The position numbers were made by a program, and so were the translations under genes. From Rosa chinensis (taxonomy: Eukaryota > Streptophyta > Magnoliopsida > Rosales > Rosaceae), in the NCBI RefSeq assembly GCF_002994745.2, contig NC_037094.1:40355456-40419455 (forward strand): a DNA stretch of 64,000 bases, in the 5' to 3' direction. Position 1 is the stretch's first letter; each line of letters opens with the position of its first letter. This document shows, piece by piece, positions 1 through 64,000 of the stretch. The notes under the pieces were generated by a model. It did no database searches, was not told the DNA's origin, and was given only the letters and a program-made list of their open reading frames with translations.

Positions 1-689
1 GGTGGATTTCTAGAAGTCTCTACAGTTACATGAGCTTTGCTAGGTTTTTAGGACACTTTGTTAAAATCCTTACCTTTCATTTCTTAAAACCTTGAGCCTT
101 AGCCCCATTACAACCTTTGAGAAGACCTTCTTGATCCTTAAGATGGGACAGCCTTTGATGTGGAGATGAGTTACAAGAGTTGAACCTATGGCTTGGGTCC
201 ATCCGTGCAAGTAGTTGGTATCTTTCATGAGATCTTTTGAAAAAAAAAATTATATTCACAAAGTGCTTTTCGTTTCTTATATATGTGAGCTATTTGATTG
301 CCTCAAAATATTTTCTCTCACATATAATTGAGTGATTATAAGCTTTTAAGCATTGCCTTGAATTCTGAGAGAAGAAAGAGTGGATATACCTTGTGAGGAT
401 ATGAATCATACTTGTTTGAAGCATGCTTAACAGAACCCATCACCATTGTTACAACCAAGTCCTACTTGTGTGTGTGAAGATTATGTGTTTTAATTAACCC
501 TCGAAAGCTTAAACATTGATTCTTGGTTGAGTGCTAATCTTGGTGTTGTGAAAGAAGGAGATTGCTGAGACAAAAAGTTGAAGGGCAATAGAGTCATTGT
601 TTGTGTAGTCTTTAAATTTTCGTTGAGTCTTAGTTGAGTCTTTGTGTGATTTTGCTAAGGGACTAGCAAAAGCTAAGTGTGGGGAAATT
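1..689 (+). other. 3' internal non-coding region of a plus-strand Athila-like element
   Basis: This stretch is the reverse complement of the 3' internal regions at 13447-14110 and 56081-56760. It therefore belongs to the same family but in plus orientation. It holds no credible ORF and ends in the purine-rich tract directly before the LTR at 690. The rest of the element lies left of the window. The family assignment is from direct comparison inside the window. Confidence 0.85.
676..689 (+). promoter_or_regulatory. Polypurine tract of the plus-strand element
   Basis: AGTGTGGGGAAATT lies immediately before the LTR start TGATAGG. In LTR retrotransposons this position primes plus-strand DNA synthesis. 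The same motif, reverse complemented, abuts the 3' LTRs at 13446 and 56080. Confidence 0.85.
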
Positions 690-2709
690 TGATAGGAGCA
701 TTTTAATGCGACGTTTTAACTGTTATTTCCCTATATTTTCTGTGTTATTTCCTTAATAAAACTCTGTTTAGGAAAGTTTCCATTCTTCGAATGGGAAAGT
801 TCCTAATTGTAGAAAGTTTCCGTTTTGTTGTTTCTATTTTCCATTTTTAGAAAGTTTCCATTTTAGTTTAAGAAAGTTTCCATTTCTTATTTTAGAAAGC
901 TTCTATTTTCAGGTTTTTGGAATAAATAAGCTGAATTGAGTTCATAAATGGAACGAGAAGTTTTATGAAGATGACATGGCAAGGAGAGAATCAAGGAAGA
1001 GTTTTTTTAAAAAAAGGAAAATATATTTTCCTTGGGGATTAAATTTGCCGTGTAATACTTAAGGAAAAACAAGGTGACAACGTGGGAATTGAAGATGATT
1101 GATTGAGGATTTCAAGGAGAGATTTTCTTGGGAGACTTTTATGGAAAGAAATATTGTTGGAGGAATAATTTGGTGTGATTGCCAACGTGAAAATCAGAAA
1201 TAATCAAGGAGATGACGCCAAGAGAGATTCAAGGGAGATATTTATGGAAGGAAAATATGTGTGCACCAAGGAAAAGCTAAAAAGGCGTCTAGATTCATCC
1301 CTAAATTCCCTAAAGGAATGTTGGCCGAAATTCATGAAGAAAATCAGAATAATTTCAAGGAAATTCGGCAATTAAATATTAGGGAGGTATTTTAGAGAAT
1401 TATGATTGGTTGGAACACATCACAAGGCTTACTTGGCATTCTATGATTGGTTGGACCACATCACAAGCTTACTTGGCGAATTATCATTGGTTGAAGCTAT
1501 GTGGAAAATTCTGATTGCTTTGTGAACCCTAGCCATGCTCCTATATAAAACTCCCCCTAAACCTTTCTCAACGTCAAGGGTTCCTCTCCCCCATACAATT
1601 TACACTTTAGAAAAAAATCAGAAAATCTTCTTAGCATAGCCGTGAGTTTCTCCATCCTCTAGTCATCTCCACGAGTTCAAGCAAGTCCAAGGGAGAAGAA
1701 GCATAGCCGTGAGCATCCATCATCCATCTCCAACCTTGAAGCTTGCTTTCGAGATTCAAGAGACCACCACATCAATCGTTCATCACCATCCCCATCTCAC
1801 GGTGTAATCCGATTCTCCTTTGCAACCTTTGCTTTGAATTTCGTTGGTTATGAACTAGTTGACATATGTGTTTGAACAAATATTAATTTCTGGAATTTTT
1901 ATGATTAATTGAGAATTTTCAGATTCATATTATTGTTCTTCGAGAGTTGCTTATGTGGGTTTGTTTAATTAAATTTGCGTTATAGATAACTTTTGTATTT
2001 TAATCTTATGTGGTTGCAAACAATTAGGGTTTCGATATAATTGGTGCTAGGATTAAGAACATGAAATCGACTTTTCGTTTTGTGTAAACTTGAATCAAAG
2101 TAGTAAAGGTTTTGTGCAAAGACCGAATTTAATTAACGAGGATTGCAATTAGGTGGACTTTTCCATACTAAGTTGTACACTTGAGTTGATAGCCTTTCTC
2201 TATGTGTAATGCGTTAAACATGACATGATTGACTAGCTTTCTAGGGTTTGATTGCATGTTTGATAGAATTAATCTAGGTGCTTTCGCTTAGGTTAATTAG
2301 CATTGAAAAGTAAAAAATGGGAATTCATTTGCTTTCGAATGTTTCACATGATCAACTCCTTTCTCATGACTTAGATGAACAATATTAGGGTTTGAATCGA
2401 TTTTAATCATAAGTTTCGGTTTTGATCTTTGTTCTCTCATTCCATTCGTATGTTTATGTTTTTGCATTTTAATTGTTTTGTTAACTTAGTTTTATTTTCG
2501 AAAAACCAAAAACAAAATCCCCCTTTTCGTAAATAATGTTTATACTTGTGAATATCTTTGTGAATATTATACTTTGTTTTAATTTTAATTGTTTGTTTGT
2601 CCTACATTGACAAGTGTACCCTCAATCCCCGGAATAGAACGACCCCTATTTATTATATACTACTAATGACATTTCAGGGTTAAATTATGCGCTTGCTCAG
2701 AGCGCATCA
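690..2709 (+). repeat. 3' LTR, family A, plus strand
   Basis: It starts TGATAGGAGCATTTTAATGC and ends GAGCGCATCA, so it has TG..CA ends. It follows a polypurine tract and so is the 3' LTR of the element entering from the left. It carries a U3 rich in GAAAGTTTC repeats, a TATA box near 1542 and the conserved U5 block with TCAATCCCCGG. It interrupts the gag frame of a minus-strand element. The base after it begins ATCAT, which should be the target duplication, but the partner copy is outside the window. Confidence 0.9.
1542..1550 (+). promoter_or_regulatory. LTR TATA box
   Basis: TATATAAAA sits between the U3 repeats and the downstream region of the LTR. Other copies carry an equivalent at the same place, for example TATATATA at 6577-6584, and on the minus strand TATATA at 26346-26351. 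This is the likely retroelement promoter; the transcription start is not determinable here. Confidence 0.6.
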
Positions 2710-3287
2710 ATCATAGTGTCCCAAGAAGTGATTCGTTCAGAAGGAAGTTCATAGAGCCAATCTTTGGCACGGTCAGCTAAAGAAAACGGAAATGCTTTCA
2801 TCTTAAGGATATTCTCATCCACTCCTTGTGGTAGCATGTTGATACACACAGACTGGAATTCCCTGAGATGCTTGTTGGCGTCTTCCATATTGAGACCATG
2901 GAACGTTGGAAATCTAAGAAGCAATCCACTCTTTAACTCAAACTCTGCAGACTTCCCTACAGCAGGGGCAGGGTATACAATACTTGTGGGAAGTCCTCCT
3001 TGAACCACAGATGAAGAGAGTTCTCTAATAGAAGCCATCTTAACGTTCTCTTCTTCTTCAGGGGGTGGTGAACGAGGAGGGGTAGTCTGAGGTGTAGGTG
3101 AGTTAGACGAAACACTAGCTGATGCGAATTCCTCAGAAGGAAAAATCCTCTTCCCTTGCTCGTTAAATATGTAGTCCTTAAATGGCGAAGGAGAAGGTTT
3201 CCTGTACTCAAGTTGTGGAGGATTCTTCAAACGAGCAAGTCTCTCTTCAATTTCTCGTTTAGTAGGGAGTTTAGAAGACTCGGTCAT
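2710..3287 (-). pseudogene. gag: gag, Athila-like, 3'-truncated by LTR insertion
   Basis: The start codon is at 3287 and the frame is open for about 193 codons until the LTR at 690-2709 breaks it. The N-terminus (MTESS..) is a proline and serine rich linker. The capsid-like core follows with FHGLNMEDANKHLREF and FPFSLADRAKDWLYELP, the hallmarks of plant Ty3 Retrotrans_gag proteins. It aligns residue for residue with the N-terminal 190 residues of the gags at 21940-23502 and 58100-59641. The zinc knuckle and everything downstream are missing here. The last few codons of the open frame are LTR sequence, not gag. In the parent element gag would form the particle that packages the RNA. Confidence 0.9.
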
Positions 3288-4602
3288 TCATAGAATCCGC
3301 TATGTCATTAAAAGTTAAAGAAATTAGTAAATTGTATAGTAAAGTAAATACAAGTAAATGATTTATACAAAAAGTCACTATTCACGATTTACTATTCACA
3401 ATTTTTACAAGTATAAAGAGAAGTATAATGTACAAAATTTCCACACAATAAAATGTCACATATATATATACAAATTTTAGTTAGAGTGTGAAATAAATAA
3501 TTAATAAAAGCATGAATCTCATTATAAGTCCTTCACCAAAGTTTAGACGTGTGGCCCAAGGGCTCGACCCTTAATACTAGTCGCCCTCCTCAATCTTTTG
3601 GTAACTCTTTTCACATGAGAGCCAGGTAGCAGAGGAATGATTGTAGCGGAGCTCAGCTCACTTGTTTAGCAGGGGACGAGACCCTTTGCTAGCACTTCTC
3701 ATATCCAATCAACCTAGACACCCTATGCTACTAAGGTGCGCCACATGAGAGAGAAGGGTGCAAGACTAATGTTAAAGACAAAGTCCTTCACCTATTCCAT
3801 TATGGTCAAAAACTTATAATAAAATGTATACTCTCATAAACCATGTTTTTCACTATTCACGAAAATTATGTATAATTTTATCTTTTCCTTTCTTTTATTT
3901 ACAATTATTTCAACACTTAGGTACGGGCACAGGGAGTCTCGATGTGCAATCGGACTGAAACAGCTACCATTTTCAAGACTATGTTTAATCCAATATACCT
4001 TAGTGCATCACAACATTTTCGTTTGTCACAAATATCATTGATTTCGAATTAAATCCCAAGTGGTAAATCAAATGGACGTGCGGCCCAAGTATAGTTGTCT
4101 CGACACAAAGTCCCTCTTACATCCTTTGGGCAACCTTACTGAAATGGCCAGGTAGGGGAGGGCGAACACAAGAGGCAGAATCCATTTTGGCACGAGCTAC
4201 TCCCACAATGTGGTTTAGGCCCATTTGTAAGCACTTCTGGATCCAAACCCGTTATGAACGTTGTCCCCTTCCTAGCCACCATCTCACATAGGCTATACTT
4301 ACTTAGATGAAAAAGGTCCTAGGTGTGAAGACAGTTCAATGAATATTAATAAAAACCGCCCTCAACCTTAAGGAACCTGAACTAGGTACCAATAAGGGGT
4401 TTAGGTCAATATTAATAAACACGACTTCACCTATTCCTCTTTAATTTACAACTCACAATTAAAATTCGTGTTCAACAATAAAAATAACAACCTAAATAAT
4501 ACATTAACTAATTTTTTCGAACACAATATAAACACATATACAATATTCACGAAACAACAATATATTCAACTATTATTCACACTTCAACAAGTGATTTTTC
4601 AA
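3288..4602 (-). other. 5' leader of the minus-strand element
   Basis: This is the untranslated leader between primer-binding site and gag start. It matches the leaders at 23503-25175 and 59642-60531 in order and content. Two related blocks can be seen, about 3541-3790 and 4075-4330. Each holds a GACGTG(T/C)GGCCCAAG start, a GCCAGGTAG core and a GCACTTCT..ATCCAA section. No ORF of interest is present. Confidence 0.7.
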
Positions 4603-4620
4603 TCCCAGGCAACGGCGCCA
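4603..4620 (-). promoter_or_regulatory. Primer-binding site for tRNA-Asp (one mismatch)
   Basis: Read on the minus strand it is TGGCGCCGTTGCCTGGGA, five bases inside the LTR end at 4626. It is complementary to the 3' end of plant tRNA-Asp, the usual primer of Athila elements (family knowledge, recalled not searched). The related site at 25176-25193 has G where this copy has T, so this one carries one mismatch. Confidence 0.8.
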
Positions 4621-4625
4621 AAAAT

Positions 4626-7600
4626 TGATACGCTCAAAGCAAGCATATAATTTTACCCTAGAAATATCATTAGTAGTATAAGCAAGTAGGGATCGTTCTA
4701 TTCCGGGGATTGAGGGTACACCTGTCAATGTAAGACAAATTAAACAATTAAAATAAAAACAAAGTATAATATTCACACATAAACACTATTCACGAATTTA
4801 GGGGGGTTTTAGGTTTTTGGTTTTCGAAAATTAAAAACAAGAATCAAAACTAAGTATAAACAAAAACACAAATACAAGAATGAAATGTAAGAAACAAAGA
4901 TTAAAACCAAGTCTATAATTGAATTCGAATGAACCCTACATTGTTCTTCCAAGTCATGTGAAAGGAGTTGATCATGTGAAACATTAGAAAGCAAACGATT
5001 TCTCATATTTTACTTTCAACGCTAATTAATCTAAGTGAAAGCACAAAGATTAATCCTATCAAACATGTAATCAAACCCTAGAAAGCTAGTCAATCATACA
5101 TATTCAACGCAATAGACACATAGAAAGGCTATCAACTCAAGTGTACAACTTAGTATGAATAAGTTCACCTAATTGCAATCATTTTCAATTGAATTCGATT
5201 TTTGTCCAAAACCTTTACTACTTTCGATTTAAGTTCATAACACAAAAAGTTGAATCATGTTCTTAAATCTAGCACCACTCATACATAAACCCTAAAAGTT
5301 TCGAACCAATTAAGATTAACATACAAGAGATATCAATAAAGCAAATTCAATCGAACAATCACACATAAGCAACTTTGGAATCACAACATAGATTTCGAAA
5401 TCCTTTATTCAATCATAAAATTTCAGATTATAAACCTTGTGATAGGAGCATTTTAATGCGACGTTTTAACTGCATTTCCCTACATTTTCTGCGTTATTTC
5501 CTTAATAAAACTCTGTTTACGAAAGTTTCCATTCTTCGATTGGGAAAGTTCCTATTTGTAGAAAGTTTCTATTTTGTAGTTTCTATTTTTCATTTTTGGA
5601 AAGTTTCCATTTTCAGTTTAGGAAAGTTGCCATTTTTCATTTTAGGAAAGTTTCTATTTTTTTTCTTACTAGTTTCTATTTTCAGGACCTCCGAGCTAAG
5701 AAGTGGAAATGAACTCACAAATGGAAAGAGGAGCTTGCGAACACCAAGGGGAGCAAAAATGAGAAACAATGGACCACAGAAATGAGCAGAAATGAAGAAA
5801 AAGTTTTCCTGCTTCAACCAGGAAACCCTGCGAAAAGGAGGAAAGCTTACCAATGAAGTTTCCAACGTTACCATGAAGAAGAAATAGAAAAATGAAGTGT
5901 TATGATGTTGGAAGGTGACAAGGCATGAAGGTGACGCAGCAAGGCCCAAGAATTCTCAAGAGACATTGAATTTTTGGCAAAAATGGATAAAAGCCCAAGG
6001 GAGCTAGGGTTTTGTGACATTATGAGATATTTTTGGGATGCCTTATGTGTCTTGCCGTGATGTGTAATGACAGAAACAAGGAGTGGCGTCAAAATCAATC
6101 AAGATAAAGGTGATTGACGCCATGCAAGGAAGGATATGTCTTGGAGATTTTCTTGGGAGATTTTTATGGAAAGAAATATTCTTGGAGGAGTAATTTTATG
6201 TGTTTGCCGTGCAAAGGGAGAGAGATAAAGAGGTAATCAATGTGAAAATCAAGAAACCCTAGGGTGATTGACGCCAAGAAAGATTCAAGGGAGAAATAAA
6301 AGGAAAGAGAAAAAGGTGGAGACCAAGAAAAGCTCAAAAGAAGTCTAGATACATTCCTATATTCCCTAAAGGAGTTTTGGCCGAATTTAAAGTATAAAAT
6401 CAGAATATATCCATGGTATTTCGGCCAAGATTATTAGGGAATTAAATGGAATTTTGTGATTGGTTGGACCACCTCATAGGGCTTATTTGGCAAGATATTA
6501 TTGGAGGAAATTATGTGGAATTTTCAGATTAATTCCATGAGGTTTACACGGCTTGGTGACCAAGTTGGCCGTTCCCTATATATACTCCTCCTTTCTCAAC
6601 GTCAAAGGGTTCCTCTCTCTCTCCATACGTTTTACACTTTAGAAAAAATTCAGAAATCTTCTTAGCATAGCCGTGAGTTTCTCCATCCTCTAGTCATCTC
6701 CACGAGTTCAAGCAAGACCAAGGGAGAAGAAGCATAGCCGTGAGCATCCATCATCCATCTCCAACCTTGAAGCTTGCTTTCGAGATTCAAGAGACCACCA
6801 CATTAATCGTTCATCACCATCTCCATCTCACAATGTAATCCGATTCTCCTTTGTAACCTTTGCTTTGAATTTCGTTGGTTATGAACTAGTTGACTTATGT
6901 GTTTGAACAAATATTAATTTCTGGAATTTTTATGATTAATTGAGAATTTTCAGATTCATATTATTGTTCTTCGAGAGTTGCTTATGTGGGTTTGTTTAAT
7001 TAAATTTGCGTTATAGATAACTTTTGTATTTTAATCTTATGTGGTTGCAAACACTTAGGGTTTTGATATGAATGATGCTAGGTTTAAGAGCATGAAATCG
7101 ACTTTTCGTTTTGTGTAAACTTGAATCAAAGTAGTAAAGGTTTTGTACAAAGATCGAATTTAATTAAAGAGAATTGCAATTAGGTGGACTTTTCCATACT
7201 AAGTTGTACACTTGAGTTGATAGCCTTTCTCTATGTGTAATGCGTTAAACATGACATGATTGACTAGCTTTCTAGGGTTTGATTGCATGTTTGATAGGAT
7301 TAATCTAGGTGCTTTCGCTTAGGTTAATTAGCATTGAAAAGCAAAAAATGGGAATTTTATTTGCTTTCGAATGTTTCACATGATCAACTCCTTTCTCATG
7401 ACTTAGATGAACAATATTAGGGTTTGAGTCAATTTTAATCATATGTTTCGATTTTGATCTTTGTTCTCTCATTCTATTTGTGTTTTTGTGTTTTTGTGTT
7501 TTATTTGTTTTCTTTACTTAATTTATTTTCGAAAACCCAAAAACAAATCCCCCCTTTTTTTTGTAAATATGTTTATATTGTGTAAATAATATACTTTGTT

Positions 7601-9101
7601 TTATTTTTGTAAATAATACACTTTGTGTTTTTATTAATTGTTTAATTGTCCTACATTGACAGGTGTACCCTCAATCCCCGGAATAGAACGATCCCTATTT
7701 ACTATATACTAACGATGACATTTCAGGGTTAAATTATGCGCTTGCTTTTAGGCGTATCACCTTGTTCAAACATAAACGTTAACTAGAACAATCTTTAACA
7801 AAATCAAACAAGGAGAATCAAAAGTGATTACAAGAAAGAAGGTTGAATTACACCGTGAATGGAGAGGTGGATGAATAACTCGAATGATGAAACAATGAAA
7901 CTTGAAAGCACGCTTCAAAGTGCCCGGCTTCAAGGTGGAATGGTGGAGATGCTCACGGCTTGGTCTTGCTTCTTCCTTCCTTGCTTGAAAATGCCAAAGG
8001 TTGAACTAGAGAATGGAGAGAGCTTTCGCGCGTGGAGAGAATTTTCTGAATTGTAAGGTATGTATTTGAGACGTCTAGGGTGTAGTATATATATGGAACG
8101 GCAAGACTTGGACTCCAAGCCGTGATTTTCTGTTTTATTTCCCAAGGAATTAATTTAATAATTCCACATATCTTCCACCAATGAGAAATTGCCAAGTAAG
8201 CCCTAGTGTGTCATCCAACCAATCACAAAACTCCAAGATGATTCCCTAATATATTCTTGCCGAAATTCCTTGAATATTTTCTGATTTTCTTCTTGTAATT
8301 CGGCCAAGATATCCTTAGGGTTTTAAGGAATGAATCTAGACGCCATTTGGTCCTTTTCTTGATTTCTTTCCTTAAATTCAACCCTAGAAAATCTCTTGCG
8401 TAATCTTTTATTTCTTCTTGATTTTTCACGCCACTTTTCTCTCCTCCCTTTGGTTTTCACGGCAAAGCATCTCTAGGGTTTCATCCTTGCGTCACAAACC
8501 CTAATTTCATGGGCTTTCATGGGCCTTGATCCATTTAGCCGAAAATCCAATTCAAATCTATAGAGTTCTTGGGCCTCGTTGCTTCATCTTCAAGCCTTTT
8601 CTCCCTCCAACGTCTAGACACATTATTTTTCCATTTCTTTTTCATGGTTGCGTTGGAAACTTGCTTGGGAAGCCTTCCTCCATTTCGCAGGGTTTCCTGG
8701 TTGGAACAGGAAAGCTTATTTCTTTATTTCTGCTCAATTGTGTGGCCCAATTCGTCTCATATTTGTTCTTCTTAACGGTCGCAAGCTCCTCTTTCCATTC
8801 GTGAGTTCATTTCCACTTTTTAGCTCGGAGGTCCTGAAAATAGAAACTATACTGAAAATAGAAACTTTCTAGAAATGAAAATAGAAACTTACTAAAATTG
8901 AAAAATAGAAACTTTCTAAAAATGAAAAATAGAAACTTGCCAGAAATGAGAAATGAAAACTACAAAAATGGAAACTTTCTACAATAAGGAACTTTCCCAA
9001 TCAAAGAATGGAAACTTTCCCAAACAGGGATTTTTCAAGGAAATGACGCAGAAAAATGTAGGGAAATGCAGTTAAAATGTCGCATTAAAATGCTCCTATC
9101 A
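4626..9101 (-). repeat. 5' LTR, family A, minus strand, split by a solo LTR
   Basis: On the plus strand it begins TGATACGCTC and ends GCTCCTATCA. It is in two parts, 4626-5439 and 7760-9101, with the solo LTR 5440-7759 between them; without that insert it is about 2.15 kb. The primer-binding site lies directly left of it, so it is the 5' LTR of the element whose gag remnant is at 2710-3287. Its right edge abuts CACTA tnp2 sequence, into which the element inserted. Confidence 0.88.
5440..7759 (+). repeat. Solo LTR, family A, TSD CCTTG
   Basis: A 2.32-kb LTR (TGATAGGAGC..GGCGTATCA) flanked by CCTTG at 5435-5439 and 7760-7764. The interrupted LTR reads continuously across the junction when compared with 10990-11010. 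No internal sequence accompanies it. It is therefore a solo LTR left after recombination between the two LTRs of a full element. Confidence 0.95.
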
Positions 9102-10185
9102 ATGGGCATTCCAAATATGGGTGAAACTGATGATCCTCCATCAGTTTATCCCCACGTTGGGCCAAATCAAACTACTTCTCACTTTTTAAAGCTGTTGGAA
9201 GGTGCACAACTTCCACTATATCCGGGCTGTAAACGCTTTATTGCATTATCATTCATTGTTCGAATGATGCATAATAAAGTTTTACATGGGTGGTCAGATA
9301 AATCATTCACGAGGTTACTCAAGGACTTGGCTAGTGCTTTCCCAGAGGACATCTTACTTCCCAAGTCCTACTATGAGGCTAGAAAAATAACAAAAGATTT
9401 AGATTTCACGTACGAAACTTGGGATGCGTGTAGGAACAACTGCATGTTGTTCCGAAATGATGACATAAACCTTAATGAATGTAAAGTATGCAAGAAGTCT
9501 AGATGGGAAGACAAAAAAGACACTACAGCTGATGTTGGAACTAGCAAATTAAAAAAAAAAAAAAAAGCAGTCAAACAAGTTAGATACTTTCCTTTGAAGC
9601 CAAGGTTGAAAAGGTTGTTTATGTCATCAAAAACAGCAAAACTGATGAGATGGCATGCAGAAGAGAGAAAAAATGATGGTGTTTTTAGGCATTCTGCCGA
9701 CTCTATGGCTTGGAAAGACTTTGATGCTAAGAATTCTAACTTTTCTGATGAGATTCGAAATGTGAGGCTTGGGTTAGCATCTGATGGGTTCAACCCATTT
9801 AGGACAATGAATATAGTCCATAGCACTTGGCCGTTGATTGTGTTTCCCTATAAGTTACCTCCTTCATTATGCATGAAGCAGCCATTTCTTTTTTTGTCAC
9901 TGCTGATTGATGGTCCTAAAGGACCAGGTGACAAGATTGATGTTTATATGCAACCATTGATAGAAGAGTTGCTGGAATTATGAGAGAAAGGTGTAGAAAC
10001 ATGGGATGCATCAAGCAATGAAATGTTTACATTGCATGCTTCCTTATTGTGGACTATTAATGATTTCCCAGCTTATGCAAATCTGTCCGGGTGGAGTACG
10101 AAGGGTCAGTATGCTTGTCCATGTAGCAACTCAGAAACTGACTCTTGTTGGTTAAGTATTGGTAAAAAGCATTCTTATGGGGGTC
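9102..10185 (+). pseudogene. tnp2: CACTA transposase tnp2, piece 1 (Transposase_21 region)
   Basis: The frame is open from the LTR junction to a TGA at 9981-9983 and then continues in the same frame to 10185. The translation carries tnp2 signatures in order: LLEGAQLPLYPGCKRF, LPKSYYEARK, a cysteine motif ECKVCKKSRW, the WHAEER..GVFRHSADSMAWK block, RNVRLGLASDGFNPF, DVYMQPLIEELLEL, and after the stop WTINDFPAYANLSGWSTKG. Family members have W at the stop position, so this is a nonsense change. An LTR inserted at 10186 ends the piece. Tnp2 proteins bind and cut CACTA ends; this copy cannot do so. Confidence 0.92.
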
Positions 10186-11130
10186 TGATACGCTCAAAGC
10201 AAGCATATAATTTAACCCTAGAAATATCATTAGTAGTATAAGCAAGTAGGGATCGTTCTATTCCGGGGATTGAGGGTACACCTGTCAATGTAAGACAATT
10301 TAAACAATTAAAATAAAAACAAAGTATACTATTCACATATAAACACTATTCACGAATTTAGGGGGTTTTTGGTTTTTAGTTTTTCGAAAATTAAAAAAAA
10401 AGAATTAAAACTAAGTATAAACAAACATACAAATACAAGAATGAAATGTAAGAAACAAAGATTAACACCAAATTCATGATTAAATTTGAATTAACCCTAC
10501 ATTGTTCTTCCAAGTCATGTGAAAGGAGTGGATCATGTGAAACATTCGAAAGCAAACGATTTCCCATATTTTACTTTCAACGCTAATTAATCTAAGTGAA
10601 AGCACAAAGACTAATCCTATCACACATGTAATCAAGCCCTAGAAAGCTAGTCAATCATACACATTCAACGCAAGAAGCATCAAGAAAAGCTATCAACTCA
10701 AGTGCACAACTTAGTATGAATAAGTTCACCTAATTGCAATCCTCTTCAATTGAATTCGATCTTTGTCCAAAACCTTTACTACTTTCGATTTAAGTTACAC
10801 AAAACAAAAAGTTGATTTCATGTTCTTAAATCTAGCACCATTCATATCAAAACCCTAAGTGTTTCGAACCACATAAGATTAAAATACAAAAGATATCTAT
10901 AAAACAAATTCAATCGAACAATCACACATAAGCAACTATGGAATCACAACATAGAAATCGAAAATCCTTAATCAATCATAAATTTTCAGAATATAAACCT
11001 TGTTCAAACATAAACGTTAACTAGAACAACATCCAACGAAATCAAACAAGAAGAACCGAAAGTGATTACAAGAAAGAAGGTTGAATTACACCGTGAATGG
11101 AGAGATGGATGAATAACTTGAACAATGAAC

Positions 11131-13446
11131 CAATTTAGCCCTGAAATGTCATTAGTAGTATAAAGTAAATAGGGATCGTTCTATTCCGGGGATTGAGGGT
11201 ACACCTGTTATTGTCAAACAATTAAACAATTAAAATTAAAACAAAGTATAATATTTACAAAAATATAACAAAATATATACATATTTACAAAAAAGGGGGG
11301 ATTTTTGATTTTTGGTTTTCTATTTCCGAAAATAAAAGCTAATTAAATAATTAAAATGCAAAAACATAAAAATACAAATGAAATGCAAGAACAAAGATCA
11401 AAGTCGAAACTCATGATAAAAATTGATTCAAGTTCACCATTGTTCATCATAGTCATGCAAGAGGAGTTGATCATGTGAAATGTTCATAAGCAAACAATTT
11501 CCCATATTTTACTTTCAATGCTAAGTAACCTAAGCAAAAGCACCTAGATTAATTCTATCAAACATGCAATCAAACCCTAGAAAGCTAGTCAATCATGTCA
11601 TGTTTAATGCATTAAGCACCTAGAAAGGCTATCAACTCAAATGTGCAACTTAGTATGGAAAAGTCCACCTAATTGCAATCTTCTTTGATTAAATTCGGTT
11701 TTTGTACAAAACCTTTACTACTTATCGATTCAAGAACACAAAACCAAAAAGTTGATCCATGTTCTCAAATTCGTAGCAACATTCACATAAAAACCCTAAA
11801 TGTTTCGAACCATTCAAGATTATCATACAAAAGATTTCTATCATGCAAATTTAATCAAACACTCACACAAAAGCAACCATAAATCGCAATATATGAATCT
11901 GAAAATTAACAATTAATCATAAAATTTCAGAAAACAACACTTGTTCATACATATGTGTCAACTAAGGCAAAACCAACGAAAATACAAAGCAAAGGTACAA
12001 GGAGAATCGGATTACACCGTGATGAAGATGAGATGAATGAAGTGATGAATGGTCTCTTGAATTTCGGAAGCAATCTTCAAGGTGGAGGATGGATGGTGTT
12101 CACGGCTTGTCCTCTTCTTCCTTGGCCTTGCTTGCACTTCGTGGTTGCCCTAGAGGATGGAGATGAACACGGCTAGCTAGAGAGAGTTTTTCTGATTTTT
12201 TTCAAAGTGTAAACGCAAAAGTGGGAACTCCTTGACGTTGAGAGAAGAGAGGAATATATAGGGGACGGCCCCTAGGTCTCCATGCCGTCCAAAACCCTAG
12301 AAAAGCTCACGGCTATTGCTTGCTTCTTCCACATAATTTCCTCCAATGAATTCTTGCCACATAAGCCCTATGAGGTGGAGCAACCAATCACAAAATTCCA
12401 GAATTAATTCCCTAAATAATTCTTGCCGAAATATGTAGATAATTTCTGATTTTATACACCAATTTCGGCAACAATATATTTACAGAATAAAGGGGGATGA
12501 ACCTAGACTCCTTTGAGAGCTTTTTGTGTTCAACACATATTCTCTTTCCTTTAAAAGCTCCCTAAGAAATCTCCACGAAATCTCTTTATTTTTCTGATTT
12601 TTCCTCACGGCAAAAACCCTAATTTCTCTCTTCATTATCTCTTGGCCGAATTCCCTAGGGTTTGCACGGCATTCCCTTGTTTTCCTCTTGGCTTGGACGG
12701 CTAGGAGTCTTCTAGGGTTTATCTCTTGATTTATTTCCATAAAAATAGCCCTAGAAAATCTCCCTAGAAAATCTCCTTTTAATTTCTGATTTTCCACGTC
12801 ACCTCCTTGTTTCTCTCTTGCAAATTCACGGCAAAACATCTTTAGGGCTAGGGTTTGCGTCACAAACCCTAGTTCCATGGGCTCTTGTGGGCTTTTATCC
12901 AATTAGCCGAAAATCCAACAAGTCTTGAGAGTTTTTGGGCCTCCATGCGTCACCTCTATGCCATGTCATCATCTAGAGTCTTCAAGAAGCTTCTCTCATG
13001 CCATGTCACTTCATTAATTCGATCTCCATTCATGGTTGGCTCAAGAGTCTTGTTTTGGCAAGCTTTCCTTTTCTGGACAGGGTTTCCTGGTTGGACCAGG
13101 AAAACTTCTTTTCTTCATTTCTGCTCATTTGTGCTTCCCTTTGTACTTCATCTTGTCTCCCTCCAACGTTGGCTAGCTTCTCTCTCCATCTGTGAGCTCG
13201 TTTCAGCTCATTTGTGACAAGGACCTGAAAATAGAAACTAGTAAGAAAAATAGAAACTTTCCTAAAATGAAAATGGGAAACTTTCTAAAAATGAAAAATA
13301 GAAACTACCGAAAATAGAAACTTTCTACAAATAGGAACTTTCCCAATCGAAGAATGGAAACTTTCCTAAACAGAGTTTTATTAAGGAAATAACGCAGAAA
13401 ATGCAGGGAAAAGCAAGTAAAACGTCGCATTAAAATGCTCCTATCA
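11131..13446 (-). repeat. 3' LTR, family B, of the composite element
   Basis: It matches the 5' LTR at 25199-27561 almost base for base and is followed on the right by the polypurine tract. It starts at base 24 of the family consensus (CAATTTAGCCC), so the terminal 23 bases including TG are deleted together with about 48 bp of host LTR. It carries a TATA box near 12250 on the minus strand and GAAACTTTC repeats at 13226-13375. Confidence 0.9.
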
Positions 13447-13460
13447 AATTCCCCCACACT
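13447..13460 (-). promoter_or_regulatory. Polypurine tract of the composite element
   Basis: On the minus strand AGTGTGGGGGAATT directly precedes the 3' LTR. Two further CCCCCACACTT (plus-strand) motifs lie at about 14383 and 15174 in the same 3' region. The same threefold arrangement recurs in the other copies. Confidence 0.8.
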
Positions 13461-15415
13461 TAGCTTTTGCTAGTCCCTTAGCAAAATCACACTAAGACTC
13501 AACAGAAATTAAAGACTCTAAACATACAAAGACTCTATAGCCCTTCAACTTTTTGTCTCAGCAATCTCTTACTTTCACAACACCAAGATTAGCACTTCAC
13601 CAAGAATAAATGTTTAGGCATTCGAGAGTTAATTAAAACACATAAGTTACATATACACAAGTAGGACTTGGTTGGCACAATGGTGATGGTTTCTGTTAAG
13701 CATGCTTCAACCAAGTATGATTCAAATCCTCACAAGTTATATCCACTCTTTCTTCTCTCAGATCATGGCAATGCTTAAAAGCTTATACACTCAAGTAAAT
13801 GTGAAAGATAGCAAGTATATCACATAATTCAAGAAACGAAAGCACATGTATAATTTTCTTTAAAGATCTCATGAAGGATACCAACTACTTGCACAGATGG
13901 ACCCAAGCCATAGGTTCAACTCTTGTAACTCATCTCCACATCAAGGGCTGTCCCATCTTAAGGATCGAGCAGGTCTTCTTAAAGGTTGTAATGGGGCCAA
14001 GGCTCAAGGTTTTAAGAAATGAAGGGTAAGGATTTATCAAAGTGTCCTAAAAACCTAGCAGAGCACATGTAAATGTAGAGAGACTTCTAGAAATCCACCA
14101 AGGCATTGCAAAAACGTCACTTTCCCTAGAGGTAACATAAAAGGGGCCTAGTGTCTTCATGTTGGGCCCAATCTTCATTGTAAACTTCCCCTGAACTACA
14201 GTGAATGGACAAAGGTCAAATTTTTCTTTAATAGGCCTTCATTTCAAAGTAAACTCCAAAATCACTAAGTATGGGGGACTAAAATCCATAAATATTTCCT
14301 TCTTTTCTAGCCGTACATTTTTTCTTTTCTTTTCATTTTTCACGGCTTTCACATATTTTTTTCTTTATGGACAAGTCTACCCCCACACTTGAACTTTAAC
14401 CTCTTCTCAATTTCCATCCTTAGCACCAAACCCATGTAGTATGTCTCAAAAGATAGCTCCACTAAGTTCTTAGAACAAAGGGTAGGGTTGTTACTATACT
14501 AAGCTTCATGGTTAAGGATTTTAGGGTGATGAACAAAAAGGCTTAATGTAGGCTCAAAGGGGCTTATCTAGGGGAGTCTCATGACGGGCACAAATGGGGA
14601 CACAAGTTTATATGGCAATGGTGGTAAGTCCTAGGATGCCTCTATCCCTTCCAGAATCAGGGCCATGTATTGATATAACGTCTCAACAAGCACAAGAGCG
14701 AATTCTAGCATTCGCTAGTCCATCAAACTTAATCTATGGCAAGTAGTCAATCAAGATGAAAGAATAATGAGATCATCAAAACATCGCCAAGAAAATAAGA
14801 ATATATATTTCATTTTCACTCCAAGAAAAAGGGACATGGCTCAAATATCTCACATGGGCTTTATGAATCAAAACTTATCTTAACATGCTCATATTTTCTG
14901 TACCAAAGTTTCGAAATCCATATCCACTACACATGCATACATTTTTCATATATCTCAATTAACCAAAGAATACCATGTTAAAGTCATCTCAATTTTGTGA
15001 TCCTCTTTTAGTCATGATTTCAGAGATATAGAATCATCCTAGACAGTTGAAAGGGCATCCTAAGACTCAAAAACAAGAACAAAAGCAACGAAAATTTTTA
15101 AATTTTTGACATTTTTTCATTTTTTTTTTTGTATTTTTCAATATATGACTCAAAATAAAAGTGTAAATCCCTTCCCCCACACTTAAATATTGCATTGTCC
15201 TCAATGTAATCAATTAAAAGCATGCAATGAAACACTTAAGCATACAGGGATGAAATTTACGAAAATAACTATAAAACAAAGAAGAATTTGAGAAGTAAAA
15301 GGGAGAGAGAAAGCAAATCTGCGTTGACGACTCCTCCACAGCTACTTCAGAATTGGGTTGCCTCCCAAGCAGCGCTTAATGTTTATAGTCTTTCAGCCTA
15401 GACTTGTACCTCCTT
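13461..15415 (-). other. 3' internal non-coding region after pol
   Basis: About 2 kb separate pol from the LTR. Athila elements often carry an env-like ORF here, but no long minus-strand frame and no envelope-like signal is present. Conserved sites are the CTTGGGAGGCAACCC block just after the pol stop (plus strand 15355-15375), a hairpin at 15189-15210 and repeated CCCCCACACTT motifs. The region is nearly duplicated at 20198-21900. Confidence 0.8.
15189..15210 (-). other. Conserved hairpin downstream of pol
   Basis: The core CATTG-TCCT-CAATG extends to a nine-position stem with one non-canonical pair. Copies lie at 21727-21748 and 57857-57878. A family-D version at 63904-63923 has a perfect eight-pair stem that includes a T-A to C-G change. 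The position just after the last ORF is the same in each. Confidence 0.6.
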
Positions 15416-18400
15416 TTAATCCTCAGGGTTTGGAACGTTTTGGAGGGGTACATCCTCCACTTCATGTTCCACAAATGCCTCATAGTAAGGCTTCAAGCGA
15501 TGGCCATTCACTTTGAACTTGTTGCCTGTTTGTTCACTCTTTATCTGCACAGCTCCATGAGGAAACACATGAGTGATAACAAAAGGCCCAATCCAACGAG
15601 AACGAAGCTTACCTGGGAAGAGTTTGAGACGAGAATGGAAGAGAAGAACTTTTTGACCCACAACAAAAGTCTTCCTTCGAATCATTTTATCATGGAATGC
15701 CTTAGTCTTATCCTTGTAAATCTTAGCACTTTCGAAGGCATCATTCCTAATCTCCTCTAACTCTTGCAATTGCAACTTCCTATGAAACCCAGCTGCATCA
15801 ATATCCATGTTGAACTGCTTCACATCCCACCAAGCTCTATGCTCTAACTCCACAGGTAAATGGCAAGGTTTGCCATAGACAATTCGATATGGTGACATAC
15901 CTATGGGAGTTTTGTATGCAGTTCTGTAGGCCCACAAAGCATCCTCTAGACGCAAGGACCAGTCCTTCCTGTTGGGGTTCACAGTCTTCTCCAATATCCC
16001 CTTGATCTGGCGATTAGAGACCTCCGCCTGCCCACTAGTTTGGGGGTGATAAGGTGTAGAAACCTTATGTGTCACATCATATCTCTTCAAGAGAGCCTCA
16101 ATCGTCCTATTGCAAAAATGGGATCCACCATCACTAATGAGAACTCTAGGCATTCCAAACCTGCTAAAGATGTTAGACTTGATAAAATCTGCAACAACCT
16201 TAGAGTCATTAGTTCTAGTGGCCTTTGCTTCCACCCATTTGGAAACATAGTCCACTGCAAGTAAGATATATATGAACCCAAAAGATGATGGGAAAGGTCC
16301 CATGAAATCTATACCCCAAACATCAAAGATTTCAACAGTTATGATATTAGTCAAGGGCATTTGATCTCTAGGGCCTAGGTTTCCTATTCTTTGGCACTTA
16401 TCACAAGTTAAACAATAGGCATGTGCATCCCTAAACAATGTTGGCCAATAGAACCCAGACTCTAGTACCTTAAACGCAGTCTTCTTAGACCCAAAGTGTC
16501 CCCCACATGCTTTAGAATGGCAAAACGAAAGTATAGCATTATGTTCATGTTCAGGCACACATCTTCTAATCAATTGATCAGAACAATATTTCCATAGGTA
16601 AGGTTCATCCCAAACATAGTGCTTAACAGTTTTCTTAAGCCTATCTCTATGAGCACGTGACATGGTATCAGGAATCTTCCTAGACACAATATAGTTCACA
16701 ATATCTGCATACCATGGTTCACTTACCTGAAGTCCAAAGAGTTGCTCATCTGGAAATGTCTCCACCAGAGGGAGATGATCTTCTGCATGCACCAAGCGAC
16801 TCAAGTGGTCAGCTACCACGTTCTCACTACCCTTCTTGTCCTTGATTTCCACGTCGAATTCTTGCAAGAGTAGGATCCATCTGATGAGCCTTGGTTTCGC
16901 CTCCTTCTTGGTCATCAAGTATTTTAAAGCTGCATGGTCAGTAAAGATAGTAACTTTGGTACCAAGTAAATAAGAGCGAAACTTCTCAAGGGCAAAGACA
17001 ACTGCAAGGAGCTCTTTCTCTGTGGTGGAGTAGTTCATTTGTGCATCATTGAGAGTCCTTGAGGCGTAGTAGATGGCATAGGGTAGCTTGTCCTTCCTTT
17101 GCCCCAAAACAGCTCCAGCTGCATAGTCATAGGCATCACACATCAACTCAAAGGGCAAGGACCAGTCTGGAGGTAACATGATGGGGCCAGATGTCAACAA
17201 CTCCTTAAGCTTGTCAAAAGCTTCTTGACACTCCTTGTCAAAGTGAAAGGGCACATCCTTCTGGAGTAGTTGACATAAGGGTCTCGAAATCTTAGAGAAG
17301 TCCTTGATGAACCTCCTGTAAAAACCTGCATGGCCAAGGAAAGAACGAATCTCTCTCACAGAAGTGGGAGAGGGTAAGTGACGCACAATATCCACCTTGG
17401 CCTTATCAACCTCTATACCCCTAGCAGAGACAATATGTCCTAGAACTATCCCTTGTTGAACCATAAAATGGCATTTTTCCCAATTAAGTACAAGGTTAGT
17501 TTCCATGCAACGTTTCAAAATTATCTCCAGATTATTAAGACAATCATCAAAATTCTTTCCAAAAACTGAAAAGTCATCCATGAATACCTCTATGATTTTC
17601 TCAATATAATCTGAAAAGATACTTACCATACATCTCTGAAAAGTACCTGGAGCGTTGCAAAGTCCGAAGGGCATACGTCTATAAGCAAACGTTCCAAAGG
17701 GGCAAGTGAAGGTTGTCTTCTCTTGGTCTTCATTTGCAATTGCAATCTGGTTGTAACCAGAGTATCCATCCAGGAAGCAGTAGTAGTCATGTCCAGCTAG
17801 GCGCTCAAGCATCTGATCAATGAATGGTAGAGGAAAGTGGTCTTTCCTTGTAGTTGCGTTGAGCCTCCTATAGTCAATACAAACTCTGTGGCCTGTGACT
17901 GTCCTTTGAGGCACCAGTTCATTATCAGCATTCTTGACCACAGTGATCCCAGACTTCTTGGGCACGACCTGAACTGGGGATACCCACTTGGAGTCAGAAA
18001 TAGGGTAGATTACCCCACAATCAAGGAGTTTGATAACCTCCTTCTTCACTACTTCCATCATTGGAGGGTTGAGACGACGTTGAGCCTCTCTAGTGGGTTT
18101 AGACCCCTCCTCTAGAAGTATTCTGTGGACACAAGTTGTAGGGCTGATTCCCTTGATATCCGCCAATGTCCATCCTATGGCGGTCTTGTGTTGCTTCAAC
18201 ATTTCCACCAACTTCTCTTCTTGTGGAGTCGTCAGTGCAGAGGACACAATCACTGGTAAGGTCTCCTTGTCCCCTAAGTAGACATACTTCAAATGGTCTG
18301 GAAGAGGTTTTAGCTCTAGTTCTGGGGCCTGGACCACTGAAGGTAAAGTCTTGTTAGTGGATAACTGAATGGACAGGGGAGAAACAGACTTACCTAGATA

Positions 18401-20242
18401 GGGAGATGCCTCAAGGAAGGAGACGTTTTCAATGATTTTCTCCTCACAAGTGTCTCTCAACTTGTCCTCTGGAATGATGATTCCTTCCTTTGTATAGCCT
18501 ACCCCACTCTCAAGGGTACTGACTAAGGTATCCTCATGCATAATGTCAAACATTTTCTGCGCAAGTTCATCCAAAATATTAGTAGAAAAGCAATCATGAA
18601 CCTCTAGGGGATACCTCATGGCTTCAAAAATGTTAAAGCCAATAACGTCACCATCGAACTCCATTGTAAGAGAACCTTCATACACATCAATCTTCGTCCT
18701 AGCTGTCCTTAAGAAAGGACGTCCCAAAAGCAATGGAGTTGAACTTACAGGGGAGTCCTCCATTTCCAACACATAGAAATCAGCTGGGAAGATAAGATGG
18801 TTAACCTGTACAAGCACATCCTCCAACAAACCTCTAGGGTATGCATTGGATCTGTCAGCTAACTGAATGATAACGTTGTCAGATTTAAGTTCCCCTAGAC
18901 CTAGGGTTTCATAAACAGAGTAGGGCATAACATTAACAGATGCACCTAGGTCTAGCATGGCATTCTTAAATCTAGAGTTACCAATAGTACAAGGAATAGT
19001 AAAGCTTCCAGGATCCTTACACTTTGGAGGAATCTTCCTCTGAATCAGGGCAGAGACATTCTCACTTACCTTTACCACCTCCTTTTCACGGTTTACTCTC
19101 CTAGTAGTGCAAAGCTCTTTGAGGAACATGGCATACTTAGGGACTTGCTTGATGGCCTCTAGGAGGGGTAGGTTCACTTGCACCTTCTTGAAAGTTTCCA
19201 AGATGGCTTGGTCACTTTGATCCTTCTTAGATTGGGCAAACCTGCGTGGGAAGGGCATGCAAGAAGTAGAAGGGTTAGCAATAACCGAATTTGTTAAGTT
19301 AGAATTACTACCTGATACTTCCGGTTTTGCCTTTAATGGTGAGGACGCCCTTGTCTCTTCCTTGGACGTTGCAGGGTCCTTCTCAAGACCCAACTTGGTG
19401 GGGTCTTGGTCTTTCTCAATTTCTATGCTCACTTGGGCCTTCTTGGGTTGCTTTGGTTGATCCACAAATGGTCTTCCACTCCTTGTAGTAACAACTGATG
19501 CATTCTCCACATTAGGGTTAGGTATTGTATTACTAGGGAGCTTGCCAGTCTCGTGGATCTTGCTCATGAAATCCACAACTTGACCCATTTGCTTCTTGAG
19601 CTCTGCAATGTCCTTGGTGTGGGTCTGTTGTCCTTGAATCAAAGCCTGTGTAGAGTTTGTCAAGGCTTGGGTAGAACTAGTCAAGGCCTCCAACGTCTTG
19701 TCATAGTGAGACGTTGAAGATCCTGAATTTTGTTGAGGAGGAGGCATGTAAGGCCTTTGAAAAGATGACCCTTGGAATGAAGGCCCTTGTGGACGTTGGA
19801 AATTCCCTCCAAGAGGATTCTGAACGTTATCATTGTTGGTCCACTTGAAGTTGGGATGGTCCCTCCATCCTGGGTTGTAAGTATTGGAGTAAGGGTCATG
19901 TCTAGGACGTTGAGGTCCTCCTTGATATCCTCCTTGATATCCTCCAATAGCATTTGCAGATTCCCAACCTCCATTTTCATTAAGTTGGGGGCACTGATCT
20001 GTAACATGCCCTTGCATAGAGCACACCCCACAAGCCATTGTTGCACTTGATCCCTTGGAACTTACCACTTGGTTCATGAGGAGAGTCAGCTTATTCAGTT
20101 GATCTTCAATGGCAGTATTCTTGCTCATCTCATGCACCCTACGAGTAGAGTGTCCTACCCCCTCATATTGTTGAGAGTTTAGGGCACGATTAGCTACAAG
20201 TAGGACTTGGTTGGAACAATGGTGATGGTTTCTGTTAAGCAT
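15416..20242 (-). CDS. pol: Athila-like gag C-terminus + pol polyprotein (PR-RT-RH-INT)
   Basis: One frame of 1608 codons. Codons 1-15 are antisense of a 3' region, and gag homology begins near 20197, so the true N-terminus is lost. Next comes a gag zinc knuckle (C71, C74, H79, C84). The protease is near 414-515, with D431 in an unusual DLGA. RT spans about 700-930 with FMDD at 887-890. RNase H spans about 1030-1150 with D1036, E1075, D1102 and D1145. The integrase has an HHCC-type finger (C1280, C1283) and a core D1312, D1371, E1407, with exactly 35 residues between the last two. DYVSKWVEA is typical of Athila. No stop or frameshift breaks it. In the family, pol copies the RNA and inserts the DNA into the nuclear genome. 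Activity would need gag from the adjacent frame. Confidence 0.93.
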
Positions 20243-21939
20243 GCTTCAAACAAGTATGATTCAACTCCTCACAAGTTATATCCACTCTTTCTTCTCTCAG
20301 ATCATGGCAATGCTTAAAAGCTTATACACTCAAGTATATGTGAAAGATAGCAAGTATATCACATAATTCAAGAAACGAAAGCACATGTATAATTTTCTCT
20401 AAAGATCTCATGAAGGATACCAACTACTTGCACAGATGGACCCAAGCCATAGGTTCAACTCTTGTAACTCATCTCCACATCAAGGGCTGTCCCATCTTAA
20501 GGATCAAGAAGGTCTTCTTAAAGGTTGTAATGGGGCCAAGGCTCAAGGTTTTAAGAAATGAAGGGTAAGGATTTATCAAAGTGTCCTAAAAACCTAGCAG
20601 AGCACATGTAAATGTAGAGACCACAAGGAATCCACCAATGCATTGCAAAAACGTCACTTCCCCTAGAGGTAACATAAAAGGGGCCTAGTGTCTTCATGTT
20701 GGGCCCAATCTTCATTGTAAACTTCCCCTGAACTATAGTGAATGGACAAAAGTCAAATTTTTCTTTAATAGGCCTTCATTTCAAAGTAAACTCCAAAATC
20801 ACTAAGTATGGGGGACTAAAATCCATAAATATTTCTTTCTTTTCTTTTCTAGCCGTACATTTTTTTCTTTCCTTTTCATTTTTCACGGCTTTCACATATT
20901 TTTTTCTTTATGGACAAGTCTACCCCCACACTTGAACTTTAACCTCTTCTCAATTTCCATCCTTAGCACCAAACCCATGTAGTATGTCTCAAAAGATAGC
21001 TCCACTAAGTTCTTAGAACAAAGGGTAGGGTTGTTACTATACTAAGCTTCATGGTTAAGGATTTTAGGGTGATGAACGAAAAGGCTTAATGTAGGCTCAA
21101 AGGGGCTTATCTAGGGGAGTCCCACGACGGGCACAAATGGGGACACAAGTTTATATGGCAATGGTGGTAATTCCTAGGATGCCTCTATCCCTTCCAGAAT
21201 CAGGGCCATGTATTGACAAACGTCTCAACAAGCACAAGAGTGAATTCTAGCATTCTCTAGTCCATCAAACTTAATCTATGGCAAGTAGTCAACCAAGATG
21301 AAAGAATAATGAGATCATCAAAACAACGCCAAGAAAATAAGAATATATGTTTCATTTATCACTCCAAGAAAAAGGGACATGGGCTCAATTATCTCACATG
21401 GGTTTATATGAATCAAAACTCATCTTAACATGCTCATATTCTGTACCAAAGTTTCGAAATCCATATCCACTACAAGGCACATATTTTTCATATATCTCAA
21501 TTAACCAAAGAATACCATGTTTAAGTCATCTCAATTTTGTGATCCTCTTTTAATCATGATTTCAGAGATATAGAATCATCCTAGACAGTTGAAAGGGCAT
21601 CCTAAGACTCAAAACAAAAACAAAAGCAACGAAAATTTTTAAATTTTTGACATTTTTCAATTTTTTTTGTATTTTTCAATATATGACTCAAGATAAAAGT
21701 GTAAATCCCTTCCCCCACACTTAAATATTGCATTGTCCTCAATGTAATCAATTAAAAGCATGCAATGAAACACTTAAGCAGACAGGGATGAAATTTACGA
21801 AAATAATACTAAATTCAAAAAGCAAAAACGAAAAATAAAAGATAAGGATAAAGAAAGCAAATCTGATTTGCATGGGTTGCCTCCCAAGTAGCGCTTGGTT
21901 TTAACGTCTTCTCAGCCTAGACGTGGTTTCCTCTTCTCC
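20198..21939 (-). other. 3' internal region following gag (second copy)
   Basis: It is a close copy of 13655-15410, including the CTTGGGAGGCAACCC block (21875-21895), the hairpin (21727-21748) and CCCCCACACTT motifs. It follows the gag stop directly, as in the gag-only element at 56081-58099. It ends at about 20197, short of any polypurine tract next to an LTR, where it switches into gag sequence. ACAAGT at the switch is shared, with one mismatch, by both parents. Confidence 0.8.
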
Positions 21940-23502
21940 TCAGTTGGCGGAACCTTCAAAGCTTCCCTTTGGGTTTTGAATTGTGTTGCTCGGAAGCTTA
22001 CCACTCTCATGAAACTTGGTCATGAAGTCCACCACTTGTCCCATTTGCTTCTTGAGCTCTGCAATATCCTTGGCATTGGTCTGTTGTCCTTGAAGCAAAG
22101 TCTGTGTGGCATTAGTCAATGCCTGAGTAGAATTAGTCAATGCCTCTATCGTCTTATCATAGTGAGAATTGGGATTCCCTACATTGTGTTGAGGAGGCAT
22201 GTAAGGTCTTTGATAAGGAGGTCCTTGAGGACGTTGGAAACTGCCACCAAGAGGGTTCTGAACATTTTCATTGTTGGTCCACTTGAAGTTGGGGTGGTCC
22301 CTCCATCCAGGGTTATAGGTATTCGAATATGGATCATACCTTGGACGTGGGGGACCCCCTTGGTTCCCTTGATAGCCTCCTATAGCATTCACAGATTCCC
22401 AACCACCATTCTCACTCAGTTGAGGACATTGATCCGTAGGATGTCCTTGAGTAAAGCATACCCCACAAGCAGAGGGTCCTCCATGGCCTTGAGTAGTCGC
22501 CACCTTGTTCACAAGAAGGGTGAGTTTGCTCAATTGATCCGCAATGGCAGGACTAGTGCTCACCTCATTTACCCTACGAGTGGGTTGTCTCACACCCTCA
22601 TACTGTTGGGAGTTTAGGGCACGATTAGCTATAAGTTCCTTCCCAACCGCAGGTGACTTATCCACAAAAGCTCCACCAGCTGCAGCATCCAACATTTGCC
22701 TTTCCAAGGGTAAGAGTCCTTCGTAGAAACATGTAAGTAGGGTCTCATCCTTCATCTGATGTTGAGGACACTGTGCAAGTAGGGAGTTGAACCTCTCATA
22801 GTACGCAGCATATGACTCATCATGGGCTTGCTCTATTCCACTAAGCTTCTTCCTAAGTGTGATGACCTTTGAAGCTGGGAAGTATTTCTCCAAGAAGGCC
22901 TTTCTCATTGTTTCCCATGATGTGATACGTCCTGCAGGAAGTTCATATAGCCAATCCTTGGCTCTATCAGCTAGAGAGAATGGAAATGCTCTCATCTTAA
23001 GAAGGTTCTCATCTGCTCCTTGTGGTTGCATGTTTGCACAAACAGATTGGAATTCTCGTACGTGCTTGTTAGCATCCTCCATATTGAGGCCATGGAAGAT
23101 AGGGAGCTTGTGCAACAATCCACTCTTAAGCTCGAACTCTGCCTGTCTTCCAGCTGCAGGGGCAGGGTATACTATGCCTGTAGGGGGTCCTCCTTCAACA
23201 GTTGCGGTGGAGAGTTCCCTAATAGATGTCATTCTCTCTTCTTCGACTTCTTCAGGTGGTGGTGAAGGTGGTGTAGAGTTGGACGAAACCAAGGGTGAAG
23301 GTGAACGTGAAGGCGGAGATGGACTTGGTGTAGGTGATGTAGACTCCTCAGAAAAGTAAATCCGCTTCCCTTGCTCGTTAAATGTGTACTCCTTGTATGT
23401 TGAAGGGGAAGGGCTTGTGTGCTCAAGGAGTGAAGGACCCTTCAAACGAGCGAGCCTTGCTTCAATTTCCTTTAGTGTAGATGGTCTAAAAGGCTCGGTC
23501 AT
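21940..23502 (-). CDS. gag: gag, complete, gag-only type
   Basis: A 520-codon frame begins at an ATG at 23502, in the same place as two other gags. The N-terminal 90 residues are rich in S, P and E. The capsid-like Retrotrans_gag core lies at about 120-290 (FHGLNMEDANKHVREF, FPFSLADRAKDWLYELP, EGLLPLERQMLDAAAGGAF). A CCHC zinc knuckle follows at C346, C349, H354, C359. The C-terminal part is rich in Q, N and P. The frame stops after KGSFEGSAN, where the pol-bearing relative runs on into protease. It is intact and matches the 513-aa gag at 58100-59641, including that stop. The likely role is forming particles and packaging RNA, with pol from a relative. Confidence 0.92.
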   Translation of the reverse strand: MTEPFRPSTLKEIEARLARLKGPSLLEHTSPSPSTYKEYTFNEQGKRIYFSEESTSPTPSPSPPSRSPSPLVSSNSTPPSPPPEEVEEERMTSIRELSTATVEGGPPTGIVYPAPAAGRQAEFELKSGLLHKLPIFHGLNMEDANKHVREFQSVCANMQPQGADENLLKMRAFPFSLADRAKDWLYELPAGRITSWETMRKAFLEKYFPASKVITLRKKLSGIEQAHDESYAAYYERFNSLLAQCPQHQMKDETLLTCFYEGLLPLERQMLDAAAGGAFVDKSPAVGKELIANRALNSQQYEGVRQPTRRVNEVSTSPAIADQLSKLTLLVNKVATTQGHGGPSACGVCFTQGHPTDQCPQLSENGGWESVNAIGGYQGNQGGPPRPRYDPYSNTYNPGWRDHPNFKWTNNENVQNPLGGSFQRPQGPPYQRPYMPPQHNVGNPNSHYDKTIEALTNSTQALTNATQTLLQGQQTNAKDIAELKKQMGQVVDFMTKFHESGKLPSNTIQNPKGSFEGSAN

Positions 23503-24374
23503 TCATAGGATTCCTGAACATTATCAGAATTCAAAGAAGTTAGCAAAGTATAAAGTAAACTAATTACCAATTAGCGATTTATACATCACTATTCACAAGT
23601 TACTATTCACGACTTTACTACTTATGATTTATACAAGTATAAATAGAGTATAAATTAAAAACTATCCACAATCTTTTCACAAATAAACCACGTAAAAAGT
23701 TTATACAAGTATAGAAAGTACAAAACACACAATTTACAAGTGGAGGTTATGTTCACGTATCTTATTATCTTTACAAAATAAAGTTAATATCTCAATTGAT
23801 TACAAGTTGTAAGTCGAGCCCAATAGAAACCACTACTATTGGTGAGATACGATCTAGGGATAGTCGTCTAGACATAAGTCGCTTTCCTTTGTTTCAGAAG
23901 GCTAGATGGCCAGATTAAGAGGTAAGTGAGAGGGAGGACTCATTTTGGTGACACTACGGAGGCTACTCCCTCATTGAGGTTTAGGCCCCTATTGGCTACT
24001 CCCACATCGTGGTTTACGCACAGTCTATAGTATCTCTGAGATCCAATTTGAACCCATCACCCAGGGTCTCAACCTAAGACACCACCTATATGCCCCTTAC
24101 TCAGCTTGAAAAGAACTCATGTGTTAGACAGTTCTCCAAATGTTAATAAAAGCCGCCCTCAACTCCAAAAGACCTTAGAAAGGCACTAATGAAGGGTTAA
24201 GGCCAATATTAACAAAAGGGCCCTTATCTACTCATACGATTTTACACACTTATAACAATTAAGGACTTAACAATATTTACAATTAATTCTTTAAATTTCT
24301 TTTGTTTAACAAAATTTGACACATTGTAAACACAACAAAACGTCACACTTTGTACACTTCTTTTTTTTTCTTCT

Positions 24375-24417
<43 letters not shown>

Positions 24418-25175
24418 GAAAATACTTACAAATATTTGTTTTTCTTCCTTTTCTTTACAATTATTTTCAACACTTAGGTACGGGAACAGGGAGTCTCGAT
24501 GTGCAATCGGACTGAAACAGCTACCCTTTTCAAGACTATGTTTAATCCAATATACCTTAGTGAATCATAATATTTTCATTTGTTATATATACCATTGATT
24601 TCAAATTCAATTCCAAGCGGTAAATCAAGAGGACGTGCGGCCCAAGTATAGTCGTCAAGACACTAAGTCCCTCTTACATCCTTTGGGCAACCTTACTGAA
24701 ATGGCCAGGTAGGGGAGGGTGACCACGAGAGGTAGAATCCATTTTGGCATGAGCTACTCCCACATTGTGGTTTAGGCTCATTTGCACGCACTTCTGAATT
24801 CAAGAACCAGTCATGAGCGTTGTCCCCTTTCCTAGACACCACCCCACATAGGCTATACTTACTTGGATGAAAAAGATTCTAAGTGTGAAGACAGTTCAAT
24901 GAATGTTAATAAAGGCCGCCCTCAACCTTAAGGGACCTGAACTAGGTACCAATAAGGGGTTTAGGCCAATATTAATAAACATGACTTCACCTATTCCTTC
25001 TTTAATTTACAACTTACAATTAAAATTCGTATTCAATAATATAAATAACAACCTAAGTAATTAATCTACTAATTTTCGACAATTACAAAATAATTAACAA
25101 GTAAATTTTTTTTTTTTTTTTTTTCGGTCACAATATACAAAACAAATATTCACAATATGGCAAATGATTTTTCAA
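23503..25175 (-). other. 5' leader of the composite element
   Basis: Untranslated leader with the same conserved blocks as 3288-4602. Two diverged modules are visible, near 23815-24215 and 24600-24990. It carries a plus-strand poly-T run of about 50 bases at 24359-24415, with a few C interruptions, and another at 25108-25124. Short plus-strand frames through the T run are not coding. Confidence 0.7.
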
Positions 25176-25193
25176 TCCCCGGCAACGGCGCCA
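25176..25193 (-). promoter_or_regulatory. Primer-binding site for tRNA-Asp
   Basis: On the minus strand TGGCGCCGTTGCCGGGGA, five bases from the LTR end at 25199. It is a full match to the Athila-type tRNA-Asp primer site (family knowledge). The eleven bases 25172-25182 are exactly complementary to the U5 motif at 25278-25288. Confidence 0.88.
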
Positions 25194-25198
25194 AAAAT

Positions 25199-27561
25199 TG
25201 GTGTCGCTTTTAGCGAGCGACCAATTTAACCCTGAAATGTCATTAGTAGTATAAAGTAAATAGGGATCGTTCTATTCCGGGGATTGAGGGTACACCTGTC
25301 ATTGTCAAACAATTAAACAATTAAAATTAAAACAAAGTATAATATTTACAAAAATATAACAAAATATATACATATTTACGAAAAAGGGGGGATTTTTGAT
25401 TTTTGGTTTTCTATTTCCGAAAATAAAAGCTAATTAAATAATTAAAATGCAAAAACATAAAAATACAAATGAAATGCAAGAACAAAGATCAAAGTCGAAA
25501 CTCATGATAAAAATTGATTCAAGTTCACCATTGTTCATCATAGTCATGCAAGAGGAGTTGATCATGTGAAATGTTCATAAGCAAACAATTTCCCATATTT
25601 TACTTTCAATGCTAAGTAACCTATGCGAAAGCACCTAGATTAATTCTATCAAACATGCAATCAAACCCTAGAAAGCTAGTCAATCATGTCATGTTTAATG
25701 CATTAAGCACCTAGAAAGGCTATCAACTCAAATGTGCAACTTAGTATGGAAAAGTCCACCTAATTGCAATCTTCTTTGATTAAATTCGGTTTTTGTACAA
25801 AACCTTTACTACTTATCGATTCAAGAACACAAAACCAAAAAGTTGATCCATGTTCTCAAATTCGTAGCAACATTCACATAAAAACCCTAAATGTTTCGAA
25901 CCATTCAAGATTATCATACAAAAGATTTCTATCATGCAAATTTAATCAAACACTCACACAAAAGCAACCATAAATCGCAATATATGAATCTGAAAATTAA
26001 CAATTAATCATAAAATTTCAGAAAACAACACTTGTTCATACATATGTGTCAACTAAGGCAAAACCAACGAAAATACAAAGCAAAGGTACAAGGAGAATCG
26101 GATTACACCGTGATGAAGATGAGATGAATGAAGTGATGAATGGTCTCTTGAATTTCGAAAGCAATCTTCAAGGTGGAGGATGGATGGTGTTCACGGCTTG
26201 TCCTCTTCTTCCTTGGCCTTGCTTGCACTTCGTGGTTGCCCTAGAGGATGGAGATGAACACGGCTAGCTAGAGAGAGTTTTTCTGATTTTTTTCAAAGTG
26301 TAAACGCAAAAGTGGGAACTCCTTGACGTTGAGAGAAGAGAGGAATATATAGGGGACGGCCCCTAGGTCTCCATGCCGTCCAAAACCCTAGAAAAGCTCA
26401 CGGCTATTGCTTGCTTCTTCCACATAATTTCCTCCAATGAATTCTTGCCACATAAGCCCTATGAGGTGGAGCAACCAATCACAAAATTCCAGAATTAATT
26501 CCCTAAATAATTCTTGCCGAAATATGTAGATAATTTCTGATTTTATACACCAATTTCGGCAACAATATATTTAGAGAATAAAGGGGGATGAACCTAGACT
26601 CCTTTGAGAGCTTTTTGTGTTCAACACATATTCTCTTTCCTTTAAAAGCTCCCTAAGAAATCTCCACGAAATCTCTTTATTTTTCTGATTTTTCCTCACG
26701 GCAAAAACCCTAATTTCTCTCTTCATTATCTCTTGGCCGAATTCCCTAGGGTTTGCACGGCATTCCCTTGTTTTCCTCTTGGCTTGGACGGCTAGGAGTC
26801 TTCTAGGGTTTATCTCTTGATTTATTTCCATAAAAATAGCCCTAGAAAATCTCCCTAGAAAATCTCCTTTTAATTTCTGATTTTCCACGTCACCTCCTTG
26901 TTTCTCTCTTGCAAATTCACGGCAAAACATCTTTAGGGCTAGGGTTTGCGTCACAAACCCTAGTTCCATGGGCTCTTGTGGGCTTTTATCCAATTAGCCT
27001 AAAATCCAACAAGTCTTGAGAGTTTTTGGGCCTCCATGCGTCACCTCTATGCCATGTCATCATCTAGAGTCTTCAAGAAGCTTCTCTCATGCCATGTCAC
27101 TTCATTAATTCGATCTCCATTCATGGTTGGCTCAAGAGTCTTGTTTTGGCAAGCTTTCCTTTTCTGGACAGGGTTTCCTGGTTGGACCAGGAAAACTTCT
27201 TTTCTTCATTTCTGCTCATTTGTGCTTCCCTTTGTACTTCATCTTGTCTCCCTCCAACGTTGGCTAGCTTCTCTCTCCATCTGTGAGCTCGTTTCAGCTC
27301 ATTTGTGACAAGGACCTGAAAATAGAAACTAGTAAGAAAAATAGAAACTTTCCTAAAATGAAAAATGGCAACTTTCCTACACTGAAAATGGGAAACTTTC
27401 TAAAAATGAAAAATAGAAACTACCGAAAATAGAAACTTTCTACAAATAGGAACTTTCCCAATCAAAGAATGGAAACTTTCCTAAACAGGGTTTTATTACG
27501 GAAATAACGCAGAAAATGTAGGGAAATGCAGTTAAAACGTCGCATTAAAATGCTCCTATCA
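25199..27561 (-). repeat. 5' LTR, family B, of the composite element
   Basis: On the plus strand it begins TGGTGTCGCTTTTAGCGAGC and ends GCTCCTATCA. The primer-binding site lies directly left. It contains TATATA at 26346-26351 on the minus strand and the U5 block CCGGGGATTGA at 25278-25288 (plus). It inserted into the LTR A that resumes at 27562. A 140-codon frame on the transcribed strand (26571-26993) is broken in a sister LTR and is not called as a gene. Confidence 0.92.
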
Positions 27562-28172
27562 ATGGATGATGATGCTCATGGCCTAAGCTTGCTTCTTCCT
27601 TCCTTGCTTGAAAACGCCAAAGGTTGAACTAGAGAATGGAGAGAGCTTCCGTGCGTAGAGAGAATTTTCTGAATTGTAAAGTGTACCTTGAAACGTCTAG
27701 GGTGATTGTATATATAGGGAACGGCATGTCTTGGCTTCCAAGCCGTGAGTTTTCTGATTTATTTACCAAGGAATTAAATTAATAATTCCACATGCCTTCC
27801 ACCAATGAGAAATTGCCAAATAAGCCCTAGTGTGTCATCCAACCAATCACAAAACTCCAAGAAGATTCCCTAATATATTCTTGCCGAAATCCCTTGAATA
27901 TTTTCTGATTTTCTTCTCGTATTTTCAGTCAAAATATACTTAGGGTTTCTAGGAATGAATCTAGACGCCATTTGGTGCTTTGTCTTGATTTCTTTCCATA
28001 AACTTCACCCTAGAAAATCTCTTGCGTAATCTTTTATTTCTTCTTGATATTTCACGCCACTTTTCTCTCCTCTCTTTGGTTTTCACCGCAAAACATTTTT
28101 AGGGTTAGGGTTTTGCGTCACAAACCCTAATGTCATGGGCTTTGATGGGCCTTGATCCAATTTGCCGAAAAT

Positions 28173-29943
28173 TGATACGAGCACAATGTGCGACAATATT
28201 AATGAGTATATGCCCAATTTTAGCCTTGTTTCTCCCTTAAGTTTCGTGTTTTGAGTCATCGAGTCATTTTAAGAGTCTTGTAGAGTGTTTGGAGTGAAAT
28301 AGGTGGAAAAAGTAAAATTCATGAAAAATCCAAGCTGGATCAAGATTCCTCACTGTCGACTGTTTTTGCGGTCTTTACATTTTAATTCCCTTTATTTTCT
28401 CTAGAAAATTTTGATATTCTCCTGCTTGTTGTAGGAAACATTGCCTGGTGGAACACTTGGAAACAGCAATGATGGAGTCATAAAATAAAGCATTAAGATA
28501 TTTGACCAAGCAATGAAGAAGAGAAATAAAGGAGAAAGACGTTTTCAGTTGGGGAATAAAGGAGAAAGACGTTTTCAGTTGAGGAATAAAAGAAAAAGAT
28601 GTTTCAACTGGAAAAAAAATAAGAGAAAGATGTTTCAGCTTGGAAATTAAAGGAATTGCCTAATTATGATAGGAGTTAAGTCCTTAAAGGAGATGTTTCA
28701 GTTGGAAAATTAAAGGAATTACGATGCAATCCCATCCGTCCAATGATGAAGGGTATGATCGACAAAAGCCAACCAATGCTCCCCTATAAATAGGCAACGT
28801 TCAGAACAAAATTTTCATCACTTCCCCCAGCCAAGATCATTTCATGGCCTATCACTTCATTGCCTATCACTTCCTGGCCAAAAACTTTTCCGAGACTCTG
28901 CCCAATTCACTTCTTAAACTTCCATCACCTACAAGACCGTGACACCATCCATCCATCAATCTACAAAGCTCTTAGGCGCTGAGTCAAGGACGCTCCATCA
29001 CCATAGCAGAGACGAGTTAATCACCGTGTTGCTAAGCCGCTGAGGAAAGCTTCAAAGTGTAACTATGACTCTACTTACAATTTTTATTTCGGTTTTGTGT
29101 GTTTCAATTTGCGAGTTGTGTAATTGGAGACACGGAATTTTCAGAATATTTTTATTAATATTTTTGAGATTTTCAATTTATTATTGAGTTAATTTCGAGA
29201 ATTCTTTTATGATGCATGTTACAATCTTGTGCCCTTTTATGTGTTTAGGTAATTTTCAGAGTTAGGTTCATAAGTTTGCATGCTAGAATCACGCTGAGTG
29301 TTCATGTGTGTTTGCTTAATTTGCCAAGAGCAATTGTTATTTGTTAAGACGCTGAGTTAAACAAGTAGTAATTAGTTCTAACGGGTGGTAAAAATCATGC
29401 TTTAATGATTAAATGATTCTGGAAATTACGTGTTAAATTCTATGTGTAATGGTTAATTTGCACATGTGAGTTGATTCGAGGGTTAGATAATACTACTAGT
29501 TAAGAGAACTACGCTGAGTGTTTTCGAAATTTAGTAGTATTAGGCTTGGTAAGGACTTTTCCGATCCAAACCTACATTAGAACGAATCAGATAAATGGAT
29601 TGATCCGCTGAGGCTTTTCATTTTGGCTCTTATCTAGGCATTTAAGGTGGGCACATTTTTGTAGCATGTTGAAATGAATTTTCTGTTTTTACACTTAGTA
29701 ATTTCCGAGTGGTATTGGTCTAGGTTAGGGAAGTCGATCATTGTATATAGTTTTATTTGCTTTGTTTTTACTTTTAGTAGATTAGAAACCAAATTCCAAA
29801 ACCCCCATTTTATTCTTTTATTTGTTAATTGACCTTTTTGTGTAGGTGTACCCTACAATCCCCGGACTGAATGATCCCTGCTTATCCTATACTGACAACT
29901 ACATTTTGCAGGGTTAAATTGTGAGGCTATTTCAGCCGCACCA
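28173..29943 (+). repeat. Solo LTR, family D, TSD AAAAT
   Basis: It begins TGATACGAGC, ends CAGCCGCACCA and is flanked by AAAAT at 28168-28172 and 29944-29948. The host LTR A reads continuously across (CCGAAAATCCATAGAG). It is 1771 bp and contains a CTATAAATAGG promoter-like box near 28782. It gives the undisturbed target sequence of the CACTA insertion found at 46257. Confidence 0.95.
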
Positions 29944-30492
29944 AAAATCCATAGAGTTCTTGGGCCTCGTTGCTTCAACTTCAAGCCTTGTCTCCCTCCA
30001 ACGTCAAAACACATTATTTTTCCATTTCTTTTTCATGGTTATGTTGAAAACTTGCTTGAGAAGCCTTCCTCCATTTCGCAGGGTTTCCTAGTTGGATTAG
30101 GAAAGCTTGTTTCTTCATTTCTGCTCATTTCTGTGACCCTTTTCGTCTCATATTTGTTCGCCTTAACATTCGCAAGCTCCTTCTTCCATTCGTGCGTTCA
30201 TTTCCACTTTTTAGCTCGGAGGTCCTGAAAATAGAAACTATATTGAAAATAGAAACTTTCTAAAAATGAAAAATAGAAACTTACTAAAAATGAAAAATAG
30301 AAACTTTCCTAAACTGAAAATGGAAACTTGCTAGAAATGAGAAATGAAAACTACAGAAATGGAAACTTTCTACAATAAGGAACTTTCCCAATCAAAGAAT
30401 GGAAACTTTCCAAAACAGGGATTTTTCAAGGAAATGGCGCAGAAAAATGTAGGGAAATGCAGTTAAAATGTCGCATTAAAATGCTCCCATCA

Positions 30493-30976
30493 AAAGGTGT
30501 AGAAACATGGAATGCATCAAGCAATGAAATGTTTACATTGCATGCTTCCTTATTGTGGACTATTAATGATTTCCCGGCTTATGCAAATCTGTCCGGGTGG
30601 AGTACGAAGGGTCAGTATGCTTGTCCATGTTGCAACTCAGAAACTGACTCTTGTTGGTTAAGTAATGGTAAAAAGCATTCTTATGGGGGTCATCGTCGGT
30701 GGTGCCCTAATGGCCATAGGTTTCGAAGGGATGGGAAGAATTTTAATGCTAAACTTGAATTTAGAGCAAAACCTAACACATTGTCTGGAGTTGATTTGTT
30801 GAGACAAATAGAGTCTGAAGGTATTATCACTGAATACAGAAGGGAGGATCTCCTAACAAGGAAAAGAAAACCAGCAGCTGTAGAAGTAGATGCTCATGGA
30901 AAAAAAAAAACGAAAACCACATAATTGGAAGAAAAAAAGCATCTTCTTTGAGTTGCCTTATTGGAAGCACAATTTG
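30493..30976 (+). pseudogene. tnp2: CACTA transposase tnp2, piece 2
   Basis: The first 199 bp repeat 9987-10185 with four substitutions seen, then the frame continues HRRWCPNGHRFRRDGKNF as expected for tnp2. An 11-base A run at 30900-30910 shifts the frame by one. After it the expected NWKKKSIFFELPYW follows in another frame. The piece ends at the solo LTR B target site ATTTG, and the protein resumes at 33362. It is not functional. Confidence 0.9.
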
Positions 30977-33356
30977 TGGTGTCGCTTTTGTTGAGCGACC
31001 AATTTAACCCTGAAATGTCATTAGTAGTATAAAGTAAATAGGGATCGTTCTATTCCGGGGATTGAGGGTACACCTGTCAATGTAGGACAACAAACAATTA
31101 AAATTAAAACAAAGTATAATATTCACAAAGGTATTTACAATTATAAACATTATTTACGAAAATAGGGGGGATTTTTGGTTTTTGGTTTTCTAGTTCGAAA
31201 ATAAAATCTAAGTAAAGAATAATTAAAATGCAAAAAACATAAAAAATACAAATGGGATGTGAGAACAAAGATCAAAGTCGAAACTCATGATTAAAATTGA
31301 TTCAAGTTCATCATTGTTCATCATAGTCATGCAAGAGGAGTTGATCATGTGAAACGTTCAAAAGCAAACAATTTCCCATATTTTACTTTCAATGCTAATT
31401 AACCTAAGCGAAAGCACCTAGATTAATTCTATCAAACATGCAATCAAACCCTAGAAAGCTAGTCAATCATGTCATGTTTAATGCATTAAGCACCTAGAAA
31501 GGCTATCAACTCAAATGTGCAACTTAGTATGAAAAAGTCCACCTAATTGCAATCTTCTTTGATTAAACTCGGTTTTTGTACAAAACCTTTACTACTTATC
31601 GATTCAAGAACACAAAACCAAAAAGTTGATCCATGTTCTCGAATTCGTAGCAACATTCACATAAAAACCCTAAATGTTTCGAACCATTCAAGATTATCAT
31701 ACAAAAGATTTCTATCATGCAAATTTAATCAAACACTCACACAAAAGCAACCATAAATCGCAATATATGAATCTGAAAATTAACAATTAATCATAAAATT
31801 TCAGAAAACAATATTTGTTCAAACAATTGTGTCAACTAAGGCATAACCAACGAAAATTACAAAGCAAAGGTTACAAGGAGAATCGGATTACACCGTGATG
31901 AAGATGAGATGAATGAAGTGATGAATGGACTCTTGAATTTCGAAAGCAATCTCCAAGGGTGGTGATGGATGGTGTGCACGGCTTGTCTTCTTCTTCCTTG
32001 GCCTTGCTTGAACTTCGTGGTTGCCCTAGAGGATGGAGATGAACATGGCTAGGCTAGGGAGAGTTTCTGATTTTTTCTCAAAGTGTAAATGCAAAAGTGT
32101 GGAACTCCTTGACGTTGAGAGAAGAGAGGAATATATAGGGGACGGCCAACTTGGTCTCCAAGCCGTGAATTTCTTCTTTATTTTCCATGGAATTAATCTG
32201 AAAATGCCACATAGTTTCCTCCAATGATAGCTTGCCACATAAGCCCTATGAGGTGGTGCAACCAATCACAAAATTCTCTTTTAATTCCCTAGAAATATTG
32301 CCGAAATTCCTTGAGATAATTTCTGATTTTTCTTGTTTAATTTCGGCCAACTTCCTTTAGGAATTCTAGGAATGAATCTAGACTCCATTTAAGCTTTTCT
32401 TGGTCTCCACCTTTTTCTCTTTCCTTAAAACTCTCTAGGAAATCTTTTTGCCGAAATCTCTTTGTTTACTTCTTGATTCACACGGCAATTCTCTCTCCTT
32501 CCTTGTATTTCTCACGGCAATCCCTAGCTTCTCTCTCTCTTTAAACGGCAAAGGCTCAAGATAACTCTTCCAAGAATATCTCATTCCAAGAAAATCTCCC
32601 TAGAAAATCTCCACCAAAATCTTCTTATTATTTCCTGATTTTCCACGTCATCTTCCTTGTTTCTCTCTAGGATTTCACGGCAAAACATCTTTAGGGCTAG
32701 GGTTTGCGTCACAAACCCTAGTTCCATGGGCCTTTGTGGGCTTTTATCCAAGTAGCCGAAAATCCAACAAGTCTTGAGAGTTTTTGGGCCTCTATGCGTC
32801 ACCTTTATGCCATGTCATCATCTAGAGTCTTCAAGAAGCTTCCCTCATGCCATGTACTTCATTAATTCGATCTCCATTCTTGGTTGGCTCAAGAGTCTTG
32901 TTTTGGCCAGCTTTCCTCTTTGGACAGGGTTTCCTGGTTGGACCAGGAAAACTTCTTTTCTTCATTTCTGCTCATTTGTGCTTCCCTTTGTACTTCATTT
33001 TTGCTCCCCTTGTAGTTCGCAAGCTCCTCTTTCCATTTATGAGTTCATTTCCACTTTCTAGCTCGGAGGTCCTGAAAATAGAAACTAGTAAGAAAAATAG
33101 AAACTTTCCTAAAATGAAAAATGGCAACTTTCCTAAACTGAAAATGGGAAACTTTCTAAAAATGACAAATAGAAACTACCGAAAATGGAAACTTACTAGA
33201 AATGATAAATAGAAACTACAAAAATAGAAACTTTCTACAAATAGGAACTTTCCCAATCAAAGAATGGAAACTTTCCTAAACAGAGTTTTATTAAGGAAAT
33301 AACGCAGAAAATGTAGGGAAATGCAGTTAAAACGTCGCATTAAAATGCTCCTATCA
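30977..33356 (-). repeat. Solo LTR, family B, TSD ATTTG
   Basis: It begins TGGTGTCGCTTTTGTTGAGC, ends GCTCCTATCA and is flanked by ATTTG at 30972-30976 and 33357-33361. Removing it and one target copy restores a continuous tnp2 reading across WKHNL and RHNLDVMH, which confirms the borders. No internal sequence is present. Confidence 0.96.
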
Positions 33357-33361
33357 ATTTG

Positions 33362-33846
33362 ATACGTCACAATCTTGATGTAATGCATATAGAGAAGAAT
33401 GTTTTTGACAATGTTTTGTGGACCATATTAGGAGATGCAAAAAGTAAGGATAGCTTGAATTCTCGACGAGATCTTGAAGAAATGAATATTAAAAATCATT
33501 TGCACTTGAAGATTGATGAATCTGGTAAACCCAAGGCACCTGATGTAGAGTTTGAGATGAAAAACAATGGCAAAGACTTATTCCTAAATGTAATTCATGA
33601 GTATAGAGCACCAGATGGGCATGCCTCTAACATTTCGCGTCGTGTGCGTTTGCAAGATAGAACCTTGGGAGGTTTAAAGAGCCATGATTGTCACATTCTT
33701 GTTCAAGAGTTGATCCCATTAGCTATAAGAAAATCCTTGCCCAAAAATGTGGTTGAAGTATTGATTGATTTGGGCAGATTTTTTAAACAATTGTGCTCAA
33801 AAACAAACTGTGCAGCAGACTTAGAAAAAGCACAAGAGGGAATTGT
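33362..33846 (+). pseudogene. tnp2: CACTA transposase tnp2, piece 3
   Basis: The frame is open across the piece and shows the strongly conserved RHNLDVMHIEKNVFDN motif, then LKSHDCHILVQELIPLAIR and VEVLIDLGRFFKQLCSK. These belong to the region between the Transposase_21 and DUF4218 parts of CACTA tnp2 proteins. It ends at ATTGT, the target of solo LTR C. No extra damage is seen inside this piece. Confidence 0.92.
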
Positions 33847-36800
33847 TGATAGGAGCATAAAATGCGACGTTTATAATGTTTAAACCCTATATTTTGCTAA
33901 GTTATTTCCTTTATCCTGATCAATTTAACTTAGTTAGTGTTTTGCAGGTGTAAATGGAGTCTCAAAGTCCAAAAGTGGCTAAGGAAGGCACAAGTGGCGC
34001 AGAAATGGAAAGAAATGATGAAATGGAAGTTCTCCCAGTTTGATTAGGAAAAGGAATCCTAGTTGGAGTAGGAATCAGAAGCTGACTTGGATTCAGACTC
34101 TTAAGTCGCGGAAATTAGAAGTTCTACTTGAATAGGGAAACCCAATTCTACTCAGATAAGGAATTCTAGTATGACAAGGAGTCCCTATTAGATAAGGATT
34201 ACTCAAGAAGGTTCCGGAAGAGTGTAGGAGAATCGCAGAAAAGAAGTTTGTATTCAACTAGGAAACCTACTTGTATATGGAGTTCTACTCATACTAGGAG
34301 AGCTATGGAATGACCATGAAGCATCTAGAAGTCTCAAGAAGATCATATGCCGTGCACATGGAAGAGGAAGCAACAAGAGATTCGAATTACAAAGCAATAT
34401 GGAATTTGGACTTCTTGTTGAGTAAGGATTGAATTGCCGTGAGATTCTTGAAGGTTCTAGGGAGTTCTTGACGTTTCTACTTCAGAATAGGCGTGGAAGG
34501 CATGTGAGAGGCATGTGATGTGAAGGAAAACCGAATTGGACTCAACTTGTGCATTAAAAGTCGAAACCAATACAGATTCGGAAATCTGCCTGTGCAGATC
34601 AGTCAACTTCAACAGAGTATCAAAAATCTCTCAGAGCTCAGAAAATTATGATCTTTATATGGTTGGAAAGCTACAGATGTCTAGTTTCCAGAGATTTTTA
34701 CAGCTCGTCAATAGCTATTTTCTAGAGGAAGTTATGGTCGTTTTAGTGGACTGAGGTCAATCCTGCCGGAAATCTGTTTTGTGCCAAAGGAGTCCTAAAT
34801 CAACACTGATAGGAGCATTTTAATGCAACGTTTTACTTGCTTTTCCCTGCATTTCTTGCGTTATTTCCTTATTAAAACCTTGTTTAGGAAAGTTTCCATT
34901 CTTTGATTGGGAAAGTTCCTATTTGTAGAAAGTTTCTATTTTTGCAGTTTCTATTTATCATTTTTAGTAAGTTTCCATTTTCGGTAGTTTCTATTTTTCA
35001 TTTTTAGAAAGTTTTCCATTTTCATTTTAGGAAAGTTTCTATTTTTCTTATTAGTTTCTATTTTCAGGACCTCCGAGCTAAAAAGTGGAAATGAACTCAC
35101 AAATGGAAAGAGGAGCTTGCAAAAGTCAAGGGGAGCAAAGATGAGAAACAATGAGCCACAGAAATGAGCAGAAATGAAGAAAAGAAGTTTTCCTGGTCCA
35201 ACCAGGAAACCCTGCGGAAAGGAGGAAAGCCCACCTATGAAGTTTCCAACGTTACTATGAAAAAGGAATGGAAAAATAAAGTATTGTGACGTTGGAAGGT
35301 GACAAGGCTTGAAGTTGAAGCAACAAGGCCCAAGAACTCTCAAGACTCATTGGATTTTCGGCAAATTGGATCAAAGGCCCATGAAGCCCATACATTTAGG
35401 GTTTATGACGCATGAATAAACCCTAGGGGAGTTTTGCCGTCCAAGATGAAGAGAGAAACAAGGAAGTGGCGCCCAAAAATCAGAAATTAAAAGGAGATTT
35501 TCTAGGGAGATTTTCTAGGGCTATTTTTATGGAAATTCATCAAGAGATAAACCCTAGAATATCTTTTGCCGTCCAAGCCAAGAGGAAAAGAAGGAAGTTG
35601 CCGTGTGAATTAAAAGAAAACCCTAGAGAATTCGGCAAGGAGATATTCAAGGGAGAAATAAAAGGAAAGAGAAAAAGGTGGAGACCAAGAAAAGCTCAAA
35701 AGAAGTCTAGATACATTCCTTAATTCCCTAAAGGAAGTTTGGCCGAATTGAACTACAAAAATCAGAATTATATCAAGGGAATTTCGGCAAGATTATTTAG
35801 GGAATTAATATTGGAATTTTGTGATTGGTTGCACCACCTCATAGGGCTTATGTGGCAAGCTTGCATTGGAGGAAAGTATGTGGAATGACTACATTAATTC
35901 CGTGAGAAATTCAGAAAAGAGGACGGCTTGAAGACCAAGGAGGCCGTGCTCCTATATATTCTCCATTCTTCTCAACGTCAAGAGTTCCCACTTTTACGTT
36001 TACACTTTGAAATAAATCAGAAAAACTCTCTCTAGCTAGCCGTGCTCTTCTCCATCCTCTAGGGCAACCACGAAGTTCAAGCAAGGCCAAGGAAGAAGAA
36101 GACAAGCCGTGCACATCATCCATCACCATCCTTGAAGATTGCTTTCGAAATTCAAGAGACCATTCATCACTTCATTCATCTCATCTTCATCACGGTGTAA
36201 TCCGATTCTCCTTGTACCTTTGCTTTGTATTTTCGTTGGTTTTGCCTGAGTTGACACATATGTATGAACAAATGTTGTTTTCTGAAATTTTATGATTAAT
36301 TGTTAATTTTCAGATTCATATATTGCGATTTATGGTTGCTTTTGTGTGAGTGTTTGATTAAATTTGCATGATAGAAATCTTTTGTATGATAATCTTGAAT
36401 GGTTCGAAACATTTAGGGTTTTTATGTGAATGTTGCTACGAATTTGAGAACATGGATCAACTTTTTGGTTTTGTGTTCTTGAATCGATAAGTAGTAAAGG
36501 TTTTGTACAAAAACCGAATTTAATCAAAGAAGATTGCAATTAGGTGGACTTTTTCATACTAAGTTGCACATTCGAGTTAATAGCCTTTCTAGGTGCTTAA
36601 TGCGTTAAACATGACATGATTGACTAGCTTTCTAGGGTTTGATTGCATGTTTGATAGGATTAGTCTAGGTGCTTTCGCTTAGGTTAATTAGCATTGAAAG
36701 TAAAATATGGGAAATTGTTTGCTTTTGAACGTTTCACATGATCAACTCCTCTTGCATGACTATGATGAACAATGATGAACTTGAATCAATTTTAATCATG

Positions 36801-38827
36801 AGTTTCGACTTTGATCTTTGTTCTCACATCCCATTTGTATTTTTTATGTTTTTTGCATTTTAATTATTCTTTACTTAGATTTTATTTTCGAACTAGAAAA
36901 CCAAAAACCAAAAATCCCCCCTTTTTCGTAAATATGTATATATTTTGTTATATTTTTGTAAATATTATACTTTGTTTTAATTTTAATTGTTTAATTGTTT
37001 GACAATGACAGGTGTACCCTCAATCCCCGGAATAGAACGATCCCTATTTACTTTATACTACTAATGACATTTCAGGGTTAAATTGGTCGCTCAACAAAAG
37101 CGACACCAAACACGAACTAAGAGAAACCAAGTAGAAACGAATTGGGAGTTCCTTGAGATGTTCTACTATATATAGCTTGTGTATTAGACGTTCAGGGTGA
37201 CACATTATTCTCCACAATTTCGTTTCTCACCGGTTTGCTCTTGAGTTTCAGGTTTTCGCGTCTTGCAAGTTCTAGCCGTGCCATCCTCCATCTTTGCCGT
37301 GATCTTCACTTTTTGCCGCCGCCTTGGATCTGCGTTGGACCTTGGGATGTGTCTAAGGGTTGTTCTTACCATCTTCATCATGTTTTCTTCTCGGTTTTGT
37401 AACTTGTTAGATAGAAATTCTGTTTTTGTTTTTCTTTGTGTAAAACCAAAACCATGAGTTAGTTTTCTGATTTTTGGATGCGATTTGGATAGTCTTTTCA
37501 ATGTTTGATGTGTTTATGTATGTTTGATTTTTGTTAATTGCCGATTTCATGGAATGATGATCTGATTTTGTTTTATGGAAAACTTTTGCATGTTCTTGTT
37601 CTTTGGTTCGAAACTTAGAGTGATTGCATGTAATTGGAGCTAGTAATTAGGTTTATGCGTTGTAACCCTAATTCACTTAAGTAGTAAAGGCTTTGGACAA
37701 AGGTCGAAATTAGATTATGCATGTGATGAATTGACTTGAGTTGAGTACTTGGATTTGCATGTTCATTGACCAAACTTTCACTTGTTCTTAATGATTCAAA
37801 TGCATGAGATCATGAGTTGCGTTGATTGTGTGATACCTGCGTTTGAAATATGTTGGATTAAGTGCGTTGCTTAATTGACTAAGTAAAGGGAAGTAAAATT
37901 AGGGACATTGGTTGCGTCGATCTTTGTTTCTTGGTTGATGATGTTCCATGGTAATTAACAAGATTAAGGGATGCATGAATATGTTGTTCTTGATTAGTTC
38001 TTGAAAAATTGTTCTTCAAAGATTCTTCTTTTCCCACCTTTGTAAATAAAAACAATTTTAATCTTTGTTTACTTTCTGAAAATTTCGATTTCAATCTTTA
38101 AAAAACCCCCTATCTTTATGTTTTCTTGTTTGTGTAAATAGATAAAATTAACTTAGATTTTTAGGTAGCATGTTAACTTAGTTAAATAAAATAATAAAAG
38201 AAAAATATTTTTAAAATTCATGAATAGTGTCTCCGTGAATAGTAAATATGTGTTTGTTTTTAGTTTTAGTGTTTTTTAGGAGTTTGTTATGTGTTTGTTA
38301 TGTGCTCCTATTTTTTAGGGATTAGCTCCTAAATTTTAGGGAAAGTAGTTAGAGTTAGTTTTGACTTAGTATTTTGTGTTTGACTTGGTCAATAATTTGT
38401 TTTCTTAATAATTAAGTAATCTTAATCCTTGTTGTATATGGATTTCTAATGTGACATGGACTTGTAAATTGTGTTTAAATAGGAGTAGGATTTCCAAAAC
38501 CTTTTCTAACTCAAATTCTTTCTTTCTTTCGAATTCTATGTCTATATATACTTGTATATTTTGTTGTTTTCTCATTCCTTGCTCTCTAATTCGTGATACA
38601 TGTATGGTTGCTCTCTAATTCTTTGTTGTTTCTTTTGTTGTTCGAAATTTATGCATGCTTGTACTTGTAAAAATTATAATTTTCGTGTGATGTATATTCT
38701 ATGTTTCTTTGATTTGTTTCTCACATGTTAGCACCCTCAATCCCCGGTTTAGAACGATCCCTGCTTATCCTATACTAACGCTCGACATTTTCAGGGTTTA
38801 AATTGGCGATTGCTTTTGCACGCACCA
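33847..38827 (+). repeat. Solo LTR, family C, TSD ATTGT, split by a solo LTR B
   Basis: It begins TGATAGGAGCATAAAATGCG, ends GCACGCACCA and is flanked by ATTGT at 33842-33846 and 38828-38832. Its two parts are 33847-34806 and 37109-38827, about 2.68 kb in total. The U5 part keeps CTCAATCCCCGG and TTTCAGGGTT as in A and B, but the middle is unrelated. This is the only C copy in the window. TATATATAG at about 37171 is a possible TATA box. Confidence 0.93.
34807..37108 (+). repeat. Solo LTR, family B, TSD AACAC
   Basis: It begins TGATAGGAGCATTTTAATGC, ends AAAGCGACACCA and is flanked by AACAC at 34802-34806 and 37109-37113. It is nested in solo LTR C, so it is younger than that insertion. It is 2302 bp with no internal domain. 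Confidence 0.95.
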
Positions 38828-38832
38828 ATTGT

Positions 38833-39200
38833 GTTAACAATTTGTAAGCTGGAAAAGATATTTCCACCCTCGTTCTTTGATATAATGGAGCATTTACCGA
38901 TCCATTTGGCGGAGGAAGCACTTATTGGTGGTGTTGTTCAGTTTCGGTGGATGTACCCTATTGAAAGGTACCTCTTTACTTTGAAAGAATATGTGCGTAA
39001 CCGAGCTCATCTAGAAGCTTCAATTGCTGAAGGCTACTTGATGGCAGAGTGTATGGATTTCTGTTCTCTTTATCTAAATGATGTGGAAACCAAGTCAAAT
39101 CGACCAAAGAGGAACAAAGATGGTGATGGGGAGAGACATGGGATTAAATTCAAGCTTACAGACATTGAATGGGTACAGGCTCATAGATGGATCTTGTTCC
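38833..39200 (+). pseudogene. tnp2: CACTA transposase tnp2, piece 4 (DUF4218 region)
   Basis: The open frame carries KLEKIFPPSFFDIMEHLPIHL, VQFRWMYPIERYLFTLKEYVRN and EGYLMAECMDFCSLYL, the DUF4218 signature of plant CACTA tnp2, and then the link to the C-terminal part (HRWILF). The flanking insertions are solo LTR C on the left and solo LTR A at target GTTCC on the right. Confidence 0.92.
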
Positions 39201-41427
39201 TGATACACTCAAAGTAAGCATATAATTTAACCCTAGAAATATCATTAGTAGTATAAGCAAGTAGGGATCGTTCTATTCCGGGGATTGAGGGTACACCTGT
39301 CAATGTAAGACAATATAAACAATTAAAATAAAATAAAGTATAATATTTACACATATAAACACTATTCACGAATTTAGGGGGGTTTTAGGTTTTTTTTTTT
39401 TTTTCGAAAATTAAAAGAATTAAAACTAAGTATAAACAAAAACACAAATACAAGAATGAAATGTAAGAAACAAAGATTAAAACCAACTTTACAATTGAAT
39501 TCGAATTAACTCTACATTGTTCTTCCAAGTCATGTGAAAGGAGTTGATCATGTGAAACATTCGAAAGCAAACGATTTCCCATATTTTACTTTTCAATGCT
39601 AATTAATCTAAGTGAAAGCACCAAGACTAATCCTATCAAACATGTAATCAAGCCCTAGAAAGCTAGTCAATCATGACATGTTTAACGCATGAAACACATA
39701 GAAAGGCTATCAACTCAAGTGCACAACTTAGTATGAATAAGTTCACCTAATTGCAATCCTCTTCAATTGAATTCGATTTTTTTCCAAAACCTTTACTACT
39801 TTTGATTTAAGTTCATAACACAAAAAGTTGAATCATGTTCTTAAATCTAGCACCAATTACATGCATATATCCTAAGTTGGCCACCAAAGAACATAAACAT
39901 ATAAAAGTTTTCTGTAAAGCAAATTCAATCGAACGATCACACATAAGCAACTTTGGAATCACAACATAGAAATCGAAAATCCTTAATCAATCATAAAATT
40001 TCAGAATTAAAACTTTGTTCAAACATCAATGTCAACTAGAACAATTCTAACGAAATCAAACAAGGTTACAAAGAAAGAGGTTGAATTACACCGTGAGATG
40101 AGATGGGGATGAAGGATAAAACGCTATGGATTCTTGAATCTCGAAAGCAAGCTTCAAGGTGGAGGATGGATGATGATGCTCATGGCTCCTTCTTCTTCTT
40201 CCTTGCTTGAAACGTTGAATGCACTAGAGGATGGAGAGAGCTTTCGCGTAGAGAGAATTTTCTGAATTATGGGGTGTGTAAAACGTCAAGAATGAGGGAG
40301 TATATATAGGGGACGTTGGCCTTGGTCTCCAAGTCTTCATGAATCTTCTATTATTTTCCCAAAGAATTATTTAATAATTCTGCATAGCTTCGACCAATCA
40401 CGTAGCGCCATGTAAGCCCTGGTGTGTCATCCAACCAATCACAAGCCTTCAAATAAGTCCCAAATATATTATTGCCGAATATCCATGAATTAGTTCTGAT
40501 TTTCTTCTTTATTTTCGGCCAAAATTCCTTTAGGAATTGTAGTAACGTATCTGGACTTGTTTTTGAACCTTTTCTTCCTTAAATCTCTCCATGGACTACC
40601 TTTAACGTCATCCCTTGATTTTCTCTTGATTTTCATGACAAAATGCAGATTTTATTCCTTATTTTCGTCCAAAATATATTGAGGGGCTTTAGGAACGAAT
40701 CTGGACTTGTTTTGAGCTTTAGGAACGAATCTGAACGAATCCCTTGAAACTCTCCATATAATATTTCCAACGTTTTTCCTTGATTTCTTCTTGATTTTTC
40801 ACATTATCTTCATGATTTCCCATGGCAAAATCAGATTTAATTCCCAAAAATATCTCCATTACGTCACAAAACCTTAATTCCATGGGCTTTTATGGGCCTT
40901 GATCCATTTTGCCGAAAATCCAACTCAAATCCATAAAGTTCTTGGGCCTCGTTGCTTCAACTTCAAGCCTTTTCATCCTCCAACGTCTAGACACTTCATT
41001 TTTCCATTTCTTTTTTCATGGTTGCGTTGGAAACTTGCTTGGGAAGCCTTCCTCCATTTCGCAAGGTTTCCTGGTTGGAACAGGAAAGCTTATTTCTTCA
41101 TTTCTACTCAATTGTGTGGCCCATTTTCTCTCATATTCGTTCGTCTTGATGTTCGCAAGCTCCTCTTTCCATTCGTGCGTTCATTTCCACTTTTTGGCTC
41201 GGAGGTCCTGAAAATAGAAACTATACTCAAAATAGAAACTTTCCTAAACTGAAAATGGAAACTTGCCAGAAATGAGAAATGAAAACTACAAAAATGGAAA
41301 CTTTCTACAATAAGGAACTTTCCCAATCAAAGAATGGAAACTTTCCAAAACAAGGATTTTTCCAAGGAAATGGCGCAGAAAATGTAGGGAAATGCAGTTA
41401 AAACGTCGCATTAAAATGCTCCTATCA
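39201..41427 (-). repeat. Solo LTR, family A, TSD GTTCC
   Basis: It begins TGATACACTC, ends GCTCCTATCA and is flanked by GTTCC at 39196-39200 and 41428-41432. It is 2227 bp. Its removal joins tnp2 HRWILF to HTDVVTPYLR in frame. Confidence 0.96.
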
Positions 41428-41432
41428 GTTCC

Positions 41433-42338
41433 ATACGGATGTTGTCACACCTTACTTAAGGTATGTGGTCCAACTCACTTGACAACAAAATATCCCTTTG
41501 CTTAGAAACATTGTTTACTTATGCTTACATCTGATTCTAACTTGCTAGTTTCTAACTTAAACAGAAAACATATTGCTGTCCTTAGAAGCCACAACCCTCA
41601 AGCTGATGACCATCAAATTCAACGTATCCATTTTGACAACTTCCATACATGGCTTGGCGATCATGTATGTTAAAAGTTTTCTTAAATACTTATGAGTTCA
41701 GACTTGCATTCGTATTTTTATTTATTAAATAGTATTGTTCGTGAAACAGGTCAAAAACTTGGAAAACATAAGTGCTACAGCTGTGACTTTAGAAATCAGT
41801 GTTTTAGCAAAAGGACCTAGTGATCAAGCAGTGAAGTTTAATTCATATAAAGTGAATGGATACAACTTTCGTGTTAAAAAGCTTGATGATAAAAAGGAAA
41901 CATAGGAAGGCAGATACCATGAGTGTTGCCAGTCGGAATGACAAGCATCCTTCTGTTGATCCTTTGGCTTACTATAGGCAATTGATTGATATTGTCAAAA
42001 TCAATTACTCAGAAGAATTAAAATTTGACTTATTTAAGTGTGATTGGATAGATACTGCATTAGGGACAAAACAAGACTGTTTTGAGTACACTTTGGTCAA
42101 CTTTAAGCATTTGTTGTACAAACATGATCGAGTGTGTAATGAACCTTTCATTTTGGCATCCCAAGCACATCAAGTTTATTATGTTCCTGATCCATTGGAG
42201 AAAGATTGGTTAAGTGTTGTCATATCCCCTGCAATAGAGTTATGTGATGCTGATAGTTACCTTGAAGCTGACCCCTATATGTTGCTGGAAGTTGATGAGA
42301 ATTCAACAGCTTTGGATGATACAGAAATGATCGAATGA
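41433..42338 (+). pseudogene. tnp2: CACTA transposase tnp2, C-terminal exons (DUF4216 region)
   Basis: Likely exons are 41433-41460, 41565-41664 and 41750-42338, with GT..AG introns whose phases fit. The translation gives RSHNPQADDHQIQRIH, VTLEISVLAKGPSDQAVKF and VNGYNFRV. A one-base excess in the A run 41891-41895 brings a stop at 41903. The other frame continues to YYRQLIDIV, LFKCDWIDT, EPFILASQAHQVYYVPDP and a stop at 42336, typical of the DUF4216 end of tnp2. With the earlier stop and shift, the gene is dead. Confidence 0.85.
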
Positions 42339-42551
42339 GATCATTTCTTTTTTATTTGCTTTTGTGTAAATGAATGGAAAACAATTTGCCACTTTTGATG
42401 TAATATAATATCCACTAATTAATATTAACATGGTTTATTTATACATCTTTTGTGCATTATCAGACTGATAGTTGCTAGTTTATGTTCTATAGCTAGTTTA
42501 TATTACTTTTATGTTTATGGTTTGTTTCATGTCTAAGTACAGGTTATTACC

Positions 42552-45517
42552 ATGAAGAGAACAAGACAAGCAGGTCGACCTCGTACCATGGCTCAACTGT
42601 TGGAAGTAACTTCATCACATTCTGGAAGCACAGGTCGCAGCGCAAACGAATCAGCACAGCTGCCTCCTCCAGGACTAGCAGGTATACCCTAAGGTTCTTG
42701 TTAAATTAACGAAAAATTAATGTGCTTCCTCCTCATAACATTATAATTTATTAATGTAATATTTCAGTAGTAGAAGAGCAAGCCAATACGCCAACAAGTA
42801 AAGTCACACGAGGACATAGTAAAGGCATTCCGGAATGGAATACAGGTGTTAAAGTACATGTTCAATTTAATGGAATCAATTTCCAGCCGGTGGGGGAAAG
42901 GGCAGGTCAGCTTAAGTCACAATTGGGTCAAATAGTACGAAATGGCCATAGGGTACCGTTAAATATTCTTGACTGGAAGAAAGTTGGTAATGATGTGAAG
43001 GAAGAAATTTGGGAAGAGGTTAAGGTAGGTGAAAATCAATACTAATACTTGTTACATGTATGAATTTCCTGTATGGTACTAATGTTATGTTAATTGTAGA
43101 AAAACTTGGTGGAAGTCCCTGAAGGTTATAAATCAGTATGCTTGGAAAATTGTAATTTGCTTTGGAAGAACCATAAGAGCAAAACAAAATCATTTCACTA
43201 TGTGCCCAACAAGGACGATCCTGAACTTGGTTCTAAAAATCCTCCGCATATTGTTGCAGAGCAATGGTCTGAGCTTGTTGCATATTGGAGTAGTGAGGAT
43301 GCAAAGGTAAAGTACACAACTAAGTACATATGTATAGTGAGCTTCACAAGTTACTTTAACACCTTGAATTTGAAAACTTGTAGATGATAGCAGAAAAAAA
43401 TTCAATTAATCGGGAGTTGCGTGGCCCATGTCACAAGACTGGTCGAAAACATTTTTCCCAAGTGCGATATGAGGTACTAATTTCAGATATTTGGATCATT
43501 GTTTCTTTAATCTCATACATTGCTTTCTATAATTGATACATGACTATAATTTTATTCAACAGATGGAAAAAGCTGGAGAACCAGTTGATAAGTTTAGTGT
43601 TTGGAAGAAAACACGTGACTTAAATGATCACCTTGTGCAAGAGTTTATTGTAAACTACAGTTTTTGAGGCTATATATATCAGATTCATTTGTGATTATTA
43701 TTAGTTTTATTTTGTCAGTTCAGTTCAGTTACTTATATTCAAATGTAATGCAGAAATCATATGAAGAGAAACTTAGAAAGGAGTCGGAGGAGGATCAGAA
43801 CTTGACAAGTGTTAAAGACCGAATTTTCCACTCTTTGATGGGAGATGATGGTCATGGGTATTGTCGTACTTTTGGAGTTGGTGTACCTCATAGTCTAGTA
43901 TATCCAAAGGAGTCAAATATATCTCAAAGTACAAATGATCTCGTACAAAGAATCACTGAACAAGTGCGTCAAGAGTTTCAAGTGCAGCTTCAGCAACTGC
44001 ATGCTCCAATTGATTTTCTGCAGAATAAGGACACTAGTACAGGGTCTCCTAGACAGGTTGAGTACAAACTTCATATGCAAACATATGGTCTATAAATTGG
44101 ACTTTTGTTAACTGTATGTATTACTACTTACACTAACTTAAGTTTATTATGTGTATATATGTATTATATATTTCCTAGATTGCTGATGCAACTAGTGGGC
44201 CTGGAATTTTGAGGGAGTCTATAGGAGATGAAGTAACTCTGAATGCAAATCATGACCAGCCCTCATTAGAGCAGAATTCTCCAGTAATATCACCTTCACA
44301 AAATGGATCTCAAAGGGTAATTCTCCTATAATTTTAGGCCGCAACAATCTTCTTATATTAATTGTTCATATTGCTCTTACATGTTGTATTTCTAGTTGAT
44401 GCTTGACATTTTCATAACCAAGGAGTTATAATTCGCTTGCTTGCAAATAGTTGTGTTGCTTAAGGCTAGTTATCGAGGTCTATACTTATGATTTTTTTTG
44501 TTCTTTTACATAGAATTTGTTTGTGACTTTGCGCTTTGTGTTGCAAATGTTTGATTATTGATGATGTATTTGTGACTTTGCACTTTGTGATTTGTTCTGG
44601 TTTTAATTGAAGGATATTGATGAACTTGTATTTGCCGTAAGGTTTTAACAATTGCATTTTGTAGTTTTTGACCTAGTTGCCTGGTTACTAAAAACTGTAC
44701 ATTTTGGTTGGGTATTTGAACTTGGTGTCTTCATGAAATTTTCAGTAGCCATCTAGAAGATCATGTCAAAATTGAAATCTCATGAAAAGAAGTTTTCTAG
44801 AGTAAGTTATGATTTTTCGAAGTTGAGGGTCTGCATCAGGAAATTCTTCAATTGATACTATGTTTCTGTTTGTTTCATTTGATTTTAATAATTTCCCTTA
44901 TTCAGACCTGTTCACAAACTGAACATAAACATTCTTAACTTCCCAACAAAAGTATACCAATATTTCAGACTTTATTTTTAGGTAGTTGTCTCATTGTGAA
45001 AGTAGCTAGCCATATCGGTTCGTACGTAAGAACTGATTTATAACCTTAAGGCTAGTTATCGAGGTCTATACGTATGATTTTTTATGTTCTTTTACATGGA
45101 ATTTGGTTATCTGTGTGTTGCAAATGTTTGATTATGTATTTGTTTGTGACTTTGCGCTTTGTGATTTGTTCTAGTTTTAATTGAAGGATATTGATGAACT
45201 TGTATTTGCCGTAAGGTTTTGACAATTGCACTAATGGCTTTCAAACAAAGATAGAGCTCCAGCCATTAATTACACTAACAATTCCAAAATTTTTATTGGA
45301 AATTAGTATGTATTGTTACTATTGATTGAGGTCCATCAATGCCTTAATGTTTTTTGTTTTGTTTGTATAGACACCATCACGAAAGAATATGTGCATTTTG
45401 TTGTCTATCTTGCTTACTGGACATTAAAGTAACATTGGTGTTTCTATGTTTATATTACAGGTTCTCATGGCAAAAAGAGCAAAGCAAATGAAAGCAAGTG
45501 CAAAGCTCACAAAATGA
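42552..45517 (+). CDS. CACTA second gene, Transposase_24-like, eight exons, intact
   Basis: My exon model is 42552-42681, 42768-43024, 43100-43306, 43384-43473, 43563-43649, 43754-44056, 44179-44316, 45461-45517. All introns are GT..AG, the sum is 1269 bp, and it gives 422 residues with no stop. The start ATG lies just after an acceptor-like AG, so a 5' non-coding exon may exist. Residues around 45-260 resemble plant Transposase_24 (TNPA-like) proteins: RGHSKGIPEWNTG, DWKKVGNDVKEEIWEEVK, GPCHKTGRKHFSQVRYE. The C-terminal half has a charged coiled-coil-like part (RITEQVRQEFQVQLQQLH) and ends in a basic tail. In En/Spm the second gene encodes the subterminal-repeat binding protein; that role is inferred here. 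Confidence 0.75.
44462..45230 (+). repeat. Direct repeat inside the last intron of the CACTA second gene
   Basis: A block of 195 bp at 44462-44656 recurs as 184 bp at 45047-45230. Both begin with AAGGCTAGTTATCGAGGTC and end in GACAATTGCA or AACAATTGCA. They are separated by about 390 bp. Differences are scattered substitutions and small indels. The intron (44317-45460) is far longer than the others in this gene. Confidence 0.8.
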
Positions 45518-45761
45518 CAAAGTAAAATGGTGCACTTGTGATTGTTGTTTTATTTCAAGTGTGGTTATAATTTTCAATACTTGAAAATGACAACACATTT
45601 ATTTTCATTTTAGTGTTTGTATTTGAATATGGTACGATGACTCAATAGATATGTTTAACTATATTTTTCATGAATTAATGTTAATTTCTGAAGATATTTA
45701 ATTGCTTAACTATTATTATTATTTATTTGTTTAATTTTGTGGAAATAGGCAAAAAAAAAAT

Positions 45762-45788
45762 TAATAATAATAATAATAATAATAATAA
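45762..45788 (+). repeat. (TAA)n microsatellite
   Basis: About nine units of TAA just inside the CACTA 3' region, after an A run. It is a simple sequence repeat with no further meaning visible. Confidence 0.9.
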
Positions 45789-45794
45789 AACAAA

Positions 45795-46257
45795 ATTAGC
45801 GTTTGTGACGGCCTTTTCAGCATCCCAATTGATATAAAATTCTATAGTTTTATCTATTTATCAAAATATTTTAATAAAAACTTATAAATATATTTGCGAC
45901 GGCAAACTAACCGTAGCATCAATTTTGGCGGCAAGGTTTGGCGGTTATTTTGAAAATATTATACATTGCGACGGCAACATAGCCGTAGCAAATACCTCCA
46001 CCTGGGCTACCCTAATGGATATTTTGCGACGGAAGCCTGCGTAGCAAATAGCCGTCGCAAAACAATAACTGATGCGACGGCAAGAGAATACCGTCGCAAT
46101 TATCTTTTGCGACGGCATTTTACCGTCGCAAATGGATTTTGTGACGCCACCTATTGCAACGCCAATACTTCCGTCGCAAAAGGCTCATTTTTCTATCGCA
46201 AAAGTCCAAATTACCATCGCAAAATAGACGTCGCAAAAGCAATTTTTTTTAGTAGTG
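45795..46257 (+). repeat. CACTA 3' subterminal repeats and terminal inverted repeat
   Basis: Motifs GCGACGGC and CCGTCGCAAA occur a dozen or so times in both orientations, often as facing pairs (for example around 46074-46100 and 46110-46132). The end reads TTTTTAGTAGTG, so the reverse complement begins CACTACTAAAAA as expected for CACTA termini. TGT follows as target duplication. Such repeats are where the second CACTA protein binds in En/Spm (family knowledge). Confidence 0.88.
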
Positions 46258-47655
46258 TGTAGAGTATTTGGCATGAAATAAGCGGAAAATGCAAAATTCA
46301 TGAAAAATCCTAGTTGGTTCCTCACCGTTGACGTTTTTGTGGTCTTTACATTTTAATTCCCTTTTATTTTCTCTACAAAAATCTGATATTCTCCTGCTTG
46401 TTGTAGGAAACCTTGCCTGGTGGAACTCTTGGAAACAGCAATGATGGAATCAGAAAATAAAGCATTTAAGATGTTTGACCAAGCAACGAAGACGGAAAAT
46501 AAAGTAGAAAGACGTTTTCAGTTGGGAAATAAAGGAGAAAGACGTTTTTCAGTCCCCAATAAAGGAGAAAGATGTTTCAACTGGAAAATAAATAAGAGAA
46601 AGACGTTTCAGCTTGTTAAGAGACCCCATTATGAGAGGAATTAAGGCAATAAATGAGACGTTTCAGCTGGGAAATTAAAGGAATTATGATGCAATCCCAT
46701 CCGTCCAAATGATGAAGGGTATGATCGACAAAATCTAACCAATGCTCCCCTATAAATAGGCAACGTCCAGACCAGAATTATTATCACTTCCTGGCCGATC
46801 ACTTCCTGGCCAAAAACTTTTCCAAGACTTTGCCCAATTCACTCCTCAAACCTCCAACACCTATAAGACCGTGACCACCATCCATTCATCAATCTACGAA
46901 GCTCTTAGGCGCTGAGTCAAGGACGCTCCACCACTATAGCAGAGACGAGTTTATCACCTTGTGGCTAAACCGCTGAGGAAAGCTTCAACGTGTAACTATG
47001 ACTCTACTTACAATTTTTGTTTCGGTTTTGTGTGTTTGGATTTGCGAGTTGTGTAATTGGAGACATGAAATTTTCAGAATATTTTTATTAATATTTTTGA
47101 GATTTTCAGTTTATTATTGAGTTAATTTCGAGAATTCTTTTATGATGCATGTTACAATCTTGTACCCTTTTACGTGTTTAGGTAATTTTCAGAGTTAGGT
47201 TCATAAGTTTGCATGCTAGAATAACGGTGAGAGTTCTTGTGTGTTTGCTTAATTTGCCAAGAGTAATTGTTATTTGTTAAGACACTGAGTTAAACAAGTA
47301 GTAATTAGTTCTAACGAGTGGTAAAAATCATGCTTTAATGATTAAACGATTCTGGAAATTACATGTTAAATTCGATGTGTAATGGTTAATTTGCATGTGT
47401 GAATTGATTCGAAGGATAAAATATACTACTAGTTAAGAGAACTACGCTGAGTGTTTTCGAAAATTAGTAGTATTGGGCTTGGTAAGACTTTTCCGATCCA
47501 AGCCTATATTAGAACGAATCAGATAAAATATCCACTGAGGCTTTTCATTTGGGCTCTTATCTAGGCATTTAAGATAGGCACGTTTTTGTAGCATGTTGAA
47601 ATGGATTTTCTGTTTTTACATTTAGTAATTTTCGAGTGGTATTGGTCTAGGTTAG
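46258..47655 (+). repeat. LTR family D, truncated on both sides
   Basis: It matches 28270-29725 of the solo LTR D. Its start is separated by the CACTA insertion (beyond the left edge of the window), and its U5 end is cut off at 47656 by an LTR A-like sequence. It contains a CTATAAATAGG promoter-like box near 46750. It is the target into which the CACTA element inserted. Confidence 0.88.
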
Positions 47656-50600
47656 TGATACGCCTAAAAGCAAGGGTATAATTTAACCCAGAAAAAGTCA
47701 TCGTTAGTATATGGTAAATAGAGATCGTTCTAACCGGGGATTGAGGGTACACCTGTCATTGTAAAACAAATAAAGAATAAATACAAAGTATAATATTTAC
47801 ACAAATAAAACAAACAAAAGGGGGTTTTAGGATTATTAAATTAAAAATTAAATAAATAAAATAAAGAAAATGTAAAAAAATATATACACGGGTGGAACAC
47901 AAGGAATAAAGATTAAAACCACAATCATATGCAAGAAATCAAATCACAATTCCTATAGTTGATTTTCTATGTCATGAGAAAGAAGTTGACCATGTGAAAC
48001 GTTAGAAAGCAAACGATTTCCCATATTTTACTTTTCTTCAATATTAATCCAAGTGAAAGCACCTAAATCAATCCTATTGAACATGCAATCATAGTCTAGA
48101 AAGCTAGCTAATCAAGCACACATTCAACGCATGAAGCATAGAGAAAGGATGTCAACCAAAGTGCACAACCTAGTTATGAATAAGTTCACCTATTTGCAAT
48201 CCTCCTTAATTGGTTTTGATCTTTGTTTCTTATGTTTCTGATGTCGCTTTTGGGAGCGACCAATTTAACCCTGAAATGTCATTAGTAGTATAAAGTAAAT
48301 AGGGATCGTTCTATTCCGGGGATTGAGGGTACACCTGTCATTATCAAACAATTAAACAATTAAAATTAAAACAAAGTATAATATTTACAAAAATATAACA
48401 AAATATATACATATTTACGAAATTAGGGGGATTTTTGATTTTGATTTTCGGAAATTAAACTAAGTAAAGAAAACAATTAAAATGCAAAAACATAAAAATG
48501 CAAATGAAATGCACGAACAAAGATCAAATCGGAATTTATAATCAAGGTTAATTCAAGTTCATCATTGTTCATCATAGTCATGCAAGAGGAATTGATCATG
48601 TGAAACGTTCAAAAGCAAACAATTTCCCATATTTTACTTTCAATGCTAATTAACCTAAGTGAAAGCACCTAGATTAATTCTATCAAACATGCAATCAAAC
48701 CCTAGAAAGCTAGTCAATCATGTCATGTTCAACGCATTAAGCATCTAGAAAGGCTATCAATTCAAATGTGCAACTTAGTATGAAAAAGTTCACCTAATTG
48801 CAATCTCCTTTGATTAAATTTCGGTTTTTGTACAAAACCTTTACTACTTGTTGATTCAAGAACACAAAACCAAAAAGTTGATCCATGTTCTCAAATTCGT
48901 AGCAACATTCACATAAAAACCCTAAATGTTTCGAACCATTCAAGATTATCATACAAAAGATTTCTATCATGCAAATTTAATCAAACACTCACACAAAAGC
49001 AACCATAAATCGCAATATATGAATCTGAAAATTAACAATTAATCATAAAATTCCAGAAATAAATACTTGTTCATACATATGTGTCAACTAAGGCAAAACC
49101 AACGAAAATACAAAGCAAAGGTACAAGGAGAATCGGATTACACCGTGATGAAGATGAGATGAATGAAGTGATGATGTGGTCTCTTGAATTTCGAAAGCAA
49201 TCTTCAAGGTGGAGGGTGGATGGTGTGCACGGCTTGTCTTCTTCTTCCTTGGCCTTGCTTGCACTTCGTGGTTGCCCTAGAGGATGGAGAGGAGCACGGC
49301 TAAGCTAGAGAGTTTTCTGAATTATTTCTCAAGTGTAGAACGTAAAAATTGGAACTCGGAACTCCAAAACGTTGAGAAGAGGGGAGATTATATAGGGGAC
49401 GTCCTCCTAGGTCTCCATGCCGTGAATTTCTTCTTTATTTCCCATGGAATTAATCTGAAAATGCCACATAGTTTCCTCCAATGATAGCTTGCCACATAAG
49501 CCCTATGAGGTGGTGCAACCAATCACAAAATTCCATTTAATTCCCTAAATAATTCTTGCCGAAATTCCCTTAATAATATTCTGATTTTTCTCTTTTATTT
49601 CGGCCAAAACTCTTTAGGGAATATAGGAATGTATCTAGACTTCTTTTGAGCTTTTCTTGGTCTCCACACATATTTTCTTTCCTTAAAACTCTCTAGATAA
49701 TATCTTTGCCGAATTCTCTAGGGTTTATCTTTACTTTGCACGGCTCATTCCTTCTTTTCCTCTTGGCTTGGACGGCTAGGAGTCTTCTAGGGTTTATCTT
49801 TTGATTTATTTCCATAAAAATAGCCCTAGAAAATCTCCATAGAAAATCTTCTTTATTTTCTGATTTTTGGACGCCTCTTCCTTGTTTCTCTCATGCAATT
49901 TCACGGCAAACATATCTTTAGGGCTAGGGTTTGCGTCACAAACCCTAGTGTCATGGGCTTTGATGGGCCATTATCCAATTTGCCGAAAATCCAAAGAGTT
50001 CTTGGGCCTCGTTGCTTCATCTTCAAGCCTTCTCATTTTCCAACGCAAAACACATTATTTTTCCATTTCTTTTTCATGGTTGCGTTGGAAACTTGCTAGG
50101 GAAGCCTTCCTCCATTTCGTAGGATTTCCTGGTTGGACTAGGAAAGCTTATTTCTTCATTTCTGCTCAAATGTGTGGGCCATTTTCTCTCATGTTCGTTC
50201 GTCTTGATGTTCGCAAGCTCCTCTTTCCATTCGTGCGTTCATTTCCACTTTCTAGCTCGGAGGTCCTGAAAATAGAAACTAGTAAGAAAATAGAAACTTT
50301 CCTAAAATGAAAAGTGGCAACTTTCCTAAACTGAAAATGGGAAACTTTCTAAAAATGAAAAATAGAAACTACTGAAAATGGAAACTTACTAAAAATGATA
50401 AATAGAAACTACAAAAATGGAAACTTTCTACAAATAGGAACTTTCCCAATCAAAGAATGGAAACTTTCCTAAACAGAGTTTTATTAAGGAAATAACGCAG
50501 AAAATGTAGGGAAATGCAGTTAAAACGTCGCATTAAAATGCTCCTATCAGTTTCATTCCTATATTTGTGTTTTTGTTTATACTTTGTTTTTATTTTAATT

Positions 50601-50719
50601 GTTTAATTGTCTTACAATGACAGGTGTACCCTCAATCCCCGGAATAGAACGATCCCTACATGCTTATACTACTAATGATATTTATAGGGTTAAATTATAT
50701 GCTTGCTTAAAGCGTATCA
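47656..50719. repeat. Inverted LTR A fusion, split by a solo LTR B
   Basis: The left part (47656 to about 48224) is the U5 side of an A-like LTR on the minus strand, starting TGATACGCC. The right part (about 48216-48238 plus 50555-50719) is the U5 side of an A-like LTR on the plus strand, ending AAGCGTATCA. They join at GATCTTTG, a sequence that occurs on both strands of these LTRs. The left flank is LTR D and the right flank is satellite, with no matching target duplication. Confidence 0.72.
48239..50549 (-). repeat. Solo LTR, family B, TSD GTTTC
   Basis: It begins TGATGTCGCTTTTGGGAGC, ends GCTCCTATCA and is flanked by GTTTC at 48234-48238 and 50550-50554. It is 2311 bp, nested in the inverted LTR fusion, with no internal domain. 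Confidence 0.95.
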
Positions 50720-52842
50720 CTTTTGCTTTTAGGGAAATGGCTTCTAAATCTTTAAATGCGTTGTTCTAAAGAGATTCAAAGCCCTAGTTGCTAATTGAAA
50801 CAATTTGATCACTTTGTTCCAATTTCAGTTCATGAACAGTGATTTTCCAAACTTCTCTCTTCTAGGGTTTAGAATTTGCTTTCGTTTTTAGTGAAATGGC
50901 TTCTAAATCTTTAAATGCGTTGTTTTGGTGAGATTCAAAGCCCTAGTTCCTAATTGAAACAATTTGATCACTTTGTTTCAATTTGTGTTTATGCAAAGTG
51001 ATTTTCCAAACTTCTATCTTCTAGGGTTTAGGAATTGCTTTCGCTTTTAGTGAAATGGGTTCTAAATCTTTAAATGCGTTGTTCTAGTGACATTCAAAGC
51101 CCTAGTTGGTAATTGAAACAATTTGATCACTTTGTTTCAATTTGAGTTTATGAACAGTGATTTTTCAAACTTCACTCTTCTAGGGTTTAGGATTTGCTTT
51201 CGCTTTTAGTGAAATGGCTTCTAAATCTTTAAATGAGTTGTTCTTGTGAGATTCAAAGCCCAAGTTGCTAATTGAAACAATTTGATCACTTTGTTTCAAT
51301 TTGAGTTTATGAACAGTGATTTTCCAAACTTCTCCCTTCTAGCGTTTAGGATTTGCTTTCGCTTTTAGTGAAATGACTTCTAAATCTTTAAATGCGTTGT
51401 TCTAATGAGATTCAAAGCCCTAGTTGCTATTTGAGTTTATGAACAGTGATTTTCCAAACTTCTCACTTCTAGGGATTAGGATTTGCTTTCTCTTTCAGTG
51501 AAACGGGTTCTAAATCTTTAAATGCGTTTTTCTAGTGAGATTCAAAGCCCCAGTTGCTAATTGAAACAATTTGATCACTTTGTTTCAATTTCAGTTTATG
51601 AATAGTGATTTTCCAAACTTCTCCCCTCTAGCGTTTAGGAATTGCTTTCGCTTTTAGTGAAGTGGCTTCTAAATCTTTAAATGAGTTGTTCTAGTGAGAT
51701 TCAAAGCCCTAATTGCTAATTGAAACAATTTGATCACTTTGTTTCAATTTGAGTTTATGAACAGCGATTTTCAAAACTTCTGTCTTCTAAGGTTTAGGAT
51801 TTGCTTTCGCTTTTAGTGAAATGGCTTCTAAATCTTTAAATGCGTTATTCTAGTGACATTCAAAGCCCTAGTTGGTAATTGAAACAATTTGATCACTTTG
51901 TTTCAATTTGAGTTTATGAACAGTGATTTTCCAAACTTCACTCTTCTAGGGTTTAGGATTTGCTTTCGCTTTTAGTGAAGTGTCTTCTGAATCTTTAAAT
52001 GCGTTTTCCTAGTTAGATTCAAAGCCCTAGTTGCTAATTGAAACAATTTGACCACTTTGTTTCAATTTGAGTTTATGAACAGTGATTTTCAAAACTTCTC
52101 CCTTCTAGGGAATAGGATTTGCTTTCGCTTTCAGTGAAATGGGTTCTAAATCTATAAATGCGTTTTTCTAGTGAGATTCAAAGCCCCAGTTGCTAATTGA
52201 AACAATTTGATCACTTTGTTTTAATTTGAGTTTATGAACAGTGATTTTCCAAACTTCTCTCTTCTAGGGTTTAGGATTTGCTTTCGCTTTTAGTGAAATG
52301 GCTTCTAAATCTTTAAATGAGTTGTTCTTGTCAGATTGAAAGCCCAAGTTGCAAATTGAAACAATTTGACCACTTTGTTTCAATTTGAGTTTATGAACAG
52401 TGATTTTCCATACTTCTCTCTTCTAGGGTTTAGGATTTGCTTTCGCTTTTAGTGAAATGTCTTTTAAATCTTTAAATGCGTTTTTCTAGTAAGATTCAAA
52501 GCCCTAGTTTCTAATTGAAACAATTTGACCACTTTGTTTCAATTTGAGTTTATGAACAGTGATTTTGAAAACTTCTCCCTTCTAGGGAATAGGATTTGCT
52601 TTCGCTTTCAGTGAAATGGGTTCTAAATCTTTAAATGCGTTGTTCTAGTGAGATTCAAAGCTCGAGTTGCTAATTGAAACAATTTGATCACTTTGTTTTA
52701 ATTTGAGTTTATGAATAGTGATTTTCCAAACTTCTCTCTTCTAGGGTTTAGGATTTGCTTTCGCTTTTAGTGAAATTGCTTCTAAATCTTTAAATGAGTT
52801 GTTCTTGTGAGATTCAAAGCCCTAGTTGCTAATTGAAACAAT
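50720..52842 (+). repeat. 159-bp satellite array with trimeric order
   Basis: The landmark TCTAGGGTTTAGGATTTGC or close variants occurs at 50861, 51020, 51179, 51338, 51468, 51627, 51786, 51945, 52104, 52263, 52422, 52581 and 52740. All steps are 159 bp except one of 130 bp, where a unit lost 29 bp. About 13.4 units are present. Units 8-9-10 match units 11-12-13 best, giving a 477-bp higher-order period. No ORF is supported. The right edge is an LTR insertion, so the array may have been longer. Confidence 0.95.
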
Positions 52843-53816
52843 TGATAGGAGCATTTTAATGCGACATTTTAACTGTTATTTCCCTATATTTTCTGCGTTA
52901 TTTCCTTAATAAAACTCTGTTTAGGAAAGTTTCCATTCTTCGAATGGGAAAGTTCCTAATTGTAGAAAGTTTCCGTTTTGTAGTTTCTATTTTCCATTTT
53001 TAGAAAGTTTCCATTTTAGTTTAAGAAAGTTTCCATTTCTTATTTTAGAAAGCTTCTATTTTCAGGTTTTTGGAATAAATAAGCAGAATTGAGTTCATAA
53101 ATGGAACGAGAAGTTTCATGAAGATGACATGGCAAGGAGAGAATCAAGGAAGAGTTTTTTTTAAAAAAAGGAAAATATATTTTCCTTGGGGATTAAATTT
53201 GCCGTGTAATACTTAAGGAAAAACAAGGTGACAACGTGGGAATTGAAGATGATTGATTGAGGATTTCAAGGAGAGATTTTCTTGGGAGACTTTTATGGAA
53301 AGAAATATTGTTGGAGGAATAATTTGGTGTGATTGCCAACGTGAAAATCAGAAATAATCAAGGAGATGACGCCAAGAGAGATTCAAGGGAGATATTTATG
53401 GAAGGAAAATATGTGTGCACCAAGGAAAAGCTCAAAAGGCGTCCAGATTCATCCCTAAATTCCCTAAAGGAATGTTGGCCGAAATTCATGAAGAAAATCA
53501 GAATAATTTCAAGGAAATTCAGCAATTAAATATTAGGGAGGTATTTTAGAGAATTATGATTGGTTGGAACGCATCACAAAGCTTACTTGGCATTCTATGA
53601 TTGGTTGGACCACATCACAAGCTTACTTGGCGAATTATCATTGGTTGAAGCTACGTGGAAAATTCTGATTGTTTTGTGAACCCTAGTCGTGCTCCTATAT
53701 ATACCCACCTCTTTGACATTGAGAAGGGTCCTCTCCTCCATACAGTTTACACTTTAGAAAAAAATCAGAAAATCTTCTTAGCATAGCCGTGAGTTTCTCC
53801 ATCCTCTAGTCATCTC
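52843..53816 (+). repeat. LTR family A, 5' half only, plus strand
   Basis: It begins TGATAGGAGCATTTTAATGC inside the satellite and follows the LTR at 690 closely up to about its position 1674. It then stops at CATCTC and is joined by two extra T bases to the minus-strand LTR at 53819. The left flank ACAAT (52838-52842) is the candidate target duplication; no partner is found. Confidence 0.88.
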
Positions 53817-53818
53817 TT

Positions 53819-56080
53819 ATACGCTCAAAGCAAGCATATAATTTAACCCTAGAAATATCATTAGTAGTATAAGCAAGTAGGGATCGTTCTATTCCGGGGA
53901 TTGAGGGTACACCTGTCAATGTAAGACAATTTAAACAATTAAAATAAAACAAAGTATCATATTCACACAAATACATATTATTTACGAATTCAAAGGGGGT
54001 TTTAGGGTTTGGTTTTCGAAAATTAAAAACAAGAATTAAAACTAAGCTTAAACAAAAACACAAATACAAGAATGAAATGTAAGAAACAAAGATTAAAACC
54101 AAGTTCATAATTAAATTCGAATTAACTTTATATTGTTCTTCCAAGTCATGTGAAAGGAGTTGATCATGTGAAACATTAGAAAGCAAACGAATTCCCATAT
54201 TTTACTTTCAACGCTAATTAATCTAAGTGAAAGCACAAAGACTAATCCTATCAAACATGTAATCAAGCCCTAGAAAGCTAGTCAATCATACATATTCAAC
54301 GCAAGAAGCATCAAGAAAGGCTATCAACTCAAGTGCACAACTTAGTATGAATAAGTTCACCTAATTGCAATCCTCTTCAATTGAATTCGATTTTTGTCCA
54401 AAACCTTTACTACTTTCGATTCAAGTTACACAAAACAAAAAGTTGATTTCACGTTCTTAAATCTAGCACCACTCATACATAAACCCTAAGAGTTTCGAAC
54501 CAATTAAGATTAACATACAAGAGATATCTATAAAGCAAATTCAATCGAACAATCACACATAAGCAACTTTGGAATCACAACATAGAAATCGAAAATCCTT
54601 AATCAATCATAAATTTTCAGAATATAAACCTTGTTCAAACATCAATGTTAACTAGAACAACATCCAACGAAATCAAACAAGGAGAATCCAAAGTGATTAC
54701 AAGAAAGAAGGTTGAATTACACCGTGAATGGAGAGATGGATGAATAACTTGAACAATGAACGAATGAAGCTTGAAAGCAAGCTTCAAAGTGCACGGCTTC
54801 AAGGTGGAATGGATGATGATGCTCACGGCCTAAGCTTGCTTCTTCCTTCCTTGCTTGAAAACGCCAAAGGTTGAACTAGAGAATGGAGAGAGCTTCCGCG
54901 CGTAGAGAGAATTTTCTGAATTGTGAAGTGGTGTCTTGAAACGTCTAGGGTGAGTGTATATATAGGGAACGGCATGTCTTGGCTTCCAAGCCGTGATTTT
55001 TCTGATTTATTTACCAAGGAATTAAATTAATAATTCCACATGCCTTCCACCAATGAGAAATTGCCAAGTAAGCCCTAGTGTGTCATCCAACCAATCATAA
55101 AACTCCAAGAAGATACCCTAATATATTCTTGCCGAAATTCCTTGAATATTTTCTGATTTTCTTCTTGTATTTTCGGCCAAAATATACTTAGGGTTTCTAG
55201 GAATGAATCTAGACGCCATTTGGTGCTTTTTCTTGATTTCTTTCCATAAATTCCACCCTAGAAAATCTCTTGCGTAATCTTTTATTCTCCCTTGATATTT
55301 CACTCCACTTTTCTCTCCTCCCTTTAGTTTTCACGGCAAAGCATCCCTAGGGTTTCCTCCATGCGTCACAAACCCTAATTCCATGGGCTTTGATGGGCCT
55401 TGATCCATTTTGCCGAAAATCCATAGAGTTCTTGGGCCTCGTTGCTTCAACTTCAAGCCTTCTCATCTCCAACGCCAAAACACATTATTTTTCCATTTCT
55501 TTTTCATGGTTGCGTTGGAAACTTGCTCGGGAAGCCTTCCTCCATTTCGCAGGGTTTCCTAGTTGGATTAGGAAAGCTTATTTCTTCATTTCTGCTCAAT
55601 TGTGTGGCCCAATTCTTCTCATATTTGTTCGTCTTGACGTTCGCAAGCTCCTCTTTCCATTCGTGCGTTCATTTCCACTTTTTAGCTCGGAGGTCCTGAA
55701 AATAGAAACTAATATGAAAAAATGGAAACTTACCTAATTTGAAAAATAGAAACTTTCTAAAATTTAGAAATGGAAAGTTTCTAAAAATGAAAAATAGAAA
55801 CCTTACTAAAAAATGAAAAATAGAAACTTTCCAGAAATGAGAAATGAGAAATGAGAAATGAGAAATGAGAAATGAGAAATGAAAAATGAGAAATGAGAAA
55901 TGAGAAATGAGAAATGAGAAATGAGAAATGAGAAATGAAGACAAAAATGGAAACTTTCTATAATAAGGAACTTTCCCAATCAAAGAATGGAAACTTTCCC
56001 AAACAGGGATTTTTCAAGGAAATGGCGCAGAAAAATGTAAGGAAATGCAATTAAAACGTCGCATTAAAATGCTCCTATCA
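53819..56080 (-). repeat. 3' LTR, family A, of the gag-only element
   Basis: It starts ATACGCTCAAAGC (TG missing) and ends GCTCCTATCA next to the polypurine tract at 56081. Compared with other A LTRs its U3 carries an expanded 7-bp repeat at 55833-55938. Confidence 0.9.
55833..55938 (+). repeat. (GAGAAAT)n microsatellite inside an LTR
   Basis: About 15 units of a 7-bp repeat with one variant unit (GAAAAAT). Sister LTRs have only one or two units at this place, so it expanded after this copy inserted or in its immediate lineage. Confidence 0.95.
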
Positions 56081-56094
56081 AATTCCCCCACACT
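56081..56094 (-). promoter_or_regulatory. Polypurine tract of the gag-only element
   Basis: On the minus strand it reads as the AGTGTGGGGGAATT motif directly before the 3' LTR, the same as at 13447-13460. Confidence 0.8.
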
Positions 56095-58099
56095 TAGCTT
56101 TTGCTAGTCCCTTAGCAAAATCACAACACAGACACGACTACGACTCAACAAAAATTAAAGATTCGACACATAACAGACTCTATTGCCCTTCAACTATTTG
56201 TCTCAGCAATCTCTTACTTTCACAACACCAAGATTAGCATGTCACCAAGAATCAATGTTTAGGCATTCGAGAGTTAATTAAAACACATAAGTTACATATA
56301 CACAAGTAGGACTTGGTTGGAACAATGGTGATGGTTTCTGTTAAGCATGTTTCAAACAAGTATGATTCAAATCCTCACAAGGTATATCCACTCTTTCTTC
56401 TCTCAGATCATGGCAATGCTTAAAAGCTTATACACTCAAGTATATGTGAAAGATAGCAAGTGTATCACATAATGTAAGAAACGAAAGCACATGTATAAAT
56501 TTTTCTTTTAAAGATCTCATGAAATATATCAACTACTTGCACAGATGGACCCAAGCCATAGGTTCAACTCTTGTAACTCATCTCCACATCAAAGGCTGTC
56601 CCATCTTAAGGATCAAGAAGGTCTTATCAAGGGTTGTAATGGGGCCATGGCTCAAGGTTTAAAGAAACGAAAGGTAAGGAATTTAACAAAGTGTCCTAAA
56701 AACCTAGCAGAGCTCATGCAAATGTAGAGAGACTTCTAGAAATCCACCAAGTATGCAAAAACGTCACTTTCCCATGGGGGTGTTATAAAGAGGCCTAATG
56801 TCTTCATGTTGGGCCCTAACTTCACTCTAAACTTCCTTTGATCTCTAGTAAGTTGGACAAAGGCCAAATTTTTCTGTAGTGGGCCTTCAATTCAAAGTAA
56901 ACTCCAAACTCACCAAGTATGGGGGACTAAAATCCATTGATATTTCTTTCTTTTTCTTTTTCTAGCCGTATCTTTTCTCTTTCACTTTCTTTTCTCGGCT
57001 TTTTCATACATTTTTTCTTATGGACAAGTCTACCTCCACACTTGAGTTTTCACATCTTCTTATTCTTCATTATGGACGCCAAAAATCTTCAAGTAAAGTC
57101 TCAATTTAGCTCCACTAAGTTCTTAGAACAAAGGGTAGGGTTATAGCTATACTAAGGCTCAGGTTAAAGATTTTTAGGGTGACGAAAGAAAAGGCTTAAC
57201 GTAGGCTCAAAAGGGTTTATCTAAGGGAGTCCCACGACGGGCACAAATAGGGACACAGGTTTATATGGCAATGGTGGTAGTTCCTAGGTTGCCTCTATCC
57301 TTTCCAGAATCAGGGCCATGTATTGATAAAGCGTCTCAACAAGCACAAGAGCGAATTCTAGCATTCTCTAGTCCATCAAACTTAATCTATGGCAAGTAGT
57401 CAATCAAATGAAAGAATAATGAGATCATCAAAACATCGCCAAGAAAATAAGAATATATTTTCAATTATCACTCCAAGAAAAAGGGACATGGGCTCAATTA
57501 TCTCACATGGGTTTTTATGAATCAAAACTCATCTTAACATGCTCATATTCTGTACCAAAGTCACGAAATCCATATCCACTACAAGGCATATATTTTTCAT
57601 ATATCTCAATTAACCAAAGAATACCTTTTTAAAGTCATCTCAATTTTTGATCCTCTTTTAATCATGATTTCAGAGATATAGAATCATCTTAGACAGTTGA
57701 AAGGGCATCCTATGACTCAAAAACAAAAACAAAAGACAAAGACTCAATAAAAGCAACGAAATGTTTATGATTTTTGACATTTTTCAATTTTTTTTTGTAT
57801 TTTTCAATATATATGACTCAAAACAAAAGTATAAATCCCTTCCCCCACACTTAAATATTGCATTGTCCTCAATGTAATCAAGTATAAGCATGCAATGAAA
57901 CACTTAAGTATATAGGGTAGAAATTTATGAAAAGACCTACTAAATTCAAAACGAAAACATGAAAATAAAGAGAAGTAGGGAAAGAGAAATCAAATCTGCG
58001 TGTGTAGACTCCTCCGCATCTACTTCGGAATTGGGTTGCCTCCCAAGCAGCGCTTAATGTTTATAGTCTTTCAGCCTAGACTTGCACCTCCTTGTGTCC
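56095..58099 (-). other. 3' internal non-coding region of the gag-only element
   Basis: Homologous along its length to 13461-15415 and 20198-21939. It holds the CTTGGGAGGCAACCC block (plus strand 58033-58053), the hairpin (57857-57878) and CCCCCACACTT repeats. No env-like frame is seen. Confidence 0.82.
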
Positions 58100-59641
58100 T
58101 CAGTTGGTGGAGCCTTCAAAGCCTCCCTTTGGGTTTGGAATTGTATTGCTTGGAAGCTTACCACTCTCATGAAACTTGGTCATGAAGTCCACCACTTGTC
58201 CCATTTGCTTCTTGAGGTCTGCAATGTCCTTGGTATGGTTCTGTTGTCCTTGAACCAAGGCTTGAGTGGAATTGGTGAGTGCCTCAATAATCTGATCATA
58301 GTTCGAATTCCCTGAGGCATGATGATTCTGCATATAAGGCCTTTGGAATGGTGGTCCTTGATGTCCTTGAAAAGATGGCCCTTGGAATGATGGTGGTGCT
58401 TGAGGACGTTGGAAACTTCCTCCAAGGGGATTTTGAGTGTTTTCATTGTTTGTCCACTTGAAGTTGGGGTGGTCCCTCCATCCAGGATTGTAAGTGTTTG
58501 AGTAAGGATCATATCTTGGACGTTGAGGGCCCCCATTATTTCCTTGGTAGCCTCCAATGGCGTTCAATGATTCCCATCCTCCACTCTCTGATAACTGAGG
58601 GCATTGATCAGTCACATGCCCTTGCATAGAACACACTCCACAAGCTTGCAATATTCCCTTTGCACTCACAACTTGATCCATGAGAAGGGTGAGTTTATTT
58701 AATCTATCCTCAATGACCGAAGTACCTATCTCACTCACCTTCCTGGTTGTGAGGCCCACACCCTCATACTGTTGGGCATTCTTTGCTCTATTCTCAATCA
58801 TAGCTCGCCCTTTAGTAGGTGACTTATCCACAAAGGCTCCCCCAGCTGCAGCATCTAACATGTCACGTTCCAAGGGTAGGAGACCTTCATAAAAACAAGT
58901 AAGCAAGGTTTCTTCCTTCATCTGATGTTGAGGACATTGTGCAATCAAGGATGAGAACCTCTCATAATAAGCGGAATAAGATTCATCTTGAGCTTGCTTG
59001 ATTCCACTTATCTTCTTTCTGAGTGTGATGATCTTGGAAGCTGGGAAGTACTTCTCTAAGAATGCCTTCATCATAGTGTTCCAAGAAGTAATTCTTCCAG
59101 AGGGAAGTTCATAGAGCCAATCCTTGGCACGGTCAGCTAGAGAAAAGGGAAAAGCCTTCATCTTAAGGATATTCTCATCCGCTCCTTGTGGTAACATGTT
59201 GATACACACAGACTGAAATTCCCTAAGATGCTTGTTGGCATCTTCCATATTGAGGCCATGGAACGTTGGAAGTCTATGAAGCAATCCACTCTTCAGCTCA
59301 AAATCCGCAGTCTTTCCTGGGGCAGGTGCAGGGTACACAATACTTGTAGGAAGTCCTTCTTGAACCACAGATGAAGAGAGTTCTCTAATAGAGGCCATTC
59401 TAACGTTTTCTTCAGGGGGTGGTGAACCAGGTGGTGAATTCTGAGGTGTAAGTGAGTTGGACGAAACGCTAGGTGATACTGACCCTTCAGAAGGAAACAA
59501 CCTCCTCCCTTGATCGTTAACTGTGTATTCCTTGTATGTTGGAGAAGAGGGCTTTTTGTACTCAAGTAGTGAAGAGTTCTTCAAACGAGCGAGGCTTGCT
59601 TCAATTTCTTTGACTGTAGAAGGTCTAGAAGGCTCGGTCAT
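58100..59641 (-). CDS. gag: gag, complete, gag-only element
   Basis: A 513-codon open frame starts at the ATG at 59641, which corresponds to the start of both other gags. The order is an acidic, proline-rich N-terminus (1-90), a capsid-like Retrotrans_gag core at about 115-280 (FHGLNMEDANKHLREF, FPFSLADRAKDWLYELP, EGLLPLERDMLDAAAGGAF), a CCHC zinc knuckle at C334, C337, H342, C347, and a glutamine, proline and asparagine rich tail. It stops after KGGFEGSTN, the same end as the gag at 21940 but before the protease region of the pol-bearing relative. It is intact despite many differences from the other copies. Gag would package the element RNA; reverse transcriptase and integrase must come from a partner. 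Confidence 0.92.
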   Translation of the reverse strand: MTEPSRPSTVKEIEASLARLKNSSLLEYKKPSSPTYKEYTVNDQGRRLFPSEGSVSPSVSSNSLTPQNSPPGSPPPEENVRMASIRELSSSVVQEGLPTSIVYPAPAPGKTADFELKSGLLHRLPTFHGLNMEDANKHLREFQSVCINMLPQGADENILKMKAFPFSLADRAKDWLYELPSGRITSWNTMMKAFLEKYFPASKIITLRKKISGIKQAQDESYSAYYERFSSLIAQCPQHQMKEETLLTCFYEGLLPLERDMLDAAAGGAFVDKSPTKGRAMIENRAKNAQQYEGVGLTTRKVSEIGTSVIEDRLNKLTLLMDQVVSAKGILQACGVCSMQGHVTDQCPQLSESGGWESLNAIGGYQGNNGGPQRPRYDPYSNTYNPGWRDHPNFKWTNNENTQNPLGGSFQRPQAPPSFQGPSFQGHQGPPFQRPYMQNHHASGNSNYDQIIEALTNSTQALVQGQQNHTKDIADLKKQMGQVVDFMTKFHESGKLPSNTIPNPKGGFEGSTN

Positions 59642-60531
59642 TCATAGAGATCCTGAACATTTTTTTAAAAAAATTAGAGAAGTTAGTAAATTGTATAGTG
59701 AACTAAATACAAGTGAATGATTTATACATAAACGTCACTATTCACGAGTCACTATTCACGATTTACTATTCACGAATTTACAAGTATAAAGAGAAGTATA
59801 AATTACAAAAATTTCACAAAGTATGATGTTACATATATACAAATTTTAGTTAGGGTATGACATAGTTAATAAAAGTTTGAATCCCATTATAAGCCCTTAA
59901 CCAAAGTTTAGACGTGCGGCCCAAGGGCTCGATCCTTAATACTAGTCGCCCTCCTCAATCTTTTGGTAACTCTTTTCACATAGAGCCAGGTAGCAAAGGA
60001 ACGATTTTGGCGGAGCTCAGCTCACTTGTTTAGCAGGGGACGAGACCCTTTGCTAGCACTTCTCGTATCCAATCAACCTAGACACCCTATGCTACTAAGG
60101 TGCGCCACATGAAAGAGAAGGGTGCAAGACTAATGTTAAAGACAAAGTCCTTCACCTATTCCATTATGGTCAAAAACTTATAATAAAATTCATACTCTTA
60201 TAAACCTGATTTTTACTATTCACGAAAATTTTATACAATTATTTCTTTTTCTTTTCTTTTCTTCTATTTACAATTATTTCAACACTTAGGTGCGGGAACA
60301 GGGAGTCTCGATGTGCAATGGGACTGAAACAGCTACCCTTTTCAAGAGTATGTTTAATCCAATATACCTTAGTGTAACACAACATTTTCTTTTGTTATAC
60401 ATATCATTGATTTCGAATTAAATTCCAAGTGGTAAATCAAGTGGACGTGCGGCCCAAGTATAGTTGTCTCGACACAAAGTCCCTCCTACATCCTTTGGGC
60501 AACCTTACTGAAATGGCCAGGTAGGGGAGGG
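59642..60531 (-). other. 5' leader of the gag-only element, interrupted
   Basis: It matches 3288-4165 of the leader of the first minus-strand element, including the GACGTGCGGCCCAAG and GCCAGGTAG blocks. It stops at GGGAGGG where the family-D LTR begins. GAGGG (60527-60531) is the candidate target duplication. Confidence 0.8.
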
Positions 60532-62260
60532 TGATGCGGCTGAAATAGCCTCACAATTTAACCCTGCAAAATGTAGTTGTCAGTATAGGATAAGCAGGGA
60601 TCGTTCAGTCCGGGGATTGTAGGGTACACCTACACAAAAAGGTCAATTAACAAATAAAAGAATAAAATGGGGGGTTTTGAATTTGGTTTCTAATCTACTT
60701 AAAATAAAAACAAAACAAATAAAACTATATACAATGATCGACTTCCCTAACCTAGACCAATACCACTCGAAAATTACTAAGTGTAAAAACAGAAAATTCA
60801 TTTCAACATGCTACAAAAATGTGCCCACCTTAAATGCCTAGATAAGAGCCAAAATGAAAAGCCTCAGCGGATCAATCCATTTATCTGATTCGTTCTAATG
60901 TAGGTTTGGATCGGAAAAGTCCTTACCAAGCCTAATACTACTAAATTTCGAAAACACTCAGCGTAATTCTCTTAACTAGTAGTATTATCTAACCCTCGAA
61001 TCAACTCACACGTGCAAATTAACCATTACACATAGAATGTAACACGTAATTTCCAGAATCGTTTAACCATTGAACATAGTTTTTACCACTTTTTAGAACA
61101 AATTGCTACTTGTTTAACTCAGCGCCTTAACAAATAACAATTACTCTTGGCAAATTAAGAAAACACACAAGAACTCTCACCGTTATTCTAGCATGCAAAC
61201 TTATGAATCTAACTCTGAAAATTACCAAAACACATAAAAGGGCACAAGATTGTAACATGCATCATAAAAGAATTCTCGAAATTAACTCAATAATAAACTG
61301 AAAATCTCAAAAATATTAATAAAAATATTCTGAAAATTTCATGTCTCCAATTACACAACTCACAAATTGAAACACACAAAACCGAAACAAAAATTATAAG
61401 TAGAGTCATAGTTACACTTTGAAGCTTTCCTCAGCGGCTTAGCAACAAGGTGATGAACTTGTCTCTACTATGGTGGTGGAGCGTCCTTGACTCAGCGCCT
61501 TAGAGCTTTGTAGATTGATGGATGGATGGTGGTCACGGTCTTGTAAGATATGGAGGTTTGAGGAGTGAATTGGGTAGTCTTGGAATGATCTTGGCTGGGA
61601 AGTGATGCAAATTCAGTTCTGGACGTTGCCTATTTATAGGGGAGCATTGGTTGGCTTTCCCAACTGAAACGTCTTCTTTATGGCCTTAACTCCTCTCATA
61701 ATGGGGCAATTCCTTTAATTTCCAAGCCGAAACATCTTTCTCTTATTTATTTTTCCAGCTGAAACATCTTTTTCTTTTATTCCTCAACTGAAAACGTCTT
61801 TTCTCCTTTATTCCCCAACTGAAAACGTCTTTCTCTTATTTATTTTCCAGCGGAAACATCTTTTTCTTTTATTCCTCAACTGAAAACATCTTTTCTCCTT
61901 TATTTCCCTTCTTCATTGCTTGGTCAAATATCTTAATGCTTTATTTTATGACTCCATCATTGCTGTTTCCAAGAGTTCAACCAGGCAACGTTTCCTACAA
62001 CAAGCAGGAGAATATCAGAATTTTCTAGAGAAAATAAAGGGAAATTAAAATGTAAAGACCGCAAAAATAGTAGTTGACAGTTAGGAATCCTGATCCAGCT
62101 AGGATTTTTCATGAATTTTACTTTTTCCGCCTATTTCACTCCAAACACTCAACAAGACTCTAAAAACGACTCAATGACTCAAAACACTAAACTTAAGGGA
62201 GAAACAAGGCTAAAATGGCGCACATATTCAATAATATTGTCACACTTTTTGCTCCTATCA
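60532..62260 (-). repeat. 3' LTR, family D, of an element entering from the right
   Basis: It begins TGATGCGGCTGAAATAGCC and ends GCTCCTATCA. It aligns in reverse with the solo LTR D at 28173-29943, with several indels in the AAACGTCTTT repeat area near 61680-61900. A polypurine tract follows on the right, so it is a 3' LTR of a minus-strand element. A CTATTTATAGG box lies near 61630. Confidence 0.9.
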
Positions 62261-64000
62261 ACTACCCCACACTTAGCTTTTGCTAGTCCCTTAGCAAAAC
62301 AAAAATACAAAACAAAACAACGACTCGACAAAAAACAAGTAAATGACTCTACTTCCCCTAACTGTTGTCTCAGAGACTCCAAACTCATGGCGTTCACGTT
62401 AAACACTTAATCAAAATTGCATAGATAATTCCATGGTTAATAAACCTGTGACATTCATATGACTAAGCAAGATATGGAGAACTTAAGTTATACAGTGAAT
62501 GATAGCATGTTTCGAACAAGTCCAATCCAAACTCACAGGGCATACTCTCGATTTTTCTCTCAGAAATGGCTATGCTTAAAAGCTTCACTCTCAAGTATAT
62601 GCAAGAGAATAAATTGTAAGGCAACAAACAGCTTGCATATTTCATCAATAAATGCATTTTGTGAAGAATTATTAAAGACCTCATGAAATGACTAAGTGCA
62701 CAAATGGACCTAAACCATAAGCTCGACTGCGTAACTGACTCCACTAACCAAAGACTGCCCATCTCAAGGATCAAGTAAGCACTTAAAACAGGTTGTAATG
62801 GGGCTAAGCTAGGGTTTTCGAAATGAAGATTAAGGATACAAAAATCCTAAAGACCTAGCAGAGCATATATGGACCACCTTATGTCATTTTTTTTTTTTTT
62901 TTTGTACGCCAAATATCATTGTTTTGGGCCAAACCTTCACTCTAACCAACATGGGAATGGACAAAGGCATAATTTTCAACTTTGAGCCTTCTACAAATTT
63001 GAAAGTCCAAAACCACACTTCAACAATTTCCCAAGAGTTTTCTTTTCAATTTTTCTTCTATTTTGCCGCTTTTCTTTCTTTCTTTTTCATTTTCATTTTC
63101 TTTCATTTTTTTTTACGGCAAATTTTTTTTTCTCTTCTTTTTTTCTTGGATTTTCCCCACCCCACACTTGTCTTTCATCGTCACCCCTACATACTATGTC
63201 ATGCTCTACTAAGTCCCTAAGACAAGGGTAGAGATATCCTGTACTAAGCTCATGGTAGGGTAGTGAGGGTGATGAAACAAAGGTTTTCAACGTAGGCTCA
63301 AAGGGGTTCATTCTAAGGAGTCCCACGACGGGCACAGTTGGGGACACATGCTTGTTTGGCTATGGTGGTTACCCTAATGCCTTCTATCCTATCCAGGATC
63401 AGTGCATATTATGGCATACAAGTTTTGACAGTCACAACAGCCGAGTTCTAGTACTCTGTAGTCCATTAAAATCTATGGCACATGATCATTGGATTTTCAA
63501 AGAATGATGAGGTTTTGCAAATACAGCCACGAAATTCTAGAATTATCAGTTAAGCACTCAAAAAGAAAGTATTTTAGCTCAATAACTCACTTTGGGTCAA
63601 ATGAATCAGACTTAATCCTAGCATGCTTAATGAACCAAGTTACAATCCTATCTCAAATCTTCATACAAGCATCACAATGTCGATTAACCACAGAATTCAA
63701 TTAAGTCATATTTCGATTGTGAAAACCTTCAGCCATGAATTCAGAGACATGTTCATCCTAGACGTTAGGGGCATCCTAAGACTCAAACACGCAAAAAGAC
63801 TATAAAACTAACTTTTTTCTTTTTGTTTTTTGTTTTTTTTTTTTTTTTTTTAAACCGAAAAAAATTCTGAAATAAAGGTGTAAACCCACCCCACACTTAG
63901 AATCTACATTGTCCTCAATGTAGGCAAAAAATATGGTATATAGACCCTAAATATGGGGGGCTACGAAAATAAGAGAAGGGTAAAATAAACAAACAAATAA
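62261..64000 (-). other. 3' internal region of the family-D element
   Basis: It starts with ACTACCCCACACTT, the plus-strand form of the polypurine tract, and repeats this CCCCACACTT motif near 63161 and 63889. The order of landmarks (GGGCACA..GGGGACACA near 63330, TAGTCCATTAAA near 63460, hairpin 63904-63923) parallels the A/B 3' regions, although sequence identity is low. T runs occur at about 62886-62902 and 63833-63852. No convincing ORF is present, and pol is expected to the right of the window. Confidence 0.8.
63904..63923 (-). other. Hairpin in the family-D 3' region
   Basis: CTACATTG, loop TCCT, CAATGTAG: a perfect eight-pair stem. It sits next to a CCCCACACTT motif exactly like the hairpins at 15189, 21727 and 57857, but in a much diverged sequence context. 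Confidence 0.65.

What the first reader, a model, noticed from the sequence alone, without database searches (positions are those of the whole stretch)
25172..25288. U5 carries an 11-nt motif perfectly complementary to the primer-binding site region
In the composite element, 25172-25182 (TCAATCCCCGG on the plus strand, overlapping the primer site) and 25278-25288 (CCGGGGATTGA, in U5) are exact complements about 95 nt apart. They would form a stem in the genomic RNA that covers the 3' part of the tRNA-Asp site. The U5 motif is invariant in LTR families A, B and C (for example 2631-2641 and about 38735), and one base different in D, although the surrounding LTR bodies diverge. As I recall plant tRNA-Asp, the motif also mimics the tRNA T-arm and acceptor 3' strand. 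This could be a primer-access switch, or tRNA mimicry that times reverse transcription. Retroviral U5-leader stems are a precedent, but I know of no description for this plant lineage.
Basis: partly seen in the sequence, partly recalled or inferred. Interest (0 to 1): 0.78.

Follow-up and report, generated by a model that had tools for sequence, protein, structure and literature searches.

The report
RNA stem at retrotransposon primer site
In a group of plant jumping genes, a short stretch near the start of the RNA stays complementary to the end of the site where copying begins, and the two stretches change together between families, which points to an RNA stem that may help control the start of copying.

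Summary
On the minus strand, U5 motif TCAATCCCCGG (25287-25277) is the exact complement of the last 11 nt of the 22-nt primer-site region (25182-25172); some listed coordinates are off by 1-9 nt.

I tested covariation in the window's own 515-Mb genome (2372 exact 18-nt PBS places). The four bases just past the tRNA-complementary PBS differ between LTR families, and the U5 bases opposite change to match: 65 of 76 cells Watson-Crick in 19 hand-picked family representatives, shuffle mean 37.7, 0 of 100,000 reaching. Genome-wide, matched U5/extension combinations number 1497 and 316, swapped ones 2 and 2. Family D's 'one base different' is compensated.

tRNA mimicry is not what is conserved: read-through copies show tRNA-Asp would give TCGA, and U5 follows the element's own TTGA.

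Best reading: a U5/PBS-extension stem in the RNA leader, a plant counterpart of retroviral U5-leader stems, acting on primer placement or initiation. Seven of 18 families can also fold the same strand into a strong local hairpin, so a switch is possible. Formation and function in cells are untested. Ten library searches showed no earlier description.

The parts
25176..25193 (-). 18-nt primer-binding site TGGCGCCGTTGCCGGGGA, complementary to the 3' end of tRNA-Asp
   Evidence: primer identity from tRNA read-through copies elsewhere in the genome
25172..25175 (-). Element-encoded PBS extension TTGA (positions 19-22), the covarying half of the stem
25277..25287 (-). U5 motif TCAATCCCCGG; TCAA pairs with the extension, TCCCCGG with PBS positions 12-18
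25203..25221 (-). Hairpin at the LTR end, enclosed by the U5/PBS stem
   Evidence: predicted fold; stem listed
4599..4620 (-). Second PBS region, one mismatch (CCTGGG)
4703..4713 (-). U5 motif belonging to the PBS at 4599-4620
2622..2632 (+). U5 motif, exact, in an LTR copy
7671..7681 (+). U5 motif, exact, in an LTR copy
10263..10273 (-). U5 motif, exact, in an LTR copy
11186..11196 (-). U5 motif, exact, in an LTR copy; 300 nt around it are 99% identical to the LTR at 25220-25519
29855..29865 (+). Family D U5 motif ACAATCCCCGG; D copies elsewhere in the genome have extension TTGT
31055..31065 (-). U5 motif, exact, in an LTR copy
37020..37030 (+). U5 motif, exact, in an LTR copy
38737..38747 (+). 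U5 motif, exact, in a more diverged LTR copy
39278..39288 (-). U5 motif, exact, in an LTR copy
47734..47744 (-). U5 motif, exact, in an LTR copy
48316..48326 (-). U5 motif, exact, in an LTR copy
50632..50642 (+). U5 motif, exact, in an LTR copy
53894..53904 (-). U5 motif, exact, in an LTR copy
60610..60620 (-). Family D U5 motif ACAATCCCCGG
21940..23502 (-). gag reading frame downstream of the PBS (Retrotrans_gag)
15416..20242 (-). pol reading frame (RT, RNase H, integrase in that order)

Best explanation
In the 5' leader of the genomic RNA of these tRNA-Asp-primed plant Ty3/gypsy elements, a U5 motif pairs with the last bases of the PBS plus four element-encoded bases just 3' of it. The stem closes a domain (about 80-135 nt in the families folded) that holds the LTR end and the 5' half of the PBS. 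It likely presents the PBS in a defined fold before primer annealing: the 5' half, for the tRNA acceptor end, is left out of the stem, while the 3' half and its flank are paired. The tRNA, helped by nucleocapsid, would then displace U5 from the PBS bases; the four-base remainder (positions 19-22) may stay and stack on the tRNA:PBS helix, which ends there because copying of the tRNA normally stops at base 58. Shown: the complementarity, the covariation between families, the drop after position 22, and the predicted folds. Inferred: that the motif lies downstream of the transcription start, that the stem forms in cells, and its role in primer placement or initiation.
For: Family-level covariation at positions 19-22: 65 of 76 cells Watson-Crick and 3 G-U in 19 representatives; shuffle mean 37.7, sd 3.61, max 55, 0 of 100,000 reaching; partner slid by 1-3: 28, 20, 21; Watson-Crick by position 16, 19, 15, 15, then 8, 6, 4 of 19. 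Anchor left free for observed and shuffled alike: 62 against 44.1, 0 of 20,000 (18 families). Genome-wide: TCAATCCCC with TTGA 1497, ACAATCCCC with TTGT 316, swapped 2 and 2. Places read in list order: 61 of 66 distinct leaders with three or more contiguous pairs. gag of three other families only 31-35% identical to the window's. Minimum-energy folds contain the stem in both window copies and L065; ensemble folds favour it in 12 of 22 leaders. U5 matches the element's TTGA, not the tRNA's TCGA.
Against: No experiment. The transcription start is unknown, so 'U5' is by position only. In 9 of 22 leaders a local hairpin wins over the U5 stem, and in L145 neither is favoured. Five copies of the L171 family (L171, L322-L324, L330) keep a C-A mismatch at position 21; L143, L173, L328, L315, L294, L239 and L065 also miss one or two of the four positions. 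Position-19 scars in single copies (18 T>C, 7 T>A, 2 T>G in the 200 distinct leaders) are not matched in U5. Families were chosen by eye, copies share descent, and some families are close kin (L154/L164; L331/L334).
Confidence: 0.62

Rival explanations
1. Three-strand switch: the PBS 3' end and its extension pair in turn with U5 upstream or with an arm just downstream, and the exchange times primer access.
For: Local folds beat 500 shuffles of the downstream 24 nt (7 or fewer reaching) in 8 of 18 families; in 7 of these the paired strand runs through the PBS end and extension, with L331 folding otherwise. Hairpins of up to 13 bp. The downstream arm resembles the U5 motif in the L148 and L154 families. 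U5 complementarity persists in families where the hairpin is predicted to win.
Against: The other 10 of 18 families have no convincing hairpin. L171 has a strong hairpin and an imperfect U5 match. No sign that both states occur.
Confidence: 0.25
2. The stem is real but serves packaging, dimerisation or translation of the genomic RNA rather than the primer.
For: Retroviral leaders carry such overlapping signals (PMC11181671, passages).
Against: The stem overlaps the PBS and stops four bases past the stretch renewed from the tRNA, a placement that fits the primer step better.
Confidence: 0.12
3. tRNA mimicry: U5 copies the tRNA T-arm 3' strand and competes with, or hands over to, the tRNA.
For: TCAATCCCCGG differs by one base from TCGATCCCCGG of tRNA-Asp; TCC(C/T) or TC(C/T) is kept in the families read.
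Against: The bases 5' of TCC vary between families and follow the element's extension, not the tRNA. The kept bases are those that face the tRNA-derived PBS and are expected under the stem model too.
Confidence: 0.05
4. Self-priming as in Tf1: the leader motif itself primes on the PBS.
For: An 11-nt leader stretch complementary to the PBS region recalls Tf1 (details of Tf1 recalled; titles in a reference list).
Against: The motif pairs with the far end of the PBS region, and 13 of 200 distinct leaders (12 loci) carry nine or more bases of tRNA-Asp complement past the PBS, a product of tRNA priming.
Confidence: 0.02
5. Chance or shared descent only.
For: Short motif in repeats related by descent; one search shows many near matches by chance in 64 kb.
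Against: Several compensatory pair types (A-T, G-C, C-G; C-G, T-A, A-T; T-A, C-G, A-T) and the shuffle, slide and free-anchor controls. I know of no copying step that would place an inverted U5 piece beside the PBS.
Confidence: 0.02

Closest known systems
Retroviral U5-IR / U5-leader stems beside the PBS (Rous sarcoma virus; recalled, only a paper title seen in a reference list)
   Same: U5 pairs with sequence at or past the PBS in the genomic RNA leader, placing the PBS in a fold
   Different: Here the U5 strand also pairs with PBS bases themselves and with four bases just past the tRNA-complementary stretch; plant Ty3/gypsy elements primed by tRNA-Asp; function not tested
HIV-1 PBS segment and primer activation signal (PMC11181671, passages)
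   Same: Leader structure around the PBS that governs primer use
   Different: The primer activation signal pairs with the tRNA; this U5 motif is tRNA-like in sense and pairs with the element's own RNA
Ty1 5' pseudoknot, R bases 1-7 with 264-270 downstream of the PBS (PMC4974528, passages)
   Different: Ty1 belongs to the other superfamily, its partner lies well past the PBS, and no PBS bases are named in the pairing
Sirevirus stem that exposes the PPT (PMC3601003, passage)
   Same: Pairing between an LTR and its flank in a plant element
   Different: At the 3' LTR and PPT, in a Ty1/copia group
Tf1 self-priming leader (recalled; titles in reference lists)
   Same: Leader bases complementary to the PBS region
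   Different: Tf1 primes from its own RNA; these elements carry tRNA-Asp copies past the PBS

Membership tests
Ty3/gypsy LTR retrotransposon | RT, RNase H, integrase in that order, with gag | tested here: met
   Pfam on the window's frames
tRNA-Asp-primed element | PBS complementary to tRNA-Asp 3' end and used as such | tested here: met
   18-nt PBS; tRNA-Asp complement copied past the PBS in 13 of 200 distinct leaders. The tRNA gene itself was not looked up; its sequence is recalled and agrees with these copies.
Athila lineage | Placement in an RT, RNase H or integrase tree with named Athila elements | not tested
Retroviral-type U5-leader stem | Base pairing of U5 with the PBS flank, kept by compensatory change | tested here: met
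Retroviral-type U5-leader stem | Both strands lie in the genomic RNA leader, downstream of the transcription start | not testable with these tools
   No RNA 5' end data
Retroviral-type U5-leader stem | Needed for initiation of reverse transcription | not testable with these tools
   Needs biochemistry
HIV-1 type primer activation signal | U5 motif complementary to the tRNA | tested here: not met
   The motif has the same sense as the tRNA T-arm 3' strand and is complementary to the PBS side
Tf1-type self-primer | No tRNA primer | tested here: not met
   tRNA-Asp read-through copies

The most novel reading that the evidence does not exclude
The PBS 3' end of these elements is the middle strand of a bistable RNA switch: it pairs with U5 in one state and with a downstream arm in the other, and tRNA-Asp annealing or nucleocapsid flips it. 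Lineages shift the balance by changing the strands together, and the inner edge of the covarying part sits at tRNA base 58, where copying of the primer normally stops.
Probability: 0.25. Interest if true: 0.8.

Novelty: new variant of a known kind. Interest (0 to 1): 0.66.

Why it matters
I found little on RNA structure at the primer site of plant LTR retrotransposons. A covarying U5/PBS-extension stem, seen in diverged families of one genome and in two other plant or plant-like sequences, extends the retroviral U5-leader idea to this group, gives a defined two-strand target for probing, and gives a sequence signature for recognising 5' ends. If the stem shields the PBS, it may also affect how tRNA-derived small RNAs reach that site (inference).

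Tried and rejected
RT piece against viral contigs: 4 stretches matched a pattern, none confirmed. tRNA mimicry and self-priming were considered and set aside (see rivals). The bacterial promoter and terminator scan says nothing about plant transcription; I use it only for the position of one hairpin.

Rows dropped or odd; 11 of 133 distinct leaders had no U5 anchor by my rule. Of these, L147, L174 and L234 have the motif by eye; L152, L226 and L275 (and L346) have a different sequence upstream; two are inner tandem repeats of L235; L250, L259 and L265 have a diverged motif or extension. One anchor was wrong (L263). For the family table I chose one copy per family by eye: L331 and L334 in place of L263 (1-nt insertion), L347 in place of L250 and L265, L315 rather than L299. 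L239 is in the table although its extension is itself a short tRNA read-through; without it the count is 63 of 72. L336 (two Watson-Crick and two G-U pairs), L329 (apparent recombinant), L202, L220, L221, L252 and other scarred or recombinant copies are not in the table. The earlier 14-family test (48 of 56, mean 28.6, 0 of 200,000) overlaps it. In one search the D-family leaders were scored on a second TCC; the D motif itself gives four Watson-Crick pairs.

How much was read: the first 68 places of the list; 70 of 96 places with a base other than T at position 19; 30 of 53 (T, then not T); 28 of 164 (TT, then not G), 20 of them new; 29 of 396 (TTG, then not A), 20 of them new. Of places with TTGA only those among the first 68 or caught in fetched loci were read.

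Not done: RT tree, mapping of the transcription start, R-scape, species beyond two sequences, elements with other tRNA primers as a comparison, look-up of the tRNA-Asp gene.

Full report
Setting. The window lies in a 515-Mb genome of 53 contigs (G000:C7:40355456-40419455). The window is a nest of LTR retrotransposons with a 159-bp tandem repeat. The element in question runs on the minus strand: LTR, PBS at 25193-25172, gag 23502-21940, pol 20242-15416.

Check of the observation. The PBS region is TGGCGCCGTTGCCGGGGA (18 nt) followed by TTGA. The U5 motif TCAATCCCCGG starts 94 nt upstream of the PBS and is the complement of the last seven PBS bases plus TTGA. Fourteen LTR copies in the window have the exact motif and two (family D) have ACAATCCCCGG. 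Aligning these 16 LTR ends shows the motif within a conserved block of about 30 nt. The minimum-energy folds contain the stem in the two PBS-bearing window copies (z -3.31, 1 of 200 shuffles as good; z -2.14, 4 of 200) and in L065 (z -2.23, 4 of 200).

Covariation, unsorted places. The 18-nt PBS has 2372 exact places in the genome; the reversed pattern has none. Of these, 96 have a base other than T at position 19, 53 have T then not T, 164 TT then not G, 396 TTG then not A, leaving 1663 with TTGA by subtraction. The first 68 listed places plus L065 gave 66 distinct leaders. In 61 of 66, three or more bases past the PBS pair contiguously (G-U allowed, best TCC anchor) with U5. The five that fail are L152, L171, L174, L176 and L202.

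Covariation, families. Reading more places by class gave 17 LTR families or subfamilies in this genome, picked by eye; L065 and the peanut Athena sequence printed in PMC5904367 (one passage seen) make 19. L065 is a 3.9-kb, AT-rich contig in a Streptomyces assembly that I take for plant contamination. U5 against extension: TCAA/TTGA, ACAA/TTGT, CTAA/TTAG, CCAA/TTGG, TCAG/CTGA, TTAG/CTAT, TTAA/TTAC, TTGC/GCGC, TAGT/GCTA and others. At positions 19-22, 65 of 76 cells are Watson-Crick and three are G-U. Shuffling extensions among families gives mean 37.7, sd 3.61, max 55; 0 of 100,000 reach 65. Own genome alone: 60 of 68, mean 39.0, 0 of 100,000. Fourteen distinct combinations: 45 of 56, mean 24.7, 0 of 100,000. 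Sliding the partner by 1, 2 or 3 gives 28, 20 and 21. Counts by position from 19 to 25 are 16, 19, 15, 15, 8, 6, 4 of 19. Letting the anchor move for observed and shuffled data alike (18 families, without peanut): 62 against 44.1, sd 2.89, max 57, 0 of 20,000.

Covariation, whole genome. With the U5 motif, a gap of 75-100 and the PBS with extension: TCAATCCCC with TTGA 1497, ACAATCCCC with TTGT 316, ACAATCCCC with TTGA 2, TCAATCCCC with TTGT 2. Copies share descent, so these counts show that the matched state is stable; the family test carries the case for compensation. The gag proteins of three of these families are 32% (L145), 35% (L290) and 31% (L294) identical to the window's over the aligned parts.

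Results against. Five copies of the L171 family keep a C-A mismatch at position 21. L143, L173, L328, L315, L294, L239 and L065 miss one or two of four positions. In ensemble folds of 22 leaders the U5 stem leads in 12, the local hairpin in 9, and in L145 neither. Single copies carry unmatched changes at position 19 (18 T>C, 7 T>A, 2 T>G, and 10 one-base insertions, among 200 distinct leaders from a sample enriched for odd extensions); I read these as scars of copying opposite tRNA base 58, not as heritable states.

Not tRNA mimicry. Thirteen of the 200 distinct leaders (12 loci) continue past the PBS with nine or more bases of tRNA-Asp complement (TCGAACCCGGGTCACC and similar), as expected if plus-strand synthesis read past base 58 of the primer (that m1A58 normally stops it is recalled). 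This identifies the primer and shows that the tRNA would give TCGA, not TTGA. U5 carries TCAA, matching the element. In other families U5 departs further from the tRNA and again matches the extension.

A second partner. For 18 families I folded the PBS end with 28 nt past the PBS against 500 mononucleotide shuffles of the last 24 nt. Eight beat nearly all shuffles (7 or fewer reaching): L146, L154, L164, L315, L171, L148, L334, L331. In seven the paired strand runs through the PBS end and extension; L331 folds otherwise. Hairpins reach 13 bp. In most of these families U5 stays complementary as well, which leaves room for a switch without proving one.

What it most likely does. The covarying part lies just past the 18-nt stretch that matches the tRNA and fades after four bases. 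That placement, and the likeness to retroviral U5-leader stems (recalled), the HIV-1 PBS segment (PMC11181671, passages) and the Ty1 pseudoknot needed for efficient initiation (PMC4974528, passages), point to primer placement or initiation. This step is inference.

Prior description. Ten answered searches of the held open-access library (listings, on literal sequences) showed no paper that, by title and abstract start, describes a U5/PBS stem in plant Ty3/gypsy elements. PMC3601003 (passages) says plant Metaviridae LTRs varied too much in length for its models and that pairing between LTR and flank is of interest. PMC6317226 (passages) surveys PBS types. Most subscription papers are not held, so an earlier report may exist.

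Noticed in passing
L283, L284, L287, L289, L300, L301, L303, L305, L306, L308, L309, L235 (G000): PBS followed by nine or more bases of tRNA-Asp complement, in L235 with A instead of T opposite base 58: genomic fossils of plus-strand synthesis past the usual stop in the primer tRNA.
   Followed up: partly
L174, L176, L215, L217, L222, L225, L227, L231, L237, L238, L240, L260, L268, L277-L280 and others (G000): Position 19, opposite tRNA base 58, is a hot spot: T>C, T>A, T>G or a one-base insertion in otherwise normal copies, likely misincorporation at the modified base.
   Followed up: partly
L219 (PBS copies 31 nt apart) and L235/L236 (three PBS copies 73 nt apart): Tandem duplications of the LTR end with the PBS, beginning right after the base opposite tRNA base 58 or after tRNA read-through.
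   Followed up: no
G000:C8:556989-563360: Nine PBS places of the TC class spaced exactly 794 bases apart: a tandem array that includes a PBS.
   Followed up: no
G000:C2:81792502-81803099 and G000:C3:4092037-4108641: PBS places at near-equal spacing (5290 and 5287; 8292 and 8292), perhaps tandemly arranged elements.
   Followed up: no
window 25266-25275 and the matching place in other families: A second conserved U5 block just 3' of the motif (AACGATC; TACGATA, ATCGACC, AACGACC in others), reminiscent of a T-loop; unexplained.
   Followed up: no
window 50657-52994: Tandem array of a 159-bp unit, copies mostly about 90% alike: a satellite, perhaps (peri)centromeric.
   Followed up: no
L065 (BMWJ01000030.1): A 3.9-kb AT-rich contig filed under Streptomyces clavifer carries a plant-like LTR end and tRNA-Asp PBS: probable contamination of the assembly.
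   Followed up: partly
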